The notes under the pieces are model-generated. The model was not told where the DNA came from, ran no database searches, and saw nothing but the letters and a program-made list of their open reading frames with translations. DNA of 64,000 nucleotides from Incurvaria masculella (taxonomy: Eukaryota > Arthropoda > Insecta > Lepidoptera > Incurvariidae), in NCBI GenBank assembly GCA_946894095.1, contig OX335665.1, forward strand, positions 3,172,001 through 3,236,000. Direction: 5' to 3'. A program made the translations under genes and the position numbers. Positions 1 through 64,000 of the stretch are shown here, one piece after another (the stretch's first letter is position 1; each line of letters begins with the position of its first letter).

Positions 1-238
1 ATCAAGAAAATAGCTTTGAAAACCGCTACAAAAGCGGTTTTCTAGACTCAGCATTCCTGATTACTGATTACGGATTGCCAGGAAAAGACCTGCAGATAAC
101 AAGCGAAGTAAGTATAAAAACCCGGAATTCTTTGAGATTAATGTTTATTAAATAAATAAATAAAATCGGTTTTGAAATGATAATCTAGCATTTTAAATTT
201 AACTAGGAGGTTTTGAGATTTAATGAATCTGGATGACT
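1..238. other. No gene seen
   Basis: AT-rich sequence without recognisable coding or repeat structure apart from short A/T runs. Confidence 0.6.
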
Positions 239-352
239 TAAACTACAACTGCTGTCATGATATTGCCTACGCTAGGTGAGGTAGGTGCCATTCCGGCACT
301 TTCCATATTGCATGGGATGGAAAACCCGGACAATCGCTTCGAACATCTTTCT
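239..352 (-). mobile_element. tRNA-headed SINE fragment, diverged
   Basis: AGGTGCCATTCCGGCAC and GGGATGGAAAACCCGGACAA match the family body. Confidence 0.65.
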
Positions 353-600
353 CAAATTAAGTCACCTGTGACTTTTGTATATGCATCTTAGATCCTGAAA
401 TATAGTTCCTACCTCATAGTTCATTCATACCTACTTATTAATGATATATTTTGCATGTAAATATTTGTATCAACGAAGAAAAAAGAAGACTTGGAGATGT
501 CTGAAGAAGGAAAAAACAAAATCTGTTAATGAAGAGAGCTATCCGTCGACAGTATTGCTACTGAACACTGTCATGGAGTTGCTCTCTTTATGAACGGAGG

Positions 601-690
601 CTGGCACGACGAGCGGCGAACGAGCGAACAACAAGCGAAGAACTAGCGAAGAACTAGCGAAGAACTAGCGAAGAACTGCGAAGAACCAGA
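601..690. repeat. 13-bp minisatellite
   Basis: AGCGAAGAACT units are repeated five or more times, with related GAACGAGCGAAC at the left edge. Looser copies (GAAGAAC, AAGAACAA) extend to about 960. Confidence 0.85.
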
Positions 691-959
691 GAGGATCAGT
701 GCAGAGAGAGTAATGAGACGAAAACATTACGAGACTGATAATAATGAGTGCAAGATTTGGAAGCAGAAGATAACGAAACCGTGTATAATATTTTTAAGAA
801 AACAATACAAATATTATGAAACAAGGTCAGCGAAGAACAAGTGAAAAAGAACAAATATTATCAAAGAACAACGAAGAACTAGGAAAGAACAGAAGAAGAG
901 AAGATCAAAGAAGAACCAGTCAGGAATCGTATAAGACCGAGCGATAGAAGAAAAAGAAC

Positions 960-1510
960 GATAAATACTCATAATAAGTAAGATCTGAAAGAAGGTAAAG
1001 TAATTCATAAAAATAATTCATTGTCTGTAGAAGCTTCACTTGGTAAAATTATGTTTTAAGAGGCACCTATGTCACCTATCTGAAATCACTGAGCTGCGTA
1101 AATATTACAGGAAGTAGGTATGCAAATAAACCGTGCTCCACTTTTCAGGCATTATTTACAGAGGTTTGTGTAATCTCATCACAAGTGTGAAATGTCCCTA
1201 TTTTCATGACATCTCTGCATACAAAGGATAAGATAAGATTCCTTATAAATAAATTAACTTATTTGTACGTTGTGCGGTCTTTACAGCTAGGTCCCATAAC
1301 TAGGTGTAAAGGCAGCAAAATTCAATTTTCAATTGGCCAGCCGATCGGTTTGGCGTAAACGTCAATTTAGGCTACAAGTTGGACTAGGGGCTCTGGGGTC
1401 GTTCAAACATGACCTGGCCGGTCAACATGGTTTTCGCAGGCCCCGAGATAGTTCAAAGGCGTGGGTGTCATCGGGAGCCTTTATTGAGTGCCTGGCGTAC
1501 GCCATAAGCC
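960..1510. other. No gene seen
   Basis: AT-rich; the right part (1320-1510) is richer in GC and may belong to the RTE-like fragment. Confidence 0.5.
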
Positions 1511-1514
1511 ATGC

Positions 1515-1790
1515 AGTGTGTGAGTCAGTCAGCGTGTTTGCGTCCACTGCTGGACATACGCCTCTCCAATTTTTCTCCAGTCCTCCCGGCCCTCAGCGGT
1601 ACGGAACCCCTGCTCTCCGCCGACGCACTTGATGTCGTCGTCCCACCTGGCGGGTGGTCTTCCCACGCTCCGTTTTCCTGTCCACGGTCGCCAGTGTAGG
1701 ACACGGTTATTCCAACGGTCGTCGTCTCTTCGGCTGACTGCCACTTGAGCTAAGTAACCCGTTGTCCAATTTCGATTACTAAAACCCAAC
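1515..1790 (-). pseudogene. RTE-like endonuclease-reverse transcriptase C-terminal fragment, copy 1
   Basis: The - strand reads KRSVGRPPARWDDDIK, then EDWRKIGEAYVQQWT, the common tail of lepidopteran endonuclease-reverse transcriptase elements. Closely related to the segment at 49095-49490. Confidence 0.8.
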
Positions 1791-1794
1791 TAGA

Positions 1795-3470
1795 ATCTAA
1801 TGAACGTTGCATGACATCGAGTATTTTTCATTTAGAAAATGGAAAATGCCTGTCTTCCTACCCGGTCACGTACGTTCATATATCATCCGCTTTATCATGT
1901 TATCTTGTTGGCTTTGTGAATCTGTTTGCGCCGTGAGAGATAGGGGGCTTACGGTACGGTGGAAGAATTTCAACCTGTTTCGTAAGATGACTTTTTTTGG
2001 TACACACCGGAATAGGCATTGTTGCATGTGCCTTGCATTAATATTCCGTCTTCTGGAGTAAAAATATAAAGTTTAGTAGGAATGGCTTATTCTCAATACA
2101 GGGAGGAGTAAGACCTCGAAAGTCTCCCCGTTAGCAGGGGCGGTTGCCGCAAGTTTGTTGATCTGTGATTTTAACTTGTTTCGTAAAATTTGCCGGAGCA
2201 TGTTTCTATCAATATTATTTTAAACTTGTCAAGATAAGGATCGAGAAGGATGTTGTACATAGTTTGTTTTAACATTGCTGCAAACGTGTCATGTTACATT
2301 TTCGTCAATAGATAGCGCTAGCCTACTTATATATAACACGAGTGAATACACCACAAGTGTTGCGTAAATGTTTCGAAGTGATATTTGAAAAACATCAACG
2401 AATAGTAAGCTATTCGTTAATAGAAAGGCTGGGAGAGCATAGCATGCAAGCAACAATGCTTTTTGACATCATTGTAGTTCTGATCAGACCAGAACATACA
2501 ATTAAACATTTAAGTAAGTAATAGGTTTTTTGTTGTGATAAACATCATACAAGGTTGTTATGTCAACATTGAAACTCCTTTATTTTGACGAGCATCATGC
2601 AATTTGGTTGGGTGTAAACTAGTAAGTTTACTCACTTGCCATGGCAAATGTGTAGCAAACCTTCTTGTTTGTCGCTTCGATCTTGTGGCACGTCGAAAAC
2701 AAGTTTACTTTGCTATCTGGGCTGTCTTTTTGAACATTTGATTTTTTTTTCAATGTCTATTTGTTCTTAAATATAAAAGAACTGGGCCGAATAAATTCAT
2801 AGGTGCTATTTCCCATTTCCCATTAGGTTTCCGTACCCAAAGGTTTCCGACGGAGCCTTATTACTAAGCCTCCGCTTAGTAATAAGCCGGTCGTCTATTA
2901 TACATGGACTGGAACTTCTCGTGTTCGTTTTCATGAGCAGATATTCTGAATGGTTTGTAAAAGTGTTTATTCACAGGTGCGATTTTCCCATTTCCCATTT
3001 TATTTTATTTATTTATTTATTTAGAAAACCAACAGCGATTACAAGTTACACTTTGGTACAAGATAATATAAGCTTAAGCTAAGGCCAGTAATAGGTTTTC
3101 CTAAATTAAACATATTTTACATAAAGTCTATCTTGTTCTACAAGAGAAGGTTAATACAATCAGAAAAAGGTAGGTAAAAAAAAGTATGGTAGATAAAGTG
3201 TGTTTACAATAAAAGTTTGATTTTAAGTATGTATGTATTGTTGTGTAAAAAAAAAAATATGTGTAATGCTTCACAATACACATTTTGTTGTGCATCGGGG
3301 CAGCCCCTAAAACATACCTCCACATGCCTCGTGGGTATATATGATATGGTATTCTGTCTATAGCGTTGCGTACCACAATACGCTGATACATGGAAGGAAA
3401 TACATTATAATCTTATCAAACAATTAAAAGCAATAGGAAATAGATAAGCATTGATTCCTCAATCCAATGC
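1795..3470. other. No gene seen upstream of the TY gene
   Basis: AT-rich, with (TTTA)n near 3003-3022 and a short GGAC-family fragment at 2825. Promoter elements of the TY gene should lie at the right end, but none is convincing. Confidence 0.55.
2825..2892 (-). mobile_element. GGCCAAGTGCGAG / GGAC-type dispersed element, short fragment
   Basis: TTTCCGTACCCAAAGGTTTCC and TTACTAAGCCTCCGCTTAGT only. Confidence 0.7.
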
Positions 3471-3484
3471 AGTCATAATCCAAA

Positions 3485-3595
3485 ATGGCCGCCGCGAGGT
3501 GGTGGACTTCTTTGTGGATCGTTTTCTTGTGCTTGACATTTGATAAAGGCGTTTACAGTGCCGATGGGATTTTGTGCAGCGATCAGTATTGTAGG
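3485..3595 (+). CDS. TY gene exon 1 (signal peptide)
   Basis: The ATG at 3485 opens 37 codons that begin with small and aromatic residues, then a hydrophobic core (LWIVFLCLTF), then a likely cleavage site near VYSA. Two Cys close the exon (CSDQYC). It ends at AGG followed by GTAAGT, a strong donor in phase 0. The upstream bases 3420-3484 are presumably 5' UTR or promoter. Confidence 0.8.
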
Positions 3596-6500
3596 GTAAG
3601 TAAGATATTTGTTCATATTTATGTCACATACCTAAATACATACACCGACGCAAAAAACCCCATATTTTGGCCATTGTTCTGAATAAATAAAACAGCTTTA
3701 TAAAGCGTACTATTAAAAAACAGTTATACATCCTTCTATGAGAACGCGAACGCATATCATTCGTATTTTCTGGGAAATTTCATCATTTAAGGGCCTGGTA
3801 CTAGCCAAATCGCAAAGTTAGACGAGGCACCCCAAGTAAACTAACTAAGTCTGACGATTATAAGTGTCATCCTTACAATATATGATTCTTTGTCTAAGAA
3901 TCGAATGATTTTCGTTAATGTATGTTTCCTTTTTCTATACAAAATACATTGCGGAAACGGTGTCCATTTCCGAACTTTTTTGACTAAATGTAGAAATCTA
4001 AAAGCAAATGGAATTTTTTGTTTATGCATATATGCTGTTTTTGCTTATATCTAGAAATCGAATGACTTTCAGATTTCTAATGAGAAAAATCAACTTTTTT
4101 TATTTTTATTATTATTTAAATAAATGATGGAATAAAAAAATATTAACAATCCATTATCAGTCTGGAGTTCCATTTGGATTTGCTGAAGCGTTTCACTACA
4201 TATTATTACATTTGTTAAAAAGTGCATTTGTATGGCGCGAGTAGTTGGCTAGTCCTAGCGCCTTAATCAATTTGTCAGATCTCTGTGACTCACTCGGGAC
4301 CTACAATAATTGTTCTGTCTGAAGTAAGTTTATTTTGCGATAGCTGACTGCAACTAGGTACCTGTATAGTTTAGTCTACAGTTAGCTATGAGCATTACTT
4401 ACTTCGGCCTGTGTGTATATTCTTCAGCTTCAATCTACCCTCGCTGACTAATTGCGACTAAGTACATCGTAAGCTGCGCACCCGTCTCAGATGAAACATT
4501 TCTCGTATGTTTGGTTGATTGTGTCTACGACCTTCTTCCTCCGTGGTGTCTACTGAGCCCTTGTCGAACTTCTCACGTAAACGCCCAACCCCTCAACTAA
4601 CGTTTTCTAATGTATAGAGAATTGAAGAGAGCGTGCAGCGAGGGGTCGGTCCAGTCACTCGAGCAAAAAGTGTACACTAAGATTTCCAGTAGTCAAAAAG
4701 GGATTACCTTGTGATTTCAAGATTCCTACGGATTCCCAAGAGCTATCAAAGATTTCCAAAGATTTACAAATATTCTTGGAGATTTCCAAAGATTCCTGGA
4801 GATTTCCAAATATTCCTGATGAATTCCAAATATTCCGGGAGATTTTTGTCGGGAGGATTTGATGTAGTGAACGCGATCATTAATTCGATTGAATTCGGCC
4901 ATACTCAACCCTCGCTACCTGTCTGGGATGATTTCGTCTAGTTTTGACAAGAGTACACAGTGACCTACAAACTCTCTTCAGATAATACATCACTAGTTGT
5001 TAGGTTGATTGTGTCCGCAGGACTACTAATTTGATGTCGTATACGCGATCATCGAAGCGATTGAATTCGGACTTACTCTACCCTCGCTAACTGTCTGGGA
5101 TTATTTCGTCTAGTTTTATCAAGAGTACACAGTGACTTACAAACCCTCTTCAGATAATACATCATTCGTTCTCAGGTTGATTGTGTTCGCAGGACTACTA
5201 ATTTAATGTCGTGTACGCGATCATCGATGCGATTGAATTCGGACTTACTCTACCCTCGCTAACTGTCTGGGATTATTTCGTCTAGTTTTATCAAGAGTAC
5301 ACAGTGACTTACAAACCCTCTTCAGATAATACATCATTAGTTCTCAGGTTAATTGTGTCCGCAGGACTACTAATTTAATGTCGTGTACGCGATCATCGAA
5401 GCGATTGAATTCGGACTTACTCTACCCTCGCTAACTGTCTGGGATTATTTCGTCTAGTTTTATCAAGAGTACACAGTAACCCACAAACCCTCCTCAGATT
5501 TGACTCCTAAGACTGAACGTCAGACGTTAGCCTTACACACCACATGTGAACTAGGTGCCACGCCAGGACCTTCCTCATATTGCTCACATACATTGAACTC
5601 GATGGAAAACACGGACAATTTTAATTGCCGCTTCGACCATCGTTCATTCAATGCAATGGTACCGACCCGGGCGGGATTAACCCTACCACCTACAGTTTAA
5701 CGTGGAATCCGAACGATGGACAGCCTCAACGGTTGAATGGTTGAATTCAGAACCCAACCGCGCAGAGGTAACGTGCTTACCCAGCTTATCGAATCGCAAG
5801 GCGTCGCACCACTGGGCTACCAGTCTGACAGATACTTTTGAGATTACCGCGGTCGTTAAGCATGTTTGAAAAATGTTACGGCTTTTCACGCGGCGGAAGG
5901 AGACATTCGCCGACGTTTCGACCAGACGTCTGCTGCGTACGAACGTGGCGGATGCATCCTTGAAAACGGGCTGAACGATCAGCTCGAAACGTCGGCGAAT
6001 ATCTCCTTCCGCCACGTGAAACCCCGTAACATATTTCAAACATTTTGTAAATCTTTATTCAGTTTCATGAAACAAACACAACATAAGTAACAAACATAAA
6101 ATACACTTAATTAAATATAAAAAAAAATCATCCATTGGGACTGTTGTCATTGTCCCCAATACTGATGCAGCGTTCCCCCGCTGAATAGCTAAGGAGACGC
6201 GTTGCTTAAAAAATGAGGCAGCTCGCCGATCGCCTGTCGATTCTATAAGTAGTTTTCCCAAGCGTCTCGCAAAGACCCACGCATCGCTACTCCAAACTCC
6301 GGGTCTCCACAGCGCAGGCGAGGAACTCAACCTGATCCTTTAAGGATTTATATTTTGAGTGTTTGAGTGCCTCGGCCTTCCCTGCGGCTGAACCCGCGGA
6401 GCAGGAGGAACCGTCCACGTGACTCGCTGCTAACGTGTCGGTGCAGGTAACGTCCCATACTAAGGCCTTCCCTTGCGACCAGGGTAACAATCACAGAAAT

Positions 6501-9500
6501 CGGAATATACTAAACTAGAACGGGCGACGCGCGCGATTTCCGTGGCGGCCTTATACCCAAAATTGGTTATAAGCAAACGTGACGTCACGCCGGCCGCTCA
6601 GTTCGTACCCGCAGTGCGATTACGCAAAATTTGAGGATGGTGCCGCGGTACGTGTAGGTGCGCCCCCGTCATTTCTAAAGCGCGATTACGAAGCCGTTTT
6701 TTCATCCACCTACATCCAGCACGGACCAATCTGTTTCGACAATAGGTCAACTTTTGAGGTATTTGACTAGACGAGCAGACGAAATAGGCGTTTACCTCCC
6801 CGCATTAGACAGTTCTTTGCCGTTTCGTAATACCGATTCGACGCGAAATGTATGGAGTTGACCTAATTGCTGCGGGTAGCGCTGAGTGCCGCACCATTTG
6901 TGAATGCATCGATTTCGTAATCGCAAAAGCTGTCATATTGCTGTAAGTACAGCAACCTACACCCAATTTTGTGCTTCGTAATTGCACTGCCGGTCGCGGC
7001 GCGTGCGCGTTTGTCCAGATTATTGTCGAAATGCCTAATTGTTCAGTGCGGATCTGCAAAAACCGAAACGAGAACGTGTCCTACAAAAACAATGGCATCA
7101 CATTTCATAGGTAAGCCAATTCTAAAACAGTTATTTGTGTATTTAAATCATTTTTCGAAATATTTTCTTCGCTAACGCAGTCGCGTTGGGTAGTGATGTG
7201 ACAAATAATGAGTGCTATCGATTTAATTTCTTAGTGTTATGGTTATTTCGATATGAAATTTGAGTGCGTTTGAACGTTTATTTTGCTTATTTGGGTAGTG
7301 GGTAGTAATGGTACTAAGAATTAGCGTTATCGATGTTTCTATTATTACAGTTATGTGTTAGTTGTTAAATATGCCTAGGGAAACCTGGTTAACGTTTGAG
7401 CCATAACTCCGTTAAAATCCTGTTTATATATTTAGTTCTTTAGTTGTAGGAAAGCCCAGCGAATCTCAAGTGTTCTTAATGCTAATTTAATACAGCTATA
7501 TGGCAAGTTAATACGATTAAATTTAACTTTTAGTTAAAATCGAAAAAAAAAAACGTTTTTTTCCGCTAATTTCCCTAGCTATGGTATGAATTAAAACAGT
7601 TCAATGCACCGTGACATAATTAAAATATTGCGCTGGTAATGTTACTTCCTAACAACCCAGAAAACGAAATAAAAGAAGTACCTATCTATTTCTATGAGAA
7701 CTCAATTGTATCGATAGTCAAAATAACAATTATCGATACTCGTCAATCCACAGCGCGACGCCTTCGCCGACGGGTGACCTAAGAAGGTGGTAGTGCGCTA
7801 CCCGAGCACCGACACTTCGATGTATGTGTTTGACGCAGGTGGATGCGCCCCACATGATTGGTTTCGCCGCGCGTCGGGCGACATCTGTGTATTATATGTG
7901 GTTGTGTGGGTGCTAAGCTTGACACGCTCGGTTTCCATACTAAGCTGACTTCTTGACCGTTCTAGTTAATAATTCTGATTTCTGTGGTAACAATCGAGGC
8001 ACGCTCGAGGCGAAGTCGGCTTCCTAGAGGAACGGCCGCGCTGCGACGACAAGGGGAGATTCGACATACGACATAACTAGTTGTTCGGTTGATTGTGTCC
8101 ACAGGACTACGGGTTCGATGTCGGCTGCGCGACGCCTGCCTTGAGCTGCGCGATCAACAACGCGACTCACTCTGGCCTCGTCCTACCCTCGCCGACTGTC
8201 TGCAACTGCTGTGATTTCTGTCTCAGCTTTTTCCGTTAGTATTTTTGGATGGTTTGTAAAAGCGTTGTGTGTCAATTGTACAGTCGAACAAAGAGTTTCA
8301 GATACACATCCGGTTGAATAAAAAGATGAACAGTCGAAATACTTTGACTTTTGGTAACAATTATAGTGTTGAGTATAGATTCAAACATACTTGAGGATTA
8401 AAGTAAATATACTTTTTCGTACTAAGCAGGTACGTCGCTTATTCCAAGGAATGTTTAGTCGCTCTTCATGGCGCCCGAGAGTCTGGTCTTCTCTCGGTGT
8501 GATCGGCATCTCTAATCCCACTTCTGACACCAATTGTTACGCGGGTAGGGTGCAGATTAGAGAAGAAAACACCAATACTCAACACTCTTCCTTTATTTCA
8601 AATAATTCACAAGCAAACTCACAAATACAATTTCACACTAGGTTAATTCAAACACTAATTTACAAACTATATCACTCACTTCACTGATTCACTTCAGAGC
8701 TAGTTCACTGCACTTCTATATCGCTTATTGTCGCTCACTTCGCTTCCAAAAATAGACTGCCGCCCTCAGTGCCTTGGGAGCCTTTTATATCGGTGGAGCT
8801 TCTTTCCAGAACACTCCACCGATTTCTAGGCGCCCATGTAGGGCAGCAGTCGAGAACAATCTCCCTCGAGACATTACTAGAATGTCCGAGATTTGTTTCT
8901 GAAGTCAGCTGGACGAGGCGTCACTTTATATGGGACGACAGTGATGCGATAGCCTGCGCAATGCAATAAGACAAGTAGGGCCATCTACTGAGACTCGAAG
9001 GAACCATTTGGCGCACTTTGGTAGTGTATCAGCGCTATGTCTTCGCAGCGGGGCGCGCTCGTAACAATATGTATGTATGCATAATCGACCGTGAAGCAAG
9101 GACACATTAATTAAAGAAAGAGCCCAGTAAAAAGAACTACTTTACGAATATACTGCAAGGCTGGACCCGAACCAGCAAATCGTTCGGGTCCAGCCTTGCA
9201 GTATATTCGTAAAGTAGTTCTTTTTACTGGGCTCTTTCTTTAATTAATGTGTCCTTGCTTCACGGTCGATTATGCATACATACATATCACATACTTGAGG
9301 ATGTCTACTAGCTACTGAGTAAACAAAACCCTAACAAAATTGGATCAGAGGTTGCATAAACACCATTCATTTTTACGTTTAACCGGAAATGTATCCTTTA
9401 ACCTTTGGTTGACTGTACATACATGGCATGACACCGTTTACCGAGATAGGTAGGTGTGGATGATAGAGTGCAATACGGTACGATGTGACTGCTTACTTCG

Positions 9501-12500
9501 ATTCTTTTATGCACTTACATATTTTAATGGCTGTATATGTTCTCATATCTGATAGTTTCATATTAATTATGTTGCGTCGGGGTAAGTACATAACTACTCA
9601 TATATATTTGTTTAGTTTTTTTTTTTTATTACTTCTTATCTATTACGTGTGTTTTAGTGAGAAAACATTTAGACATGGGCTATTATTAAAATTGTTATAA
9701 TTTTACTATTTCATTTGGTTTATTTATGTTTTTTCGCCCTAAATGAATAAATAAATTTAGCTAAGGTGTCAATACTAGTATGTCCGATTTGAAAAAAGAA
9801 CGAAACAAGCTATTTTCAAAATTGTATTTGCATACAAAAAAAGATACCGACGAATTGAGAACCTCCTCATTTTTTTTAATTCGGTTAAAAACGCCGTTCA
9901 TAACATTCCTCGCCAAGGTAATCCCTAAAAAATTTCGCAGATTGACATAACAGAGGACTCTGCCCATAGAAATAGGATGTACTGCGAGCTGCGCGCGCAT
10001 GTTTGTACTTTTAATGCAAACAATGTGGTGGTGGTTTTATATACAACTAGCAACCCGTCCCGGCTTTGCACGGGCATAATATCATTTAAAACAATATTAT
10101 TTTGACACAATGATACACAAATAAACCCTTTTTACGTAGAGTTCCTACATTGAAATATTTGAAATAAATGAAAATTAGATATTATTATTAGACCGATCTC
10201 TGCTAAATTCATAGTGCTATAGGGGGAAACGCGGCCTCCAACGCACTATTTATGGGCCCGCTCCCGCCGCCCCGGCCGGTCGGTACCGCCGCAAACGCTA
10301 CGTCCCGCAATTTTTAAATCTGTAATATCTTCGAAAATATTCATTTAAATCACATGCTGTAACGGGCCATATAGAACAATATTAAATCAACAATGTATTT
10401 AAGGTATTTAATTGGATAAGGATTAATGCTGTATTGGTTAAAATCGCTTCGAAAATTAGCCATTATTTGTCGTAAAAAGTAAATGACAAAAAAAATTTAT
10501 TGTGGGATACCCAAAAGAGATAGACGTATACCATTGCGGAGTTTTCTGTAGAACTTTTCAATGTGTTCAATACTTAGTACATTATTTTTATAAATCTCGT
10601 AGGGTTCAGCCTGCGTTTGCAATTTAAGCGAAAAAAATTGATTTTTTTACGACATCACACTGGAAACCTCAAAAATAACAGTATTTCTCCAATATTTAAT
10701 GGATGTTATTATACATATAAACCTTTCTCTTCAATCACTCTATCTATTAAAAAAAAACCGCATCAAAATCCGTTGCGTAGTTTTAAAGATTTAAGCATAC
10801 ATAGGTATATAGGAATATAGGGATATAGGGACAGAGAAAGCGACTTTGTTTTATACTATGTAGTGATGAGTTGTTTCGACTCGTTTTAATAAGTAGCTTT
10901 TTAATAATTCAACAACTCTTGTCTTTCTACTTAGGTATCAATATTTTACTTCTCCTGGGGCTTTTTAATAATATTCACAATAATATAACATGCCATGACA
11001 CTAGTTGGAACTGTTTGTATTGGCACGAAGCGCTTTATCCTTTAGCTAAATGTATTTGGGTGTAGATATATTATCATATTTTGACTATTCTTGACAAAGA
11101 GAATAAAATCACTGCGTTTTAAGAGTCGGGAACACATTGGAACGGTTTTGGGTCGGTTTCACCGGAATGAATGAAGCGTGTACTGTCGTCCAACAAAAGA
11201 AAGATGGACAGAGCCGCCATTGCTGTCAGCACCCGTTTCATAGAACGTTTTTTACTGAGGGAGTGCGCCAGACTGATTCATGATGTTGTCGTGTGAAGTG
11301 GAGGGCCAGTCGTGCAGCCTCGGCGGTCCGGGCGACGGCATCACCGTCGGCCGCTGCGGCGCCGGGCTCGCCTGCGTCGCCGAGCAGGAGGGCAACCGAT
11401 GTCGTCGCAGTGAGTAGCCACATCTTTCAGACAAACCCATAGATAGGTGCAGATTAGCTATTGGACTTAGGTATGATAAAACGCGAGATAAGTAGGATAT
11501 TAGAATAAGTAGTATATTAGATAAGTAGCAGATTAAAAGGAATGACCCAACTTTTTTAATAATTATAATATATTATTTATGGCAGACTCAGGATTAACTA
11601 AAAAAGATTAGTAATGTTGGTGATCAATAGAAGATTTACCCTGAATCGCAAATATAATGACAAAAGATAAACTTCGTAAGAATTATTAAAACATGCAAAA
11701 ATATACATATATTCCGTTAACGCACAGTGGAGTCGGATTGCCACTCGGCTCAGGACGAGTACGACGCGAGGCACGCTCTAGGCGAAGTCGGCTTCCTAGA
11801 GGAACGGCCGCGCTGCGACGACAAGGGGAGATTCGCGCCCGCTACCTGCGTCTCCACGCAGACGTGAGTAAACTATACCGTGCAGTAACACAGTCGACAG
11901 ATTTTATACTGTATCTATAGACCTGAAATGGTAGTCGAGGCGGCTATCAATCAGCTCAGGACGAGTACGACGCGAGGCACGCTCTAGGCGAAGTCGGCTT
12001 CTTAGAGGAACGGCCGCGCTGCGACGACAAGGGGAGATTCGCGCCCGCTACCTGCGTCTCCACGCAGACGTGAGTAAACTATACCGTGCAGTAACACAGT
12101 CGACAGATTTTATACTGTATCTATAGACCTGAAATGGTAGTCGAGGCGGCTATCAATCAGCTCAGGACGAGTACGACGCGACGAGGCACGCTCTAGGCGA
12201 AGTCGGCTTCTTAGAGGAACGGCCGCGCTGCGACGACAAGGGGAGATTCGCGCCCGCTACCTGCGTCTCCACGCAGACGTGAGTAAACTATACCGTGCAG
12301 TAACACAGTCGACAGATTTTATACTGTATCTATAGACCTGAAATGGTAGTCGAGGCGGCTATAAATCAGCTCAGGACGAGTACGACGCGAGGCACGCTCT
12401 AGGCGAAGTCGGCTTCTTAGAGGAACGGCCGCGCTGCGACGACAAGGGGAGATTCGCTCCTGCCTCCTGCGTCTCCACGCAGACGTGAGTAAACTATACC

Positions 12501-15500
12501 GTGCAGTAACACAGTCGACAGATTTTATACTGTATCTATAGACCTGAAATGGTAGTCGAGGCGGCTATCAATCAGCTCAGGACGAGTACGACGCGAGGCA
12601 CGCTCTAGGCGAAGTCGGCTTCTTAGAGGAACGGCCGCGCTGCGACGACAAGGGGAGATTCGCGCCCGCTACCTGCGTCTCCACGCAGACGTGAGTAAAC
12701 TATACCGTGCAGTAACACAGTCGACAGATTTTATACTGTATCTATAGACCTGAAATGGTAGTCGAGGCGGCTATCAATCAGCTCAGGACGAGTACGACGC
12801 GAGGCACGCTCTAGGCGAAGTCGGCTTCTTAGAGGAACGGCCGCGCTGCGACGACAAGGGGAGATTCGCGCCCGCTACCTGCGTCTCCACGCAGACGTGA
12901 GTAAACTATACCGTGCAGTAACACAGTCGACAGATTTTATACTGTATCTATAGACCTGAAATGGTAGTCGAGGCGGCTATCAATCAGCTCAGGACGAGTA
13001 CGACGCGAGGCACGCTCTAGGCGAAGTCGGCTTCCTAGAGGAACGGCCGCGCTGCGACGATAAGGGGAGATTCGCGCCCGCTACCTGCGTCTCCACGCAG
13101 ACGTGAGTAAACTATACCGTGCAGTAACACAGTCGACAGATTTTATACTGTATCTATAGACCTGAAATGGTAGTCGAGGCGGCTATAAATCAGCTCAGGA
13201 CGAGTACGACGCGAGGCACGCTCTAGGCGAAGTCGGCTTCTTGGAGGAACGGCCGCGCTGCGACGACAAGGGGAGATTCGCGCCCGCTACCTGCGTCTCC
13301 ACGCAGACGTGAGTAAACTATACCGTGCAGTAACACAGTCGACAGATTTTATACTGTATCTATAGACCTGAAATGGTAGTCGAGGCGGCTATCAATCAGC
13401 TCAGGACGAGTACGACGCGAGGCACGCTCTAGGCGAAGTCGGCTTCTTAGAGGAACGGCCGCGCTGCGACGACAAGGGGAGATTCGCGCCCGCTACCTGC
13501 GTCTCCACGCAGACGTGAGTAAACTATACCGTGCAGTAACACAGTCGACAGATTTTATACTGTATCTATAGACCTGAAATGGTAGTCGAGGCGGCTATCA
13601 ATCAGCTCAGGACGAGTACGACGCGAGGCACGCTCTAGGCGAAGTCGGCTTCTTAGAGGAACGGCCGCGCTGCGACGACAAGGGGAGATTCGCGCCCGCT
13701 ACCTGCGTCTCCACGCAGACGTGAGTAAACTATACCGTGCAGTAACACAGTCGACAGATCTCATACTGTATCTATAGACCTAAAAAGGTAGTGGAGGCGG
13801 CTGTCACTCGGCTCAGGGCGGGTACGACGCGAGGCACGCTCTAGGCGAAGTCGGCTTCTTAGAGGAACGGCCGCGCTGCGACGACAAGGGGAGATTCGCG
13901 CCCGCTGCCTGCGTCTCCACGCAGACGTGAGTAAACTATACCGTGCAGTAACACAGTCGACAGATCTCATACTGTATCTATAGACCTAAAAAGGTAGTGG
14001 AGGCGGCTATCAATCAGCTCAGGACGAGTACGACGCGAGGCACGCTCGAGGCGAAGTCGGCTTCCTAGAGGAACGGCCGCGCTGCGACGACAAGGGGAGA
14101 TTCGCGCCCGCTACCTGCGTCTCCACGCAGACGTGAGTAAACTATACCGTGCAGTAACACAGTCGACAGATCTCATACTGTATCCATAGACCTGAAAAGG
14201 TAGTGGAGGCAACTATTTTCTGCGTCTCCACGAAGCTGTAAGCAGCTATGTAATACAGCCGACCGATCTTTTCATGTATTAATAATTAAGAACTGAATGA
14301 ATTACATAATATATGAATTATTTTCAGGTGCTTCTGCCAATCGGAACAGGGAGAAAGAATATTCGGTGAGGTGGAGTACCGTGATAGCAACACGCTACGG
14401 AGTATGCAGTGCGGTAAGGTTATTTTTAGGGTTCCGTACCCAAAGGGTGCCAACGGAACCCTATCACCTAGCCTCCGTTGTCCGTCCGTCCGTCCGTCCG
14501 TCTATCTGTCACAGGGCTGTATCTCATGAACCGTAATAGGTAGGCAGCAGATTTTTTTACAGGGTGTGTATTTATTTTGCCGCTATAACAACAAAAAGCT
14601 AAAGTTATTCAATAATAATAATCAAAGGGGGGCCCCATACAAGAAACGTGTTTTTTTTTTCGGTTTAAATTTTGTACTTTGGCTTGTACTTAACTTGAAG
14701 AAGGCCTAGCGGACGTCGAGAAGAACTCAAAAAGACTTCTTGTAGTTTTAAACGTATATTCACATGATGAAAAAAGAGCGTGCGTGCTGCACGCGTGCAC
14801 AAAACAATGGCGCCAACGGAAATGAAGTTTGACAAATTGGCCCCCTTAAACATACATTTCAGGCAACTATATTTAGCCAACCTATTTTGGTATTATACAG
14901 TACTTAGTAATTTAAGCATTGACAAATTTTGATACCTTAGTACAGTGACAATGGAACGACAGGAGTAGCGATAGAAGCTCATTCGTATGGCGGCAGCGTA
15001 GCCAGGATGCAAAACCACTAACTGTAGTCGGCTCGCTAACGTCTATTCGGCAACGCAACATCGAATGTTCGTTGCACTAAATAGCGTCCTGTAAATAGTG
15101 TCATTGAAAACAGAAAACATCAGTAGTAAGTTCATTCGTAAGCGAACTCACTCGTCGGCGCTGCCACCATTGTAAAATACCCAAAGACCCAGGCCGCAGC
15201 GGTGTGCCGAACCCTGGTGTTTTTACCAAAACTGCTTACGTAATTCGTTAAGATTTTATGACCCCTGCTGTCAGGTTGCTCCCGGCGCAACGAGCACATC
15301 CGCCGCAGCATCGGCGCGGGGGTCCGGCTGCCCGTGCTCGGGCCGCGGTGCTCGCAAGATGGCGGCTTCAACCCGGTGCAGTGCGACGAGCGCTCGTGCC
15401 GCTGCGTCAACAGGCTGACGGGCGTCGTCGAGGCCGCTCACCACGTCGACTTGGACGAGCACTCGATCAAGGATCTTCCCTGCTGTAAGTGTTCCGAATG

Positions 15501-18500
15501 AACCCAACCTCTCAGGTTGCTCCCTGCGCAACAAACATCCCCCGCAGTATCGGCGCAGTGGTCCGGCGCTCGCAAGATGGCGGCTTACATTGCCGAATCT
15601 CATTGGAGAATTTACTAACCAATGATTACTAACAATTAAATTAGCTGGGTTCGAGTGCCTCAGCAGCACTAAGGGCCGAGTGCACGAAAGAACAAAAAAT
15701 CAAAATCAACGTCAAAGTATGATCAAACACGTCACTTTGTGTGGACAGTATGGAAGGTACTCTATGCGGTTCAGTAAAAGTGACGTGTTTGAAGATTGAT
15801 CAACTCAGCTGTTTCTTCGTGCAACCGGGGCTTAGAGTGCTCAGCAGCGTCAAAGAATATATAATAAATACGCAGCGTCTACCAGCTAACGGCACAGAAT
15901 AAATAATATGTTAACGAAGAGTAGATTACGGGTAGGAAGCGGGCGGAGAGCGGGTAGGTACAAGCGTATGCGTTGCATCATTGCTACCTACTACCTACCT
16001 ACACTGTCGAGCTAGAAGTTTTACTTCCATAGCGCGTGGCCTCCACGTAAAATATGTTTTAATTACCCATCAGTTAATTTCACAATATTCCGTCATCATG
16101 AGGATTTGAATGGACTTCCACTTTAAACAAAGATCGACCGAATAACAATAATAATATAATCAGCACTGCCATACATTGGAACGGTCATTATCGATTTCAC
16201 CCGAATGTATGAAACGTGTACTAACTGTCAGACCAACAAAGCAAGATGGATATAGCCGCCATTGCTGTCAGCAACCGTTTCATGCAACGTTTTTTACTAA
16301 GGGAGTTGCGCCAGACTGCCGAATAAGTTGATCTGTCATACAAAGCGATTAAAATAAGAATAGGACGCGGTTCGTGACTAACTTCACTCGAATTCGCGAG
16401 GGAAAGTACGCGGCAACACCGCGGCAAAGTACTGAAGTTTGTGAAGTGATGTGAGCGTTTTAGCAGTTTGACATTCAAAATGGCGGTGATCCTATCCTAT
16501 TCTTAATTGAGTCGCATTGTATATAATTTCAGACGACGCCTCTCTCGACATCTACCCCGAATACAGCCCCGACGACGTGGAGCCCCCCTTCAACTACACG
16601 TCGCCTTGCGAGCTAGAGCGAGATGAACAGATGCGGCGAGTGCTGCAGAGTGAAGAGGATGGCTACATCGTTGACTTCTTCACGAGCGCCATGGACTGTC
16701 TGCCGGACGGTAGTTACGGCAGGATACGGACTGAGCTCGATGGAAGGTATGACTCTCTTTACGTTTGAATTAAAGTTATTATACCAAAGCAGCACATCGG
16801 AACCAGGTGCCGTGCCAGGATCTTCTTAATATTTTACGGCTTCATTGAACTGGATGAAAAACGCGGACGATTTTCATTGCCGTTCCAACCACCGTTCCTT
16901 CAATGCGATGGTACCAACCGAGGTGGGATTAACGCTGGTAGGGTTAAGTACGTAAGTGACCCCTCACCGGAAAAGGTGAATTTCAAGATTGACCTGACAG
17001 GGGATTGGAACCTCAAATAAATAAGAAGTTCACATTACGTTATGGATAATTTTACAATATCAATGGTCATGAAGTATCTTCCGATTGAATAAAGCTGTTT
17101 TGAGTATAATTTTGGATCTCCGACGAGAAATCTTATTTCCACCTAAAAACATCATTAGGCGAAACGACGATGACAATATTGATTGTTATTATTATTATTA
17201 TTTTTATGCGACCTGACATGGATGGCTTATACCACACAACTAACTGTATGATATTAGCCCAATACACCACATTCCCGAAGGAATTATGTGCCATGCCAGG
17301 ACCTTCCCTTAATGAGCACGGCTACGTTGAACTGGATGGAAAACACGGACAATGTATCATTGCCGCTTCGACCATCTTTTCATCCAATGCGATGGTACCA
17401 ATGGGTGGGTATGGGGACCTACAGTTTTACATGGATTCCGAACCATGGAGCAGCTCGCATTCTAGGTGACCATGACACCGAATTCCAAAATGGCACCCGT
17501 GATGTTGTTTATATGTTTGCTCGCAATTTGTTCACAGAAAAGTATGCATCACGGAAACGGGCCAACCAATAGAAGAATACCACTCGACTCCAGGCAGCCC
17601 GGACTACGACACGATGGATTGTAGTATGTTTTTATTGAAGTTTCATACAGGCTGTAAAATACCTACACAAAAAATGTATGGGGAGGATGAATTTTTTCAA
17701 TGTTATCAACATTTTAGGGTTCCGGACCCAAAGGGTGAAAACGGAACCCTATTACTAAGCCTCCGCTGTCCGTCCGTCCCTCCGTATGTCTGTCACAGGG
17801 CTGTATCTCATGAACCGTAATAGATCCGCAGCTGAAATTTTCACAGAGTGTGTATTCATTTTGCCGCTATAACAAAAAATAGGTAAAATAACAAAAAAGA
17901 TCTTGTACGATGGTACGGAACCCTTCGTGTGCGAGTCCGACTCGCACTTGGCCGGTTTTTTGCTCCAAATATGCTAAGAAATACGTACATCCCCTACACC
18001 CCGTATTTATGTGGCACCACTGCCTTGCCCAATAGGCCACTATATTGGATATTCTATGTAACTGGACATGGATGGCTAATACCACACCCTCCGTCATATT
18101 AGCCCAATAAAACGCATTCCCGAAGGAATTGGCTACCATGCCAGGACCTTCGCTTTATGAGCACGGCTGCAACTGCATGGTAAACATGAACAATGTTTCA
18201 TTGCTATTTCGACCACCTTTTCATCCGATGCGATGGTACCAACCAGGGCGGGCTTCACCCTACCACACAGTAGGGGAAGGGGAGGGACCTAGAGTTTTAC
18301 ATGGATTCCGAACCATGGAGCAGCTCGCATTATATTTATGTATAATGTATTAGCCATCCATTGCATAAAAACCGGCCAAGTGCGAGTCGGATTCGCACAC
18401 GAAGGGTCCCGTACCATCGTAAAAGATTTTATACAAAAAAATCACGTTTTTTGTTTTTTTTTATTATTTTTTAATCTTACCTATTTGTTGTTACAGCGGC

Positions 18501-19848
18501 AAAATAAATACACACTCTGTGAAAATTTCAGCTGTCTATGTGTTACGGTTAATGAGATACAGCCTTTGGGTACGGAACCCTAAAAAATGGTTAGGTTAGG
18601 TTAGCCACCTCCCCGCCCGCGGGTGGGCGTACCCGCAAACGAACCCCCTCACCGCCGCACTCTCCCTCTTTCTACAGCACACCCGTCTTTATGCACTTAA
18701 GAATGGCCCGTAAGCTATGCTCCCCATACAAACGTAGTTTACTAATAATTTAGAAACCTCTGTTCCAATCAAATTGATATGTAATATCAGGTAACAAATA
18801 TCTGTGTCTGCACGCTTTTGTTTTTTTGAAAAATCCAAACCGAATCAAATAAAAGCAAAAAGGAATTCTATATACGAATTTTGTTTTTCTCTGTGGTTTT
18901 TACCGAAAAAACAAAGACATGCAGACACAGTTATTTTTAGCCTCATATTAGATACCAAATATCAAGTAAATTGGAACAGTGGTTTTAAAATTATTAGTAA
19001 ACTACGTTTGTATGAAAGGCGAAATTTTCTGATGCTTATGGGCCGACCTTAAGGTGGCCCAACCCGGCGGGACGAACTCATTCGCGGGCACGGTACAAAA
19101 CCGTGCTGTTGCGCTCTGGGTCCTTCTCTGTTTAAAAAAAAAAAGACAGGCTCCGTGATGAGTAAGTTGCAACATGTCCATAACAAAGACAATGTGCATA
19201 GTGTATGATTTGATTCCGTGATGAGGAAGTTGCAACATGTCCAAAAAAAAGATGTGCATAGTGTATGATTTGATAAGATTTACGAAAATTTTAATTACAA
19301 AACGACTTATAGCTAAAAGTAAACCACGACCGCTTTAGTCAAAATCTAACAAAAACCAAATAGATCTTGATTAAATAAGCTATGTCTGATGACTAATCTA
19401 TTTAATATGTTCTTACTTTATCATTGCGTAATCCACCTCCAAAATTATTGTATAAATCGCACGAAAAATGCGAACTTACCAAACACAATTTTACAATGCT
19501 AATGGTCATCAGACATCTAGGTCGATCAAATAAAGCTATTTTGAGCAAACTTTTGGATCCCTGACAAGAAATATGGGCGTGATCTTCTTTCCCCTTTTGT
19601 ATGGGGAGATGAGCGGGTTGGGCCACCTTAAGTCGATTGCTCCCACACTTCCGCCAGAGTGCGCGCAGACGTCGCGCCTGCTGCGCAGCGCCGAGCGGCC
19701 CGCGTGCTGCCGCGCCGGCGGCTTCCGGCCCGTGCAGTGCCGCCGCGGGCTCTGCTACTGCGTCGACGCGGACGGCCGACAGCTCGGCAAGGAGACCGCC
19801 GACGTCGCGCTGCTGCCGTGCCACACGCCCGACTGGAGGAGTTGCTGA
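3485..19848 (+). CDS. Secreted thyroglobulin type-1 repeat protein, whole gene (8 coding exons)
   Basis: Joining eight exons (3485-3595, 11304-11409, 11728-11863, 14328-14413, 15275-15484, 16533-16746, 17538-17623, 19658-19848) gives one open frame of 379 codons with every intron phase matching. Residues 1-25 look like a signal peptide. Residues 26-72 form a small Cys/Gly-rich module. Four TY units follow: exons 3+4, exon 5, exons 6+7 and exon 8. TY1, TY2 and TY4 show the family pattern P-x-C, G-x-F-x-P, C and C-x-C (CFC, CRC, CYC in place of CWC); TY3 is the most diverged. TY repeats are known in thyropin-type cysteine protease inhibitors and extracellular matrix proteins, so an extracellular protein-binding or inhibitory role is an inference. 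Insect proteins of this layout are often labelled 'U24-ctenitoxin-like' by similarity; nothing here shows a toxin. The gene carries a 12-copy exon array in intron 3. Confidence 0.85.
3787..4266. mobile_element. TTAA-flanked MITE, family A copy 1
   Basis: 472 bp between TTAA at 3787 and 4263. Imperfect terminal repeats: GGGCCTGGTACTAGCCAA at the left and the complement of TTGGCTAGTCCTAGCGCC at the right. TTAA target duplication is typical of piggyBac-type elements. Nearly identical to copy 2 at 35324-35802, same orientation. It lies in intron 1 of the TY gene. Confidence 0.9.
4675..4850. repeat. Short GATTTCCAAAGATTCC-type tandem repeat
   Basis: Repeated variants of GAGATTTCCAAA with TATTCCTG or GATTCCTG spacing occur at roughly 18-20 bp steps. 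It abuts the 172-bp array. Confidence 0.8.
4845..5500. repeat. 172-bp tandem array, about 3.8 copies
   Basis: GTCTGGGAT recurs at 4921, 5093, 5265 and 5437. Units include GGTTGATTGTGTCCGCAGGA. Related single segments occur at 4385-4560 and 8064-8240. Confidence 0.95.
5540..5700 (-). mobile_element. tRNA-headed SINE fragment
   Basis: ACTAGGTGCCACGCCAGGAC to ACCCTACCACCTACAG block; closes the 172-bp array on its right side. Confidence 0.85.
5843..6045. mobile_element. Foldback MITE, GTTACGG family copy 1
   Basis: Arms CATGTTTGAAAAATGTTACG with a GGAAGGAGA block, and the inverted form ending CGTAACATATTTCAAACATT. The centre contains GTCTGCTGCGTACGAACG, shared with copy 2. On the - strand 5745-5835 has a possible tRNA-like A box (TAGCCCAGTGGTGCGAC), so a SINE head may adjoin. 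Confidence 0.88.
6060..7020. other. Intron sequence with GC-rich part, no gene seen
   Basis: 6150-6780 is unusually GC-rich for the window and has short open frames without recognisable motifs. It could be the 5' part of a P-like element that supplied the THAP exon at 7031. Confidence 0.45.
7031..7110 (+). CDS. THAP zinc-finger exon 1, orphan
   Basis: ATG then PNCSVRICKNRNENVS and NNGITFHR, with Cys at positions 4 and 9, ending CATAG before GTAAGC in phase 2. This is the usual first exon of THAP-domain proteins and P-element transposases: C-x4-C, then a basic run, then ITFH. No second exon with the rest of the THAP domain or a transposase core was recognised downstream, so it is most likely a P-element remnant in TY-gene intron 1, though a domesticated gene with distant exons is possible. 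Confidence 0.6.
7111..7990. other. Intron sequence, no gene seen
   Basis: AT-rich with several ATCGAT words (7218, 7330, 7710, 7733) and a GC-rich end from 7745. Confidence 0.5.
7994..8063 (+). pseudogene. Detached fragment of TY exon 3
   Basis: About 68 bp are nearly identical to the core of the array exon (GAGGCACGCTCGAGGCGAAG onward to GGGGAGATTCG). It carries the CTCGAGG variant otherwise found only in array copy 12. It lies in intron 1, 3.3 kb before exon 2, without donor or acceptor, and joins a dispersed repeat at 8064. Confidence 0.85.
8385..8455. mobile_element. End fragment of the CATTCCTTGG family
   Basis: Contains the complement of AATAAGCGACGTAC with TTTTTCGTAC and TTCCAAGGAATG, matching ends at 33950, 48200 and 55870. 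It abuts the truncated LTR element. Confidence 0.75.
8535..9066 (-). mobile_element. LTR of a retrotransposon with adjacent primer-binding site
   Basis: Read on the - strand, the 532-bp unit starts TGTTACGAGCGCG and ends CGCGTAACA. In LTR order it has ATATAAAAGG (near 8785) and AATAAA (8592-8597). Two bases past the end, TGGTGTCAGAAGTGGGAT resembles a tRNA primer-binding site. The internal region stops at about 8455, where another repeat begins, so only one LTR and about 80 bp of leader remain. Confidence 0.8.
9067..9287. repeat. 221-bp near-perfect palindrome (two element ends head to head)
   Basis: Arms of about 106 bp are essentially identical in inverted orientation around a 9-base loop (9173-9181). 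Each arm is the ATCGACCGTGAAGCAAGGAC end seen also at 33545, 42225, 43905, 47620, 55215, 55570 and 55830. It begins right at the end of the LTR at 8535-9066. Confidence 0.95.
9300..9825. other. Intron sequence, no gene seen
   Basis: AT-rich; no recognisable product in its short frames. Confidence 0.55.
9830..9897. repeat. Short dispersed repeat (GAATTGAGAACCTCCTC)
   Basis: CATACAAAAA to TTCGGTTAAAA. Related copies at 20755-20815 and 42305-42355. Confidence 0.75.
10024..10864. mobile_element. Dispersed non-autonomous element, unclassified
   Basis: Starts CTAGCAACCCGTCCCGGCTT and ends CGACTTTGTTTTATACTATG after CCGTTGCGTAGTTTTAAAGA, ends I recognise as a common lepidopteran repeat. No coding region seen. 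Confidence 0.65.
11135..11278. repeat. Dispersed repeat ending just before TY exon 2, copy 1
   Basis: GCCGCCATTGCTGTCAGCA, CGTTTTTTACTGAGGGAG and GCGCCAGACTG match 16150-16320. It ends about 26 bp before the proposed exon 2 acceptor. Confidence 0.85.
11304..11409 (+). CDS. TY gene exon 2 (Cys/Gly-rich module)
   Basis: The frame reads a small Cys/Gly module ending GRCGAGLACV then EQEGNRCRR, resembling the N-terminal IGFBP-like module that precedes TY repeats in related proteins. The donor is A followed by GTGAGT in phase 1, which joins exon 3 in frame. The start is uncertain: acceptors after 11303 or 11309 both keep phase 0, and a stop codon just upstream (TGA near 11274) rules out a longer exon. 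The pyrimidine tract is poor because a dispersed repeat ends about 26 bp upstream. A further small exon between exons 1 and 2 cannot be excluded. Confidence 0.65.
11728..11863 (+). CDS. TY gene exon 3 (first half of TY1)
   Basis: The acceptor at CGCACAG, followed by TG, completes the split codon from exon 2. The exon encodes ESDCHSAQDEYDARHALGE and continues to the RPRCDDKGRFAP core of TY1. It ends ACG CAG AC before GTGAGT, phase 2. This is copy 1 of the 206-bp array and the only copy that has both the first TY Cys and an acceptor in the phase needed by exon 2. Confidence 0.8.
11728..14216 (+). repeat. 12-copy, 206-bp tandem array carrying TY exon 3 and its donor
   Basis: The marker GCACGCTC recurs at 11771, 11977, 12186, 12392, 12598, 12804, 13010, 13216, 13422, 13628, 13834 and 14040: spacing is 206 bp, with one 209-bp step caused by an in-frame ACG insertion in copy 3. 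Each unit holds about 112 bp of exon 3, the donor GTGAGT and about 90 bp of intron. All 12 donors are intact and all exon parts stay open. In copies 2-10 and 12 the first TY Cys codon is replaced (TAT or equivalent); copy 11 has a TGT. Copies 10-12 share edge variants (for example CAGATCTCAT). Confidence 0.95.
14328..14413 (+). CDS. TY gene exon 4 (second half of TY1)
   Basis: The acceptor TTTTCAG is excellent. The first base completes ACG from exon 3, and the exon then reads CFCQSEQGERIFGE, the CWCV-type end of a TY domain. It ends TGC G before GTAAGG, phase 1, and joins exon 5 as GGT. Confidence 0.85.
14426..14660 (-). mobile_element. GGCCAAGTGCGAG / GGAC-type dispersed element, truncated
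   Basis: GGGTTCCGTACCCAAAGGGT end with GTCC units begins 13 bp after the donor of TY exon 4. Confidence 0.9.
15275..15484 (+). CDS. TY gene exon 5 (TY2)
   Basis: The acceptor is CTGTCAG and the donor is T before GTAAGT, phase 1. The exon encodes a whole TY unit from CSRRNEHIRRS through GPRCSQDGGFNPVQC and CRCV to the closing Cys (DLPC). A decayed copy of the first part of this exon lies 27 bp downstream at 15511. Confidence 0.85.
15511..15592 (+). pseudogene. Decayed partial duplicate of TY exon 5 in intron 5
   Basis: Directly after exon 5 a second acceptor-like CCTCTCAG is followed by GTTGCTCCCTGCGCAACAA and later GCTCGCAAGATGGCGGCTT, parallel to the exon 5 start and its GCTCGCAAGATGGCGGCTTC. 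Internal deletions break the frame. Confidence 0.85.
15670..15835. mobile_element. Small foldback MITE (AAGCCCCGGTTGCACGAAG family)
   Basis: Ends AAGGGCCGAGTGCACGAA and TTCGTGCAACCGGGGCTT, with inner inverted CAAACACGTCACTTT. A truncated copy lies at 53153-53275. Confidence 0.85.
16150..16320. repeat. Dispersed repeat, copy 2
   Basis: Same blocks as 11135-11278, in TY intron 5. Confidence 0.85.
16533..16746 (+). CDS. TY gene exon 6 (linker and start of TY3)
   Basis: The acceptor AATTTCAG is followed by AC, completing a Tyr codon. An acidic, Pro-rich linker (ASLDIYPEYSPDDVEPPF) precedes a diverged TY unit: SPCELERDEQMRR and later MDCLPDGSYGRIRTELDG. The donor is AG before GTATGA, phase 2. 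Confidence 0.8.
16795..16945 (-). mobile_element. tRNA-headed SINE fragment
   Basis: GGTGCCGTGCCAGGATCTTC to GATGGTACCAACC block, 50 bp past TY exon 6. Confidence 0.85.
17205..17475 (-). mobile_element. tRNA-headed SINE, 5'-truncated
   Basis: Family body in TY-gene intron 6, 63 bp before exon 7. Confidence 0.88.
17538..17623 (+). CDS. TY gene exon 7 (end of TY3)
   Basis: The acceptor TTCACAG is followed by A, completing AGA. The exon reads KVCITETGQPIEEYHSTPGS and ends MDC. The donor is A before GTATGT, phase 1. Its small size and phases match exon 4, which suggests that TY1 and TY3 share an ancestral intron position. Confidence 0.8.
17713..17962 (-). mobile_element. GGCCAAGTGCGAG / GGAC-type dispersed element
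   Basis: Full length, inverted, 90 bp past TY exon 7. Confidence 0.9.
18055..18330 (-). mobile_element. tRNA-headed SINE, 5'-truncated
   Basis: Family body in TY-gene intron 7, between two GGAC-family elements. Confidence 0.88.
18367..18587 (+). mobile_element. GGCCAAGTGCGAG / GGAC-type dispersed element, GGAC tract lost
   Basis: Starts AAAACCGGCCAAGTGCGAGT and ends GGGTACGGAACCCTAAAAA. The start resembles a tRNA-like A box (GGCCAAGTGCG), so a SINE origin is possible but not shown. Confidence 0.88.
18697..19052. mobile_element. TTAA-flanked foldback MITE, family C copy 1
   Basis: 348 bp between TTAA at 18697 and 19049. Long inverted arms share CATACAAACGTAGTTTACTA and AATTT-type continuations; ends are GAATGGCCCGTAAGC and the complement of GCTTATGGGCCGACC. 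Confidence 0.9.
19049..19631. mobile_element. TTAA-flanked MITE, family B copy 1
   Basis: 575 bp between TTAA sites. Terminal repeats are GGTGGCCCAACCCG and the complement of CGGGTTGGGCCACC. Its left TTAA is shared with the family C element, and its right end is 26 bp from the last TY-gene acceptor. Confidence 0.92.
19658..19848 (+). CDS. TY gene exon 8 (TY4 and stop)
   Basis: The acceptor CTTCCGCCAG is followed by AG and then TGC. The exon encodes a compact TY unit (CAQTSRLLRSAERPACC, GGFRPVQC, CYCV) and ends RSC then TGA at 19846-19848. A TTAA-type MITE ends 26 bp upstream of the acceptor, so the branch point may lie in or at its end. AATAAA near 20420 is a possible polyadenylation signal but lies inside foldback repeats. 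Confidence 0.85.
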
Positions 19849-19966
19849 GCGGTCCACTCAGGGTGGCGAGCGCGAGAAGTATCTCTTTGCTCAATCACAT
19901 ACCCGTTGCGTGGATAGTAAATCGTTATTAAAAACCGTTTTAAAACACATTTAACCGACTTCAATC

Positions 19967-20655
19967 ACTAAGGGCTGAATTGTCAATGGTCTTTTGAGAT
20001 TACCGCGGTCGTTAGACATGTTTGAAAAATTGTACGGCTTTTCAAGCGGCAGGAAGAGACATTCTACGACGTTTCGAGTTAATCATTCAGCCCGTTGTCA
20101 GGGAGGCCAGTCGTCTGCTGCGTACGAACGCGGCGGATGCCTCCTTGACAACGGGCTGAATGATTAGCTCGGAACGTCGGAGAATGTCTGTTCCTGCCGC
20201 GTGAAAAGCCGTAACATTTTTCAAACATTTCAATGGTCTGATAATAATATGAGATGGATCCATTTACCACTCTGCTTATCCATCTGTTAAGTTCATATTA
20301 TTATTGGGACCGATTTTCCAATCCTCAGATAGTACTAATCGGACTGACTTTGTCAAAAGGGGGATAGGCATTGCCGGAGAATTATATCTTTCATGACAAT
20401 AATCTGACTATAATTTTAGCAATAAACATATGGACTTACTACATCGGATGGATAAGCAGAAGCGTAAAGAAATACGTTTAATAGTTATCTGGCTGTTTAT
20501 CAGACTATTGAAAAATCAGCCCTTAGTAAAATTACAGGCAGATAATTGTGAAAGAAGATATAATCCTCCGGTAATGACTATCAGTCTTTTTACAAACGTT
20601 AATTTGTACTATCAGTCCGATAAGTACTATCTGATGATTGAATAATCGGCCCTAT
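19967..20655. mobile_element. Nested foldback cluster downstream of the TY gene
   Basis: Besides the inserted copy at 19992-20229, a further inverted pair (GATAGTACTAATCGGACTGA near 20331 and its complement near 20600-20630, then GATTGAATAATCGG) shows at least one more foldback. Apparent open frames here have no recognisable product. Confidence 0.75.
19992..20229. mobile_element. Foldback MITE, GTTACGG family copy 2, inserted in another MITE
   Basis: Same arms and centre as the 5843 copy. The flanks repeat TCAATGGTCT (left end at about 19992, right at about 20229), an apparent 8-10 bp target duplication. It sits inside a larger inverted repeat whose ends are CTAAGGGCTGAATTGTCAAT (19969) and the complementary ATTGAAAAATCAGCCCTTAG (20507). 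Confidence 0.85.
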
Positions 20656-20754
20656 GAGCAGTAATATTCTTCCATAAAATTTAAGATATACCCTACCAAT
20701 GAAAAAAATAATTATTCAAATAGGGTGTCAATTAGCGGATATATTGAGTAACAT

Positions 20755-20816
20755 ACATACAAAAAACATACAAACGAATTGAGAACCTCCTCCTTTTTTG
20801 AAGTCGGTTAAAAATT
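20755..20816. repeat. Short dispersed repeat (GAATTGAGAACCTCCTC)
   Basis: CATACAAACGAATTGAGAAC to GAAGTCGGTTAAAA, directly before the TTAA foldback at 20820. Confidence 0.8.
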
Positions 20817-20819
20817 ACC

Positions 20820-21188
20820 TTAAGTATGTTCCGACCCATACAATGTCTTTTTTACACAGAACACAAAAAGTATTGCACTTTAAGGCACGAATTCGTCAAA
20901 AATATTAAATATAGCCATAGTAGTTGCAGCGAAAACATATTCACAATTTCAGGTTTAATGGTTTTGTTGTAATTGCCGATTAGAAGTTTTACACCGTTAG
21001 ATGGCGCTGTTAAATAAAAATCGTATTTAAATAAATTGTAACAAAACCAATAATCCTGAAATTGTGAAATTGTTTTCGCTGCAACTACTATGGCTATATT
21101 TAATATTTTTGACGAATTCGTGCCTTAAATTACAATACTTTTTGCGTTCTGTGTAAAAAAAACATTGTATGGGTCGGAACATCCTTAA
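20820..21188. mobile_element. TTAA-flanked foldback element, family D
   Basis: Ends are TTAAGTATGTTCCGACCC and GGGTCGGAACATCCTTAA. Arms of roughly 150 bp share GGCACGAATTCGTCAAAAAT, TATGGCTATATTTA and GCTGCAACTACTATGG or their complements, with a loop that contains TTAGATGGCGCTG. Confidence 0.92.
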
Positions 21189-21227
21189 CATGTTTGTTTA
21201 GATTTTTAACGTTGTTCGACATATAAT

Positions 21228-21495
21228 TTATATTTACGGATAAACAGTGTTCAGCTTACTTATTTAGCTCGCAATTTCGTCCACCACGCTGTGGGCATTC
21301 GCAACGCGACCTGGAGGACCTCTGACGCTTCATCCTGTCAGATGTCAACCGACATCCTGATGAACTTGACATCTGACTGGACGAAGCGTCAGAGGCGGCG
21401 AGGTCGCGTCGCGAATCCAGACGATGCCCACAGCGTGGTGGACAAAACGGCGACCTAAAAAGTAACCTTAACACTGTTCATCCGTAAATTAAAAT
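21228..21495. mobile_element. Foldback element, GC-rich arms
   Basis: Inverted arms: TTTACGGATAAACAGTGTT and TCCACCACGCTGTGGGC on the left, their complements on the right. Ends related to this one recur inverted at 31595-31640. Confidence 0.85.
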
Positions 21496-21714
21496 ACTAA
21501 CATCAACCGACTGGTTTTTATAGGTTAAAGTTATTTTTTATATTGAATAAAATAGTTCAAGACAATAATTGCAATTTCACGCACTTGGAGCAGACGTATT
21601 CAAAGCAAAGACTTTTTCAAAAAGTTTAAAAACTTACCTTTGAAATGTTTTACCCATAGCATATTTTTTGTGATGTTCATACAGAATGTAATAAAATAAA
21701 TAAGACACAAGTGG

Positions 21715-24700
21715 GTTGGTTGTTTTATTAGTTCACCATATAAAACTAGTACCTACATAACTCTAGAAGCAATAAATAACAAATGACATTCTACATTTAC
21801 ACCAGCGGCGATGCTCTCGGGTGAATCATGCAGGAGACAAAATGGCCGACGCCAGAGAGCTGTCAAAAATATATTGTCCCGATGGCCGATTGGTAGCCCT
21901 GCGCTGTCAAAGTGAGCCAGTGTTGCCGATTGGGGGACTAATTCGAGAATTGGAAGAAATTCGTGATTTTTTTTTATAAATTGATAAATTAAGGGATCCT
22001 TATGTTTCATTGAGTAAATTATTTCATTCTTAATATGTATTTTAAGGATACAACATTACCGTTATCTCATTATTTTGAGGTTATCCAACGACATCTACCA
22101 GATTTTGAAAATAATCAGAAAAAAAGAGACATTCGTCTGAAGCAGAACTTCACATAAAAAAAGTATTAGTGCATGGTCCGAATAACTCACAGCTTACACA
22201 GATCTGAGCACGCTAGCAGCCGGTCCAAATATTTTTCTCACGTACGACTATTCGCGACACTTGTAATTTGAACTGTCGATACTGCACTTACCAATAATTA
22301 ATAGCTGGCGCACCCACGTGGTCTGCCTTGCTTTGCTACTGAGAACTGTCAGATTTGACAGCGCTCACAATGAACTTCCTCCAAAGTGCGAGGAAGGATA
22401 GGAGCTTCGAGCAATTGGGACCAGCAGTGAATGCAATGTGTGAGCCACCAAAAGTGTAACTGGGATCAAGCTCTAACACTTTATCTATAGTTTTGTGACA
22501 GATGTCTTATTGATACTTCACTGTCAAAAAATGTCCGCCCTTCGTAATAAGGTTATTTTTCACATAGTTTTTTGTGTCGAAAGGAGTTTTTGGATATTTT
22601 TTACAAATCTTTTGAGCTCTCTGGCCGAATATAACAACTTACTTGGTTATGAAATGTGTTACATAATTATAGTTTCTATTAAGGAAATTATCATTAGATC
22701 GGAATTGTCATTAAAATAAAAACAATTTAAAATGTATTTTAGCTCGTCACATAACTATCCTGATAAGTTACAAAAATAAATGCTACCACTACGAATTGAC
22801 AGGAATGTCAGGGAATACAAAAATGCCAATACTAAAACGTGACTAATATTGGCACACTCAGGTTTTTCAATAACATAATATTCTTATGAGACATGTAGGA
22901 CAGCTTGTTGATAATTTAAACTAATAAAATAATAAAAAACGCCTAATCATATATTTGAAAAACCATTACTATACATGACCTGAATTTGATGAAAAACAAT
23001 TGAAATCATTAAACTTTGGACATCGTTTTTTTAATAAGCTTTTTACATAGACGATACTACAAGAACAAAAACACGCTACAATAAATACTAATGTACCTAC
23101 CGAAAATAAATTAGTGAATTACAAATTTATATTCAACTTAACTAAAATTACATTAAGACATACATTACAAATAGGAATATTGGAGGAGTATTTCTCATCG
23201 GAAAGAACTGGTTCGGATTTGAGGTTATATGAAATTCTCGCTAGTTCTTCAACGAAATCTGGGTGAATCTAGATAATGCACGAATAGGGTGAAAGCAGGG
23301 GAGAAGTAGAAGCAGTGGTGCTATGGATTTCTTGTAACGCTGCTTGTGCGTGTTGCTTTTTTATTTGCTTAAAATTCTCAATAATTATCCCTTGATATAT
23401 CGAAAAAAATATCTCCATCTACACATGACGAGCAAGAAGTTTCGCTTCTATCGCTCGTGGCCTATTCTTACAAAAGTCTGTTCAGCAACAGTCTTATTTA
23501 CAGTGAACTATCAAAATTTTGTACATGGACTAGCACCAGACTAACCATACAAAATGCTATTTAGAGCTAAATGCTATTTATAGCTATTTATTTGTTAGTC
23601 CGGCGATAATCCCCGTATTAAGGTTAGTCCGCCCACTCTGAATACTACTGCAAGTGTTTGGTATCACCATTAAGTTGAGCCGAATAGCTACAATTCCTAC
23701 TTCTTCAACTTTTCATATAATGGTGCTATCTAAATTCTGCCGAAGAACTAGCTAGCATTTCAAATCACCTTTAGGCCGCATCAAATAGAACTATAACACA
23801 TTCAATGGTTTTGGAATATTTGATAGTAAGAAACATCGCCAGGACCTAAACAAGTTTTTAGAATTATATTCATTGCATATAATATGGCCATCTTTTAGAA
23901 GATGCGAAGGAAATGCAAGTATTTTTTTTTTCATAAGTTTTCATAAGAATTGACTAGACTGAGGATATTAAAGAAAATATTTATATGTATGTATTATTTA
24001 ATGTGAGATGTATTTTAAGATACCACTGAACAAGTTCTCATTAAGTTTTTTTTCCAAATTTAAAATAATTTATTAGATTAGCGATAAAAAGCTAAACATT
24101 TCACCCGTGTCCATTTTCTTGTTGTTTTCTAAATAATGCAATATCTTTTTACAAATCTATTCATAGTCTGAAACATTTTATTTTTTTCAAAGAACAATGT
24201 TAACGCTATACGAAATGGTAATATTTTTATTGATTGATTTAAACGACATGAAAAACATCGGCACATAGATGATACCTTGTTGTGGAAAAAAATAATAATA
24301 CAAAGATTACTTCACAGATGGACCCATGATGTAATATTGCAATGTTTTATGGGTTATATGTTGCAGCAAATAATTTAATAACATTATTGTAAGCAACAAA
24401 TTCATGGAACTTAATCCATTTTCATGATTTTTAAGGCCCATTTCACTTACCCTTAACAAGAGAAAAAAACCTCAGCTAAGATAATTAAAATTCGAGGAAA
24501 TTATACACCAAATAGTGAAGTGTCCAGAGAAATTTTACGCATTTAGCACATCACGTACCATGTATTGTTCTACAATGAAAAAATATGAATTTAGCGATAA
24601 TTTGGCATACAATCCTATAAGAAACAACAAAGTCATTAAATAAAATTCAAAACCGCAATTACTCATGTACAAGTATCGTTTACCCATTTTTAACCCCGCT

Positions 24701-25915
24701 CTGAGAAAATAATAAGTGCTTTGGTACAGATTTTTTTAATCGGCGATTGCAAAAGTGGCACCTTCAACCGTAGACTAGTGTCAATTTACATTTTAATTCC
24801 TCAGTTACTGTGCGCAAAGTTATCTGTACATGACCGCACTTTAAATAATGTGTACGTAAAATTTCACACAACCGAGTAGTCAGTTCGAAATATTATTGAC
24901 TTAAACATCTCATGACATCTCTAATATGATGACATAACGACACAATCCCACTACTTTCCTTAAAACAAAAAGTGAACTTTTTATGGCTCCCATTCCAACT
25001 TTACTAGCATCTGAATGAAGCACTAGATGTTGACGCGGATCAGGGAAATATTTCACAGCATTTATCTCCATGCATGCAGTACCAGGTGGCTGAGGAAAAT
25101 TGACGAAATTACATGTGTAGTGGAATCTCACTTGTTCATTTCATTGGTTTTTTAAATATTATTCATAGGAGTTTTTGATATCACACAATATGTTCGAAAA
25201 CGGAATACAAAAATGATGACTTCTCAACAGCTGTTTTAGATAACTATGATGATGAAAAAAGATTAGAAGAAACAAACGACGTATTACAAAATATCATTCC
25301 AAGACATCTTTGTTGAATGACAATTCACACATATCCTTTCTTTGATAGTTTTGTTGCGAACTACTGAAAATTTAACACAATTCTATTGCCAACGAAATGG
25401 AAACTTCACGGATCTGTGCGAATGAATGTCACATCTTAGGGGTTTATTTTAACGAATAGTAAAAAATGATCAATGAAACGAAGGTGAGATTCTCGTTCTA
25501 TGGCGACAAAATAACCAAACTATTAAATATTAAAACGTTTTACTGGTATTAACATCAAGTCCTAAAGCCGGTTACTGTCAGACTGTCAGAACTTTTCATA
25601 ATACTTGTCTCTACGAGGTGTTACAGACTGTACTGCAACTTATCGAATATACAAATTGATCATGCATCTAATGCATTCCAAACTGTGAATTCGCTGTATT
25701 TTACAGCGGATTCAGGCTTGGTATTCATTGCCCTTTTTTCAAATTATGAATGCATGGAGAAATGTCATCACTTGAAAGTGTATAAGCTGTGTATTTTTGT
25801 GGAAATGTCATTGGACATTTGACACACTCAAGAGAACTATTCTTAACTTGAAAGTACTGGATGGAGAAATGACTTTACACATGAAACTTTCTTATAGGTA
25901 ACTGGCTAATTACAA
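21715..25915. other. Long AT-rich spacer between the convergent genes
   Basis: Only short frames without family resemblance. On the - strand 21720-22010 ends in AATAAAACAACC, a plausible poly(A) signal, so part of this block may be Lunapark 3' UTR or a retro-copied end. Confidence 0.5.
23455..23650. repeat. Dispersed AGTCCGG-type repeat
   Basis: GACTAGCACCAGACTAACCAT and TAGTCCGGCGATAATCCCC; related pieces at 40240-40310, 53130-53160 and 56458-56535 (GGTTAGTCCGGTGCTAAT). Confidence 0.7.
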
Positions 25916-25919
25916 TGAG

Positions 25920-26292
25920 TCCAACACAGCGCTTCCTAAATAAATTAGGTGCCATGCCAGCACCTTCCCTTTATGAGCATGGCTACGTTAAAATTTCTTG
26001 AAGGCACTGCCTATTTTTCGTAGCCGTTTCGACCATCTTTTCTTTTCATCCAATACGATGGTACCAACGAGGCCGGGCTTAAGCCCTGTAGGAAGGTAGG
26101 GAAAGAGGACTTACATGTTTATATGGATTCCGACATTCGTGATGCATTCATGGCAGCTCGCATTCGTGACGAGCTCAGCACTTAACCCACTCAGAAAGAG
26201 AAAGAATCGCGCATGAATGGGGCACGGATTAAACCCATGACCTCTGGTATGGGAAGCAAGTCCCCGCGACCCTGAGATGCGGGCCGCTCAAT
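25920..26292 (-). mobile_element. tRNA-headed SINE, near full length
   Basis: Head at the high end (ACCTCTGGTATGGGAAGCAA, GATGCGGGCCGCTC on the + strand); 3' end truncated at about 25945. Confidence 0.88.
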
Positions 26293-26337
26293 TAAATATT
26301 CGCGAATAACCATACTCTGTGCTCATAACACTATGTC

Positions 26338-26880
26338 CGGTGTAACGACATGATAGTGAAGGATTGTACGACACTTATTTTTGTATCTTTACACTGGAAA
26401 GAGAAACCGTTGCAAATTTTATTCCAAGGTGCATGTCAAATTGACAGGACGGGAACTCGAATCTGTCTATATATCAAGTGTAACGACATTACAGTGGAGG
26501 ATTGTACGACACTTATTTTCGTGTCTTTACACTGGAAAGAGAAATCAATCTTAATTCTAATTTCAATATTAACGTCCAATTGACAGGAATCTGTATCTAC
26601 GTCAGGTGTGAGGACACGAGAGTAGACGACTGTAAATTCACATATTTCCGTATGGAAAGAGAAATAACGCCTCATTTGATTCCAAGCTAAAGGCCAAATT
26701 GACAGAACGGGAACTCTCGTATCTCTGTCCAGTGTAACGACACGATAGTGGAGGATTGTACACTGGAAAGACAAATAATTTTTAATTTTACTCCTATTTC
26801 CAAGTCCATTCGACCGAGCAGGAGCTTGAATATGCGACCATGTCCAGTGTAACAACACGAGAGTGGAGGACTGTACTTGC
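26338..26880. repeat. Irregular 110-135 bp repeat, about 5 copies, past the Lunapark stop
   Basis: GTGTAACGACA or a close variant recurs near 26340, 26470, 26605, 26730 and 26842, each followed by TAGTGGAGGATTGTAC-like and CACTGGAAAGA-like blocks and AATTGACAGGA. It starts 30 bp past the Lunapark stop and so likely lies in its 3' UTR. Confidence 0.85.
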
Positions 26881-26910
26881 GAGGATCCGGTCGTAAGGCC
26901 TTCGAACGGA

Positions 26911-27005
26911 TCAGTCTTGCTTCTTTTCCTCGGGTGACTTTGGCGACTCTTCGCACGTTGGCTTCTCGACGGAGGGCGACGGCGGGTCGGGTGCCTCCGC
27001 GCCGC
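26911..27005 (-). CDS. Lnpk: Lunapark exon 9 (C-terminus and stop)
   Basis: The acceptor CTTTCAG is followed by GC, completing GGC. The exon reads GAEAPDPPSPSVEKPTCEES and ends EEKKQD, TGA at 26913-26911. The 3' UTR runs into an irregular 110-135 bp repeat. The true poly(A) site is not evident; AATAAA on this strand at about 21730 would imply a very long 3' UTR. Confidence 0.88.
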
Positions 27006-30000
27006 CTGAAAGTGGAAGAAAACACAAAGCTTAGCGTAGATATCGCATGAGCGACCTCACAAACGTCAATAAAAAACCGCCCAAGTGTGAGTCGGACTCG
27101 CACACCAATATACAAGATTTAACACAAAAAAACACATTCTTTGTATGGGGACCCCCTATAATTATTATTATTTTTGAATTTTACCTATTTGTTGTTGTAG
27201 CGGCAAAATAAATACACACTCTGTGAAAATTTCAGCTGTCTACCTATTACGGTTTATGAGATACAGCCCTGTGACAGACGGGCGGACGGACGGACGGACG
27301 GACAGCGGAGGCTTAGTAATAGGGTTCCGTTTTCACCCTCTGGGTACGGAACCCTAAAAACCGTCATTCCTGTCAAGTTTTATTTACAGGTTTTTAGATA
27401 AAAGATGCACTCCATGATGCAGTTACTAATAATACGCACTACTATATATTTATACTACAGTACATTTTTTTTAAGCAACCTGGCATGGATGGCTAACACC
27501 ACACAACTACCCTTATGATATTAGCCCAAAACACCACATTCCCGAAGGAATTAGGTGCCATGCCAGTACCTTCCCTTTATGGCGGCTACATTGAACTGGA
27601 TGGAAAACGCGGACAATTTTTCATTGCCGCTTCGACCATCTTTTCATCCATTGCGATGGTACCGAACCCTACCACCTAGTAGGGGAAGGGGACCTACAGT
27701 TTTACATGGATTCCGAAGCATGGAGCAGCTCGCATTCGTGACGAAATGCACTTATCGAACTCGGAAAGAGAAAGACAGTGGTGCATGTCGGTATTGAAAC
27801 CCAGGCCTCTGGTACGCTAGGCCAGTCCCCGCGCCACTAGGCTATGAGCCGCTAATACTAAGCGCGCTATATGGCATATCTCCTTCCTTTTTTTTCTATG
27901 ATTTTACCTGAACGCTTGTCGTCATCGCTGTCACTCGATGAACTGGAGAAAGTTCCTTTGTCCATCTGAGCATCCATAGGAGCTGAAAATTACAGGTCCT
28001 ATTCAACATGCTGGGTTTTGGCACACACGATGATTGACCATGCATGAATTTTGTTAGAATCGATAAGGTTGTATTCTACAGCGAAATGTGAAAACTGCCT
28101 GATGGCCTTTTTGTATAGAAAACTTTCTTTAGTCAAATTACACAAAATATTAAATGCAAACAAACAAAACAAGCAAGTCGAAATACTATACTTTATACGT
28201 CTATGGTTCCATCTCTCTCTAACTAGCGGTAGGGGTACTTGAGTTGACGTTTCACTACCACACTCTGTTCGTCTTGAAAGCACAGCGCGCTATGCTAGGT
28301 CTATGATTCCATCTCTCTCTAACTAGCGGTAGGGGTACTTGAGTTGACGTCTCACTAACACACTCTGTTCGTCTTGTAAGCACAGCGCGCTATGCTAGGT
28401 CTATGGTTCCATCTCTCTCTAACTAGCGGTAGGGGTACTTGAGTTGACGTCTCACTACCACACTCTGTTCGTCTTGTAACCACAGCGCGCTATGCTAGGT
28501 CTATGGTTCCATCTCTCTCTAACTAGCGGTAGGGGTACTTGAGTTGACGTCTCACTACCACACTCTGTTAGTCTTGTAAGCACAGCGCGATATGCTAGGT
28601 CTATGGTTCCATCTCTCTCTAACTAGCGGTAGGGGTACTTGAGTTGACGTCTCACTCCCACACTCTATTCGTCTTGTAAGCACAGTGCTCTATGTTAGGA
28701 CTATGGTTCCATCGTTGTCTAACTAGCGGTAGTGGTACTTAAGTTGACGTCTCACTCCTACTCTGTCTTGTAAGCACAGCGCGCTATGCTAGGTCTATGT
28801 TTCCATCTCTCTCTAACTAGCGGTAGTGTTACTTGAGTTGACATCTCACTCCCACACTCTGTTCGTCTTGTAAGCATAGTGCGCTATGCTAGGTCTACCG
28901 CCCCATCTCTCTCTAACTAGCGGTTGTGGTACTTGAGTTGACTTCTCACTCCTACTCTGTCTTGTAAGCACTGCGCGCTATGCTAGGTCTATGTTTCCAT
29001 CTCTCTCTAACTAGCGGTAGTGTTACTTGAGTTGACATCTCACTCCCACACTCTGTTCGTCTTGTAAGCATAGTGCGCTATGCTAGGTCTACCGCCCCAT
29101 CTCTCTCTAACTAGCGGTTGTGGTACTTGAGTTGACGTCTCACTCCCGTTTTGTAAGCACAGTGCGCTATGCTAGGTCTATGGTTCCATCTCCCTCTAAT
29201 TCGCGGTAGTGGTACTTAAGTTAACGTCTCACTCCAACACTCTGGCTAGTAAGCATAGTGCGCTATGCTAGGTCTATGGTTTCATCTCTCTCTAACTAGC
29301 GGTAGTGGTACTTGAGTTGACGTCTCACTCCCGGACTCTGTTCGTCTTGTAAGCACAGCGCGCTATGCTAGGTCTATGATTCCATCTCCCTCTAATTCGC
29401 GGTAGTGGTACTTAAGTTGACGTCTCACTCCCACACTATGTCTTGTATGCACAGCGCGCTATGCTTGCTCTGTGAATCTTACAGACGGTTACTCCAAAAC
29501 AGACTAGACTAAGAGCGTTAGCACACACCATGCATGAGCTGTAGCGGCTTGCCTCGCGCGGGCGACGCGACGAGCGGCGGCGCGCGCGGCCGCTGCTTGC
29601 GCGACGCGTTGAACCGCCGGCAGTACGCGCAGTAGAACGACGTGTAGTCGAACTGCTCCTCGAACACCATCCCTGCGGGACGCAGAGGCGTAATCACTAA
29701 AGAGAAAGCAAGGAGAAGTGGCACGCGCTCGACATCGCGTCTCCGCCGTATGGCCAAAGCGACCAAATAATTGAATGGGAATCCGGATGCGCGTTGCATG
29801 CTTTACTGAAGGTAGTAATGTTTAGCCGTTGCAGTTTCCTTTCAGAGTTCAGAAGGTTGTTCGGCAAAAGAATATAATATGCGTGTTACGGGCCGGCAAT
29901 TCAAACACGTTGGATTATGTTGAAGATGTATAAATTGGAATGTTCATGGGCACGACACTTCGATGCGAGAGTGGATGAAACACTGGCGAGCTTGTCTGCG

Positions 30001-33000
30001 ATAGGCACTTTTGTCAACAGTTGCGCGGCCGAGGCGGGGCGAGGGACGAGTTAGCCGCGCTCGGGTTACATCCTGCCGGCGCGTCAGTACTAAATGTGCC
30101 TATCGGAAAAATGCCACACAGTCGAAATATGGCCACCGCGCGCGAATGTGCTTTAATAAAACCGGCCAAGTGCGAGTCGGACTCGCACACGAAGGGTTCC
30201 GTACCATCGTAGAAAAAAAACCAAAAAATCACGTTTTTTGTATGGGAGCCCCCTTTAATTTTAATTATTTTTTAATCTTACCTATTTGTTGTTATAGCGG
30301 CAAAATAAATACACACTCTGTGAAAATTTCAGCTGTCTACCTGTTACGGTTACTGAGATACAGCCCTGTGACAGACGGACAGACGGACGGACGGACGGAC
30401 GGACGGACGGACGGACGGACGGACGGACGGACGGACGGACAGCGGAGGCTTAGTAGTAGGGTTTCGTTTTCACCCTTTGGGTACGGAACCCTAAAAATGC
30501 GTTTGTCAAGTTAGTTCCCACCCACACGAACCCTTCAATACGTCTGCGACTATGCTTGCATGAGGCTCGTACGTTTAAGTTGGGTTGGTACTTTTTGAAA
30601 ATTGGAGACAGCTGCGCTGGATGGCATATCTACTTCCTTTTTTTCTATAGTTGTAATATACAGATTAAATGTTTAAGTGTGCGTACATGACAAAAAAACA
30701 ATAATCACCATAAACTGAACGCAGCCACAGTGGTGTTCATGTGGCTGCGTTCAATTTACAGGTTTTCCTTTCTTTTCTTTCCTTCCGCTCACCGTTGTGC
30801 GAGTGACACTCGGAGCAGATCAGCGCGAACCGCTTGTTGGCGCCATCGTTGATGAAGAAGTTGAGCAGCTTATCGAGTGGACTCTGGAAGTTCGGCACCA
30901 GCGGGTGGGGGAGCTGCTCCGGCTGCAACGTTCCGGGGGAATCGATTAACCGACTGTCTCGATCGAGACGCTGATCCGTCAAAACGTGTAAAAAATATAT
31001 TTGTCCTGGTTAATAAACAGGTTTATTAACCAAGCATCTCACAATCCACAAATGTTCACCATGCTTTCTTTTACCCTAAGGTGCTCTGCAGAATTTTTTT
31101 CTAGTCGGGAATCGAACTCGCATGATTTGTGATGGTTGTGGTGAACATTTTAAACAGTTTCTCAAATATCAACACTTTCCTTAGTTTGCTGTATAGCATT
31201 CCTTCACAGGATTTGTTCCTTATAAGCGACACTATTGACTGGTGCAATATTACAGGAGTCGCATTTTTTTCAAAATCAATGAATTCGATTCCGGGCTAGG
31301 AAAACGTCGGAACTAGGGAATAATAATAATAATAATAATAAAATTATTTATTTTCACACACAACAGTACAATAATTGGTATACAGTGGCAAATACAATTA
31401 AAAACAGTTGTGGGAAACAAGTAAAGGAATATCAATCATGCGTTGTGTGATGTGTGAAAAATGGCTGTGGCTCAGCTGGATGTCAGCAGGGGCGAACCCG
31501 CTGGCCGCTGGTCTTCCGCCACCGCCACCTACAGAAGCGTCAGTGGAAGTGTGTACGTGGGAAACGACGAAACGTCGGAAAGAAGTGAGCCGTTTTAACA
31601 CTGTATATCCGTAAACATTAAGTATTATGTCGAACAACAGTGAAAATCGAAATAAACATATTAGGAAAACGATTTTTCCAAATATCGAATAATGCGGTTT
31701 TAGTTTTCATCAAAATCGGGCTCATGACTCCTTGAGTGTTTTTCGCTATTTCTTATAGTTTCAGATTTGGCCCTGAATGCCCACTTGAAAAGTTCAACCT
31801 GTATACTCTGTGCCTATGGTGAAACGTGCAAGGTGCGAGGACTAACCCGGAGCGGCGAGCGGAGGCCCGTGTGGTTGACGACACTGACGTTGTTGGCCGG
31901 CGTGGCGGGGCCGCTCTGCAGCGCGACCTGACGCTGCCTCAGCTGGCCCGGGGTCGCTGCAGACATCTCCGTGTTAAGGTGTTGAATTCCTATCCCAAGG
32001 GTCCGAATCGTGATGTCTCTCAACCATCACGAATATATTTGTGGAAACACCTGGGGGGCTACCATGGTAAGTTAACTCGCCGGGTGAATAGCAGGTGAAC
32101 AGGCAAGAGAGTAATTCAATCTGAGGTTTAGTTGCATTTTGCACCAGGCTAACAGTCAAACAACATGTTATTCAGTCAAGCCAAGTGAAAATCACTCTTT
32201 TGCCTATTCACTTGCTATTTACCTGGCGAGTCATTTACCATGGTAACCCTCCTGGTCCGAATCAGTATTCGGGAATACTGTAATAATAGGTTTGCACTTT
32301 TCTACCAAATTGTACGAATTTTCCGTTTGTCCATGGCGCCAAAAACTACCACAATTTCACATAAACAAAACACTATCTAAAAACAAATGACTGAATTTGA
32401 AAATAAAATGACATGGCTTTCGAATAAATTTTATTTGAATTTCGAATTGCGTGCCAATCCACAGATAACTTAATCTGAAAATGCTGTTTATAAAATCTCC
32501 AATTTCATAGGTAAAGACCTAATATTTGCGGTAACAAATCGCATCGCATGTGAGGGTGCTCACAAAATGACCTCAAACCATCGCCTGAACTTCTCAAGTG
32601 TCTTCAACAGAGAAGAGTATTTGATGTTAACAGTTAACAATTTGTAAGCAGTTAACTGTTTACAAACACACTTTCTGGCTCGGTACACCCATACCCATAC
32701 GAGTTGAGTTGACAAAGGCGTTTACACTCGAAAAAAAGAAACGTACATTGTTCGATGTTAAATCGAGCAAAACGTGGGAATGACATACTGCATTCTGTGG
32801 TGGAACATTTTTTGTCACAGACAATTTAACTCTGACACCTGTCATCGAGGTTAGTTCACTTATATTTTAACACTTTACCTACCCCGCTAATCTAAAGCCA
32901 AAAAAGGTGGGTTGGGTACCAGAGTACCGCTATAAGCGGCTTGTAGCTCACGGGTGCGTGCCAGGGTAGCTTAGGAGTGCCCAAGTAGGGTTGCCAGATG

Positions 33001-36000
33001 GTAGGAATTCGTCAGGAGTAATTTTAAGAAATTGGAGACAGCGGGTCTCATAGTAGACGTGCTAGATAGTACATCTTCCTTTTTTGAAGTAAGATGCGTC
33101 CAGACAGTAATCCCAAAATGGCGACTTTTAGAAAATCCTGCACAGATATAATAGTCTTCCCATCTGGCAATCCTAGCCCCAAGCGCTCTAGGCATTAGGT
33201 TAGGCATTAGGTAAGGCACGGTTTTAAGGTTATACGGGGAGGTGGGAAGCGAACCAGGAATCTAGTCTACCTGGGGCGGTCGGGAAATTACCCGGCACGT
33301 TGGCCGTCGGCACGAACGGCTTGAGCGCCTTGGAAGCGGCGTCCGGGTCGCCGTATTTGTCCAGAATCTCCTTCGCCACCTGCAATACAGCGGACATGTC
33401 TGTTTAAAGCAAGTACCTAACTTTTTTGTGTCTAGCAGCTTTAAGCTGATGTGTGTACTTTTAATTTTAATATTTTGAGTGCATTGCTACTATTATTATT
33501 ATTATGTCTTTAGTTAAGTTAAATATTCCAAGAAATGTGATATAAATGTATGTGTAATCGACCGTAGAGCAAGGACACATTAATTAAATAAAGATCCCAG
33601 TAAAAGAACTATTTTACGAATATACTGCAGGGCTGAACCCAAACTAGCAAAAATAATATTTTATAGTATTAAGAGTATACAATTAAGTATTGTACACTTG
33701 TAAAATGCACAATTGAATAAAGAATTTGAAATATTAAACATACCATTCGCGGGTATTGTGACAATTTCACCACTGGCTGGATAACCATAATTTGGAATTC
33801 TCGTCCCTCCTCCCGTAATGAATGCCTCCTACTGACACAGTGTTTAAGATTATACCTACATACATTAATTTGACGCTTCATTTGTGTTGCGGACATTTCA
33901 TACATACATATCACATTCCTTGGAATAAGCGAGGTACTTAGTACGAAAAAGTATATTTACTTAAGTTTAATATAATAAAGGTGCTTGCGTGAGAGGGTCT
34001 AGCCGATTCGCACCTAATCTAGCCAAGGGGGAGGGGGGATCGAAAAAGGCCTCACGTAATTAATGAACGCCCCCTAAGATATAATACATATTAGTAGACA
34101 TATACTTCCAGCTGAATACCTATAACTGTACACGCTGCTCCCACTACCTGTAGGACGATTCGTTCGTTTTTAATACTGTAAATGTGTGTATGTTTGTGTA
34201 ATACGGATTTATCCAGTATGTGAGCCATATTAATAAATAAATAAATAAATAAAAACCGGCCAAGTGCGAGTCGGACTCGCACACGAAGGGTTCCGTACCA
34301 TCGCACAAGATTTAAAAAAAAAACACGTTTTTTGTATGGGGCTCCCCTTTAATTATTATCATTTTATAATGTTACCTATTTGCTGTTATAGCGGCAAAAT
34401 AAATACATAATCTGTGAAAATTTCAGCTTCCTACCTGTTACGGTTCATGAGATACAGCCCTGTGACAGACGGACAGACGAACGTACGGACGGACGGACGG
34501 ACGGACAGCGGAGGCTTAGTAATAGGGTTCCGTTTTCACCCTTTGGGTACGGAACTCTGAAAAGTCGCAATCGCCCCACTCCAAAAATCACCTTGTACGT
34601 CTCCGTGTTCATGACTTCCTCCAGAATCTTTCTCTTCTCCTCCTTCATCTTGTTCAGGCCGATGCGGTCCTTCGTCAGCTTCCGGTTGTAGTACCACGAG
34701 ATACTGCTCCGGAGCATCAGGACCCTGAGACAACACACTCTACTATAAATACAATAGAGAATTGAGAAGGGAGTGCTATGATGGCTTAGAGATATGGAAC
34801 GAATAGGTGACGAAAGAATGACGAAACAAATTTACAGAGCGGAAGTGCCGTGCGCGGGCGGCCTAGGAGAATGTACGATCAATTCGATGTAATACTTCCT
34901 AAGGGTAAGGCATGTAGCACCCGTAATGGTTAACCATGTATGAAAATATGTATATCTGTACATAAAGCGAAATAAGTGTGCTGTGATCGTACTGCATGGC
35001 GCTCGCTCATCCCTTGGGCATCAAGCCCGCTTTTTGTAACAATATTTAAAGGTGTACAATAAAGTTTTTTGAATATTATTGTTATTTCTGCCTAACCTCC
35101 GGGAAAGCGGCGAGAAGGTGTGATGTATGTATGATGTATGTGTGTATGTACGTATGTATATATGTATGTATTTCTTTCCCATGATATAGTCAAGCACTAG
35201 TATGGGAAAGAAGGACATTACTGTTTTTACTGTACCTTTAAACAAGAGAATTTGATTTGATTTGTATGCAGGTTTGTACGTAAGGTATGTATGATAAAAT
35301 GTCGGGGACACAGTTCGATTGTTTTAAGGGCCTGGTACTAGCCAAATCGCAAAGTTAGACGAGGCACTCCAAGTTAACTAACTAAGTCTGACGATTATAA
35401 GTGTCATTCTTACAATAAATGATTCCTTGTCTAGGAATTGAAATATTTTCGTTAATGTATGTTTCCTTTTTCTATACAAAATACATTGCGGAAACGGTGT
35501 CCATTTCCAAACTTTTTTGACTAAATGTAGAAATCTAAAAGCAAATGGAATTTTTTGTTTATGCATAAATGCTTTTTTTGCTTATATCTAGAAATCGAAT
35601 TACTTTCAGATTTCTAATGAGAAAAATCAACTTTTTTATTTTTATTATTATTTAAATAAATGATGGAATAAAAAAATATAAACAATCCATTATCAGTCTG
35701 GAGTTCTATTTGGATTTGCTGAGGCGTTTCACTACATATTATTACATTTGTTATAAAGTGCATTTGTATGGCGCGAGTAGTTGGCTAGTCCTAGCGCCTT
35801 AAGTTGATGTCACGCACAAACCTATCCCGATTGTGTTCATGTATACCACGGATTAAGGAGCGAACGTTACGAAGTAGTACAGCACGCAGAACAGCACGTA
35901 GATGCCGACCGAGTAGGCCGTCGTGTGGCTGATGACGCGCCGGCGCTGCGGCCGCGTCGCTCGCTCGCTGGAGTAGTGCGGGAGGGGCGGGGTGCGGGCG

Positions 36001-39000
36001 ACACTCACAGGACAGGCAGCAGCAGCAGCGGCGACGCGTACAGCACCGCCTGCGGCCAGCTGTTGCCGCCCGACGCGTACACAAAGTAGTACAGCACGCA
36101 GAACAGCACGTAGATGCCGACCGAGTAGGCCGTCGTGTGGCTGATGACGCGCCGGCGCTGCGGCCGCGTCGCTCGCTCGCTGGAGTAGTGCGGGAGGGGC
36201 GGGGTGCGGGCGACACTCACAGGACAGGCAGCAGCAGCAGCGGCGACGCGTACAGCACCGCCTGCGGCCAGCTGTTGCCGCGCGAAGTGTACACGAAGTA
36301 GTACAACACGCAGAACAGCACGTAGATGCCGACCGAGTATGCTGTCGTGTGGCTGATGACGCGCCGGCGCTGCGGCCGCGTCGCTCGCTAGCTGGAGTAG
36401 TGCGGGAGGGGCGGGGTGCGGGCGACACTCACAGGACAGGCAGCAGCAGCAGCGGCGACGCGTACAGCACCGCCTGCGGCCAGCTGTTGCCGCGCGACGT
36501 GTACACGAAGTAGTACAGCACGCAGAACAGCACGTAGATGCCGACCGAGTAGGCCGTCGTGTGGCTGATGACGCGCCGGCGCTGCGGCCGCGTCGCTCGC
36601 TCGCTGGAGTAGTGCGGGAGGGGCGGGGTGCGGGCGACACTCACAGGACAGGCAGCAGCAGCAGCGGCGACGCGTACAGCACCGCCTGCGGCCAGCTGTT
36701 GCCGCGCGACGTGTACACGAAGTAGTACAGCACGCAGAACAGCACGTAGATGCCGACCGAGTAGGCCGTCGTGTGGCTGATGACGCGCCGGCGCTGCGGC
36801 CGCGTCGCTCGCTCGCTGGAGTAGTGCGGGAGGGGCGGGGTGCGGGCGACACTCACAGGACAGGCAGCAGCAGCAGCGGCGACGCGTACAGCACCGCCTG
36901 CGGCCAGCTGTTGCCGCGCGACGTGTACACGAAGTAGTACAGCACGCAGAACAGCACGTAGATGCCGACCGAGTAGGCCGTCGTGTGGCTGATGACGCGC
37001 CGGCGCTGCGGCCGCGTCGCTCGCTCGCTGGAGTAGTGCGGGAGGGGCGGGGTGCGGGCGACACTCACAGGACAGGCAGCAGCAGCAGCGGCGACGCGTA
37101 CATCACCGCCTGCGGCCAGCTGTTGCCGCGCGACGTGTACACGAAGTAGTACAGCACGCAGAACAGCACGTAGATGCCGACCGAGTAGGCCGTCGTGTGG
37201 CTGATGACGCGCCGGCGCTGCGGCCGCGTCGCTCGCTCGTTGGAGTAGTGCGGGAGGGGCGGGGTGCGGGCGACACTCACAGGACAGGCAGCAGCAGCAG
37301 CGGCGACGCGTACAGCACCGCCTGCGGCCAGCTGTTGCCGCGCGACGTGTACACGAAGTAGTACAGCACGCAGAACAGCACGTAGATGCCGACCGAGTAG
37401 GCCGTCGTGTGGCTGATGACGCGCCGGCGCTGCGGCCGCGTCGCTCGCTCGCTGGAGTAGTGCGGGAGGGGCGGGGTGCGGGCGACACTCACAGGACAGG
37501 CAGCAGCAGCAGCGGCGACGCGTACAGCACCGCCTGCGGCCAGCTGTTGCCGCGCGACGTGTACACGAAGTAGTACAGCACGCAGAACAGCACGTAGATG
37601 CCGACCGAGTAGGCCGTCGTGTGGCTGATGACGCGCCGGCGCTGCGGCCGCGTCGCTCGCTCGCTGGAGTAGTGCGGGAGGGGCGGGGTGCGGGCGACAC
37701 TCACAGGACAGGCAGCAGCAGCAGCGGCGACGCGTACATCACCGCCTGCGGCCAGCTGTTGCCGCGCGACGTGTACACGAAGTAGTACAGCACGCAGAAC
37801 AGCACGTAGATGCCGACCGAGTAGGCCGTCGTGTGGCTGATGACGCGCCGGCGCTGCGGCCGCGTCGCTCGCTCGTTGGAGTAGTGCGGGAGGGGCGGGG
37901 TGCGGGCGACACTCACAGGACAGGCAGCAGCAGCAGCGGCGACGCGTACAGCACCGCCTGCGGCCAGCTGTTGCCGCGCGACGTGTACACGACGTAGTAC
38001 AGCACGCAGAACAGCACGTAGATGCCGACCGAGTAGGCCGTCGTGTGGCTGATGACGCGCCGGCGCTGCGGCCGCGTCGCTCGCTCGCTGGAGTAGTGCG
38101 GGAGGGGCGGGGTGCGGGCGACACTCACAGGACAGGCAGCAGCAGCAGCGGCGACGCGTACAGCACCGCCTGCGGCCAGCTGTTGCCGCGCGACGTGTAC
38201 ACGAAGTAGTACAGCACGCAGAACAGCACGTAGATGCCGACCGAGTAGGCCGTCGTGTGGCTGATGACGCGCCGGCGCTGCGGCCGCGTCGCTCGCTCGC
38301 TGGAGTAGTGCGGGAGGGGCGGGGTGCGGGCGACACTCACAGGACAGGCAGCAGCAGCAGCGGCGACGCGTACAGCACCGCCTGCGGCCAGCTGTTGCCG
38401 CGCGACGTGTACACGAAGTAGTACAGCACGCAGAACAGCACGTAGATGCCGACCGAGTAGGCCGTCGTGTGGCTGATGACGCGCCGGCGCTGCGGCCGCG
38501 TCGCTCGCTCGCTGGAGTAGTGCGGGAGGGGCGGGGTGCGGGCGACACTCACAGGACAGGCAGCAGCAGCAGCGGCGACGCGTACAGCACCGCCTGCGGC
38601 CAGCTGTTGCCGCGCGACGTGTACACGAAGTAGTACAGCACGCAGAACAGCACGTAGATGCCGACCGAGTAGGCCGTCGTGTGGCTGATGACGCGCCGGC
38701 GCTGCGGCCGCGTCGCTCGCTCGCTGGAGTAGTGCGGGAGGGGCGGGGTGCGGGCGACACTCACAGGACAGGCAGCAGCAGCAGCGGCGACGCGTACAGC
38801 ACCGCCTGCGGCCAGCTGTTGCCGCGCGACGTGTACACGAAGTAGTACAGCACGCAGAACAGCACGTAGATGCCGACCGAGTAGGCCGTCGTGTGGCTGA
38901 TGACGCGCCGGCGCTGCGGCCGCGTCGCTCGCTCGCTGGAGTAGTGCGGGAGGGGCGGGGTGCGGGCGACACTCACAGGACAGGCAGCAGCAGCAGCGGC

Positions 39001-42000
39001 GACGCGTACATCACCGCCTGCGGCCAGCTGTTGCCGCGCGACGTGTACACGAAGTAGTACAGCACGCAGAACAGCACGTAGATGCCGACCGAGTAGGCCG
39101 TCGTGTGGCTGATGACGCGCCGGCGCTGCGGCCGCGTCGCTCGCTCGTTGGAGTAGTGCGGGAGGGGCGGGGTGCGGGCGACACTCACAGGACAGGCAGC
39201 AGCAGCAGCAGCGGCGACGCGTACAGCACCGCCTGCGGCCAGCTGTTGCCGCGCGACGTGTACACGAAGTAGTACAGCACGCAGAACAGCACGTAGATGC
39301 CGACCGAGTAGGCCGTCGTGTGGCTGATGACGCGCCGGCGCTGCGGCCGCGTCGCTCGCTCGCTGGAGTAGTGCGGGAGGGGCGGGGTGCGGGCGACACT
39401 CACAGGACAGGCAGCAGCAGCAGCGGCGACGCGTACAGCACCGCCTGCGGCCAGCTGTTGCCGCGCGACGTGTACACGAAGTAGTACAGCACGCAGAACA
39501 GCACGTAGATGCCGACCGAGTAGGCCGTCGTGTGGCTGATGACGCGCCGGCGCTGCGGCCGCGTCGCTCGCTCGCTGGAGTAGTGCGGGAGGGGCGGGGT
39601 GCGGGCGACACTCACAGGACAGGCAGCAGCAGCAGCGGCGACGCGTACAGCACCGCCTGCGGCCAGCTGTTGCCGCGCGACGTGTACACGAAGTAGTACA
39701 GCACGCAGAACAGCACGTAGATGCCGACCGAGTAGGCCGTCGTGTGGCTGATGACGCGCTGGTGCTGCAGCTGCGTCCACTGGCCGCGCTGCTCGATCGT
39801 TCGGATCTTCTTCTCCAACTTCTCGAGTACTTCGCTCGTCGTTTTCTTTCGCTGCAATAAAAAAAAGGAATAATTATTGATTCGGCAGCGTGTCAATTGA
39901 GTAGTATTATAATTCCCCTAGGTCCCCTTCCCCTCCTAGGTGGTAGGGTTAAAGCCCGCCCGGGTTGGTACCATCGCATTGGATGAAAAGATGGTTGAAG
40001 CGGCAATGAAAAATTGTCCGTGTTTTCCATCTAGTTCAATGTAGCCGTGCTCATAAAGGGAAGGTCCTGGCATGGCACCTTATTCCTTCGGGAATGTGGT
40101 GTATTGGGCTAATATCATAACGGTACTTGTGTGGTATTAGCCATCCATGTCAGGTCGCATAAAAAAAAACTGGCCCAATAGAAATATCATCCGTAGCAAT
40201 AGTGACGAGGGCTTTTACACCGAAAATACTTTCAGTCGTATTCAGAGTGAACCTATCAAAACTTAATAGGGGATTAGCACCGGACTAACCATACAAAAAC
40301 CGGATTCCATTTAATGGATTTTTGTGCAATTGGAGTTTTAGCAACATCTACATTTGAAGCATTGCAATCATATTTTAAAAATAATTAATCTGAAAAAATC
40401 TGAGCAATGTATATTAATACAATCCAAAGGTCGCAGGTTCGAATCCTGTTTCGGACGAATGTCATGACCAAAAACTTTTTCAGATTAATTATCTTAAAAA
40501 TCAGATTACAATGCTTCAAATGTAGATGTCCCTGAAACTCAACTTCTACTAGGTACATAACTCGACGATAATTTAGTACTTACTGCAATCAAATACTAAA
40601 TGTCACAGGTAGTTTGCTTTGTTTCAAAGTACAGTGTTAGAGAGAAAAAACTCACCACAAAATTGAGAAGGTGCAAGACAAAATTTAAAAAAAAAAATTT
40701 ATCACTTAAGAAAGCTTGATTCTATGTCCGTAAGTTTTAATTGTTAACGTAAATATCTGTGTCTTCCGGTAAAAAAATTTTAAATGGCAGTAAAAGATTT
40801 TTTTTTCCAATCTAAAAGGTTAATCCAAAAAATAAAAACATGCAGACGAACGTTTTCACAATATATTTGAAACACGAAGACAAGAAAGCCAGTCAACAAA
40901 AACAAAGACAAAAATGTCTCATTTACAGATCTCGAGAAATTAACTGGAGCGGAACGTTAGTCTAGACTAGGCTAGAAGACGCCATGAAAATTATTACATC
41001 ATAATAAAACTGAATAATTTTTTGAATTTGTTTGAAGGAGCAAACTTTCTGAAATAAGTAATCAAAAAACTGGCCAAGTGCAAGTCGGACTCGCACACGA
41101 AGGGTTCCGTACCACCGTACAAGATTTATGATAAAAAAATCACGTTTCTTATAAGGGGTGTTTGTATTTTTTTAATTTACCTATAGTTGTTATAGCGGCA
41201 AAATAAATACACACTCTGTGAAATTTTGAGCCCTGTGACAGACGGAAGGACGGATAGCCGGACGGACGGACGAACAGCGGAGGGTTAGTAATAGGATTCC
41301 GATGGCACCCTTTGGGTACGGAACCGTAAAAAGTAGATATGCTGTAATTGTGTCAAGATTGAAGATTTCAAGATTATATATTTTACAACAAAATACATTT
41401 GTATTGAAATTACATCATTCATCATTAAAAGTATTGATAAAATTATGAAATATTTGATTGTACTTTAAAATAATACAATAAAATTATGTCATACAATAAA
41501 AACCATGATTATTTTAATGTAAAATACACATTCTCAATACAGAAAAATTATTACAAAAACATCACTTAATTATTTTATAAAGCAATTTAATGGGCTGAGA
41601 AAGAGATAATGGTGCATGAACGGGGCATGGAAGGCAAGTCGCCGCGCCTCTGAGCTACGAGCTGTTTGCACATGTGTGTATTAATTATATAAATATACAC
41701 ATTTTTCCCATGCAAAAATTTAATAACCGTTACATTACACCTCATATTTATAGGTGTAATAAATTTTTTTTAATAGGCTATAAGGGGATTAAAATCAGTA
41801 TCGAAAACTAATTTTTAAAATAACAATGCCGAAAAGAAAAAAACAATATGTATTTTTTATATTTATGAAAAATGATTTTATTGTTCATTGTTTTTTTTTT
41901 TTTGTTATTATTGTATTAAATTCTCGATAATTAATTAAAGACAATTCTAAGCTGCCTCTTTGATGATTGGTATAAATCGCTGAAATAAATACAATGAGGT

Positions 42001-45000
42001 AATCATTTTCAAGTCGGCTCTTGGTCCAACAGACTTCAAGCAGTGCCATAACGGAGCACAGTCAGACAAAGACATTGGCGAAAGAGAGGCGCACTTTCTT
42101 TTGTATCATTAGGAAGAGATTTTGGTGAAAGTGAGTGAGAGACTAATGATCTGGTTAGCAAGGTTAGAGCGTCGTATGCAGTGATTCATACACGCAAACA
42201 TATTTCTTCTTCATTCCTGCAATTAATGTGTCCTTGCTTCACAGTCGATTCTACATACCTATCACCATCGTTGAAAAATGCGACGTACTTGCTCAGTACC
42301 AAAAAAAAACATACAGACGAATTGATAACCTCCTCCTTTTTTGAAGTCGGTTAAAAAGTATACAAACACAAAACCTGTCAGTCTCTGGTTAGAGTCATTC
42401 CATTGTGACGGGGGTGACATTGTAACACTGTTTTTGAAGTTTGAGGGCTTATTAGTTATAAATTCATGTTTTTAGTCATAGTGGTTATTAATCAGCAAAG
42501 AAGACAAATCAAATAATATATATTAACATCAATACACATTGAGGACATTCGGTTTCTTCGATAATTCATAATATAGTTCTGTGACGGGGGTGACCTTAAA
42601 AGCACCTTAGGGTCAGAGTCAATGGGAAAAAACTGAATTTACAAAAAAATCAGTGACAGCCATTTGTGACGGGGGTGACACACAATATTAGTATGGATGA
42701 AATTTTGTTTATTGACTTCAAAACTGCTCATTGATATGTCGTTAACGTCACACGCTGAAATACTTATTATTAGGTACATCCCATAGTTAATCGAAAGAAA
42801 ATTGGGTCCTATATTTTTCCAACAACTTTTCTTCTAATAATATGGATGCCTTCCTCCGATGTATCCTTTTCATCATGCTTAATCCAAGTTTTACCATGTT
42901 TTTAAAGAACAGTGGCAAATAATAAGGCTTCACCTTTTCCTAAAGGTAAAATTCAACAAAGTTCATTTACTTCGACTTATTCGTTTGAGACATTAGTTTT
43001 TGTTGTGACCTCTGACTGAGCTGTCCGGGCCATTTTTTAATTTAACCTTACATGTATGGCTAATACCACACAACTACCGTCATGATATTAACTCAATACA
43101 CCACATTCTCGAAGGAATTAATTGCCATGCCTGGACCTTCCCTTTATGAGCACACGGCAACACTGAACTGGATAGAAAACTAGGACGATTTTTCATTGCT
43201 GATTCAACCATAGTTTCATCCAATGTGGTGGTAACGGTTTGTTATAAGCTAATTAAATTGTCACCTCCGTCACAGAAAAATATGTCACCCCGTCACAGAA
43301 AATATGTCACCCCCGTCACAGCTTAAATACTACAAAACTTAATAAAATCTTTTTAACTCTTAGTGTTCCTGGGAACACAAACATCTCTTCTAACTTTCAC
43401 AGAATTTTGTGAGAAAAATGCTACCCTTTAAAGAATGAACTAAACTAATGTTATATTTTCGTGACGGGGGTGACATGAGGGTAGGGAAATAGTTTTGGAC
43501 GAAAAATAACAAAAAACTTATTGTAAAATTTTTAAAAACATTGATAACATTTTGTTTAGTAATACAACTTGCCATATAACCTCTAAAAACAAAGCTGTCA
43601 GTTTGGCAGTTGACAGGCTGTGTGTTTCCAAATTCGTATTTCTACCTCCCTAAATATTACCTCCGGGTGGACAGACATAAATCGATAAAAATCTAGAAAA
43701 TTTTGTATAGTGGTTTCAACTCTTATTATTTTTGATAATTTAAAACATGTACCTTTTAATATATGACAAAAAAACATTCAATATTGCAAAAAAATTAAAA
43801 ACCCCCAAGGTGTCATTCTGGGTGGAATGGCCCGTTAGCAAGGTTAGAGTGTTGTATGCAGTGATTCATACACGCAGACATATTTCTTCTTCATTCCTGC
43901 AATGAATGTGTCCTTGCTTCACAGTCGATACCGTTGTTAAAAAATGCGACGTACTTGCTTAGTACCAAAAAGTATACAAACTTAGATGAAAAAGGAATGG
44001 ATAGGGGACTAAAAAAATTTTACGGTCCGTCAAAAGTAAGCTCAGTCAGCCGATATGCTCTCAGTCGGTGTCAGACGTCAGTGATGAATTCAGTTGGGCG
44101 AGATTTCAAAGTATCAATAAAATGTCGTCTTGTGTTGTTGAAAAATATGGAAATAACGCCATAAAGGACAACAAGAGCAATGGAATCACATTCCACGTAT
44201 AAGTGCAAGCATATTCAGTATATTTTTTTAGTTTAGTTGACCTGAAACCTTTTATGTGTTGTAAAGGCGCAAACAGGGTTGGCACAAGCAAACTTAAATT
44301 GTCAGTTCGATTTTTATTTTTGTTTTCATTTCAGTATTATATATTGAACTAAATTTTATTTTAAAAACAAGTAGGGCTGCCAAAAAACAATAGTCTACGT
44401 ACTGTTTATTATTTTTTATAATGTCGTTTAGGATGTTTGTATAATATGTCTTAGTTCTGAGGCTGTGATAAAAAGGTACATCCTTGAAAATGGTCAAAAT
44501 TTTACATGTGACACAGCTCGTTTCCATAAAGATTAAAATTCTCAAGTCGTTTCTTGGCTCAAATGTCCTTTTGTAATTGAATGAGTATTTATTCCTTCAA
44601 CCTGCTACATTTAATCATAGACTCCATCTTCTTAGGGCTATTATCGAAAAATATGTAAATGTAAAACTTTATCATATACATAAAACCAATCGGGGATTAA
44701 AGCCGCCACAAAAGGACAAAAGCGTAATAAACTGAACCTATTTGAAGGAAATAAAAAAAAAAAAGAAAGAACTTAGTGGTTTATCAAAATACCATCACAC
44801 ATTTACGGCGAACGGCAATAATCATCAACAGGTTTTACATAACACTGTACTGACTATTATTTGGACTATTTTTTAGCATCTAAAACGTGTTGAACGAAAT
44901 TTTTAAATGCATAAAATGCAAACATGGACAATTCAAGAATAATCAATATTATTTGTTTTGCAATGTTTGACCCATACTTGCAATACATTAATGATTCCCT

Positions 45001-48000
45001 CTTTGTGTTTATTTTATTTTATGATTTCAATATTTACAAATTGTGTATATTCGACTTTATTAATTTATCCTTAATATCGATGATTTTTACTCAGAATAAC
45101 GATGGTTTATTGAATGATTCCATTAATATTTTTTTCATTTTCCCGCTTGCAAATTCGCGAAAAGATTATTTGATGCCTTGTTAACTATACAATCATGGTA
45201 CTACTTGTTCTGACCACTATCACTAAATAGGAACCTTAATATTTTAATGCACAATACAATATATTGTTATTTATTTTCGTGATCATTTTTGGCAACCCTG
45301 CTGTTTTCACTTTCATTTTTCATTTAGTTTTGACGCGCCATTCTGCTCAAAGGGCTTAGGATGCGCGCATCGTTGATGTGTCATGATGGATTAGGATGAA
45401 TTTCGCACTATATCTACGACCAGACGTCACAAATGTCACCATCCCTTTTTCTCACGCTATAACTAATTCAATTTGGAAATTGTTGTCTCATTTCATTCTT
45501 CCGCGATTAGATGAATCTATTTGTCACTTTTTCGCATGATGCATTTTCCTTATACCTTGGTCCTGCTCTATTACCCTATACGTATTAGAGTTTGGTGTGC
45601 ATGCAAAAGTATAGGTGTGTGAGTTTTTTTAAAAATAGGAACGCTTTTGAACTATCGTCAGTATGGAGGTACCGTATCCATTCTTTTTCATCTAAGTATA
45701 CAAACACAAAACCTGTCAAACACCTGATGGCAGGAAGTGCAGTTTCGAATAGGCTACTTCTTTAGGGTTCCGTACCCTAAAAAAAGGGTGCCAACGGAAT
45801 CCTATTACTAGGCCTCCGCTGTCCGTCCGTCCGTCCGTCCGTCACAGGCCTGTATCTCATTAACCGTAATAGGTAGGCAGCTGAATGTTTTGAAAAAAGA
45901 AATGGAACCATGGAACAAGTTAAGGTGGCCCATCCCGCTCCACTCCCCATACAAACGGGGAAAGAAGATCACGCCAATATTTCTTGTCAGGGAACCAACA
46001 TTTTGATCAAAATAGCTTTATTTGATCGAACTAGATGTCTGATGACCGTTGGCATTGTACAATTGTGTTTGTTTTCTAAGTTATATGGTCTGAAAGTTCG
46101 AATTTTTAGCGTGTTTTATACAATAACTTTGGAGGTGGATTACTCGATGATAACGTAAGAACATCTTAAAAATATTAGTCATCAGACCTCTATCATCATC
46201 AAGATGTATAATCTATTTGGTTTTTGGTAGATTTTTGACTACAGCGGTCGTGGTTTACTTTTAGCTATAAATCGTTTTGAAATTAAAATTTTCGTAAATC
46301 ATACCAAATCATACGCTATGCACATTGTCTTTTCTGTGGACATGTTGCATCTTCCTCATCACGGAGCCTGTCTTATTCTTTGAAACAGAGAAAGTCCCAG
46401 AGCGCAACAGCACGGTTTTGTACCGTGCCCGCGAATGAGTTAGGCCCGCCGGGTTGGGCCACCTTAAGGTCCCAGCTTCGATTGGGATAATTTGTGTTTT
46501 TCAACAAACAAGTGCTTCATAGTTGTCTGTTTCTGTCTTCTTTAATAAAACCGGCCAAGTGAGAGTCGGACTCACACACGAAGAGTTCCGTACCATCGTA
46601 CAAGAATTAAAAAAAAATCAGGTTTTTTCTATGGGGCTCGCTTTAATATTTATAATTTTTTAATTTTACCTATTTTTTGTTTTAGCGGTAAAATAAATAC
46701 ACACTCTGTGAAAATTTCAGCTGCCTTACTATCACGGTTCATGAGATACAGCCGTGTGACAGACGGACGGACGGACGGACGGACGGACAGCGGAGGCTTA
46801 GTAATAGGGTTCCGTTTTCACCCTTTGGGTACGGAACCCCAATAATATAGATGTGCTCAGCAAAAAGGAATAATTCTTGTTCGGAAATTTGGTGCGGGCT
46901 AGAGTTAATGTCATTACGCCGGATGTCCCCCTTCACCACACTCAAACACACCCTCTTACCCTCAATCACGCTTACTGACACTCACACCCCCCCCCCCCCG
47001 CACATACACACTCACACATACACCCTTACCTATGTACACACACACCCACGCCTCTTACATAACACAGTGCTTCGCTACCGTCTGCTAACTAAGTCCAACG
47101 GAACCTACACCCTGTTGTGCAGAATCGTATTCTTTTACAGGATGTAGGAACTATTAGTACCATGAATGGCACGTTTCAAAAAACCTGATTTATTCTTGGA
47201 TAACTGTAACCACCTACTTGATTTATGAAACAAAATAAATAATTTTGAATTTTGTTTTTTTTTTGTCCCTAAGGTCTCTTCCTTCACTAGATGCTGCCGA
47301 AACCCTAAGTTAAATAGGCTCAAGTACAGGTGATATCATATGCAAGAAAATAAATGCAAATCATTACACGAATTGGTTGGAAAATATAAAACTGACTCAC
47401 GGTATGACATCATAGTTTCGCTCAGAATATGATGCAGACCATTTTCGGTTCTCAGAGAAGCTAGTATCATTAATATCTTAAATAGGTTAAGGTTATATAT
47501 TTTAGTATCTTATGGAAATATTGCTTAACAGTACCTGGGCTCAATAACATTCAGTTGATAATAACAAAAACACCTATTTTACCTAACAAATTTCAGATAA
47601 GAAATGTGACATGTATGTATATATAATCGACCGTGAAGCAAGGACACATTAAATAAGACAGATCCCGGTAAAAAGAACTACTTTACGAATATACTGCAAG
47701 GCTGGACCCGAACCAGCAAAACATAAAATCTTTTACAGCTGATAATGAAAGTAAAACTTTATAATAATAGACATGTTTATATGATCTGAGATGTATAGTA
47801 GTAGTGATCTAGTGTAAAAATTTGTATGTTACTTCTTGCAACCATCTGACGTATCTGAGTGTATGTAATGTACCTATAGGATGAATAAAAATGAAATGAA
47901 ATGAAATGAAATACCATTCGCCGGTATTGCATCTAAACAATTTTGCCACCATCTTATTACCCATAATTTGGAATTCTCCTACAGTCCCTCTTCACGTAAT

Positions 48001-51000
48001 CAATGCCTTCTACTAACACAGTATTTAAGATTATACCTACATACATTTATTCAATGCTATACCTGCGTTACGGACCTTGACTGCAAAGATTGAAAATTCA
48101 AAGATATTTCTGTCGTCACCGAAATCGTATTTGGTATCAGACGCTAGAGCCAGTCCTAGGATATTGTTTTACATAATGTACATGTCACATTCCTTGGAAT
48201 AAGCGACGTACATGCGTATTAAGAAAAAGTATATTTACATTTCAGATATCAAATGGCCACGGCAAAGTGTGAGACGATAAGTTACCGAGTGAATCTAGTA
48301 TGCAGTCGGATCAACAGACTTCTACCCACACTGAACTCTAAAACATATTTTTATTTTAAGACATTTCAATGGGCACTCGAGAAGTTATCATACGAGATGT
48401 TCGAGATGCTGCATTTAAGATTCGCGGACTGTCTGAAATTAATATTTCAATTTCATATCAGACAGAGAGAGATAGATCAGCTAGTAATGTGAATTCTTTA
48501 TTATTTCAATTGACAGGAAACTTTAAAAAACAGTTATTATTTATAGGGATTGTTTCATGAGGACTGCGACCGAGTGGTATGTTTAGATTTTGTATATAAC
48601 AATCTTCATATAGCGTAGTAGGGTATGATTTTTTTTTATGCAACCTGACATGGATGGCTAATACCACACAACTACCGTTATGATATTAGCCTAATAAACC
48701 ACATTTCCGAAGGAATTAGGTGCCATGCCAGGACCTTCCCTTTATGAGTGCTGCTACATTGAACTCGATGGAAAACACAGACCATTTTTCATTGCCGCCT
48801 GAACCATAGTTTCATCCAATGCGGTGGTACCAACCTGGGCGGGCTTAACCCTACCACCTAGTGGGGAAGAGGACCTACAGTTTTACATAGGTTCCGAACT
48901 ATAGAACCACTCGCATTCGTAACGAAATGCACTTATCCAACTCAGAAGAGAAAGAAAGTGGTGCCAGATTGTGTCATGTTATAAAGGCGCTACAAAATTG
49001 AATACTGAATATTTTTTTTCCTATTATATATCCACAAGCAGACTATAATTGGATGTCTTCAGTGATGTTAGGACTTTACAGGAGTTTACTTTACTTGATT
49101 TTGAACAGTCAGTCAGTCAGCGAGTTTGCGTCCACTGCTGGACATACTTCTCTCCAATTTTCCTTCAGTCCTCCCGGCCCTCAGCGGTACGGAAACACTG
49201 CTCTCCGCCGACGCACTTGATGTCGTCGTCCCACCTGGCGGGTGGTCTTTCCACACACCGTTATCCTGTCCACGGCCGCCAGTGTAGGACACAGTTACTC
49301 CAACGGTCTCGTCTTTCTCGTCTCTTAGCTTAGCCACCCGGTGTCCAATATTGACTACTTTGGTACGTCGGTGGATTGCCTCGTTGCGCACCCTGTCCCG
49401 TAGCGATATTCCCAGCATGGCTCGCTCCATTGCTCGCATGGATTTGAACACTCGACATGAAAACCATTTTGCACATGTACCTAAAACGGGCCTTGGGGAA
49501 ACTAATCACTAACTTATTTTTAGAACACATTTTTCTAAGGAATATGTTATATTGGTAATTCCATTGTCATCTATTCTTACGTGCCACTAATTGTCATGCT
49601 TAATATTATTTGCATTCGAAATGAATTGAATTGCAAATGCAATGAACTTTAAGCGTTGAGGCCGGCGCACCGACCTGACGACAAATAGATTGTATCGTAT
49701 TGTGCATTTGTTGTTAAGATAATGAGGAGATCAAGTTGCATGGGTCGTGCATGTTTCCTAATCAAGAAATGTTTTTCTGAAATTTAGCAAATTAAATAAA
49801 CCAACTGAGAACTGTCTGTACTGTATTTCTTGTCGGAGTTCCAAATTCATACTCAAAACATCTTTATTTGATCGAACTAGAAGCTCGATGAATATTGGCA
49901 TCGTAAAATAATTACAATAACATTTTATTTTGTGTTGATACAACAATAAACATTCATGATATTTTTATATACATACAATGACATAATTAATTTATAGGTG
50001 CGGTGTCCATTAAACTATGTAAAAAATCTCCTCCATGGGCACCGACTGTGGAAAGGTTCCCATAACACTTGCTGCGTTCCCCCTCTATACGGCTAGGCTG
50101 ATTTGTAAAATTGTATTTGGTTTCTAAGTTATCAGGTCCAAAAGTTCGATTTTTTCGCACGTTTTATACAATAAGTTCGCATGTGATATACTTAAGGTCG
50201 CCCCGTAAGCATCATAACATTTCGCCTCCCATACAAACGTAGTTTACTAATAATTTGAAAACCACTGTTCCAACTTACTTGATATTTGGTATCTAATATT
50301 AGGCTATAAATATCCGTGTCTGCATGCATTGGTTTTCTCGGTAAATAGATTCTGGGACAAACCACAGAGAAAACTAAATTCGTATGAAGATTTTCTTTTT
50401 ATTTTCATTTCATTCGGATTGGATTTTTCAAAAAAACAAAAGCAAGCTGACACAGATATTTGTCACCTGATATTGGAAATTTAATATCAATTTAATTGTA
50501 ATAGCGGTTTCCAAATTATTGGTAAACTTCGTTTCGTAAAAGTAGTTTGTATGGGGAGCATAGCTTACGGGCCGTTCTTAACAATAAAACTCATCAAGCC
50601 TAGCTTGTTCTATGAAGATTCAAAATCAATTTGGTTTTTGATTGATTTTTGTCTGCAGTGTTCGTGATTTACTTTTAGCTATAAGTAGTATATAAATTTT
50701 TTTTGGAAATGTAACCAAACCAAACACTATGTGCATTGTTTGCTTTTTCTTTAATTTTAATATTTTTTTAATTTTACCTATTTGTTGTTATAACGGCAAA
50801 ATAAATACACACTCTGTAAAAATTTCAGCTACCTATGTACCTATTACGGTTCATGAGATACAGCTCTGTGACAGATGGACGGACGGACAGCAGAGGGTTG
50901 GTAATAGGGTAACTTGGGCACCCTTTGGGTAGGGAACCCTAAAAAAGGTCATTCATTCACATCAGGCAAGTATATTTAAATAATTTCTTGACCTTCAGAT

Positions 51001-52454
51001 CTTTTTAATTGTTATCAATGCATCACCCAGCTCTGACGAATTAGGTCACTGTACCGTTGAACTGTTGCCAAATCTGACTAGGTATTGAATATGCCCCCTA
51101 TAAATTAGGCATTTGTTCTGCTAGCAGGTATCCTCACTTGTTGGGGAATAAATAATCCTTTGCATGTAAAATTACTGTTGGAAGGTTTTTTTGTTTATAT
51201 AATGTTTCTTAATTTCAATCTAATAATAGAATAGGTTGAAATGTTACATATCGAAATAATTTGAATACATCTATTGTGGAGTTTTCTCGCTGCTTTGGAT
51301 AAACTTAGATGTTTTGAAGCATTGTAATCATATTTTTGAAAATAATCTGAAAATGTTTTTGGTTGTGACATTCGTCGGAAGCAGGATTCGAACCTACTAC
51401 CTTTGGATTACATGCCCAGATTATTTAAAAAAATCTGATTAGTATGCTTTAAATGTAGATGTCGCTGAAACTCAAATGAATGAGATAATGGTAATGTTCT
51501 ATCCATGAAATACATAAAATTATCAAAATATATAAGTGTATTCAAAACAGCGAGAAACTCCTAAATAGAAGTATTTTTTTTAATTTTATCAAGCACAAAT
51601 CAAAACCGGCACAAATTACGAGGGTAGAACAAAACCGTTAAATCAACTTGTGCAGTGTTCAAAGAAACTACTAAAGCCTGATTATTTATCAATGCTATAA
51701 AGATGACTTTTGATTATTAATTTATTTTATATTTATTTATATTATATAATAATATTTATTTATTAAATAAAAATTGATTGTATAAAGGCCGTTTTTGAGA
51801 CATACACTACATAAAATTATGATTTTAAATAAGATGGCAACATTGTAAAAAATATTAAGTAAAAGTAAGCTGTCACACTGTATTCAATGGCTTTTATAGC
51901 AACCAACGGGGAAATATCAGCCAAAAGCGAACAGGATAATATCTGAGATTGCCACCTGGTGTCTATTTTGACAGCTACGACAAATGTTGCCAATAACCTG
52001 ATCCGATTTTTTTTCCATCGCCTCACTTGCATTACAACTAATTTAATTCAATATTTCATACACAGTCGGCAGTGGAAAGGGGCAGACCGGTCTTCAGACG
52101 CTCTGTGGCATTCATGAGATTATGTTGCTATTAAAATAAGTATTTAGTTACATTAAGTTATGAACGTCTTATACTTAACACTATCCAAGCCCACAGCTCA
52201 GTTCAGTTTATTCAATCAATAATTTTATTGTAGTTTAGTTGTAAGGACTAACCTAATCAGTGTGTTTTAAAACGAAACAAAAAAAGAAGTCGGAATAAAA
52301 TGCCTTCTGCGAATGAATAGGAGTGAGTAATAGCAAGCAATTTCAATTTCAATCAGATTATTTTTTTAATGGCCTGTGTTGATCGTGATGTGAAAGTCGG
52401 AGTAGTAAAAAAAATATTTACACTTACCCGAAATCTTGATATTATCAGGCCCAT
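26911..52454 (-). CDS. Lnpk: Lunapark, ER junction formation protein, whole gene (9 coding exons)
   Basis: Nine exons (52454-52428, 39851-39616, 34724-34592, 33379-33292, 31956-31847, 30922-30793, 29672-29529, 27982-27908, 27005-26911) join in consistent phase to 345 codons. Lunapark stabilises three-way junctions of tubular ER. Visible in order: MGLIISRFR, a Gly-2 start fitting the known N-myristoylation; a charged coiled coil (about residues 10-40); two membrane helices (about 48-65 and 74-96) forming the hairpin; a second charged helix containing KRKILEEVMNTETYK; a basic Gln/Arg-rich linker; a C4 zinc finger with Cys at about 234, 237, 256 and 259; and an acidic Ser/Asp tail ending EEKKQD. 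Recognition rests on the family's conserved segments recalled from knowledge, not on a search. The gene converges with the TY gene. Intron 2 carries an 18-copy array of the hairpin exon. Confidence 0.95.
27070..27361 (+). mobile_element. GGCCAAGTGCGAG / GGAC-type dispersed element
   Basis: Full length, in the Lunapark intron just beyond exon 9, with four GGAC units. Confidence 0.9.
27475..27852 (-). mobile_element. tRNA-headed SINE, near full length
   Basis: Same family with head at the high end (GCGCCACTAGGCTATGAGCC on the + strand). Lies between Lunapark exons 9 and 8. Confidence 0.92.
27908..27982 (-). CDS. Lnpk: Lunapark exon 8 (acidic tail)
   Basis: The acceptor ATTTTCAG leads to a 75-nt exon reading PMDAQMDKGTFSSSSSDSDD and KRS, a Ser/Asp-rich acidic stretch. 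The donor is G before GTAAAA. Phases are 1 in and 1 out and fit exons 7 and 9. An acidic serine stretch of this kind is usual in the Lunapark C-terminus and may be a casein-kinase-type phosphorylation region (inference). Confidence 0.85.
28190..29465. repeat. 13-copy, about 90-100 bp tandem array in Lunapark intron 7
   Basis: AACTAGCGGT (or AATTCGCGGT) recurs at 28221, 28321, 28421, 28521, 28621, 28721, 28815, 28915, 29009, 29109, 29199, 29294 and 29392. The first units keep an exact 100-bp period; later ones carry deletions. A two-unit block of 194 bp is itself duplicated (28815-29008 and 29009-29202). A lone related copy lies at 62790-62890. Confidence 0.95.
29529..29672 (-). CDS. Lnpk: Lunapark exon 7 (second half of zinc finger)
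   Basis: The acceptor is CCCGCAG. The exon reads MVFEEQFDYTSFYCAYCRRF, with the second Cys pair, then NASRKQRPRAPPL. Two donors keep phase 1: CATG before GTGTGTGC (end 29529, used here) and CGAG before GCAAGC (end 29553), a GC-AG type donor of good consensus. The choice changes eight residues. Confidence 0.88.
30157..30497 (+). mobile_element. GGCCAAGTGCGAG / GGAC-type dispersed element
   Basis: Full length with the expanded (GGAC)17 tract, in Lunapark intron 6. The predicted long frame here is a by-product of the tetramer tract. Confidence 0.92.
30371..30442 (+). repeat. (GGAC)n microsatellite inside a dispersed element
   Basis: About 17 GGAC units form an expanded version of the 3-6 unit tract seen in other copies of this element family. 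Confidence 0.95.
30793..30922 (-). CDS. Lnpk: Lunapark exon 6 (first half of zinc finger)
   Basis: The acceptor CGTTGCAG is in phase 0. The exon reads a conserved block, SPLDKLLNFFINDGANKRFA, followed by LICSECHSHN, giving the first Cys pair of the Lunapark zinc finger. The donor is G before GTGAGC, phase 1, joining exon 7 as GGG then ATG (HNGM). Confidence 0.95.
31318..31345. repeat. (AAT)n microsatellite
   Basis: About eight AAT units. Confidence 0.9.
31480..31645. other. Fragment related to the 21228 foldback
   Basis: AACACTGTATATCCGTAAAC and GTCGAACAAC mirror the 21200-21255 end; GAAGCGTCAG also recurs. Confidence 0.55.
31847..31956 (-). CDS. Lnpk: Lunapark exon 5 (basic linker)
   Basis: The acceptor GTCTGCAG leads to CG, completing GCG (Ala). 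The exon reads TPGQLRQRQVALQSGPATP and ends GLRSPLR before GTTAGT, phase 0. The Gln/Arg-rich start fits the variable linker of the family, which is the least conserved part. Phases on both sides support the call. Confidence 0.85.
32986..33175. mobile_element. TA-flanked MITE (GGGTTGCCAGATG ends)
   Basis: TAGGGTTGCCAGATGG at the left and CCATCTGGCAATCCTA at the right, 190 bp, between Lunapark exons 5 and 4. Terminal sequence related to the 62422 element. Confidence 0.8.
33292..33379 (-). CDS. Lnpk: Lunapark exon 4
   Basis: The acceptor TATTGCAG leads to VAKEILDKYGDPDAASKALK, matching the family stretch after TYK. The donor is G before GTAATT, phase 1. Exons 3 and 4 together rebuild the conserved charged helix. 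Confidence 0.9.
33540..33960. mobile_element. ATCGACCGTGAAGCAAGG / CATTCCTTGG dispersed element
   Basis: One end matches the arm of the 9067 palindrome; the other end reads CACATTCCTTGGAATAAGCG. Internal block CATAATTTGGAATTCTC is shared with 47990 and 55430. Confidence 0.8.
34250..34563 (+). mobile_element. GGCCAAGTGCGAG / GGAC-type dispersed element
   Basis: Full length, preceded by (AAAT)n, ending 29 bp from Lunapark exon 3. Confidence 0.92.
34592..34724 (-). CDS. Lnpk: Lunapark exon 3
   Basis: The acceptor TTGTCTCAG is followed by G, which completes CTG from exon 2. The exon finishes the second membrane helix (VLMLRSSISWYYNRK) and continues into a charged helix ending KRKILEEVMNTETYK, strongly conserved in the family. 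The donor is AAG before GTGATT, phase 0. A GGAC-type dispersed repeat ends about 30 bp downstream. Confidence 0.93.
35118..35175. repeat. TATG-rich simple repeat
   Basis: Alternating TATG, TGTG and TACG tetramers. Confidence 0.85.
35324..35802. mobile_element. TTAA-flanked MITE, family A copy 2
   Basis: 471 bp between TTAA at 35324 and 35799, aligned end to end with the copy at 3787. It sits 70 bp from the low end of the Lunapark exon array. Confidence 0.9.
35871..39760 (-). repeat. About 18-copy, 212-bp tandem array of the Lunapark hairpin exon with its donor
   Basis: The donor motif (ACTCACAGGACAGG on the + strand) recurs at 212-bp steps from near 36010 to 39616, with one 215-bp step (extra CAG near 39200). 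Each unit holds about 150 bp coding for VISHTTAYSVGIYVLFCVLY through LLLLPV, the donor GTGAGT and about 60 bp of GC-rich spacer. Copies are nearly identical. The low-coordinate end is the most diverged (units from 36005 and 36217), and the last piece (35871-36004) lacks the second helix. Because 212 is not a multiple of 3, long apparent frames read through three units in turn; they are not separate genes. Confidence 0.95.
39616..39851 (-). CDS. Lnpk: Lunapark exon 2 (coiled coil and membrane hairpin), array copy 1
   Basis: The acceptor TTATTGCAG has a run of T and is in phase 0; the donor is CCT before GTGAGT, phase 2. It encodes RKKTTSEVLEKLEKKIRTIE, then the first membrane helix (AYSVGIYVLFCVLYYFVY), and LLLLPV of the second helix. 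The 3' part, from about the VISH codons to the donor, is the copy repeated downstream at 212-bp spacing; only this copy has the coiled-coil codons and the strong acceptor. Confidence 0.92.
39905..40170 (+). mobile_element. tRNA-headed SINE, 5'-truncated
   Basis: Body and A tail of the family in the intron just upstream of Lunapark exon 2 (54 bp from its acceptor). Confidence 0.9.
40332..40552. mobile_element. Foldback element with a tRNA-like arm in its loop, copy 1
   Basis: Arms: ACATCTACATTTGAAGCATT and its complement ATGCTTCAAATGTAGATGT. The centre has CAGGTTCGAATCCTG, a perfect T-arm-like B box, followed by TTTCGGACGAATGTCATGAC. Confidence 0.8.
40560..41060. other. Lunapark intron 1, no feature seen
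   Basis: AT-rich with A runs. Confidence 0.55.
41064..41333 (+). mobile_element. GGCCAAGTGCGAG / GGAC-type dispersed element
   Basis: Full length, diverged in the tetramer tract. Confidence 0.9.
41340..42150. other. Lunapark intron 1, AT-rich, no gene seen
   Basis: Contains long A/T runs and one SINE head fragment (41585). Confidence 0.55.
41585..41672 (-). mobile_element. tRNA-headed SINE, head fragment
   Basis: GAGAAAGAGATAATGGTGCATGA-like block with GCCTCTGAGCTACGAGC at the high end. Confidence 0.65.
42153..42380. repeat. Left copy of a direct repeat flanking 1.5 kb
   Basis: GTTAGCAAGGTTAGAG through GCGACGTACTTGCTCAGTAC matches 43834-43970. It then carries an about 50-bp insert (GAATTGATAACCTCCTCC type) and the uninterrupted AGTATACAAACACAAAACC, the empty site of the P-like element. 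Confidence 0.88.
42380..43830. other. Segment with recurrent GTGACGGGGGTGAC motif
   Basis: TGTGACGGGGGTGAC or its complement occurs near 42405, 42580, 42664, 43260-43320 (three times, inverted) and 43460. Edges carry inverted CATTCCA/TGGAATGG-like ends (42398 and 43822). Probably one complex DNA element with a SINE fragment inserted at 43045. No gene seen. Confidence 0.7.
43045..43235 (-). mobile_element. tRNA-headed SINE fragment
   Basis: Tail and middle of the family inside the GACGGGGGTGAC segment. Confidence 0.85.
43834..43980. repeat. Right copy of the direct repeat, interrupted by the P-like element
   Basis: Matches 42153-42300 and ends AGTATACAAA, where the P-like element begins; the sequence resumes at 45697 as TATACAAACACAAAACCTG. 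Confidence 0.88.
43981..45696 (+). mobile_element. P-like DNA transposon remnant with 8-bp target duplication
   Basis: A 1716-bp element bounded by TATACAAA at 43973-43980 and 45697-45704. Terminal repeats are CTTAGATGAAAAAGGAATGG and the complement of CCATTCTTTTTCATCTAAG, with GATAGGG or GATACGG next. The 8-bp duplication plus an N-terminal THAP exon at 44122 point to the P superfamily. No transposase core is visible, so the element is internally deleted and non-autonomous. Confidence 0.8.
44122..44196 (+). pseudogene. Degenerate THAP exon of the P-like element
   Basis: ATG SSCVVEKYGN then SNGITFH, ending CAC before GTATAAG, a donor. It parallels the THAP exon at 7031 (both end NGITFH) but the second zinc-ligand Cys is Tyr. 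No further exons recognised. Confidence 0.7.
45760..45895 (-). mobile_element. GGCCAAGTGCGAG / GGAC-type dispersed element, truncated
   Basis: GGGTTCCGTACCC end with five GTCC units, lost before the AT-rich part. Confidence 0.85.
45920..46467. mobile_element. TTAA-flanked MITE, family B copy 2 (inverted)
   Basis: 540 bp between TTAA at 45920 and 46464, opposite in orientation to the copy at 19049. Shares AGAAGATCACGCC and the GGCGGG-type end. Confidence 0.92.
46543..46842 (+). mobile_element. GGCCAAGTGCGAG / GGAC-type dispersed element
   Basis: Full length, five GGAC units. Confidence 0.92.
46985..47050. repeat. Poly-C and CACA simple repeat
   Basis: A run of 13 C is followed by CACA-rich sequence. 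Confidence 0.85.
47610..48240. mobile_element. ATCGACCGTGAAGCAAGG / CATTCCTTGG dispersed element
   Basis: Same two ends as 33540; interior contains (GAAAT)n near 47890 and the CATAATTTGGAATTCTCC block. Confidence 0.82.
48630..48965 (-). mobile_element. tRNA-headed SINE, head missing
   Basis: From the CATGTCAGGT-type tail to the CTCAGAAGAGAAAGAAAGTG block; no A or B box present. Confidence 0.9.
49095..49490 (-). pseudogene. RTE-like endonuclease-reverse transcriptase C-terminal fragment, copy 2
   Basis: The - strand reads RAMERAMLGISLRDRVRNEA then IHRRTKVVNIGHRVAKLR, and further on the same GRPPARWDDDIK-type segment in another frame. Lies in Lunapark intron 1. Confidence 0.82.
50192..50581. 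mobile_element. TTAA-flanked foldback MITE, family C copy 2 (inverted)
   Basis: 382 bp between TTAA at 50192 and 50578. Same arms as the 18697 copy, opposite orientation. It lies in Lunapark intron 1. Confidence 0.9.
50745..50945 (+). mobile_element. GGCCAAGTGCGAG / GGAC-type dispersed element, 5'-truncated
   Basis: Starts in the AT-rich middle and keeps CGGCAAAATAAATACACACT and the GGAAC end. Confidence 0.88.
51298..51478. mobile_element. Foldback element with a tRNA-like arm in its loop, copy 2
   Basis: Same arms (TGTTTTGAAGCATTGTAATC and GCTTTAAATGTAGATGTCGC), with the T-arm inverted relative to copy 1 (CAGGATTCGAACCTACTACC). Only a tRNA half is present. Confidence 0.8.
51480..52425. other. 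Lunapark intron 1 next to exon 1
   Basis: AT-rich; no further exon recognised. Confidence 0.55.
52428..52454 (-). CDS. Lnpk: Lunapark exon 1 (MGLIISRFR)
   Basis: Nine codons from ATG at 52454, followed by CGG and then GTAAGT in phase 0. The peptide MGLIISRFR is the family's signature N-terminus, and it joins RKKTTSEVLEKLEKKI in exon 2. Gly-2 is the expected myristoylation site. The intron to exon 2 is about 12.6 kb and full of repeats. Confidence 0.92.
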
Positions 52455-53150
52455 GTTTGCACTGTTTTGTGATTCTGGGGTTATAGATAACTAAAACTTT
52501 AATTGTTTGATTTAGTAAGGGATCTGTATGTGCACGGGCAATCTAAAAATAAAATTGGCATAATACTCTCGATTTGCTGGCTCTAACCTACAACCGGCTG
52601 TCAGTAGTCACCATGGATTTGAAAGGAAAACAGCCTAAGTGCAAGTTCCGATGTCTATAAATGTATGCACGGACAACACAATTTCACACCAAATTTCTGA
52701 GTATTCTCAGAATACGCGTAGTTTTGAGCGGCTCGCGTCCACGGATCCCGAATTCCGTCAAATTGAATAAAATAAATCGCTACAAAAATCGCGCTCGCGT
52801 CACATCTGTGTCATTCCAGCGATGACGTTGACGTTTCGTAATTTCGATTTGCCAGGGATAAAATTGTATATTAGGCCAAATAAGGTTGCCAAATTTATTT
52901 GTATCGAGAGGGATAATATATCGCATTTTACTATCTGTCTGCTCTTCAGATTATTCCTTGTGAGTCACCGGTAACTCACTGGTTAGTCATCGAACGTTCT
53001 TCGTAGCTGTCGTTTCATGAGTACAGTGGAACACAGACCAAACTTACTACTTTCGGTTAAAAGACAAAATTAACTATTTTTTGTTAACTCTGCCTAGGTT
53101 TTTCCCTAGGGTTGCATATCCAGTTGAATAAGATTAACTTTAATACGCCG
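52455..53150 (-). promoter_or_regulatory. Lnpk: Probable Lunapark 5' UTR and promoter region
   Basis: Placed only by position upstream of the start codon. 52715-52860 is relatively rich in CpG (GCGCTCGCGTCAC, GATGACGTTGACG). No TATA box is assigned. Confidence 0.35.
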
Positions 53151-53152
53151 GA

Positions 53153-53275
53153 CTAAGCCCCGGTTGCACGAAGAGACGGTCGAGTTAATCAATGTAAAGA
53201 CACGTCAGTTTTAGTGATCGGCATAGGTTCCTCTACTGTCCACAAAAAGTGACGTGTTTGATCAATTTATCAAAT
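53153..53275. mobile_element. Truncated copy of the same small MITE
   Basis: Begins TAAGCCCCGGTTGCACGAAG and runs to AAAAAGTGACGTGTTTGATC. Confidence 0.85.
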
Positions 53276-53280
53276 ACCTG

Positions 53281-53505
53281 AATTTTTCAACGAAATACGG
53301 CAAGTCTGGATATGAGGAGAGTTGTGCTAACTATAAGGTTTTGAGTTTGGAGCAGAGAAGGCAACTACTCGACATGATGTTGCTTCATGACGTGGTTATT
53401 GGACGCCTTGACTGCAGCGAGCTAGTTGGTGAAATAAAACTGAACGTTCCGGCGCGCCGCACACGGCATACGAAACTCTTTCACGAACCAGAGCCGGTAG
53501 TCTAA
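53281..53505 (+). pseudogene. LINE ORF2 C-terminal tail fragment
   Basis: Reads LSLEQRRQLLDMMLLHDVV then IGRLDCSELVGEIKLNVPAR and a stop. This resembles the last segment of several insect non-LTR reverse transcriptases (a hydrophobic helix, then a Cys-containing turn, then a VP motif). It is preceded by a truncated MITE. Confidence 0.6.
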
Positions 53506-53769
53506 GTTGTCACCTAAATTGGCGTTACGGCGAACCGATCGACTGGCGTTTTCAAATGTATGGAGAAATTGAAGAGCGCGCACAGCGGGCGTTAAGCGAA
53601 CTAACTTTTGCGAGTCCGAGCTTGATTTGACAGCTTACTTAACGTTGCCGTAAATACGTCGACGTAGCCGTTTACGTCCACTCCGCGTTTTCATACAAAT
53701 CGGAAGTCCGCGTTTGACTTTGACAGTTTGAAGAAGTAAAACCACAGAATATCTGTGTAGATATTCTGT

Positions 53770-54178
53770 GCCACTAGGCTCGTAGCCTAGTGGCGCGGGG
53801 ACCGGCCTATCGCACCAGAGGCCCGGGTTCAATACCAACTTGCACCACTGTCTTTCTCTTTCAGAGTTCGATAAGTGCATTTCGTCACAATGCGAGCTGC
53901 TCCATGGTTCGGAATCCATGTAAAACTGTAGGTCCCCTTCCACTACTAGGTGGTAGGGCTTAAGCCCGCCCGGGTTGGTACCATCGCATTGGATGAAAAG
54001 ATGGTCGAAGTGACAATGAAAATTTGTCCGTTCCATCCAGTTCAATGTAGCCGTGCTCATAAAGGGAAGGTCCTGGCATGGCACCTAATTCCTTCGGGAA
54101 TGTGGTGTATTGGGCTAATATCATAACGGTAGTTGTGTGGTATTAGCCATCCATGTCAGGTCGCATAAAAAAAAATCT
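53770..54178 (+). mobile_element. tRNA-headed SINE, full length
   Basis: Starts with a tRNA-like head: TAGCCTAGTGGCGCGGGG as A box and GGGTTCAATACC as B box. The body carries TTTCTCTTTCAGAGTTCGAT, CATTGGATGAAAAGATGG and GGTCCTGGCATGGCACCTAA. It ends GTCAGGTCGCAT then a run of A. Reference copy for the family in this window. Confidence 0.92.
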
Positions 54179-54179
54179 A

Positions 54180-55195
54180 GCAAAAACTTGTATGGAGTTT
54201 GACGTTTTTACGGAACTTTGAAGTTACGTAAACGCCAATGTAGGTAAGAACTCAGACTGACCACTCCGGTCTGTTGCCCAGTATACGCAAGTGTTCACCG
54301 TTAGTGAGTCACTGTTAATTCACCAGGGACTCATCAGTGACTCACAGGTGAGAGGCATAAGTAGACCAGCAGTAAGTTATTTTGTTTTCTGTGAAACCAT
54401 TTGGTCGGCCGAGGCCAGAGTTCGGAGAAGTCGCTTTAAATTCTTTGGTCGCTGCGCTTTTAGGTTCCATACTCTTTGCGCTTCTATTCTACAGCCGGGG
54501 CGCCACCACAGTGTTTTAAGGACTTTATTATATACCTTCATATTCTGTGGTTTTAATGTCTCGCTGATAAGCATTCGGCATATGGGATTTCGCTGATAAA
54601 GAAGAAATCGCTCTTGATATAAGTTTAATTCATTCTGCTAAAGCAATCGACGCACACAAAACAACGCGTGCAAAACACTTGTTGAAAGACGTGCTTGCTA
54701 CTAATACGTTATTCAAAACCGGTTCAACTTCCTGATATGTGGACAATGAAAAATTAATAACACTTCATGGATTGGAACCAGTTTCAAACCAACGCAAAGT
54801 GTGCCTTCAAACAATTTGTTTCAATAAAGGTTTCAAAATAATATTTCAGCGTGAAGTCAGCTGCATCTATGCATTGAAAGTGCAGCTATAATCATCCTAC
54901 TACGAAGTTGTTGAAAAATCTGAAGTTGTGAACAAAGTGAATTTGAAGTGATTTTACGGCTAAAATTGGACTTATGAAACACGCTGGGGTCTTGGCGAGG
55001 AGTGTTTACAATGGTACGTACAAACGAATATTCTGTTGATTTCTGAGTACACAGTGTATACAGACAAATGCCGTGGTTTAGAAAAATTTACAAAAAGCAA
55101 AAACTATATTAATATAATTAAGTTTTTTAGATCCAAAATTATACTCAAAACAGCTTATGTGTTTATGAATTAATTTTTTTAATTTCATAGATCCT
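54180..55195. other. No gene seen
   Basis: Mixed composition; short frames on both strands overlap each other and have no recognisable motif. Confidence 0.5.
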
Positions 55196-55199
55196 ATGA

Positions 55200-55905
55200 A
55201 TGTGACATGCATGTATGTATAATCGACCGTGAAGCAAATACACATTAATTCAAGAAAGATCCCTGTAAAAAGAACTACTTTACGAATATAATATGTTTGA
55301 ATGTTCAATATTTGCAGTCAAGGTCCATAACCCAGTTATATCGTTAAATCAATTGATGTAGGTATAATCTTTCTGTGTTAGTAGGAGCATTGATTACGTG
55401 AGGAGGGACTGTAGGAGAATTCCAAATTATGGGTATACCTACAGCAGGTGGCGAAATTGGTTGGACACAATACCCGCGAATGGTATGTTTTGATGGCTCG
55501 GGTTAAGCATTGCAGTATATTCGTAAAGTAGTTCTTGTTACAAGGATCATTCTTAAATTAATGTGTCCTTGCTTCACGGTCACGTTTTTTTTGCCACCTG
55601 CTGTATACCCATAATTTGAAATTCTCCTACAGTCCCTCTTCCCGTAATCAATGCCTCCTACTAACACAGTATTTAAAATTATACCTACATACATTTATGT
55701 AACGCTATATCTGCGTTAGACGTAACACTCACGAATGGTGTTTTGCTGGTTCGGGTCCAGCCTTGCAGTACATTCGTAAAGTAGTTCTTTTTGCAGGGAT
55801 CTTTCTTAAATTAACGGGTTCTTGCTTCACGGTCGATTATACATACATACATGTTACATTCCTTGGAATAACCGACGTACATGCTTAGCACGAAAAAGTA
55901 TATTT
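55200..55905. mobile_element. ATCGACCGTGAAGCAAGG / CATTCCTTGG elements, rearranged cluster
   Basis: Three partial ends (55210, 55500-55585, 55735-55850) in both orientations and two inverted CATAATTTGGAATTC blocks (near 55430 and 55610), ending CATTCCTTGGAATAACCGAC. Confidence 0.8.
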
Positions 55906-56455
55906 GCTTATAGTGTATTGGATTAACATAAATCTAATAATCTAGGAACTAAAGTTGAGTTCTAACTAAATCAATGGGTACAGATTAATTTTAGTTATTT
56001 CTATTATTTAGTTATTCACCAGTGTCACATGAAAAGTGACATAATAGGCCACTGCCAAGGTCTGTGATAAGCGTCATCAACTGGTCGTGTGCTGTATAAC
56101 TGACACCGTGTGCAAAGTGAGTTTGTAGGTAGGTAAACTTATTTGTCGACTCACGGTGTAGTATTGGTATGTTTAGCATATCTGTGGCATGATAAAAATT
56201 GTCATCAAACGAATGAAGATCGATGGAGGTGTACGCGACAGCTGTTTAGATATTGGAATCACTTGGGCGGGACAGGAGAAGATATGCCGTCAAAATTATT
56301 TCCTTTTTTTTTTCATTACATTTTCAACTACCTATACTAAGTTACGTCACAAAGATCCGCGGATTCGATCAACCCAGTAAAGAAGAACCCTCAAAGAAAC
56401 TTTACGGATTTACATGACATATTTTTCTGTCCACAATTATGAAATACACACAGGT
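55905..56455. other. No gene seen
   Basis: AT-rich, without repeats recognised in this window. Confidence 0.5.
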
Positions 56456-56535
56456 CTATTCAGAGTGGTCCGACTAACTTTAATCCGCCGGACTAAACCG
56501 GTTTTTGTATGGTTAGTCCGGTGCTAATCTCCTAA

Positions 56536-56594
56536 AGCTAGGTTTTTGCCTATGTAGGACTATTTTCTAGTCCTACGTTGGCAAAAGCCTAGCT
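56536..56594. repeat. 27-bp stem hairpin
   Basis: GCTAGGTTTTTGCC...TAGGACTA pairs with TAGTCCTA...GGCAAAAGCCTAGC with about three mismatches and a 5-base loop. Probably ends of a small element. Confidence 0.8.
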
Positions 56595-56679
56595 CACTTT
56601 CGAATGAGATTTTGAAATCAACCATGTCAAGTTTCAAAAGGTTTGGTTTGCGTTTTCGCATGCTTAATTTTCAATATGA

Positions 56680-57066
56680 CACTAGTGCTGAGATAAATAG
56701 TCCTAGCCGAAACAAATGCTGAGATTCAAAGACTTTGTTTATTTATTTATTTTATTTTAGACAGACAGCCTAGACTTGTCGCTTGGCTTAATCCAAGTAT
56801 AGTTTCCGACTGTCAAATTTGACATTCCTTCCATACATTTTATGCCAAAACTGACAGTTGGAAGGCATACTTTAGCTTAGCCAAGTACAAGTAATCTCTA
56901 TGAATCTGAGCATAAGACTAAAAAATAATAGTACTTTGTGATGTCACTTTGACACATTTTGTATGGTCGAAATATCATCACTTTGAAATGTCATCAAAGT
57001 GACGTTACAAAGTACTACTATTCTTTAGTCTTAGTTAATGTTACGACTATTTATCTCAGCATTAGT
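56680..57066. mobile_element. Nested foldback
   Basis: Outer arms TGCTGAGATAAATAGTC / GACTATTTATCTCAGCA; inner arms AAGACTAAAAAATAATAGTA with ATGTCACTTTGA and their complements around 56970. Confidence 0.82.
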
Positions 57067-57104
57067 CTAAGCTGTGTCATAATAACCATTATGCAACCAT
57101 TAGC

Positions 57105-57245
57105 GGCTCGTGGCTCGGGAGCGAGTAGACTTGCCTTCCATCACAGAGTTCCGGGTTCAAACCCCGCCCCATTCATGCACCACTTTCTTTAATTTCTGAG
57201 TTGGATAAATGCATTTCGTTACAAATGCGAGCTGTTCAATGGTTA
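57105..57245 (+). mobile_element. tRNA-headed SINE, head only
   Basis: Contains GGGTTCAAACCCCG as B box and ATGCACCACTTTCTTTAATT; stops at ATGGTTAC. Confidence 0.82.
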
Positions 57246-57544
57246 CACACAACAGCGAATTACAGGTATTTTGCTGGAAATCTGTCTGAAATTTATGCCT
57301 TATTTAATAATGATGTGAAATTTTAATCCTTCACAGGCAGTGCCGTGTGATTTCGTGTGCTACTTTTATTGTATACGATGCCATCAAATAATCTAGACTG
57401 CCATTAAGTATGACTTAACACATTCACGCTCAGCGTCTATAGCCGTATGGTCCAAACATTTCGATGTCCCGTATTTTCTGACACCGCATGCAAGGGTCGT
57501 TGACCGCACGAACGTGTTAAATAGTAACGGTGGGCAAAACTCTG

Positions 57545-57740
57545 TGCAGCTCGTGGTGTAGGGGATAGAAGACTTATCTTCCATGCGAGATGTCTGGGTT
57601 CAAATTCTCGGCCCCGTCATGTACCACTTTCTTTCTCTTTCTGAGTTGGATAAGTGCATTTCGTTATAAATGTCCAGTTACATAAATCCATGTACCTCCA
57701 TGTCCAGTTACATGAGAAAATACATCTTTTCATGCATACT
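57545..57740 (+). mobile_element. tRNA-headed SINE, internally deleted
   Basis: Head (CTGGGTTCAAATTCTCGG) and TTTCTCTTTCTGAGTTGGAT joined directly to the tail GTCCAGTTACAT, which is repeated twice. Confidence 0.8.
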
Positions 57741-58080
57741 CTACGGTTACATCATATATCCATTCCAATTATTCGCGGTACGGTCTCTCAGGCCGCCTGG
57801 GCACGACATTTCTGCTCACATCTGCTTTGTAAATTTCTTTCGTCATTCTTTCGTCACCCATTCGTTCCATATGTCCAAACCATCTCAGATGGTACACTGA
57901 CCAATATAGACCTATGGTCGAAGGTTAGTTTTTTATATATGAATTGAACTTGAATGAATTGCATTGAGTGTGTTATTCAATAACTTGAGGCCGACATATA
58001 CGCCTTCTTAATTTTCTTAATTCATATTGATCTTCTTGTAGTTTATTTGTTTCTTTAGTTTCGAATTTACAAAATTGTGT

Positions 58081-58123
<43 letters not shown>

Positions 58124-58124
58124 C
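58081..58124 (-). repeat. (TAAA)n tail of a Jockey-like element
   Basis: Eleven TTTA units on the + strand. On the - strand this is an (AAAT)n tail at the 3' end of the LINE fragment at 58080-59355. Confidence 0.85.
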
Positions 58125-58831
58125 ATTCGACCGTTGTCAAAACGGTATTTTAAAAAACACTATATAGATTACACAGTTATTACTAAAATGTAGCTAATAC
58201 TATTTAACTAATACTACTTAAATTAACATTAAAAACACAATCCTTGATGACCAATACAGCAATAAAATTTAAAATTAAAATTAAAAATAAATATATTAAT
58301 TAAAATAAGATTAAAATGAAGTAAAAAAAACCTTGTAACATTTTATATAATTAATTCGACTTGCGCCATCATGCAGTTGTGTAGTAAAATTAGAAAATAA
58401 ATTAAAAGTTAAAAATAAAAGTAAACATTTTCATGCAAAAAAAAAAGTTGATTAAAAAAAAAATTAAAATTAGTTTAACGGTATTAATTATGGTTCATAA
58501 TATTAAATTAATATTGGTTCATAATATTTCAAGTACGTTTTGTTTTATATTTTTTACAACTGAAGGTTCTTCTGTTAACTGTTTCTCGTCTTTTGCTTTT
58601 GTGTTGTATTATTATAAATTTTTTTTAAAGTTTGTTTAGCTTGAAAATTTTTTGAAGCATGCTGTGCTTGTCTTTAATTGTAGATAGTTTCCGATAGTTT
58701 TTTTTATCTCCATTCTTTTTACGAGCTGTCACAAAAATAGGACATTCAGTAAAACGTTTGTAGGGTGAGGTTGTCTTGTCAGGTATGCCCCCAGTGAAGC
58801 ATCCTGCTCTATTCACTTGCACGTTTGTGCA

Positions 58832-59350
58832 TTATGTGTTTGCCAGGTTGTCCTGGGGAATACGTCTTTTAAGACGAGGGGCTTGTCTTTTTTTGTCCAT
58901 TAACCCACAGGCTAGTCGGTTTGGATGCATTTGGATTCTCGCTCGATAGCTTTCTGAACACATTGTTATTTCTTCCTTTACATTCAACATGCCAAGGTCA
59001 TTGTGAATTATTTCATTGGTTATATCAGCATCAGTGATGATTCTAAGCATCTTATTCTGGAACCTCTGGATGATCTCGATGTTTGAGTGTGAAGCTGTTC
59101 CCCACAGCTGGATGCCATATGTCCAAATTGGTTTGATGATCGTTTTGTACAAAAGTACTTTATTACCAAGGCTTAATTGTGAGTTGCGGCTCATCATCCA
59201 GGACATTTTGCGGAGCTGCAAGCCAAGCTGTTTTCTCTTTGTGAAAATGTGTTTCTTCCAGGTGAGTCTTCTGTCCAGGTAGAGGCCCAGGTACTTTACA
59301 TGGTCGCTTTGAGGTATCTGCAGACCGTTAAGTGTGACAGGAGGGCACGT
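58832..59350 (-). pseudogene. Jockey-like LINE, C-terminal part of ORF2
   Basis: The - strand reads TCPPVTLNGLQIPQSDHVKY then LGLYLDRRLTWKKHI, LLYKTIIKPIWTYGIQLWG and IEIIQRFQNKMLRIITDA, the region after the reverse transcriptase palm in Jockey-type elements. It ends at a stop near 58832, with a second open frame continuing to 58625. The element is 5'-truncated at about 59355 and ends in (TAAA)n at 58081, so it spans about 1.27 kb. Confidence 0.88.
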
Positions 59351-59702
59351 CTCTTAGTATTAATGTATTTTGTTTTGTGTAACAATTTTTTTGAAACAAG
59401 TCTACGTCGACAAACCAAATAAAAAAAGAAAAGTACAAACGTTCACAAAGATTATGGCGCATATTGCATTGAATGATCCTAAGAGCACATGTGCGACTTT
59501 TAACTACAAAAGTATTTATATTTAGACTTGTTATCTCTCAGTTATTATTAAGTGGTTAATAACACGGTGATTAATCGTCTGCGCTGAGTAGATTCTTGTT
59601 AAAACTGGTGCATAGGTTACTTTAATGCATTCACTGATTATGGCTAAAGTTTACTGCTAAAAGTGTATTGGAGAGTTTTTGCTCAAATAATCAAATTTGA
59701 AG

Positions 59703-60068
59703 TGGTTTTGCTCCTGGTGTAGGGGCTAGAGGACCTTTAATACAAGAGGTTATAAGTTCAAATCCTTGCCCTGGTCATGCACCACTTTCTTTCTCTTTCT
59801 GAGTTGGATAAGTGTATTTAGTTACGAATACGAGCTGTTCCATGGTTCGGAACCCATGTAAAACTGTAGGTCCCCTTCCCCTACTAGGTGGTAGGGTTAA
59901 GCCCGCTCGAGTTGGCACCGTCGTATAGATGGGATGATGATCGAAGCAGCAATAATTGCCCATGTTTTCCATCCAGTTCAATGTAGCATTTAAGAAATTC
60001 CTGTTATGGCACCTAATTCCTTGACTGTGAGTGTGGTATTAGCCATCAAAGTCCAGTTAAAAAAAACG
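59703..60068 (+). mobile_element. tRNA-headed SINE
   Basis: Diverged head (CTGGTGTAGGGGCTAGAGGA), usual body and a terminal A run, followed directly by a GGAC-family element. Confidence 0.9.
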
Positions 60069-60318
60069 GCCAAGTGCGAGTCGGAATCGCACACGAAAGG
60101 TTCCGTACCATCGTACAAGATTTAACACACTTTTTTTATTATAATTTTTTAACTTTACCTATTTGTTGTTATAGCGGCAAAATAAATGCACACTCTGTGA
60201 AAATTTCGGCTGCCCACCTATTACGGTTCATGGGATACAACCCTGTGGCAGACGGACGGACCGACAGCGGAGGCTTAGTGGTTCCGTTGTTACCCTTTGG
60301 GTACGGAACCCTAAAAAA
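60060..60318 (+). mobile_element. GGCCAAGTGCGAG / GGAC-type dispersed element
   Basis: Full length with a short tetramer tract, directly after a SINE A tail. Confidence 0.9.
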
Positions 60319-60319
60319 A

Positions 60320-60531
60320 CATATGTGACGGTTTACTGCGTCGTTCGGTTAATGAACTGTGCGGTGCCTCAAACGATCTCCTTGCCGAAGGTTGAGCGAT
60401 ATAAGCAGCCGCGGTTCGGCCGTCGCAAACAGTCGCAAACAGCCGATCCGGCTGCGAGCGGAACTTTCCAACAACGCATCGGACTGGTAATGTGGGCCAC
60501 GCCTTTGTTGACAAAAGCTCTTATCGGTGTT
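60320..60531. other. GC-richer segment before the 82-bp array
   Basis: Short overlapping frames on both strands; no motif recognised. Confidence 0.45.
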
Positions 60532-61346
60532 GGCATAACAGGATGTTATAGTGCTCTGTTAGTCTTTTAAGGGTTCTATTAGTCAAACATGCCCTATACA
60601 ATCGTAGGTTGTTGGCATAACAGGATGTTATAGTGCTCTGTTAGTCTTTTAAGGGTTCTATTAGTCAAACACGCCCTATACAATCGTAGGTTGTTGGCAT
60701 AACAGGATGTTATAGTGCTCTGTTAGTCTTTTAAGGGTTCTATTAGTCAAACACGCCCTATACAATCGTAGGTTGTTGGCATAACAGGATGTTATAGTGC
60801 TCTGTTAGTCTTTTAAGGGTTCTATTAGTCAAACACGTCCTTTACATTTATAGGTTGTTGGCATAACATGATGTTATAGTGCTCTGTTAGTCTTTTAAGG
60901 GTTCTATTAGTCAAACACGCCCTATACAATCGTAGATGATTGGCATAACAGGATATTATAGTGCTCTGTTAGTCTTTTAAGGGTTCTATTAGTCAAACAC
61001 GCCCTTTACATTCGTAGGTTGTTGGAATAACAAGATGTTATAGTGCTCTGTTAGTCTTTTAAGGGTTCTATCAGTCAAACACGCCCTATACAATCGTAGG
61101 TTGTTGGCATAACAGGATGTTATAGTGCTCTGTTAGTCTTGTAAGGGTTCTATTAGTCAAACACGCCCTATACAATCGTAGGTTGTTGGCATAACAGGAT
61201 GTTATAGTGCTCTGTTAGTCTTTTAAGGGTTCTATTAGTCAAACACGCCCTATACAATCGTAGGTTGTTGGCATAACAGGATGTTATAGTGCTCTGTTAG
61301 TATTTTAAGGGCTCTATTAGTCAAACACGCCCTATACAATCGTAGG
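60532..61346. repeat. 10-copy, exact 82-bp tandem array
   Basis: GGCATAAC (one GGAATAAC) recurs at 60532, 60614, 60696, 60778, 60860, 60942, 61024, 61106, 61188 and 61270, an 82-bp period without any indel. Units contain TTAGTCTTTTAAGGGTTCTA and TCAAACACGCCC. No coding potential is seen. Confidence 0.97.
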
Positions 61347-61379
61347 TACTTTCATATTGTTTTGTGCGGACACGCCATA

Positions 61380-61590
61380 TAAGATAATTTATCCGGTTAT
61401 GTACCATCGCATTGAATGGACGATTGTCGAGGTGCCAATTAAAATTGTCCCTGTTTTCCATCCAGTTCCATGAAGCCGAGCAATATAAGAAAGGTCTTGG
61501 AATGGCACCTAGTTCCAACAAGGTGTTTTAGGCAAATATCTGAAGGTCACTTTGGTATTAGCCATCCATGTCCAGTTACATAAAAAAATT
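61380..61590 (+). mobile_element. tRNA-headed SINE, 5'-truncated
   Basis: Family body from GTACCATCGCATTGAATGGA to the terminal A run; immediately follows the 82-bp array. Confidence 0.85.
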
Positions 61591-61599
61591 TAGCTATTA

Positions 61600-61710
61600 C
61601 TATAGGATAGCTAATACCAACTGTCATGATACTAGCCTAACACACCACATGTGAACTAGGTGCTATGCCAGGACCTTATATTGCTCGGCTACATTGATGC
61701 TGAGCTAGTA
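61600..61710 (-). mobile_element. tRNA-headed SINE fragment, inverted next to the previous copy
   Basis: ATAGCTAATACCAACTGTCATG and CTAGGTGCTATGCCAGGACC; with the copy at 61380 it makes an inverted pair tail to tail. Confidence 0.75.
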
Positions 61711-61714
61711 CACA

Positions 61715-62420
61715 CAATGAATTAGAAGGTAGTATTCTAGATTGGTGACCGTTTTCATCCATTGAGGCTGGCCGTGTTTCGGATCTCACGTGATAAAAGT
61801 CCGCTTCTCTACTAACTAGAAGCGGCAATAAATATTTATATTGTTTATATTATTTATATTGTTTTTTATTGCGTTGAATGTAGCCACGCCTAGGGATGGT
61901 CCTGGCATGGCACCAATTCCTGCAAAAATGCGGTCTCCTTTAAAACAGTTGCCGTGGAAGCAGCCTGTGCAATCTATTTATGAGAACATGTGACGCGCCT
62001 TCATTATTCAGGAATTTCGTTATCTGAGTATAGATATGACGTTTGGCCCCCAACGTGACAAATATTATGTTCGTGAATCGTGTTATTGCACTTTAATGCG
62101 ATATTTCGTTATTAGGTTATCTTTCCATTTTAAAAATAATGTTAATTCATTGTTCATGCTGGGGAATTTTCACTCATAACATTCATATTACACATATTAG
62201 TTTTTATGTAAGTGTAGGTTTTTATACAGAGTCAACTGACATATGAAACCATAATCGTTTCATACAAAATGTATTGAAATGTCTTTATTTACTCAAAAAA
62301 AAAATCAACATGTAGCTTCAAAATAATGATCTGAAGTTATGTTTTAAGTTTTACTTTCAAATATTGAGGAAAAGTTAAGAATTTTTTATTGACAAAGAAT
62401 CACTAGGTCACCTCTAATGT
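61715..62420. other. No gene seen
   Basis: AT-rich, with one small SINE piece at 61860-61930 (GGTCCTGGCATGGCACC). Confidence 0.5.
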
Positions 62421-62421
62421 A

Positions 62422-62627
62422 TAGGGTTGCCATCTATCCGGGTTTCCCCGGATTTGTCCTAGTTTAGAGGGCATCCGAGGAGCGTCCGGGCTGGGCTTAT
62501 TTGTAGTCCGGGTTTACGAATTGGCTGACTGTTTAAAAACCTGGTGTACATGTCCGGGTTCTGGGTTCTAAAATCCGGGGTTTTCACGTCTTGTCCTGGT
62601 TGCCAAATTTAAGAGATGGCAACCCTA
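62422..62627. mobile_element. TA-flanked MITE (GGGTTGCCATCT ends)
   Basis: TAGGGTTGCCATCT at the left and AGATGGCAACCCTA at the right; interior has repeated CCGGG. TA target duplication suggests a Tc1/mariner-type relative. Confidence 0.85.
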
Positions 62628-62642
62628 CTTATGTACCATGCG

Positions 62643-62680
62643 CATGGTGACCTGCGCATACAAATGCGCAGGTCACCATG
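62643..62680. repeat. Perfect 17-bp hairpin
   Basis: CATGGTGACCTGCGCAT, loop ACAA, then the exact complement. No gene is adjacent. Confidence 0.9.
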
Positions 62681-62785
62681 CTTTATTTATTGAAAACTAG
62701 AGAAATCATGAAAATCTCACAAAAAAACCTTTCACATTCCATGAGCGCGACTCCTGTATAACGATTTGAGAAGTCTCATCGTGCA

Positions 62786-62893
62786 GATGTGTTCCATCTT
62801 CCTCTAACACGAGGTAGCGGTACTTGAGTTGACGTCTCACTCCCACACTCTGTCCGTCTTGTAAACACAGCGCAATATGTTAGGTCTATGCTC
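62786..62893. repeat. Single dispersed copy of the 100-bp array unit
   Basis: It matches the 28.2-29.46 kb unit along its length, including GTACTTGAGTTGACGTCTCA and AGCGCAATATGTTAGGTCTA. It shows the array monomer also exists outside the array, 33 kb away. Confidence 0.9.
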
Positions 62894-62904
62894 AAACTTA
62901 AGTG

Positions 62905-63385
62905 GTGCCTAGACATTGCGAAGGCAGTTGACCGGGTCGGGCACAAGGCACTGCTTTCCAAGCTGCACTCCTATAGCCTTCCACCGAGCTGTGTAACTAG
63001 ATCACCGATTTTCCGCATGGCCGCAACATAAACGTCTAAGTTGACGGTTGTTGCTCCAAAGCCATATCAGTGAACACCGGCGTACCGCAGAGCTCTTAGC
63101 TGTCCCCAACCCTTTTTCTGCTGCAAATTAATGATCTGCTTAATTTTGCCGACATTTATTGTCTCACTTATGACATCACGGTGCTAGCCAGGTACACCAG
63201 TCACCGGACCGCAAGCCGGGCTGAAGTGGAGGAGGATAGGCTCGTTGTTAAACTCGGATAGATACTGGAAAAAGTTTCCGGATGGTGTCTCCAGAACCTC
63301 GTCGAGTTTAACGCGAGCAAGACACAGGCGTGCGTATTCAGCGTGAAGCGGACTCCGTTCAGTGCGACTCCGACCTTCCAGGAAG
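62905..63385 (+). pseudogene. Degenerate LINE reverse transcriptase fragment
   Basis: The + strand reads LDIAKAVDRVGHKALLSKLH, then FFLLQINDLLNFADI, then ARYTSHRTASRAEVEED and LVEFNASKTQACVFSVKRTP with stops and frameshifts. This is the palm region of a Jockey-type reverse transcriptase; the catalytic Tyr-Ala-Asp-Asp position reads TYDI, so it is dead. Confidence 0.85.
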
Positions 63386-63394
63386 CAATATGGT

Positions 63395-63515
63395 CGCCAA
63401 TTTGAATAGGCAATGAAAAATTGATTTTGTTTTCCATACAGTTCAGACCCGTCCTCATAAATCCTGCATGACACCTTATTCCTTTGGGAATGTCGTATAT
63501 TGGGCTAATTTTTTT
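63395..63515 (+). mobile_element. tRNA-headed SINE fragment
   Basis: GGCAATGAAAAATTGATTTT to ATTGGGCTAAT block, joined to the dead reverse transcriptase. Confidence 0.75.
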
Positions 63516-63519
63516 TATT

Positions 63520-64000
63520 TTTTATTACTAGCTGGATTATTTCATGGATAAAAAGTGGCCCACATGGGTCCAAAATAGGGTCCAACTGGTCCAGGACAAT
63601 GTATCCATCTACCAAATGTAATCAAGATCGTTTGAGCCGAAATAGCATGATTTAATGAGAAACATCCAATAATTCCTATTTAGAGCTTCGTTGACATTTG
63701 GTGGCTATTTAAAAAAAAAGCATTTTCCGCCAGAACCTTTCTGCACTTGCACTGTTATATTGCTTACCTAGTAAGTAAGTATTGTGTAACGTAGGGAAGT
63801 TTTGCGTGGACTCCAACCCACAGCCAGCCTCAACATCGAAAACGGTAACCATCCCAAATCTGACTGCTCCCAGAGATGTTATACATTGATAAAATACGCA
63901 TATAAATCGGTGGTTCTCAAGTTATAGGAATTTATCACTCTACTCACCCCTCTGGTAATGAAGTGTTATATTATGTACCCTATAAGTTTTGAGTAGAATC
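63520..64000. other. No gene seen at the right edge
   Basis: AT-rich, no recognisable feature. Confidence 0.5.

Follow-up and report, generated by a model that had tools for sequence, protein, structure and literature searches.

Why should the intron behind the membrane-hairpin exon of Lunapark open with 17 further donor-bearing copies of that exon's end, and do these copies act as exons, as splice donors or as neither? A preliminary description of this DNA had offered three answers: isoforms with extra hairpins, decoy donors, or a coding minisatellite kept uniform by unequal exchange. We analysed the whole stretch of 64,000 nucleotides (the window, C25:3172001-3236000) within a 552-Mb assembly of 31 contigs, and extended the search for arrays by 100 kb on each side, giving a region of 264 kb. 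Coordinates without a contig name are window positions.

The Lunapark gene and its parent exon

The gene is Lunapark, as the preliminary description had it: the zinc ribbon PF10058 is present in our model (E 1.4e-15), and the N-terminal hairpin aligns to known Lunaparks. PF10058 has a single match in the whole assembly, at this locus, and the closest of 476 protein matches are lepidopteran Lunaparks at ~60% identity, so that the DNA probably comes from a moth or butterfly. The model, joined by hand at splice sites, runs on the minus strand from 52454 to 29518 and has seven exons and 299 aa. Exon 1 (52428..52454) encodes MGLIISRFR; exon 2 (39616..39851), the parent exon of the array, is 236 nt long with the acceptor TTGCAG, phase 0 in and phase 2 out; exon 3 (34592..34724) has the acceptor CTCAG and, at -22, a TTTAT that resembles a branch site. 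Exons 4-7 as found, which include the zinc ribbon, lie at 33271-33379, 31847-31956, 30793-30922 and 29518-29672. One pattern search did not find the C-terminal tail of other lepidopteran Lunaparks. Just behind the last exon found, at 28199-29465, is a 100-bp array of 13 copies, and a similar reading frame occurs at 62779-62970. Going by the sequence and its alignment, exon 2 codes for the first helix and most of the second; its last 144 nt are identical to the consensus of the array.

Hairpin-specific fast evolution of Lunapark was considered and rejected. Relative to the divergence among 29 aligned lepidopteran sequences themselves, the hairpin has a ratio of 1.87, against 2.97 for exon 6 and 2.21 for exon 7, with the other four segments at 1.06-1.51; since exons 6 and 7 are also high, fast divergence is not special to the array. 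GC3 gives no clear mark of biased conversion in the hairpin part either; it is 46/47 there and 26/31 in the rest of exon 2, with exons 2 to 7 all at 83-94%.

Anatomy of the array in intron 2

Tandem Repeats Finder delimits the array at 35869-39777 (period 212, 18.4 copies, 98% matches), and its 17 extra donor-bearing copies and a final partial copy fill 35869..39615 inside intron 2 (exon 2 to exon 3, minus strand). That strand carries 18 GTGAGT donors, one true and 17 extra, all in the context CTGTCCT/GTGAGT, with the slash at the boundary. Their first G lies at 39615 (true), 39403, 39188, 38976, 38764, 38552, 38340, 38128, 37916, 37704, 37492, 37280, 37068, 36856, 36644, 36432, 36220 and 36008 (last). 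Donors are spaced by 212 bp, once by 215, which leaves 17 full units between them, and the partial copy continues from the last donor to 35869. The count of about 18 copies of a donor-bearing 212-bp unit was therefore accurate. A search of all 31 contigs with the unit returned 19 matches, every one at the Lunapark locus.

Each unit comprises 144 nt identical to the end of exon 2, the donor, ~50 nt of intron and 18 nt of diverged exon sequence. The latter corresponds to the part of exon 2 that directly precedes the 144 nt, which it matches at 14/18 positions, as well as only 1 in 10,000 shuffles does; at all four mismatches exon 2 has A or T and the array G or C. What had been described as the 3' part of exon 2, its donor and some 60 bp of spacer is thus right in its exon part and donor, and the spacer has to be divided into intron and diverged exon. 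The unit spans an exon-intron boundary, and the splice signals in the copies adjoin the intact, authentic boundary of exon 2.

The units vary little, 10/17 being equal to the consensus. Units 3, 9 and 12 have two changes in common, one of which gives L>M; unit 8 has a single change (F>V), and a 3-nt insertion in unit 2 adds one L. The most changed are units 16 and 17, at the far end of the array, with five changes (including a TAG in the exon-derived flank) and three changes (including T>A and R>G), respectively. A homogenised core is thus accompanied by diverged edge units. Every donor (18/18) and the open hairpin coding stretch (17/17 units) are kept, as had been claimed, but the claim of undamaged copies does not extend to the flank of unit 16. 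This openness is no sign of selection, because in an array that has changed so little, damage is not expected. Selection could also explain why all 17 extra donors are intact, but their integrity says little.

Arrays of the same build at three neighbouring loci

Filtering for a period of 40 or more and a length of 150 bp or more, we found 16 arrays in the 264 kb. Four of them, and four of the six longest, share one build: the 3' end of an exon, its donor and a short piece of intron. Besides Lunapark these are three further loci, and in all four arrays the series begins, in gene direction, with the intact exon, the remaining copies running into the following intron. In 4/16 arrays the GC of the unit reaches at least 0.55, and all four are of the donor-spanning build. 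The chance of four donor-holding arrays is 0.001-0.03 for 4 of 16 and 1e-5 to 4e-4 for 4 of 6, in a rough, post hoc calculation that assumes 40-100 donors in the region.

One sister array lies in the same window, at 11.7-14.2 kb, where the preliminary description had not noted it. It belongs to a thyroglobulin-type gene on the plus strand and consists of a 206-bp unit with 12 donors (1 true and 11 extra) and a diverged partial copy after them (11748..14210). Its parent exon (11728..11863) is 136 nt long, not a multiple of 3, and a 136-nt exon would shift the frame if included. This exon with its upstream neighbour has no Pfam match; a longer joined piece matches PF00086 (9.4e-12), most strongly over a later exon, and in a protein of Spodoptera littoralis a similar exon is, by eye, joined to the one that follows. 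The second sister array, C25:3239785-3241626, has 10 copies of a 184-bp (twice 176) unit from an exon of NADK2, which joined to the next exon matches human NADK2 (PDB 7n29) with E 3.5e-16. In-frame TAG codons occur in 5/9 extra copies, the donor GT has become AT in 2/9, and the spacers are 16-24 nt long (nine measurable). The third, C25:3262808-3263746, has a 169-bp unit with 5 donors; its parent exon is ZP/cuticlin-like, a weak assignment that draws on PF00100 at 3.8e-5, just under the cut-off and on another exon piece, and CUT_N at 0.041.

Several smaller features were seen alongside. Another exon of the ZP/cuticlin-like gene, nearby at C25:3261727-3262391, is present in a second copy (94% over 131 bp); at 15287-15600 another thyroglobulin-type exon is directly followed by a decayed second copy, seemingly of its acceptor side; and further two-copy exon duplications, some of them acceptor-side, were noted nearby by eye. 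Spodoptera littoralis and Danaus chrysippus have predicted proteins that combine thyroglobulin-type with Lunapark parts, which makes it likely that the genes adjoin each other in those species too. An open frame at 58835-59353 on the minus strand resembles, by eye, a LINE reverse transcriptase.

The array build is not special to Lunapark. A Lunapark-specific function lost its place as first choice on account of the same build at the three other loci, which also makes a regional cause likely. The four arrays bear as well on whether the copies could have been produced by sequencing or assembly. Near-identical repeats are often of uncertain copy number, and ours rests on the assembly; nothing specific to this locus speaks for an artefact. 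The order of variants is that of true arrays, with units 3, 9 and 12 alike, a diverged far end and one 215-bp unit; array-free sequence flanks both sides; and the other three loci have different units with variants of their own. We regard an artefact as barely credible.

Can the copies work as exons?

Were the copies a battery of cassettes, each would be spliced in as a 171-nt, 57-residue in-frame hairpin exon through an acceptor in the spacer, CTCCCGCACTACTCCAG. The AG at +41 would give an open exon of phase 2-2, and a pyrimidine-rich run precedes it, but it leaves an intron of only 41 nt between neighbours. No other AG would serve: the one at +5 lies inside the donor and is no acceptor, and those further down are in the coding stretch or out of frame. 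Three tandem Lunapark units contain no yUnAy branch-site word; the exon 3 acceptor, by contrast, has one at -22. The +41 AG itself is lost in 3/17 units (3, 9 and 12), and the TAG of unit 16 falls within the would-be exon. A longer intron that skips copies evades the 41-nt limit but not the absence of a branch site. Nor do the sister arrays fit, one having a 136-nt exon and the NADK2 array spacers of 16-24 nt as well as stops. Among Lunapark proteins of other species, a second hairpin was seen by eye in 0/16 read and 0/30 aligned, in overlapping sets of the 476 matches.

In Dscam-type mutually exclusive or cassette arrays each copy is a whole exon with an acceptor of its own, and the copies have diverged in sequence. 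The Lunapark array resembles them in having tandem exon copies within one gene, but its copies are nearly identical, mostly at the consensus with few residue changes rather than diverged to different proteins, and no working acceptor with a branch site is evident in them. Given the missing branch site, the 41-nt intron, the AG losses, the TAG of unit 16 and the sister arrays, we take the copies as silent. On this sequence evidence their use as extra exons is unlikely, and a cassette battery, with the extra-hairpin isoforms that had been proposed, is very improbable.

Growth, splicing and exchange

How the array grew, how its transcript is spliced and whether it exchanges sequence with exon 2 we infer from this anatomy. 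We favour, with a probability of roughly 0.8, a boundary-spanning minisatellite that has grown through unequal exchange or slippage and leaves the transcript together with intron 2; judged on the DNA, this seems the best supported of the three earlier options. A segment across the end of exon 2 would have been doubled first, and unequal exchange or slippage would then have enlarged the duplicated segment. The array is likely removed with intron 2, because the donor predicted to pair with the exon 2 acceptor is the nearest one, at 39615; the remaining donors, with no acceptor before them, would go out with the intron. As copies that lack an acceptor would not turn into exons, donor-spanning arrays would be tolerable.

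The extra donors might instead bind U1 and tune the splicing or transcript level of Lunapark. All 18 GTGAGT sites are identical, as such a role would have it, and the title of a paper on the human CBS VNTR (see below) speaks of reduced CBS activity; in the NADK2 array, by contrast, the donor GT has been lost in two of the nine extra copies. We consider this reading improbable.

Homogenisation of the minisatellite probably takes in the parent exon 2. The identical core beside a diverged flank suggests, at the sequence level, that the core was exchanged with the parent exon after duplication. Alternatively, the likeness of the flank may be a chance feature of the junction and the array simply young, which is possible; both age and homogenisation are estimated from one genome. 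Where the minisatellite does exchange with its parent, the hairpin code could be rewritten from the intron copies. More broadly, the region could be a factory that multiplies exon ends into downstream introns, with silent copies feeding back on coding exons, a notion that we hold only tentatively and think rather doubtful; if it were true, an intron would store and rewrite part of a membrane protein's code.

How common are such arrays?

The 264-kb region may be a hot spot for donor-spanning arrays. Eight 10-kb samples from elsewhere, put through the same filter, held 4 arrays, none recognised as donor-spanning, the exons there being unannotated. At C25:6000001-6001211 lies a 75-bp array of 16 copies whose unit reads in frame as 25 residues; it may be a coding minisatellite. 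In whole-genome screens of the kinase, ABC and trypsin families, read by eye, no exon array of three or more was seen among the matches listed, which were all but the last few trypsin ones of 310 (137 kinase, 19 ABC and 154 trypsin). The candidates scored were 128 of 629 for kinase, 19 of 181 for ABC and 150 of 501 for trypsin. These screens had no positive control: a search for the ZP family returned 2 places elsewhere but not the ZP-like array. Close pairs that cover one and the same profile segment did occur: two trypsin matches 193 bp apart (C13:19408159) and, among the kinases, at least two pairs (C5:21867451 and C7:20283345).

Relation to known systems

Amphioxus 'mirages' are reported to be minisatellite-like repeats across exon-intron boundaries, with concerted evolution inside and diverged copies at the edges; the units in globin genes measure 150-160 and 157 bp, splicing is apparently undisturbed, and the repeats were proposed as a road to new introns (PMC3087553). 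The genes named are Adh3, troponin C and the globins BflGb6 and BflGb9, with PGBD5 similar (PMC3087553, PMC3902484), the troponin C and PGBD5 cases coming from PMC3902484. The Lunapark array resembles mirages in a unit that spans the boundary, a homogenised core and a diverged edge. It differs from them in its host, an insect, in belonging to four neighbouring arrays of 169-212-bp units and up to 18 copies, all at donors, and in that splicing is predicted here.

The human CBS gene carries, according to two reports, a 31-bp VNTR, c.1444_1467+7(16_21), across exon 13 and intron 13 (PMC2630376, PMC1395315). By these coordinates its unit, like that of Lunapark, holds the end of an exon and the start of an intron, with 24 exon and 7 intron nt and a varying repeat number, whereas the Lunapark unit has ~162 exon-derived and 50 intron nt. 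The claim that such an array was undescribed therefore fails for the kind, which is already known from the mirages and the CBS VNTR. In the literature searched we found no insect case of a boundary-spanning exon minisatellite, and what appears new is the insect host, the number of copies and the clustering of four arrays.

Minisatellites seeded at the ends of exons, known from lancelets and one human gene, thus also occur in an insect, with up to 18 copies and at four neighbouring loci. The arrays suggest a rule: an array inside an exon would alter the protein, whereas a donor-spanning one could persist, tolerated because a copy needs an acceptor to become an exon. Should exchange extend to the parent exon, part of the code of an ER-shaping protein would be copied to and from an intron, and such exchange would be a testable route from repeat dynamics to protein sequence change.
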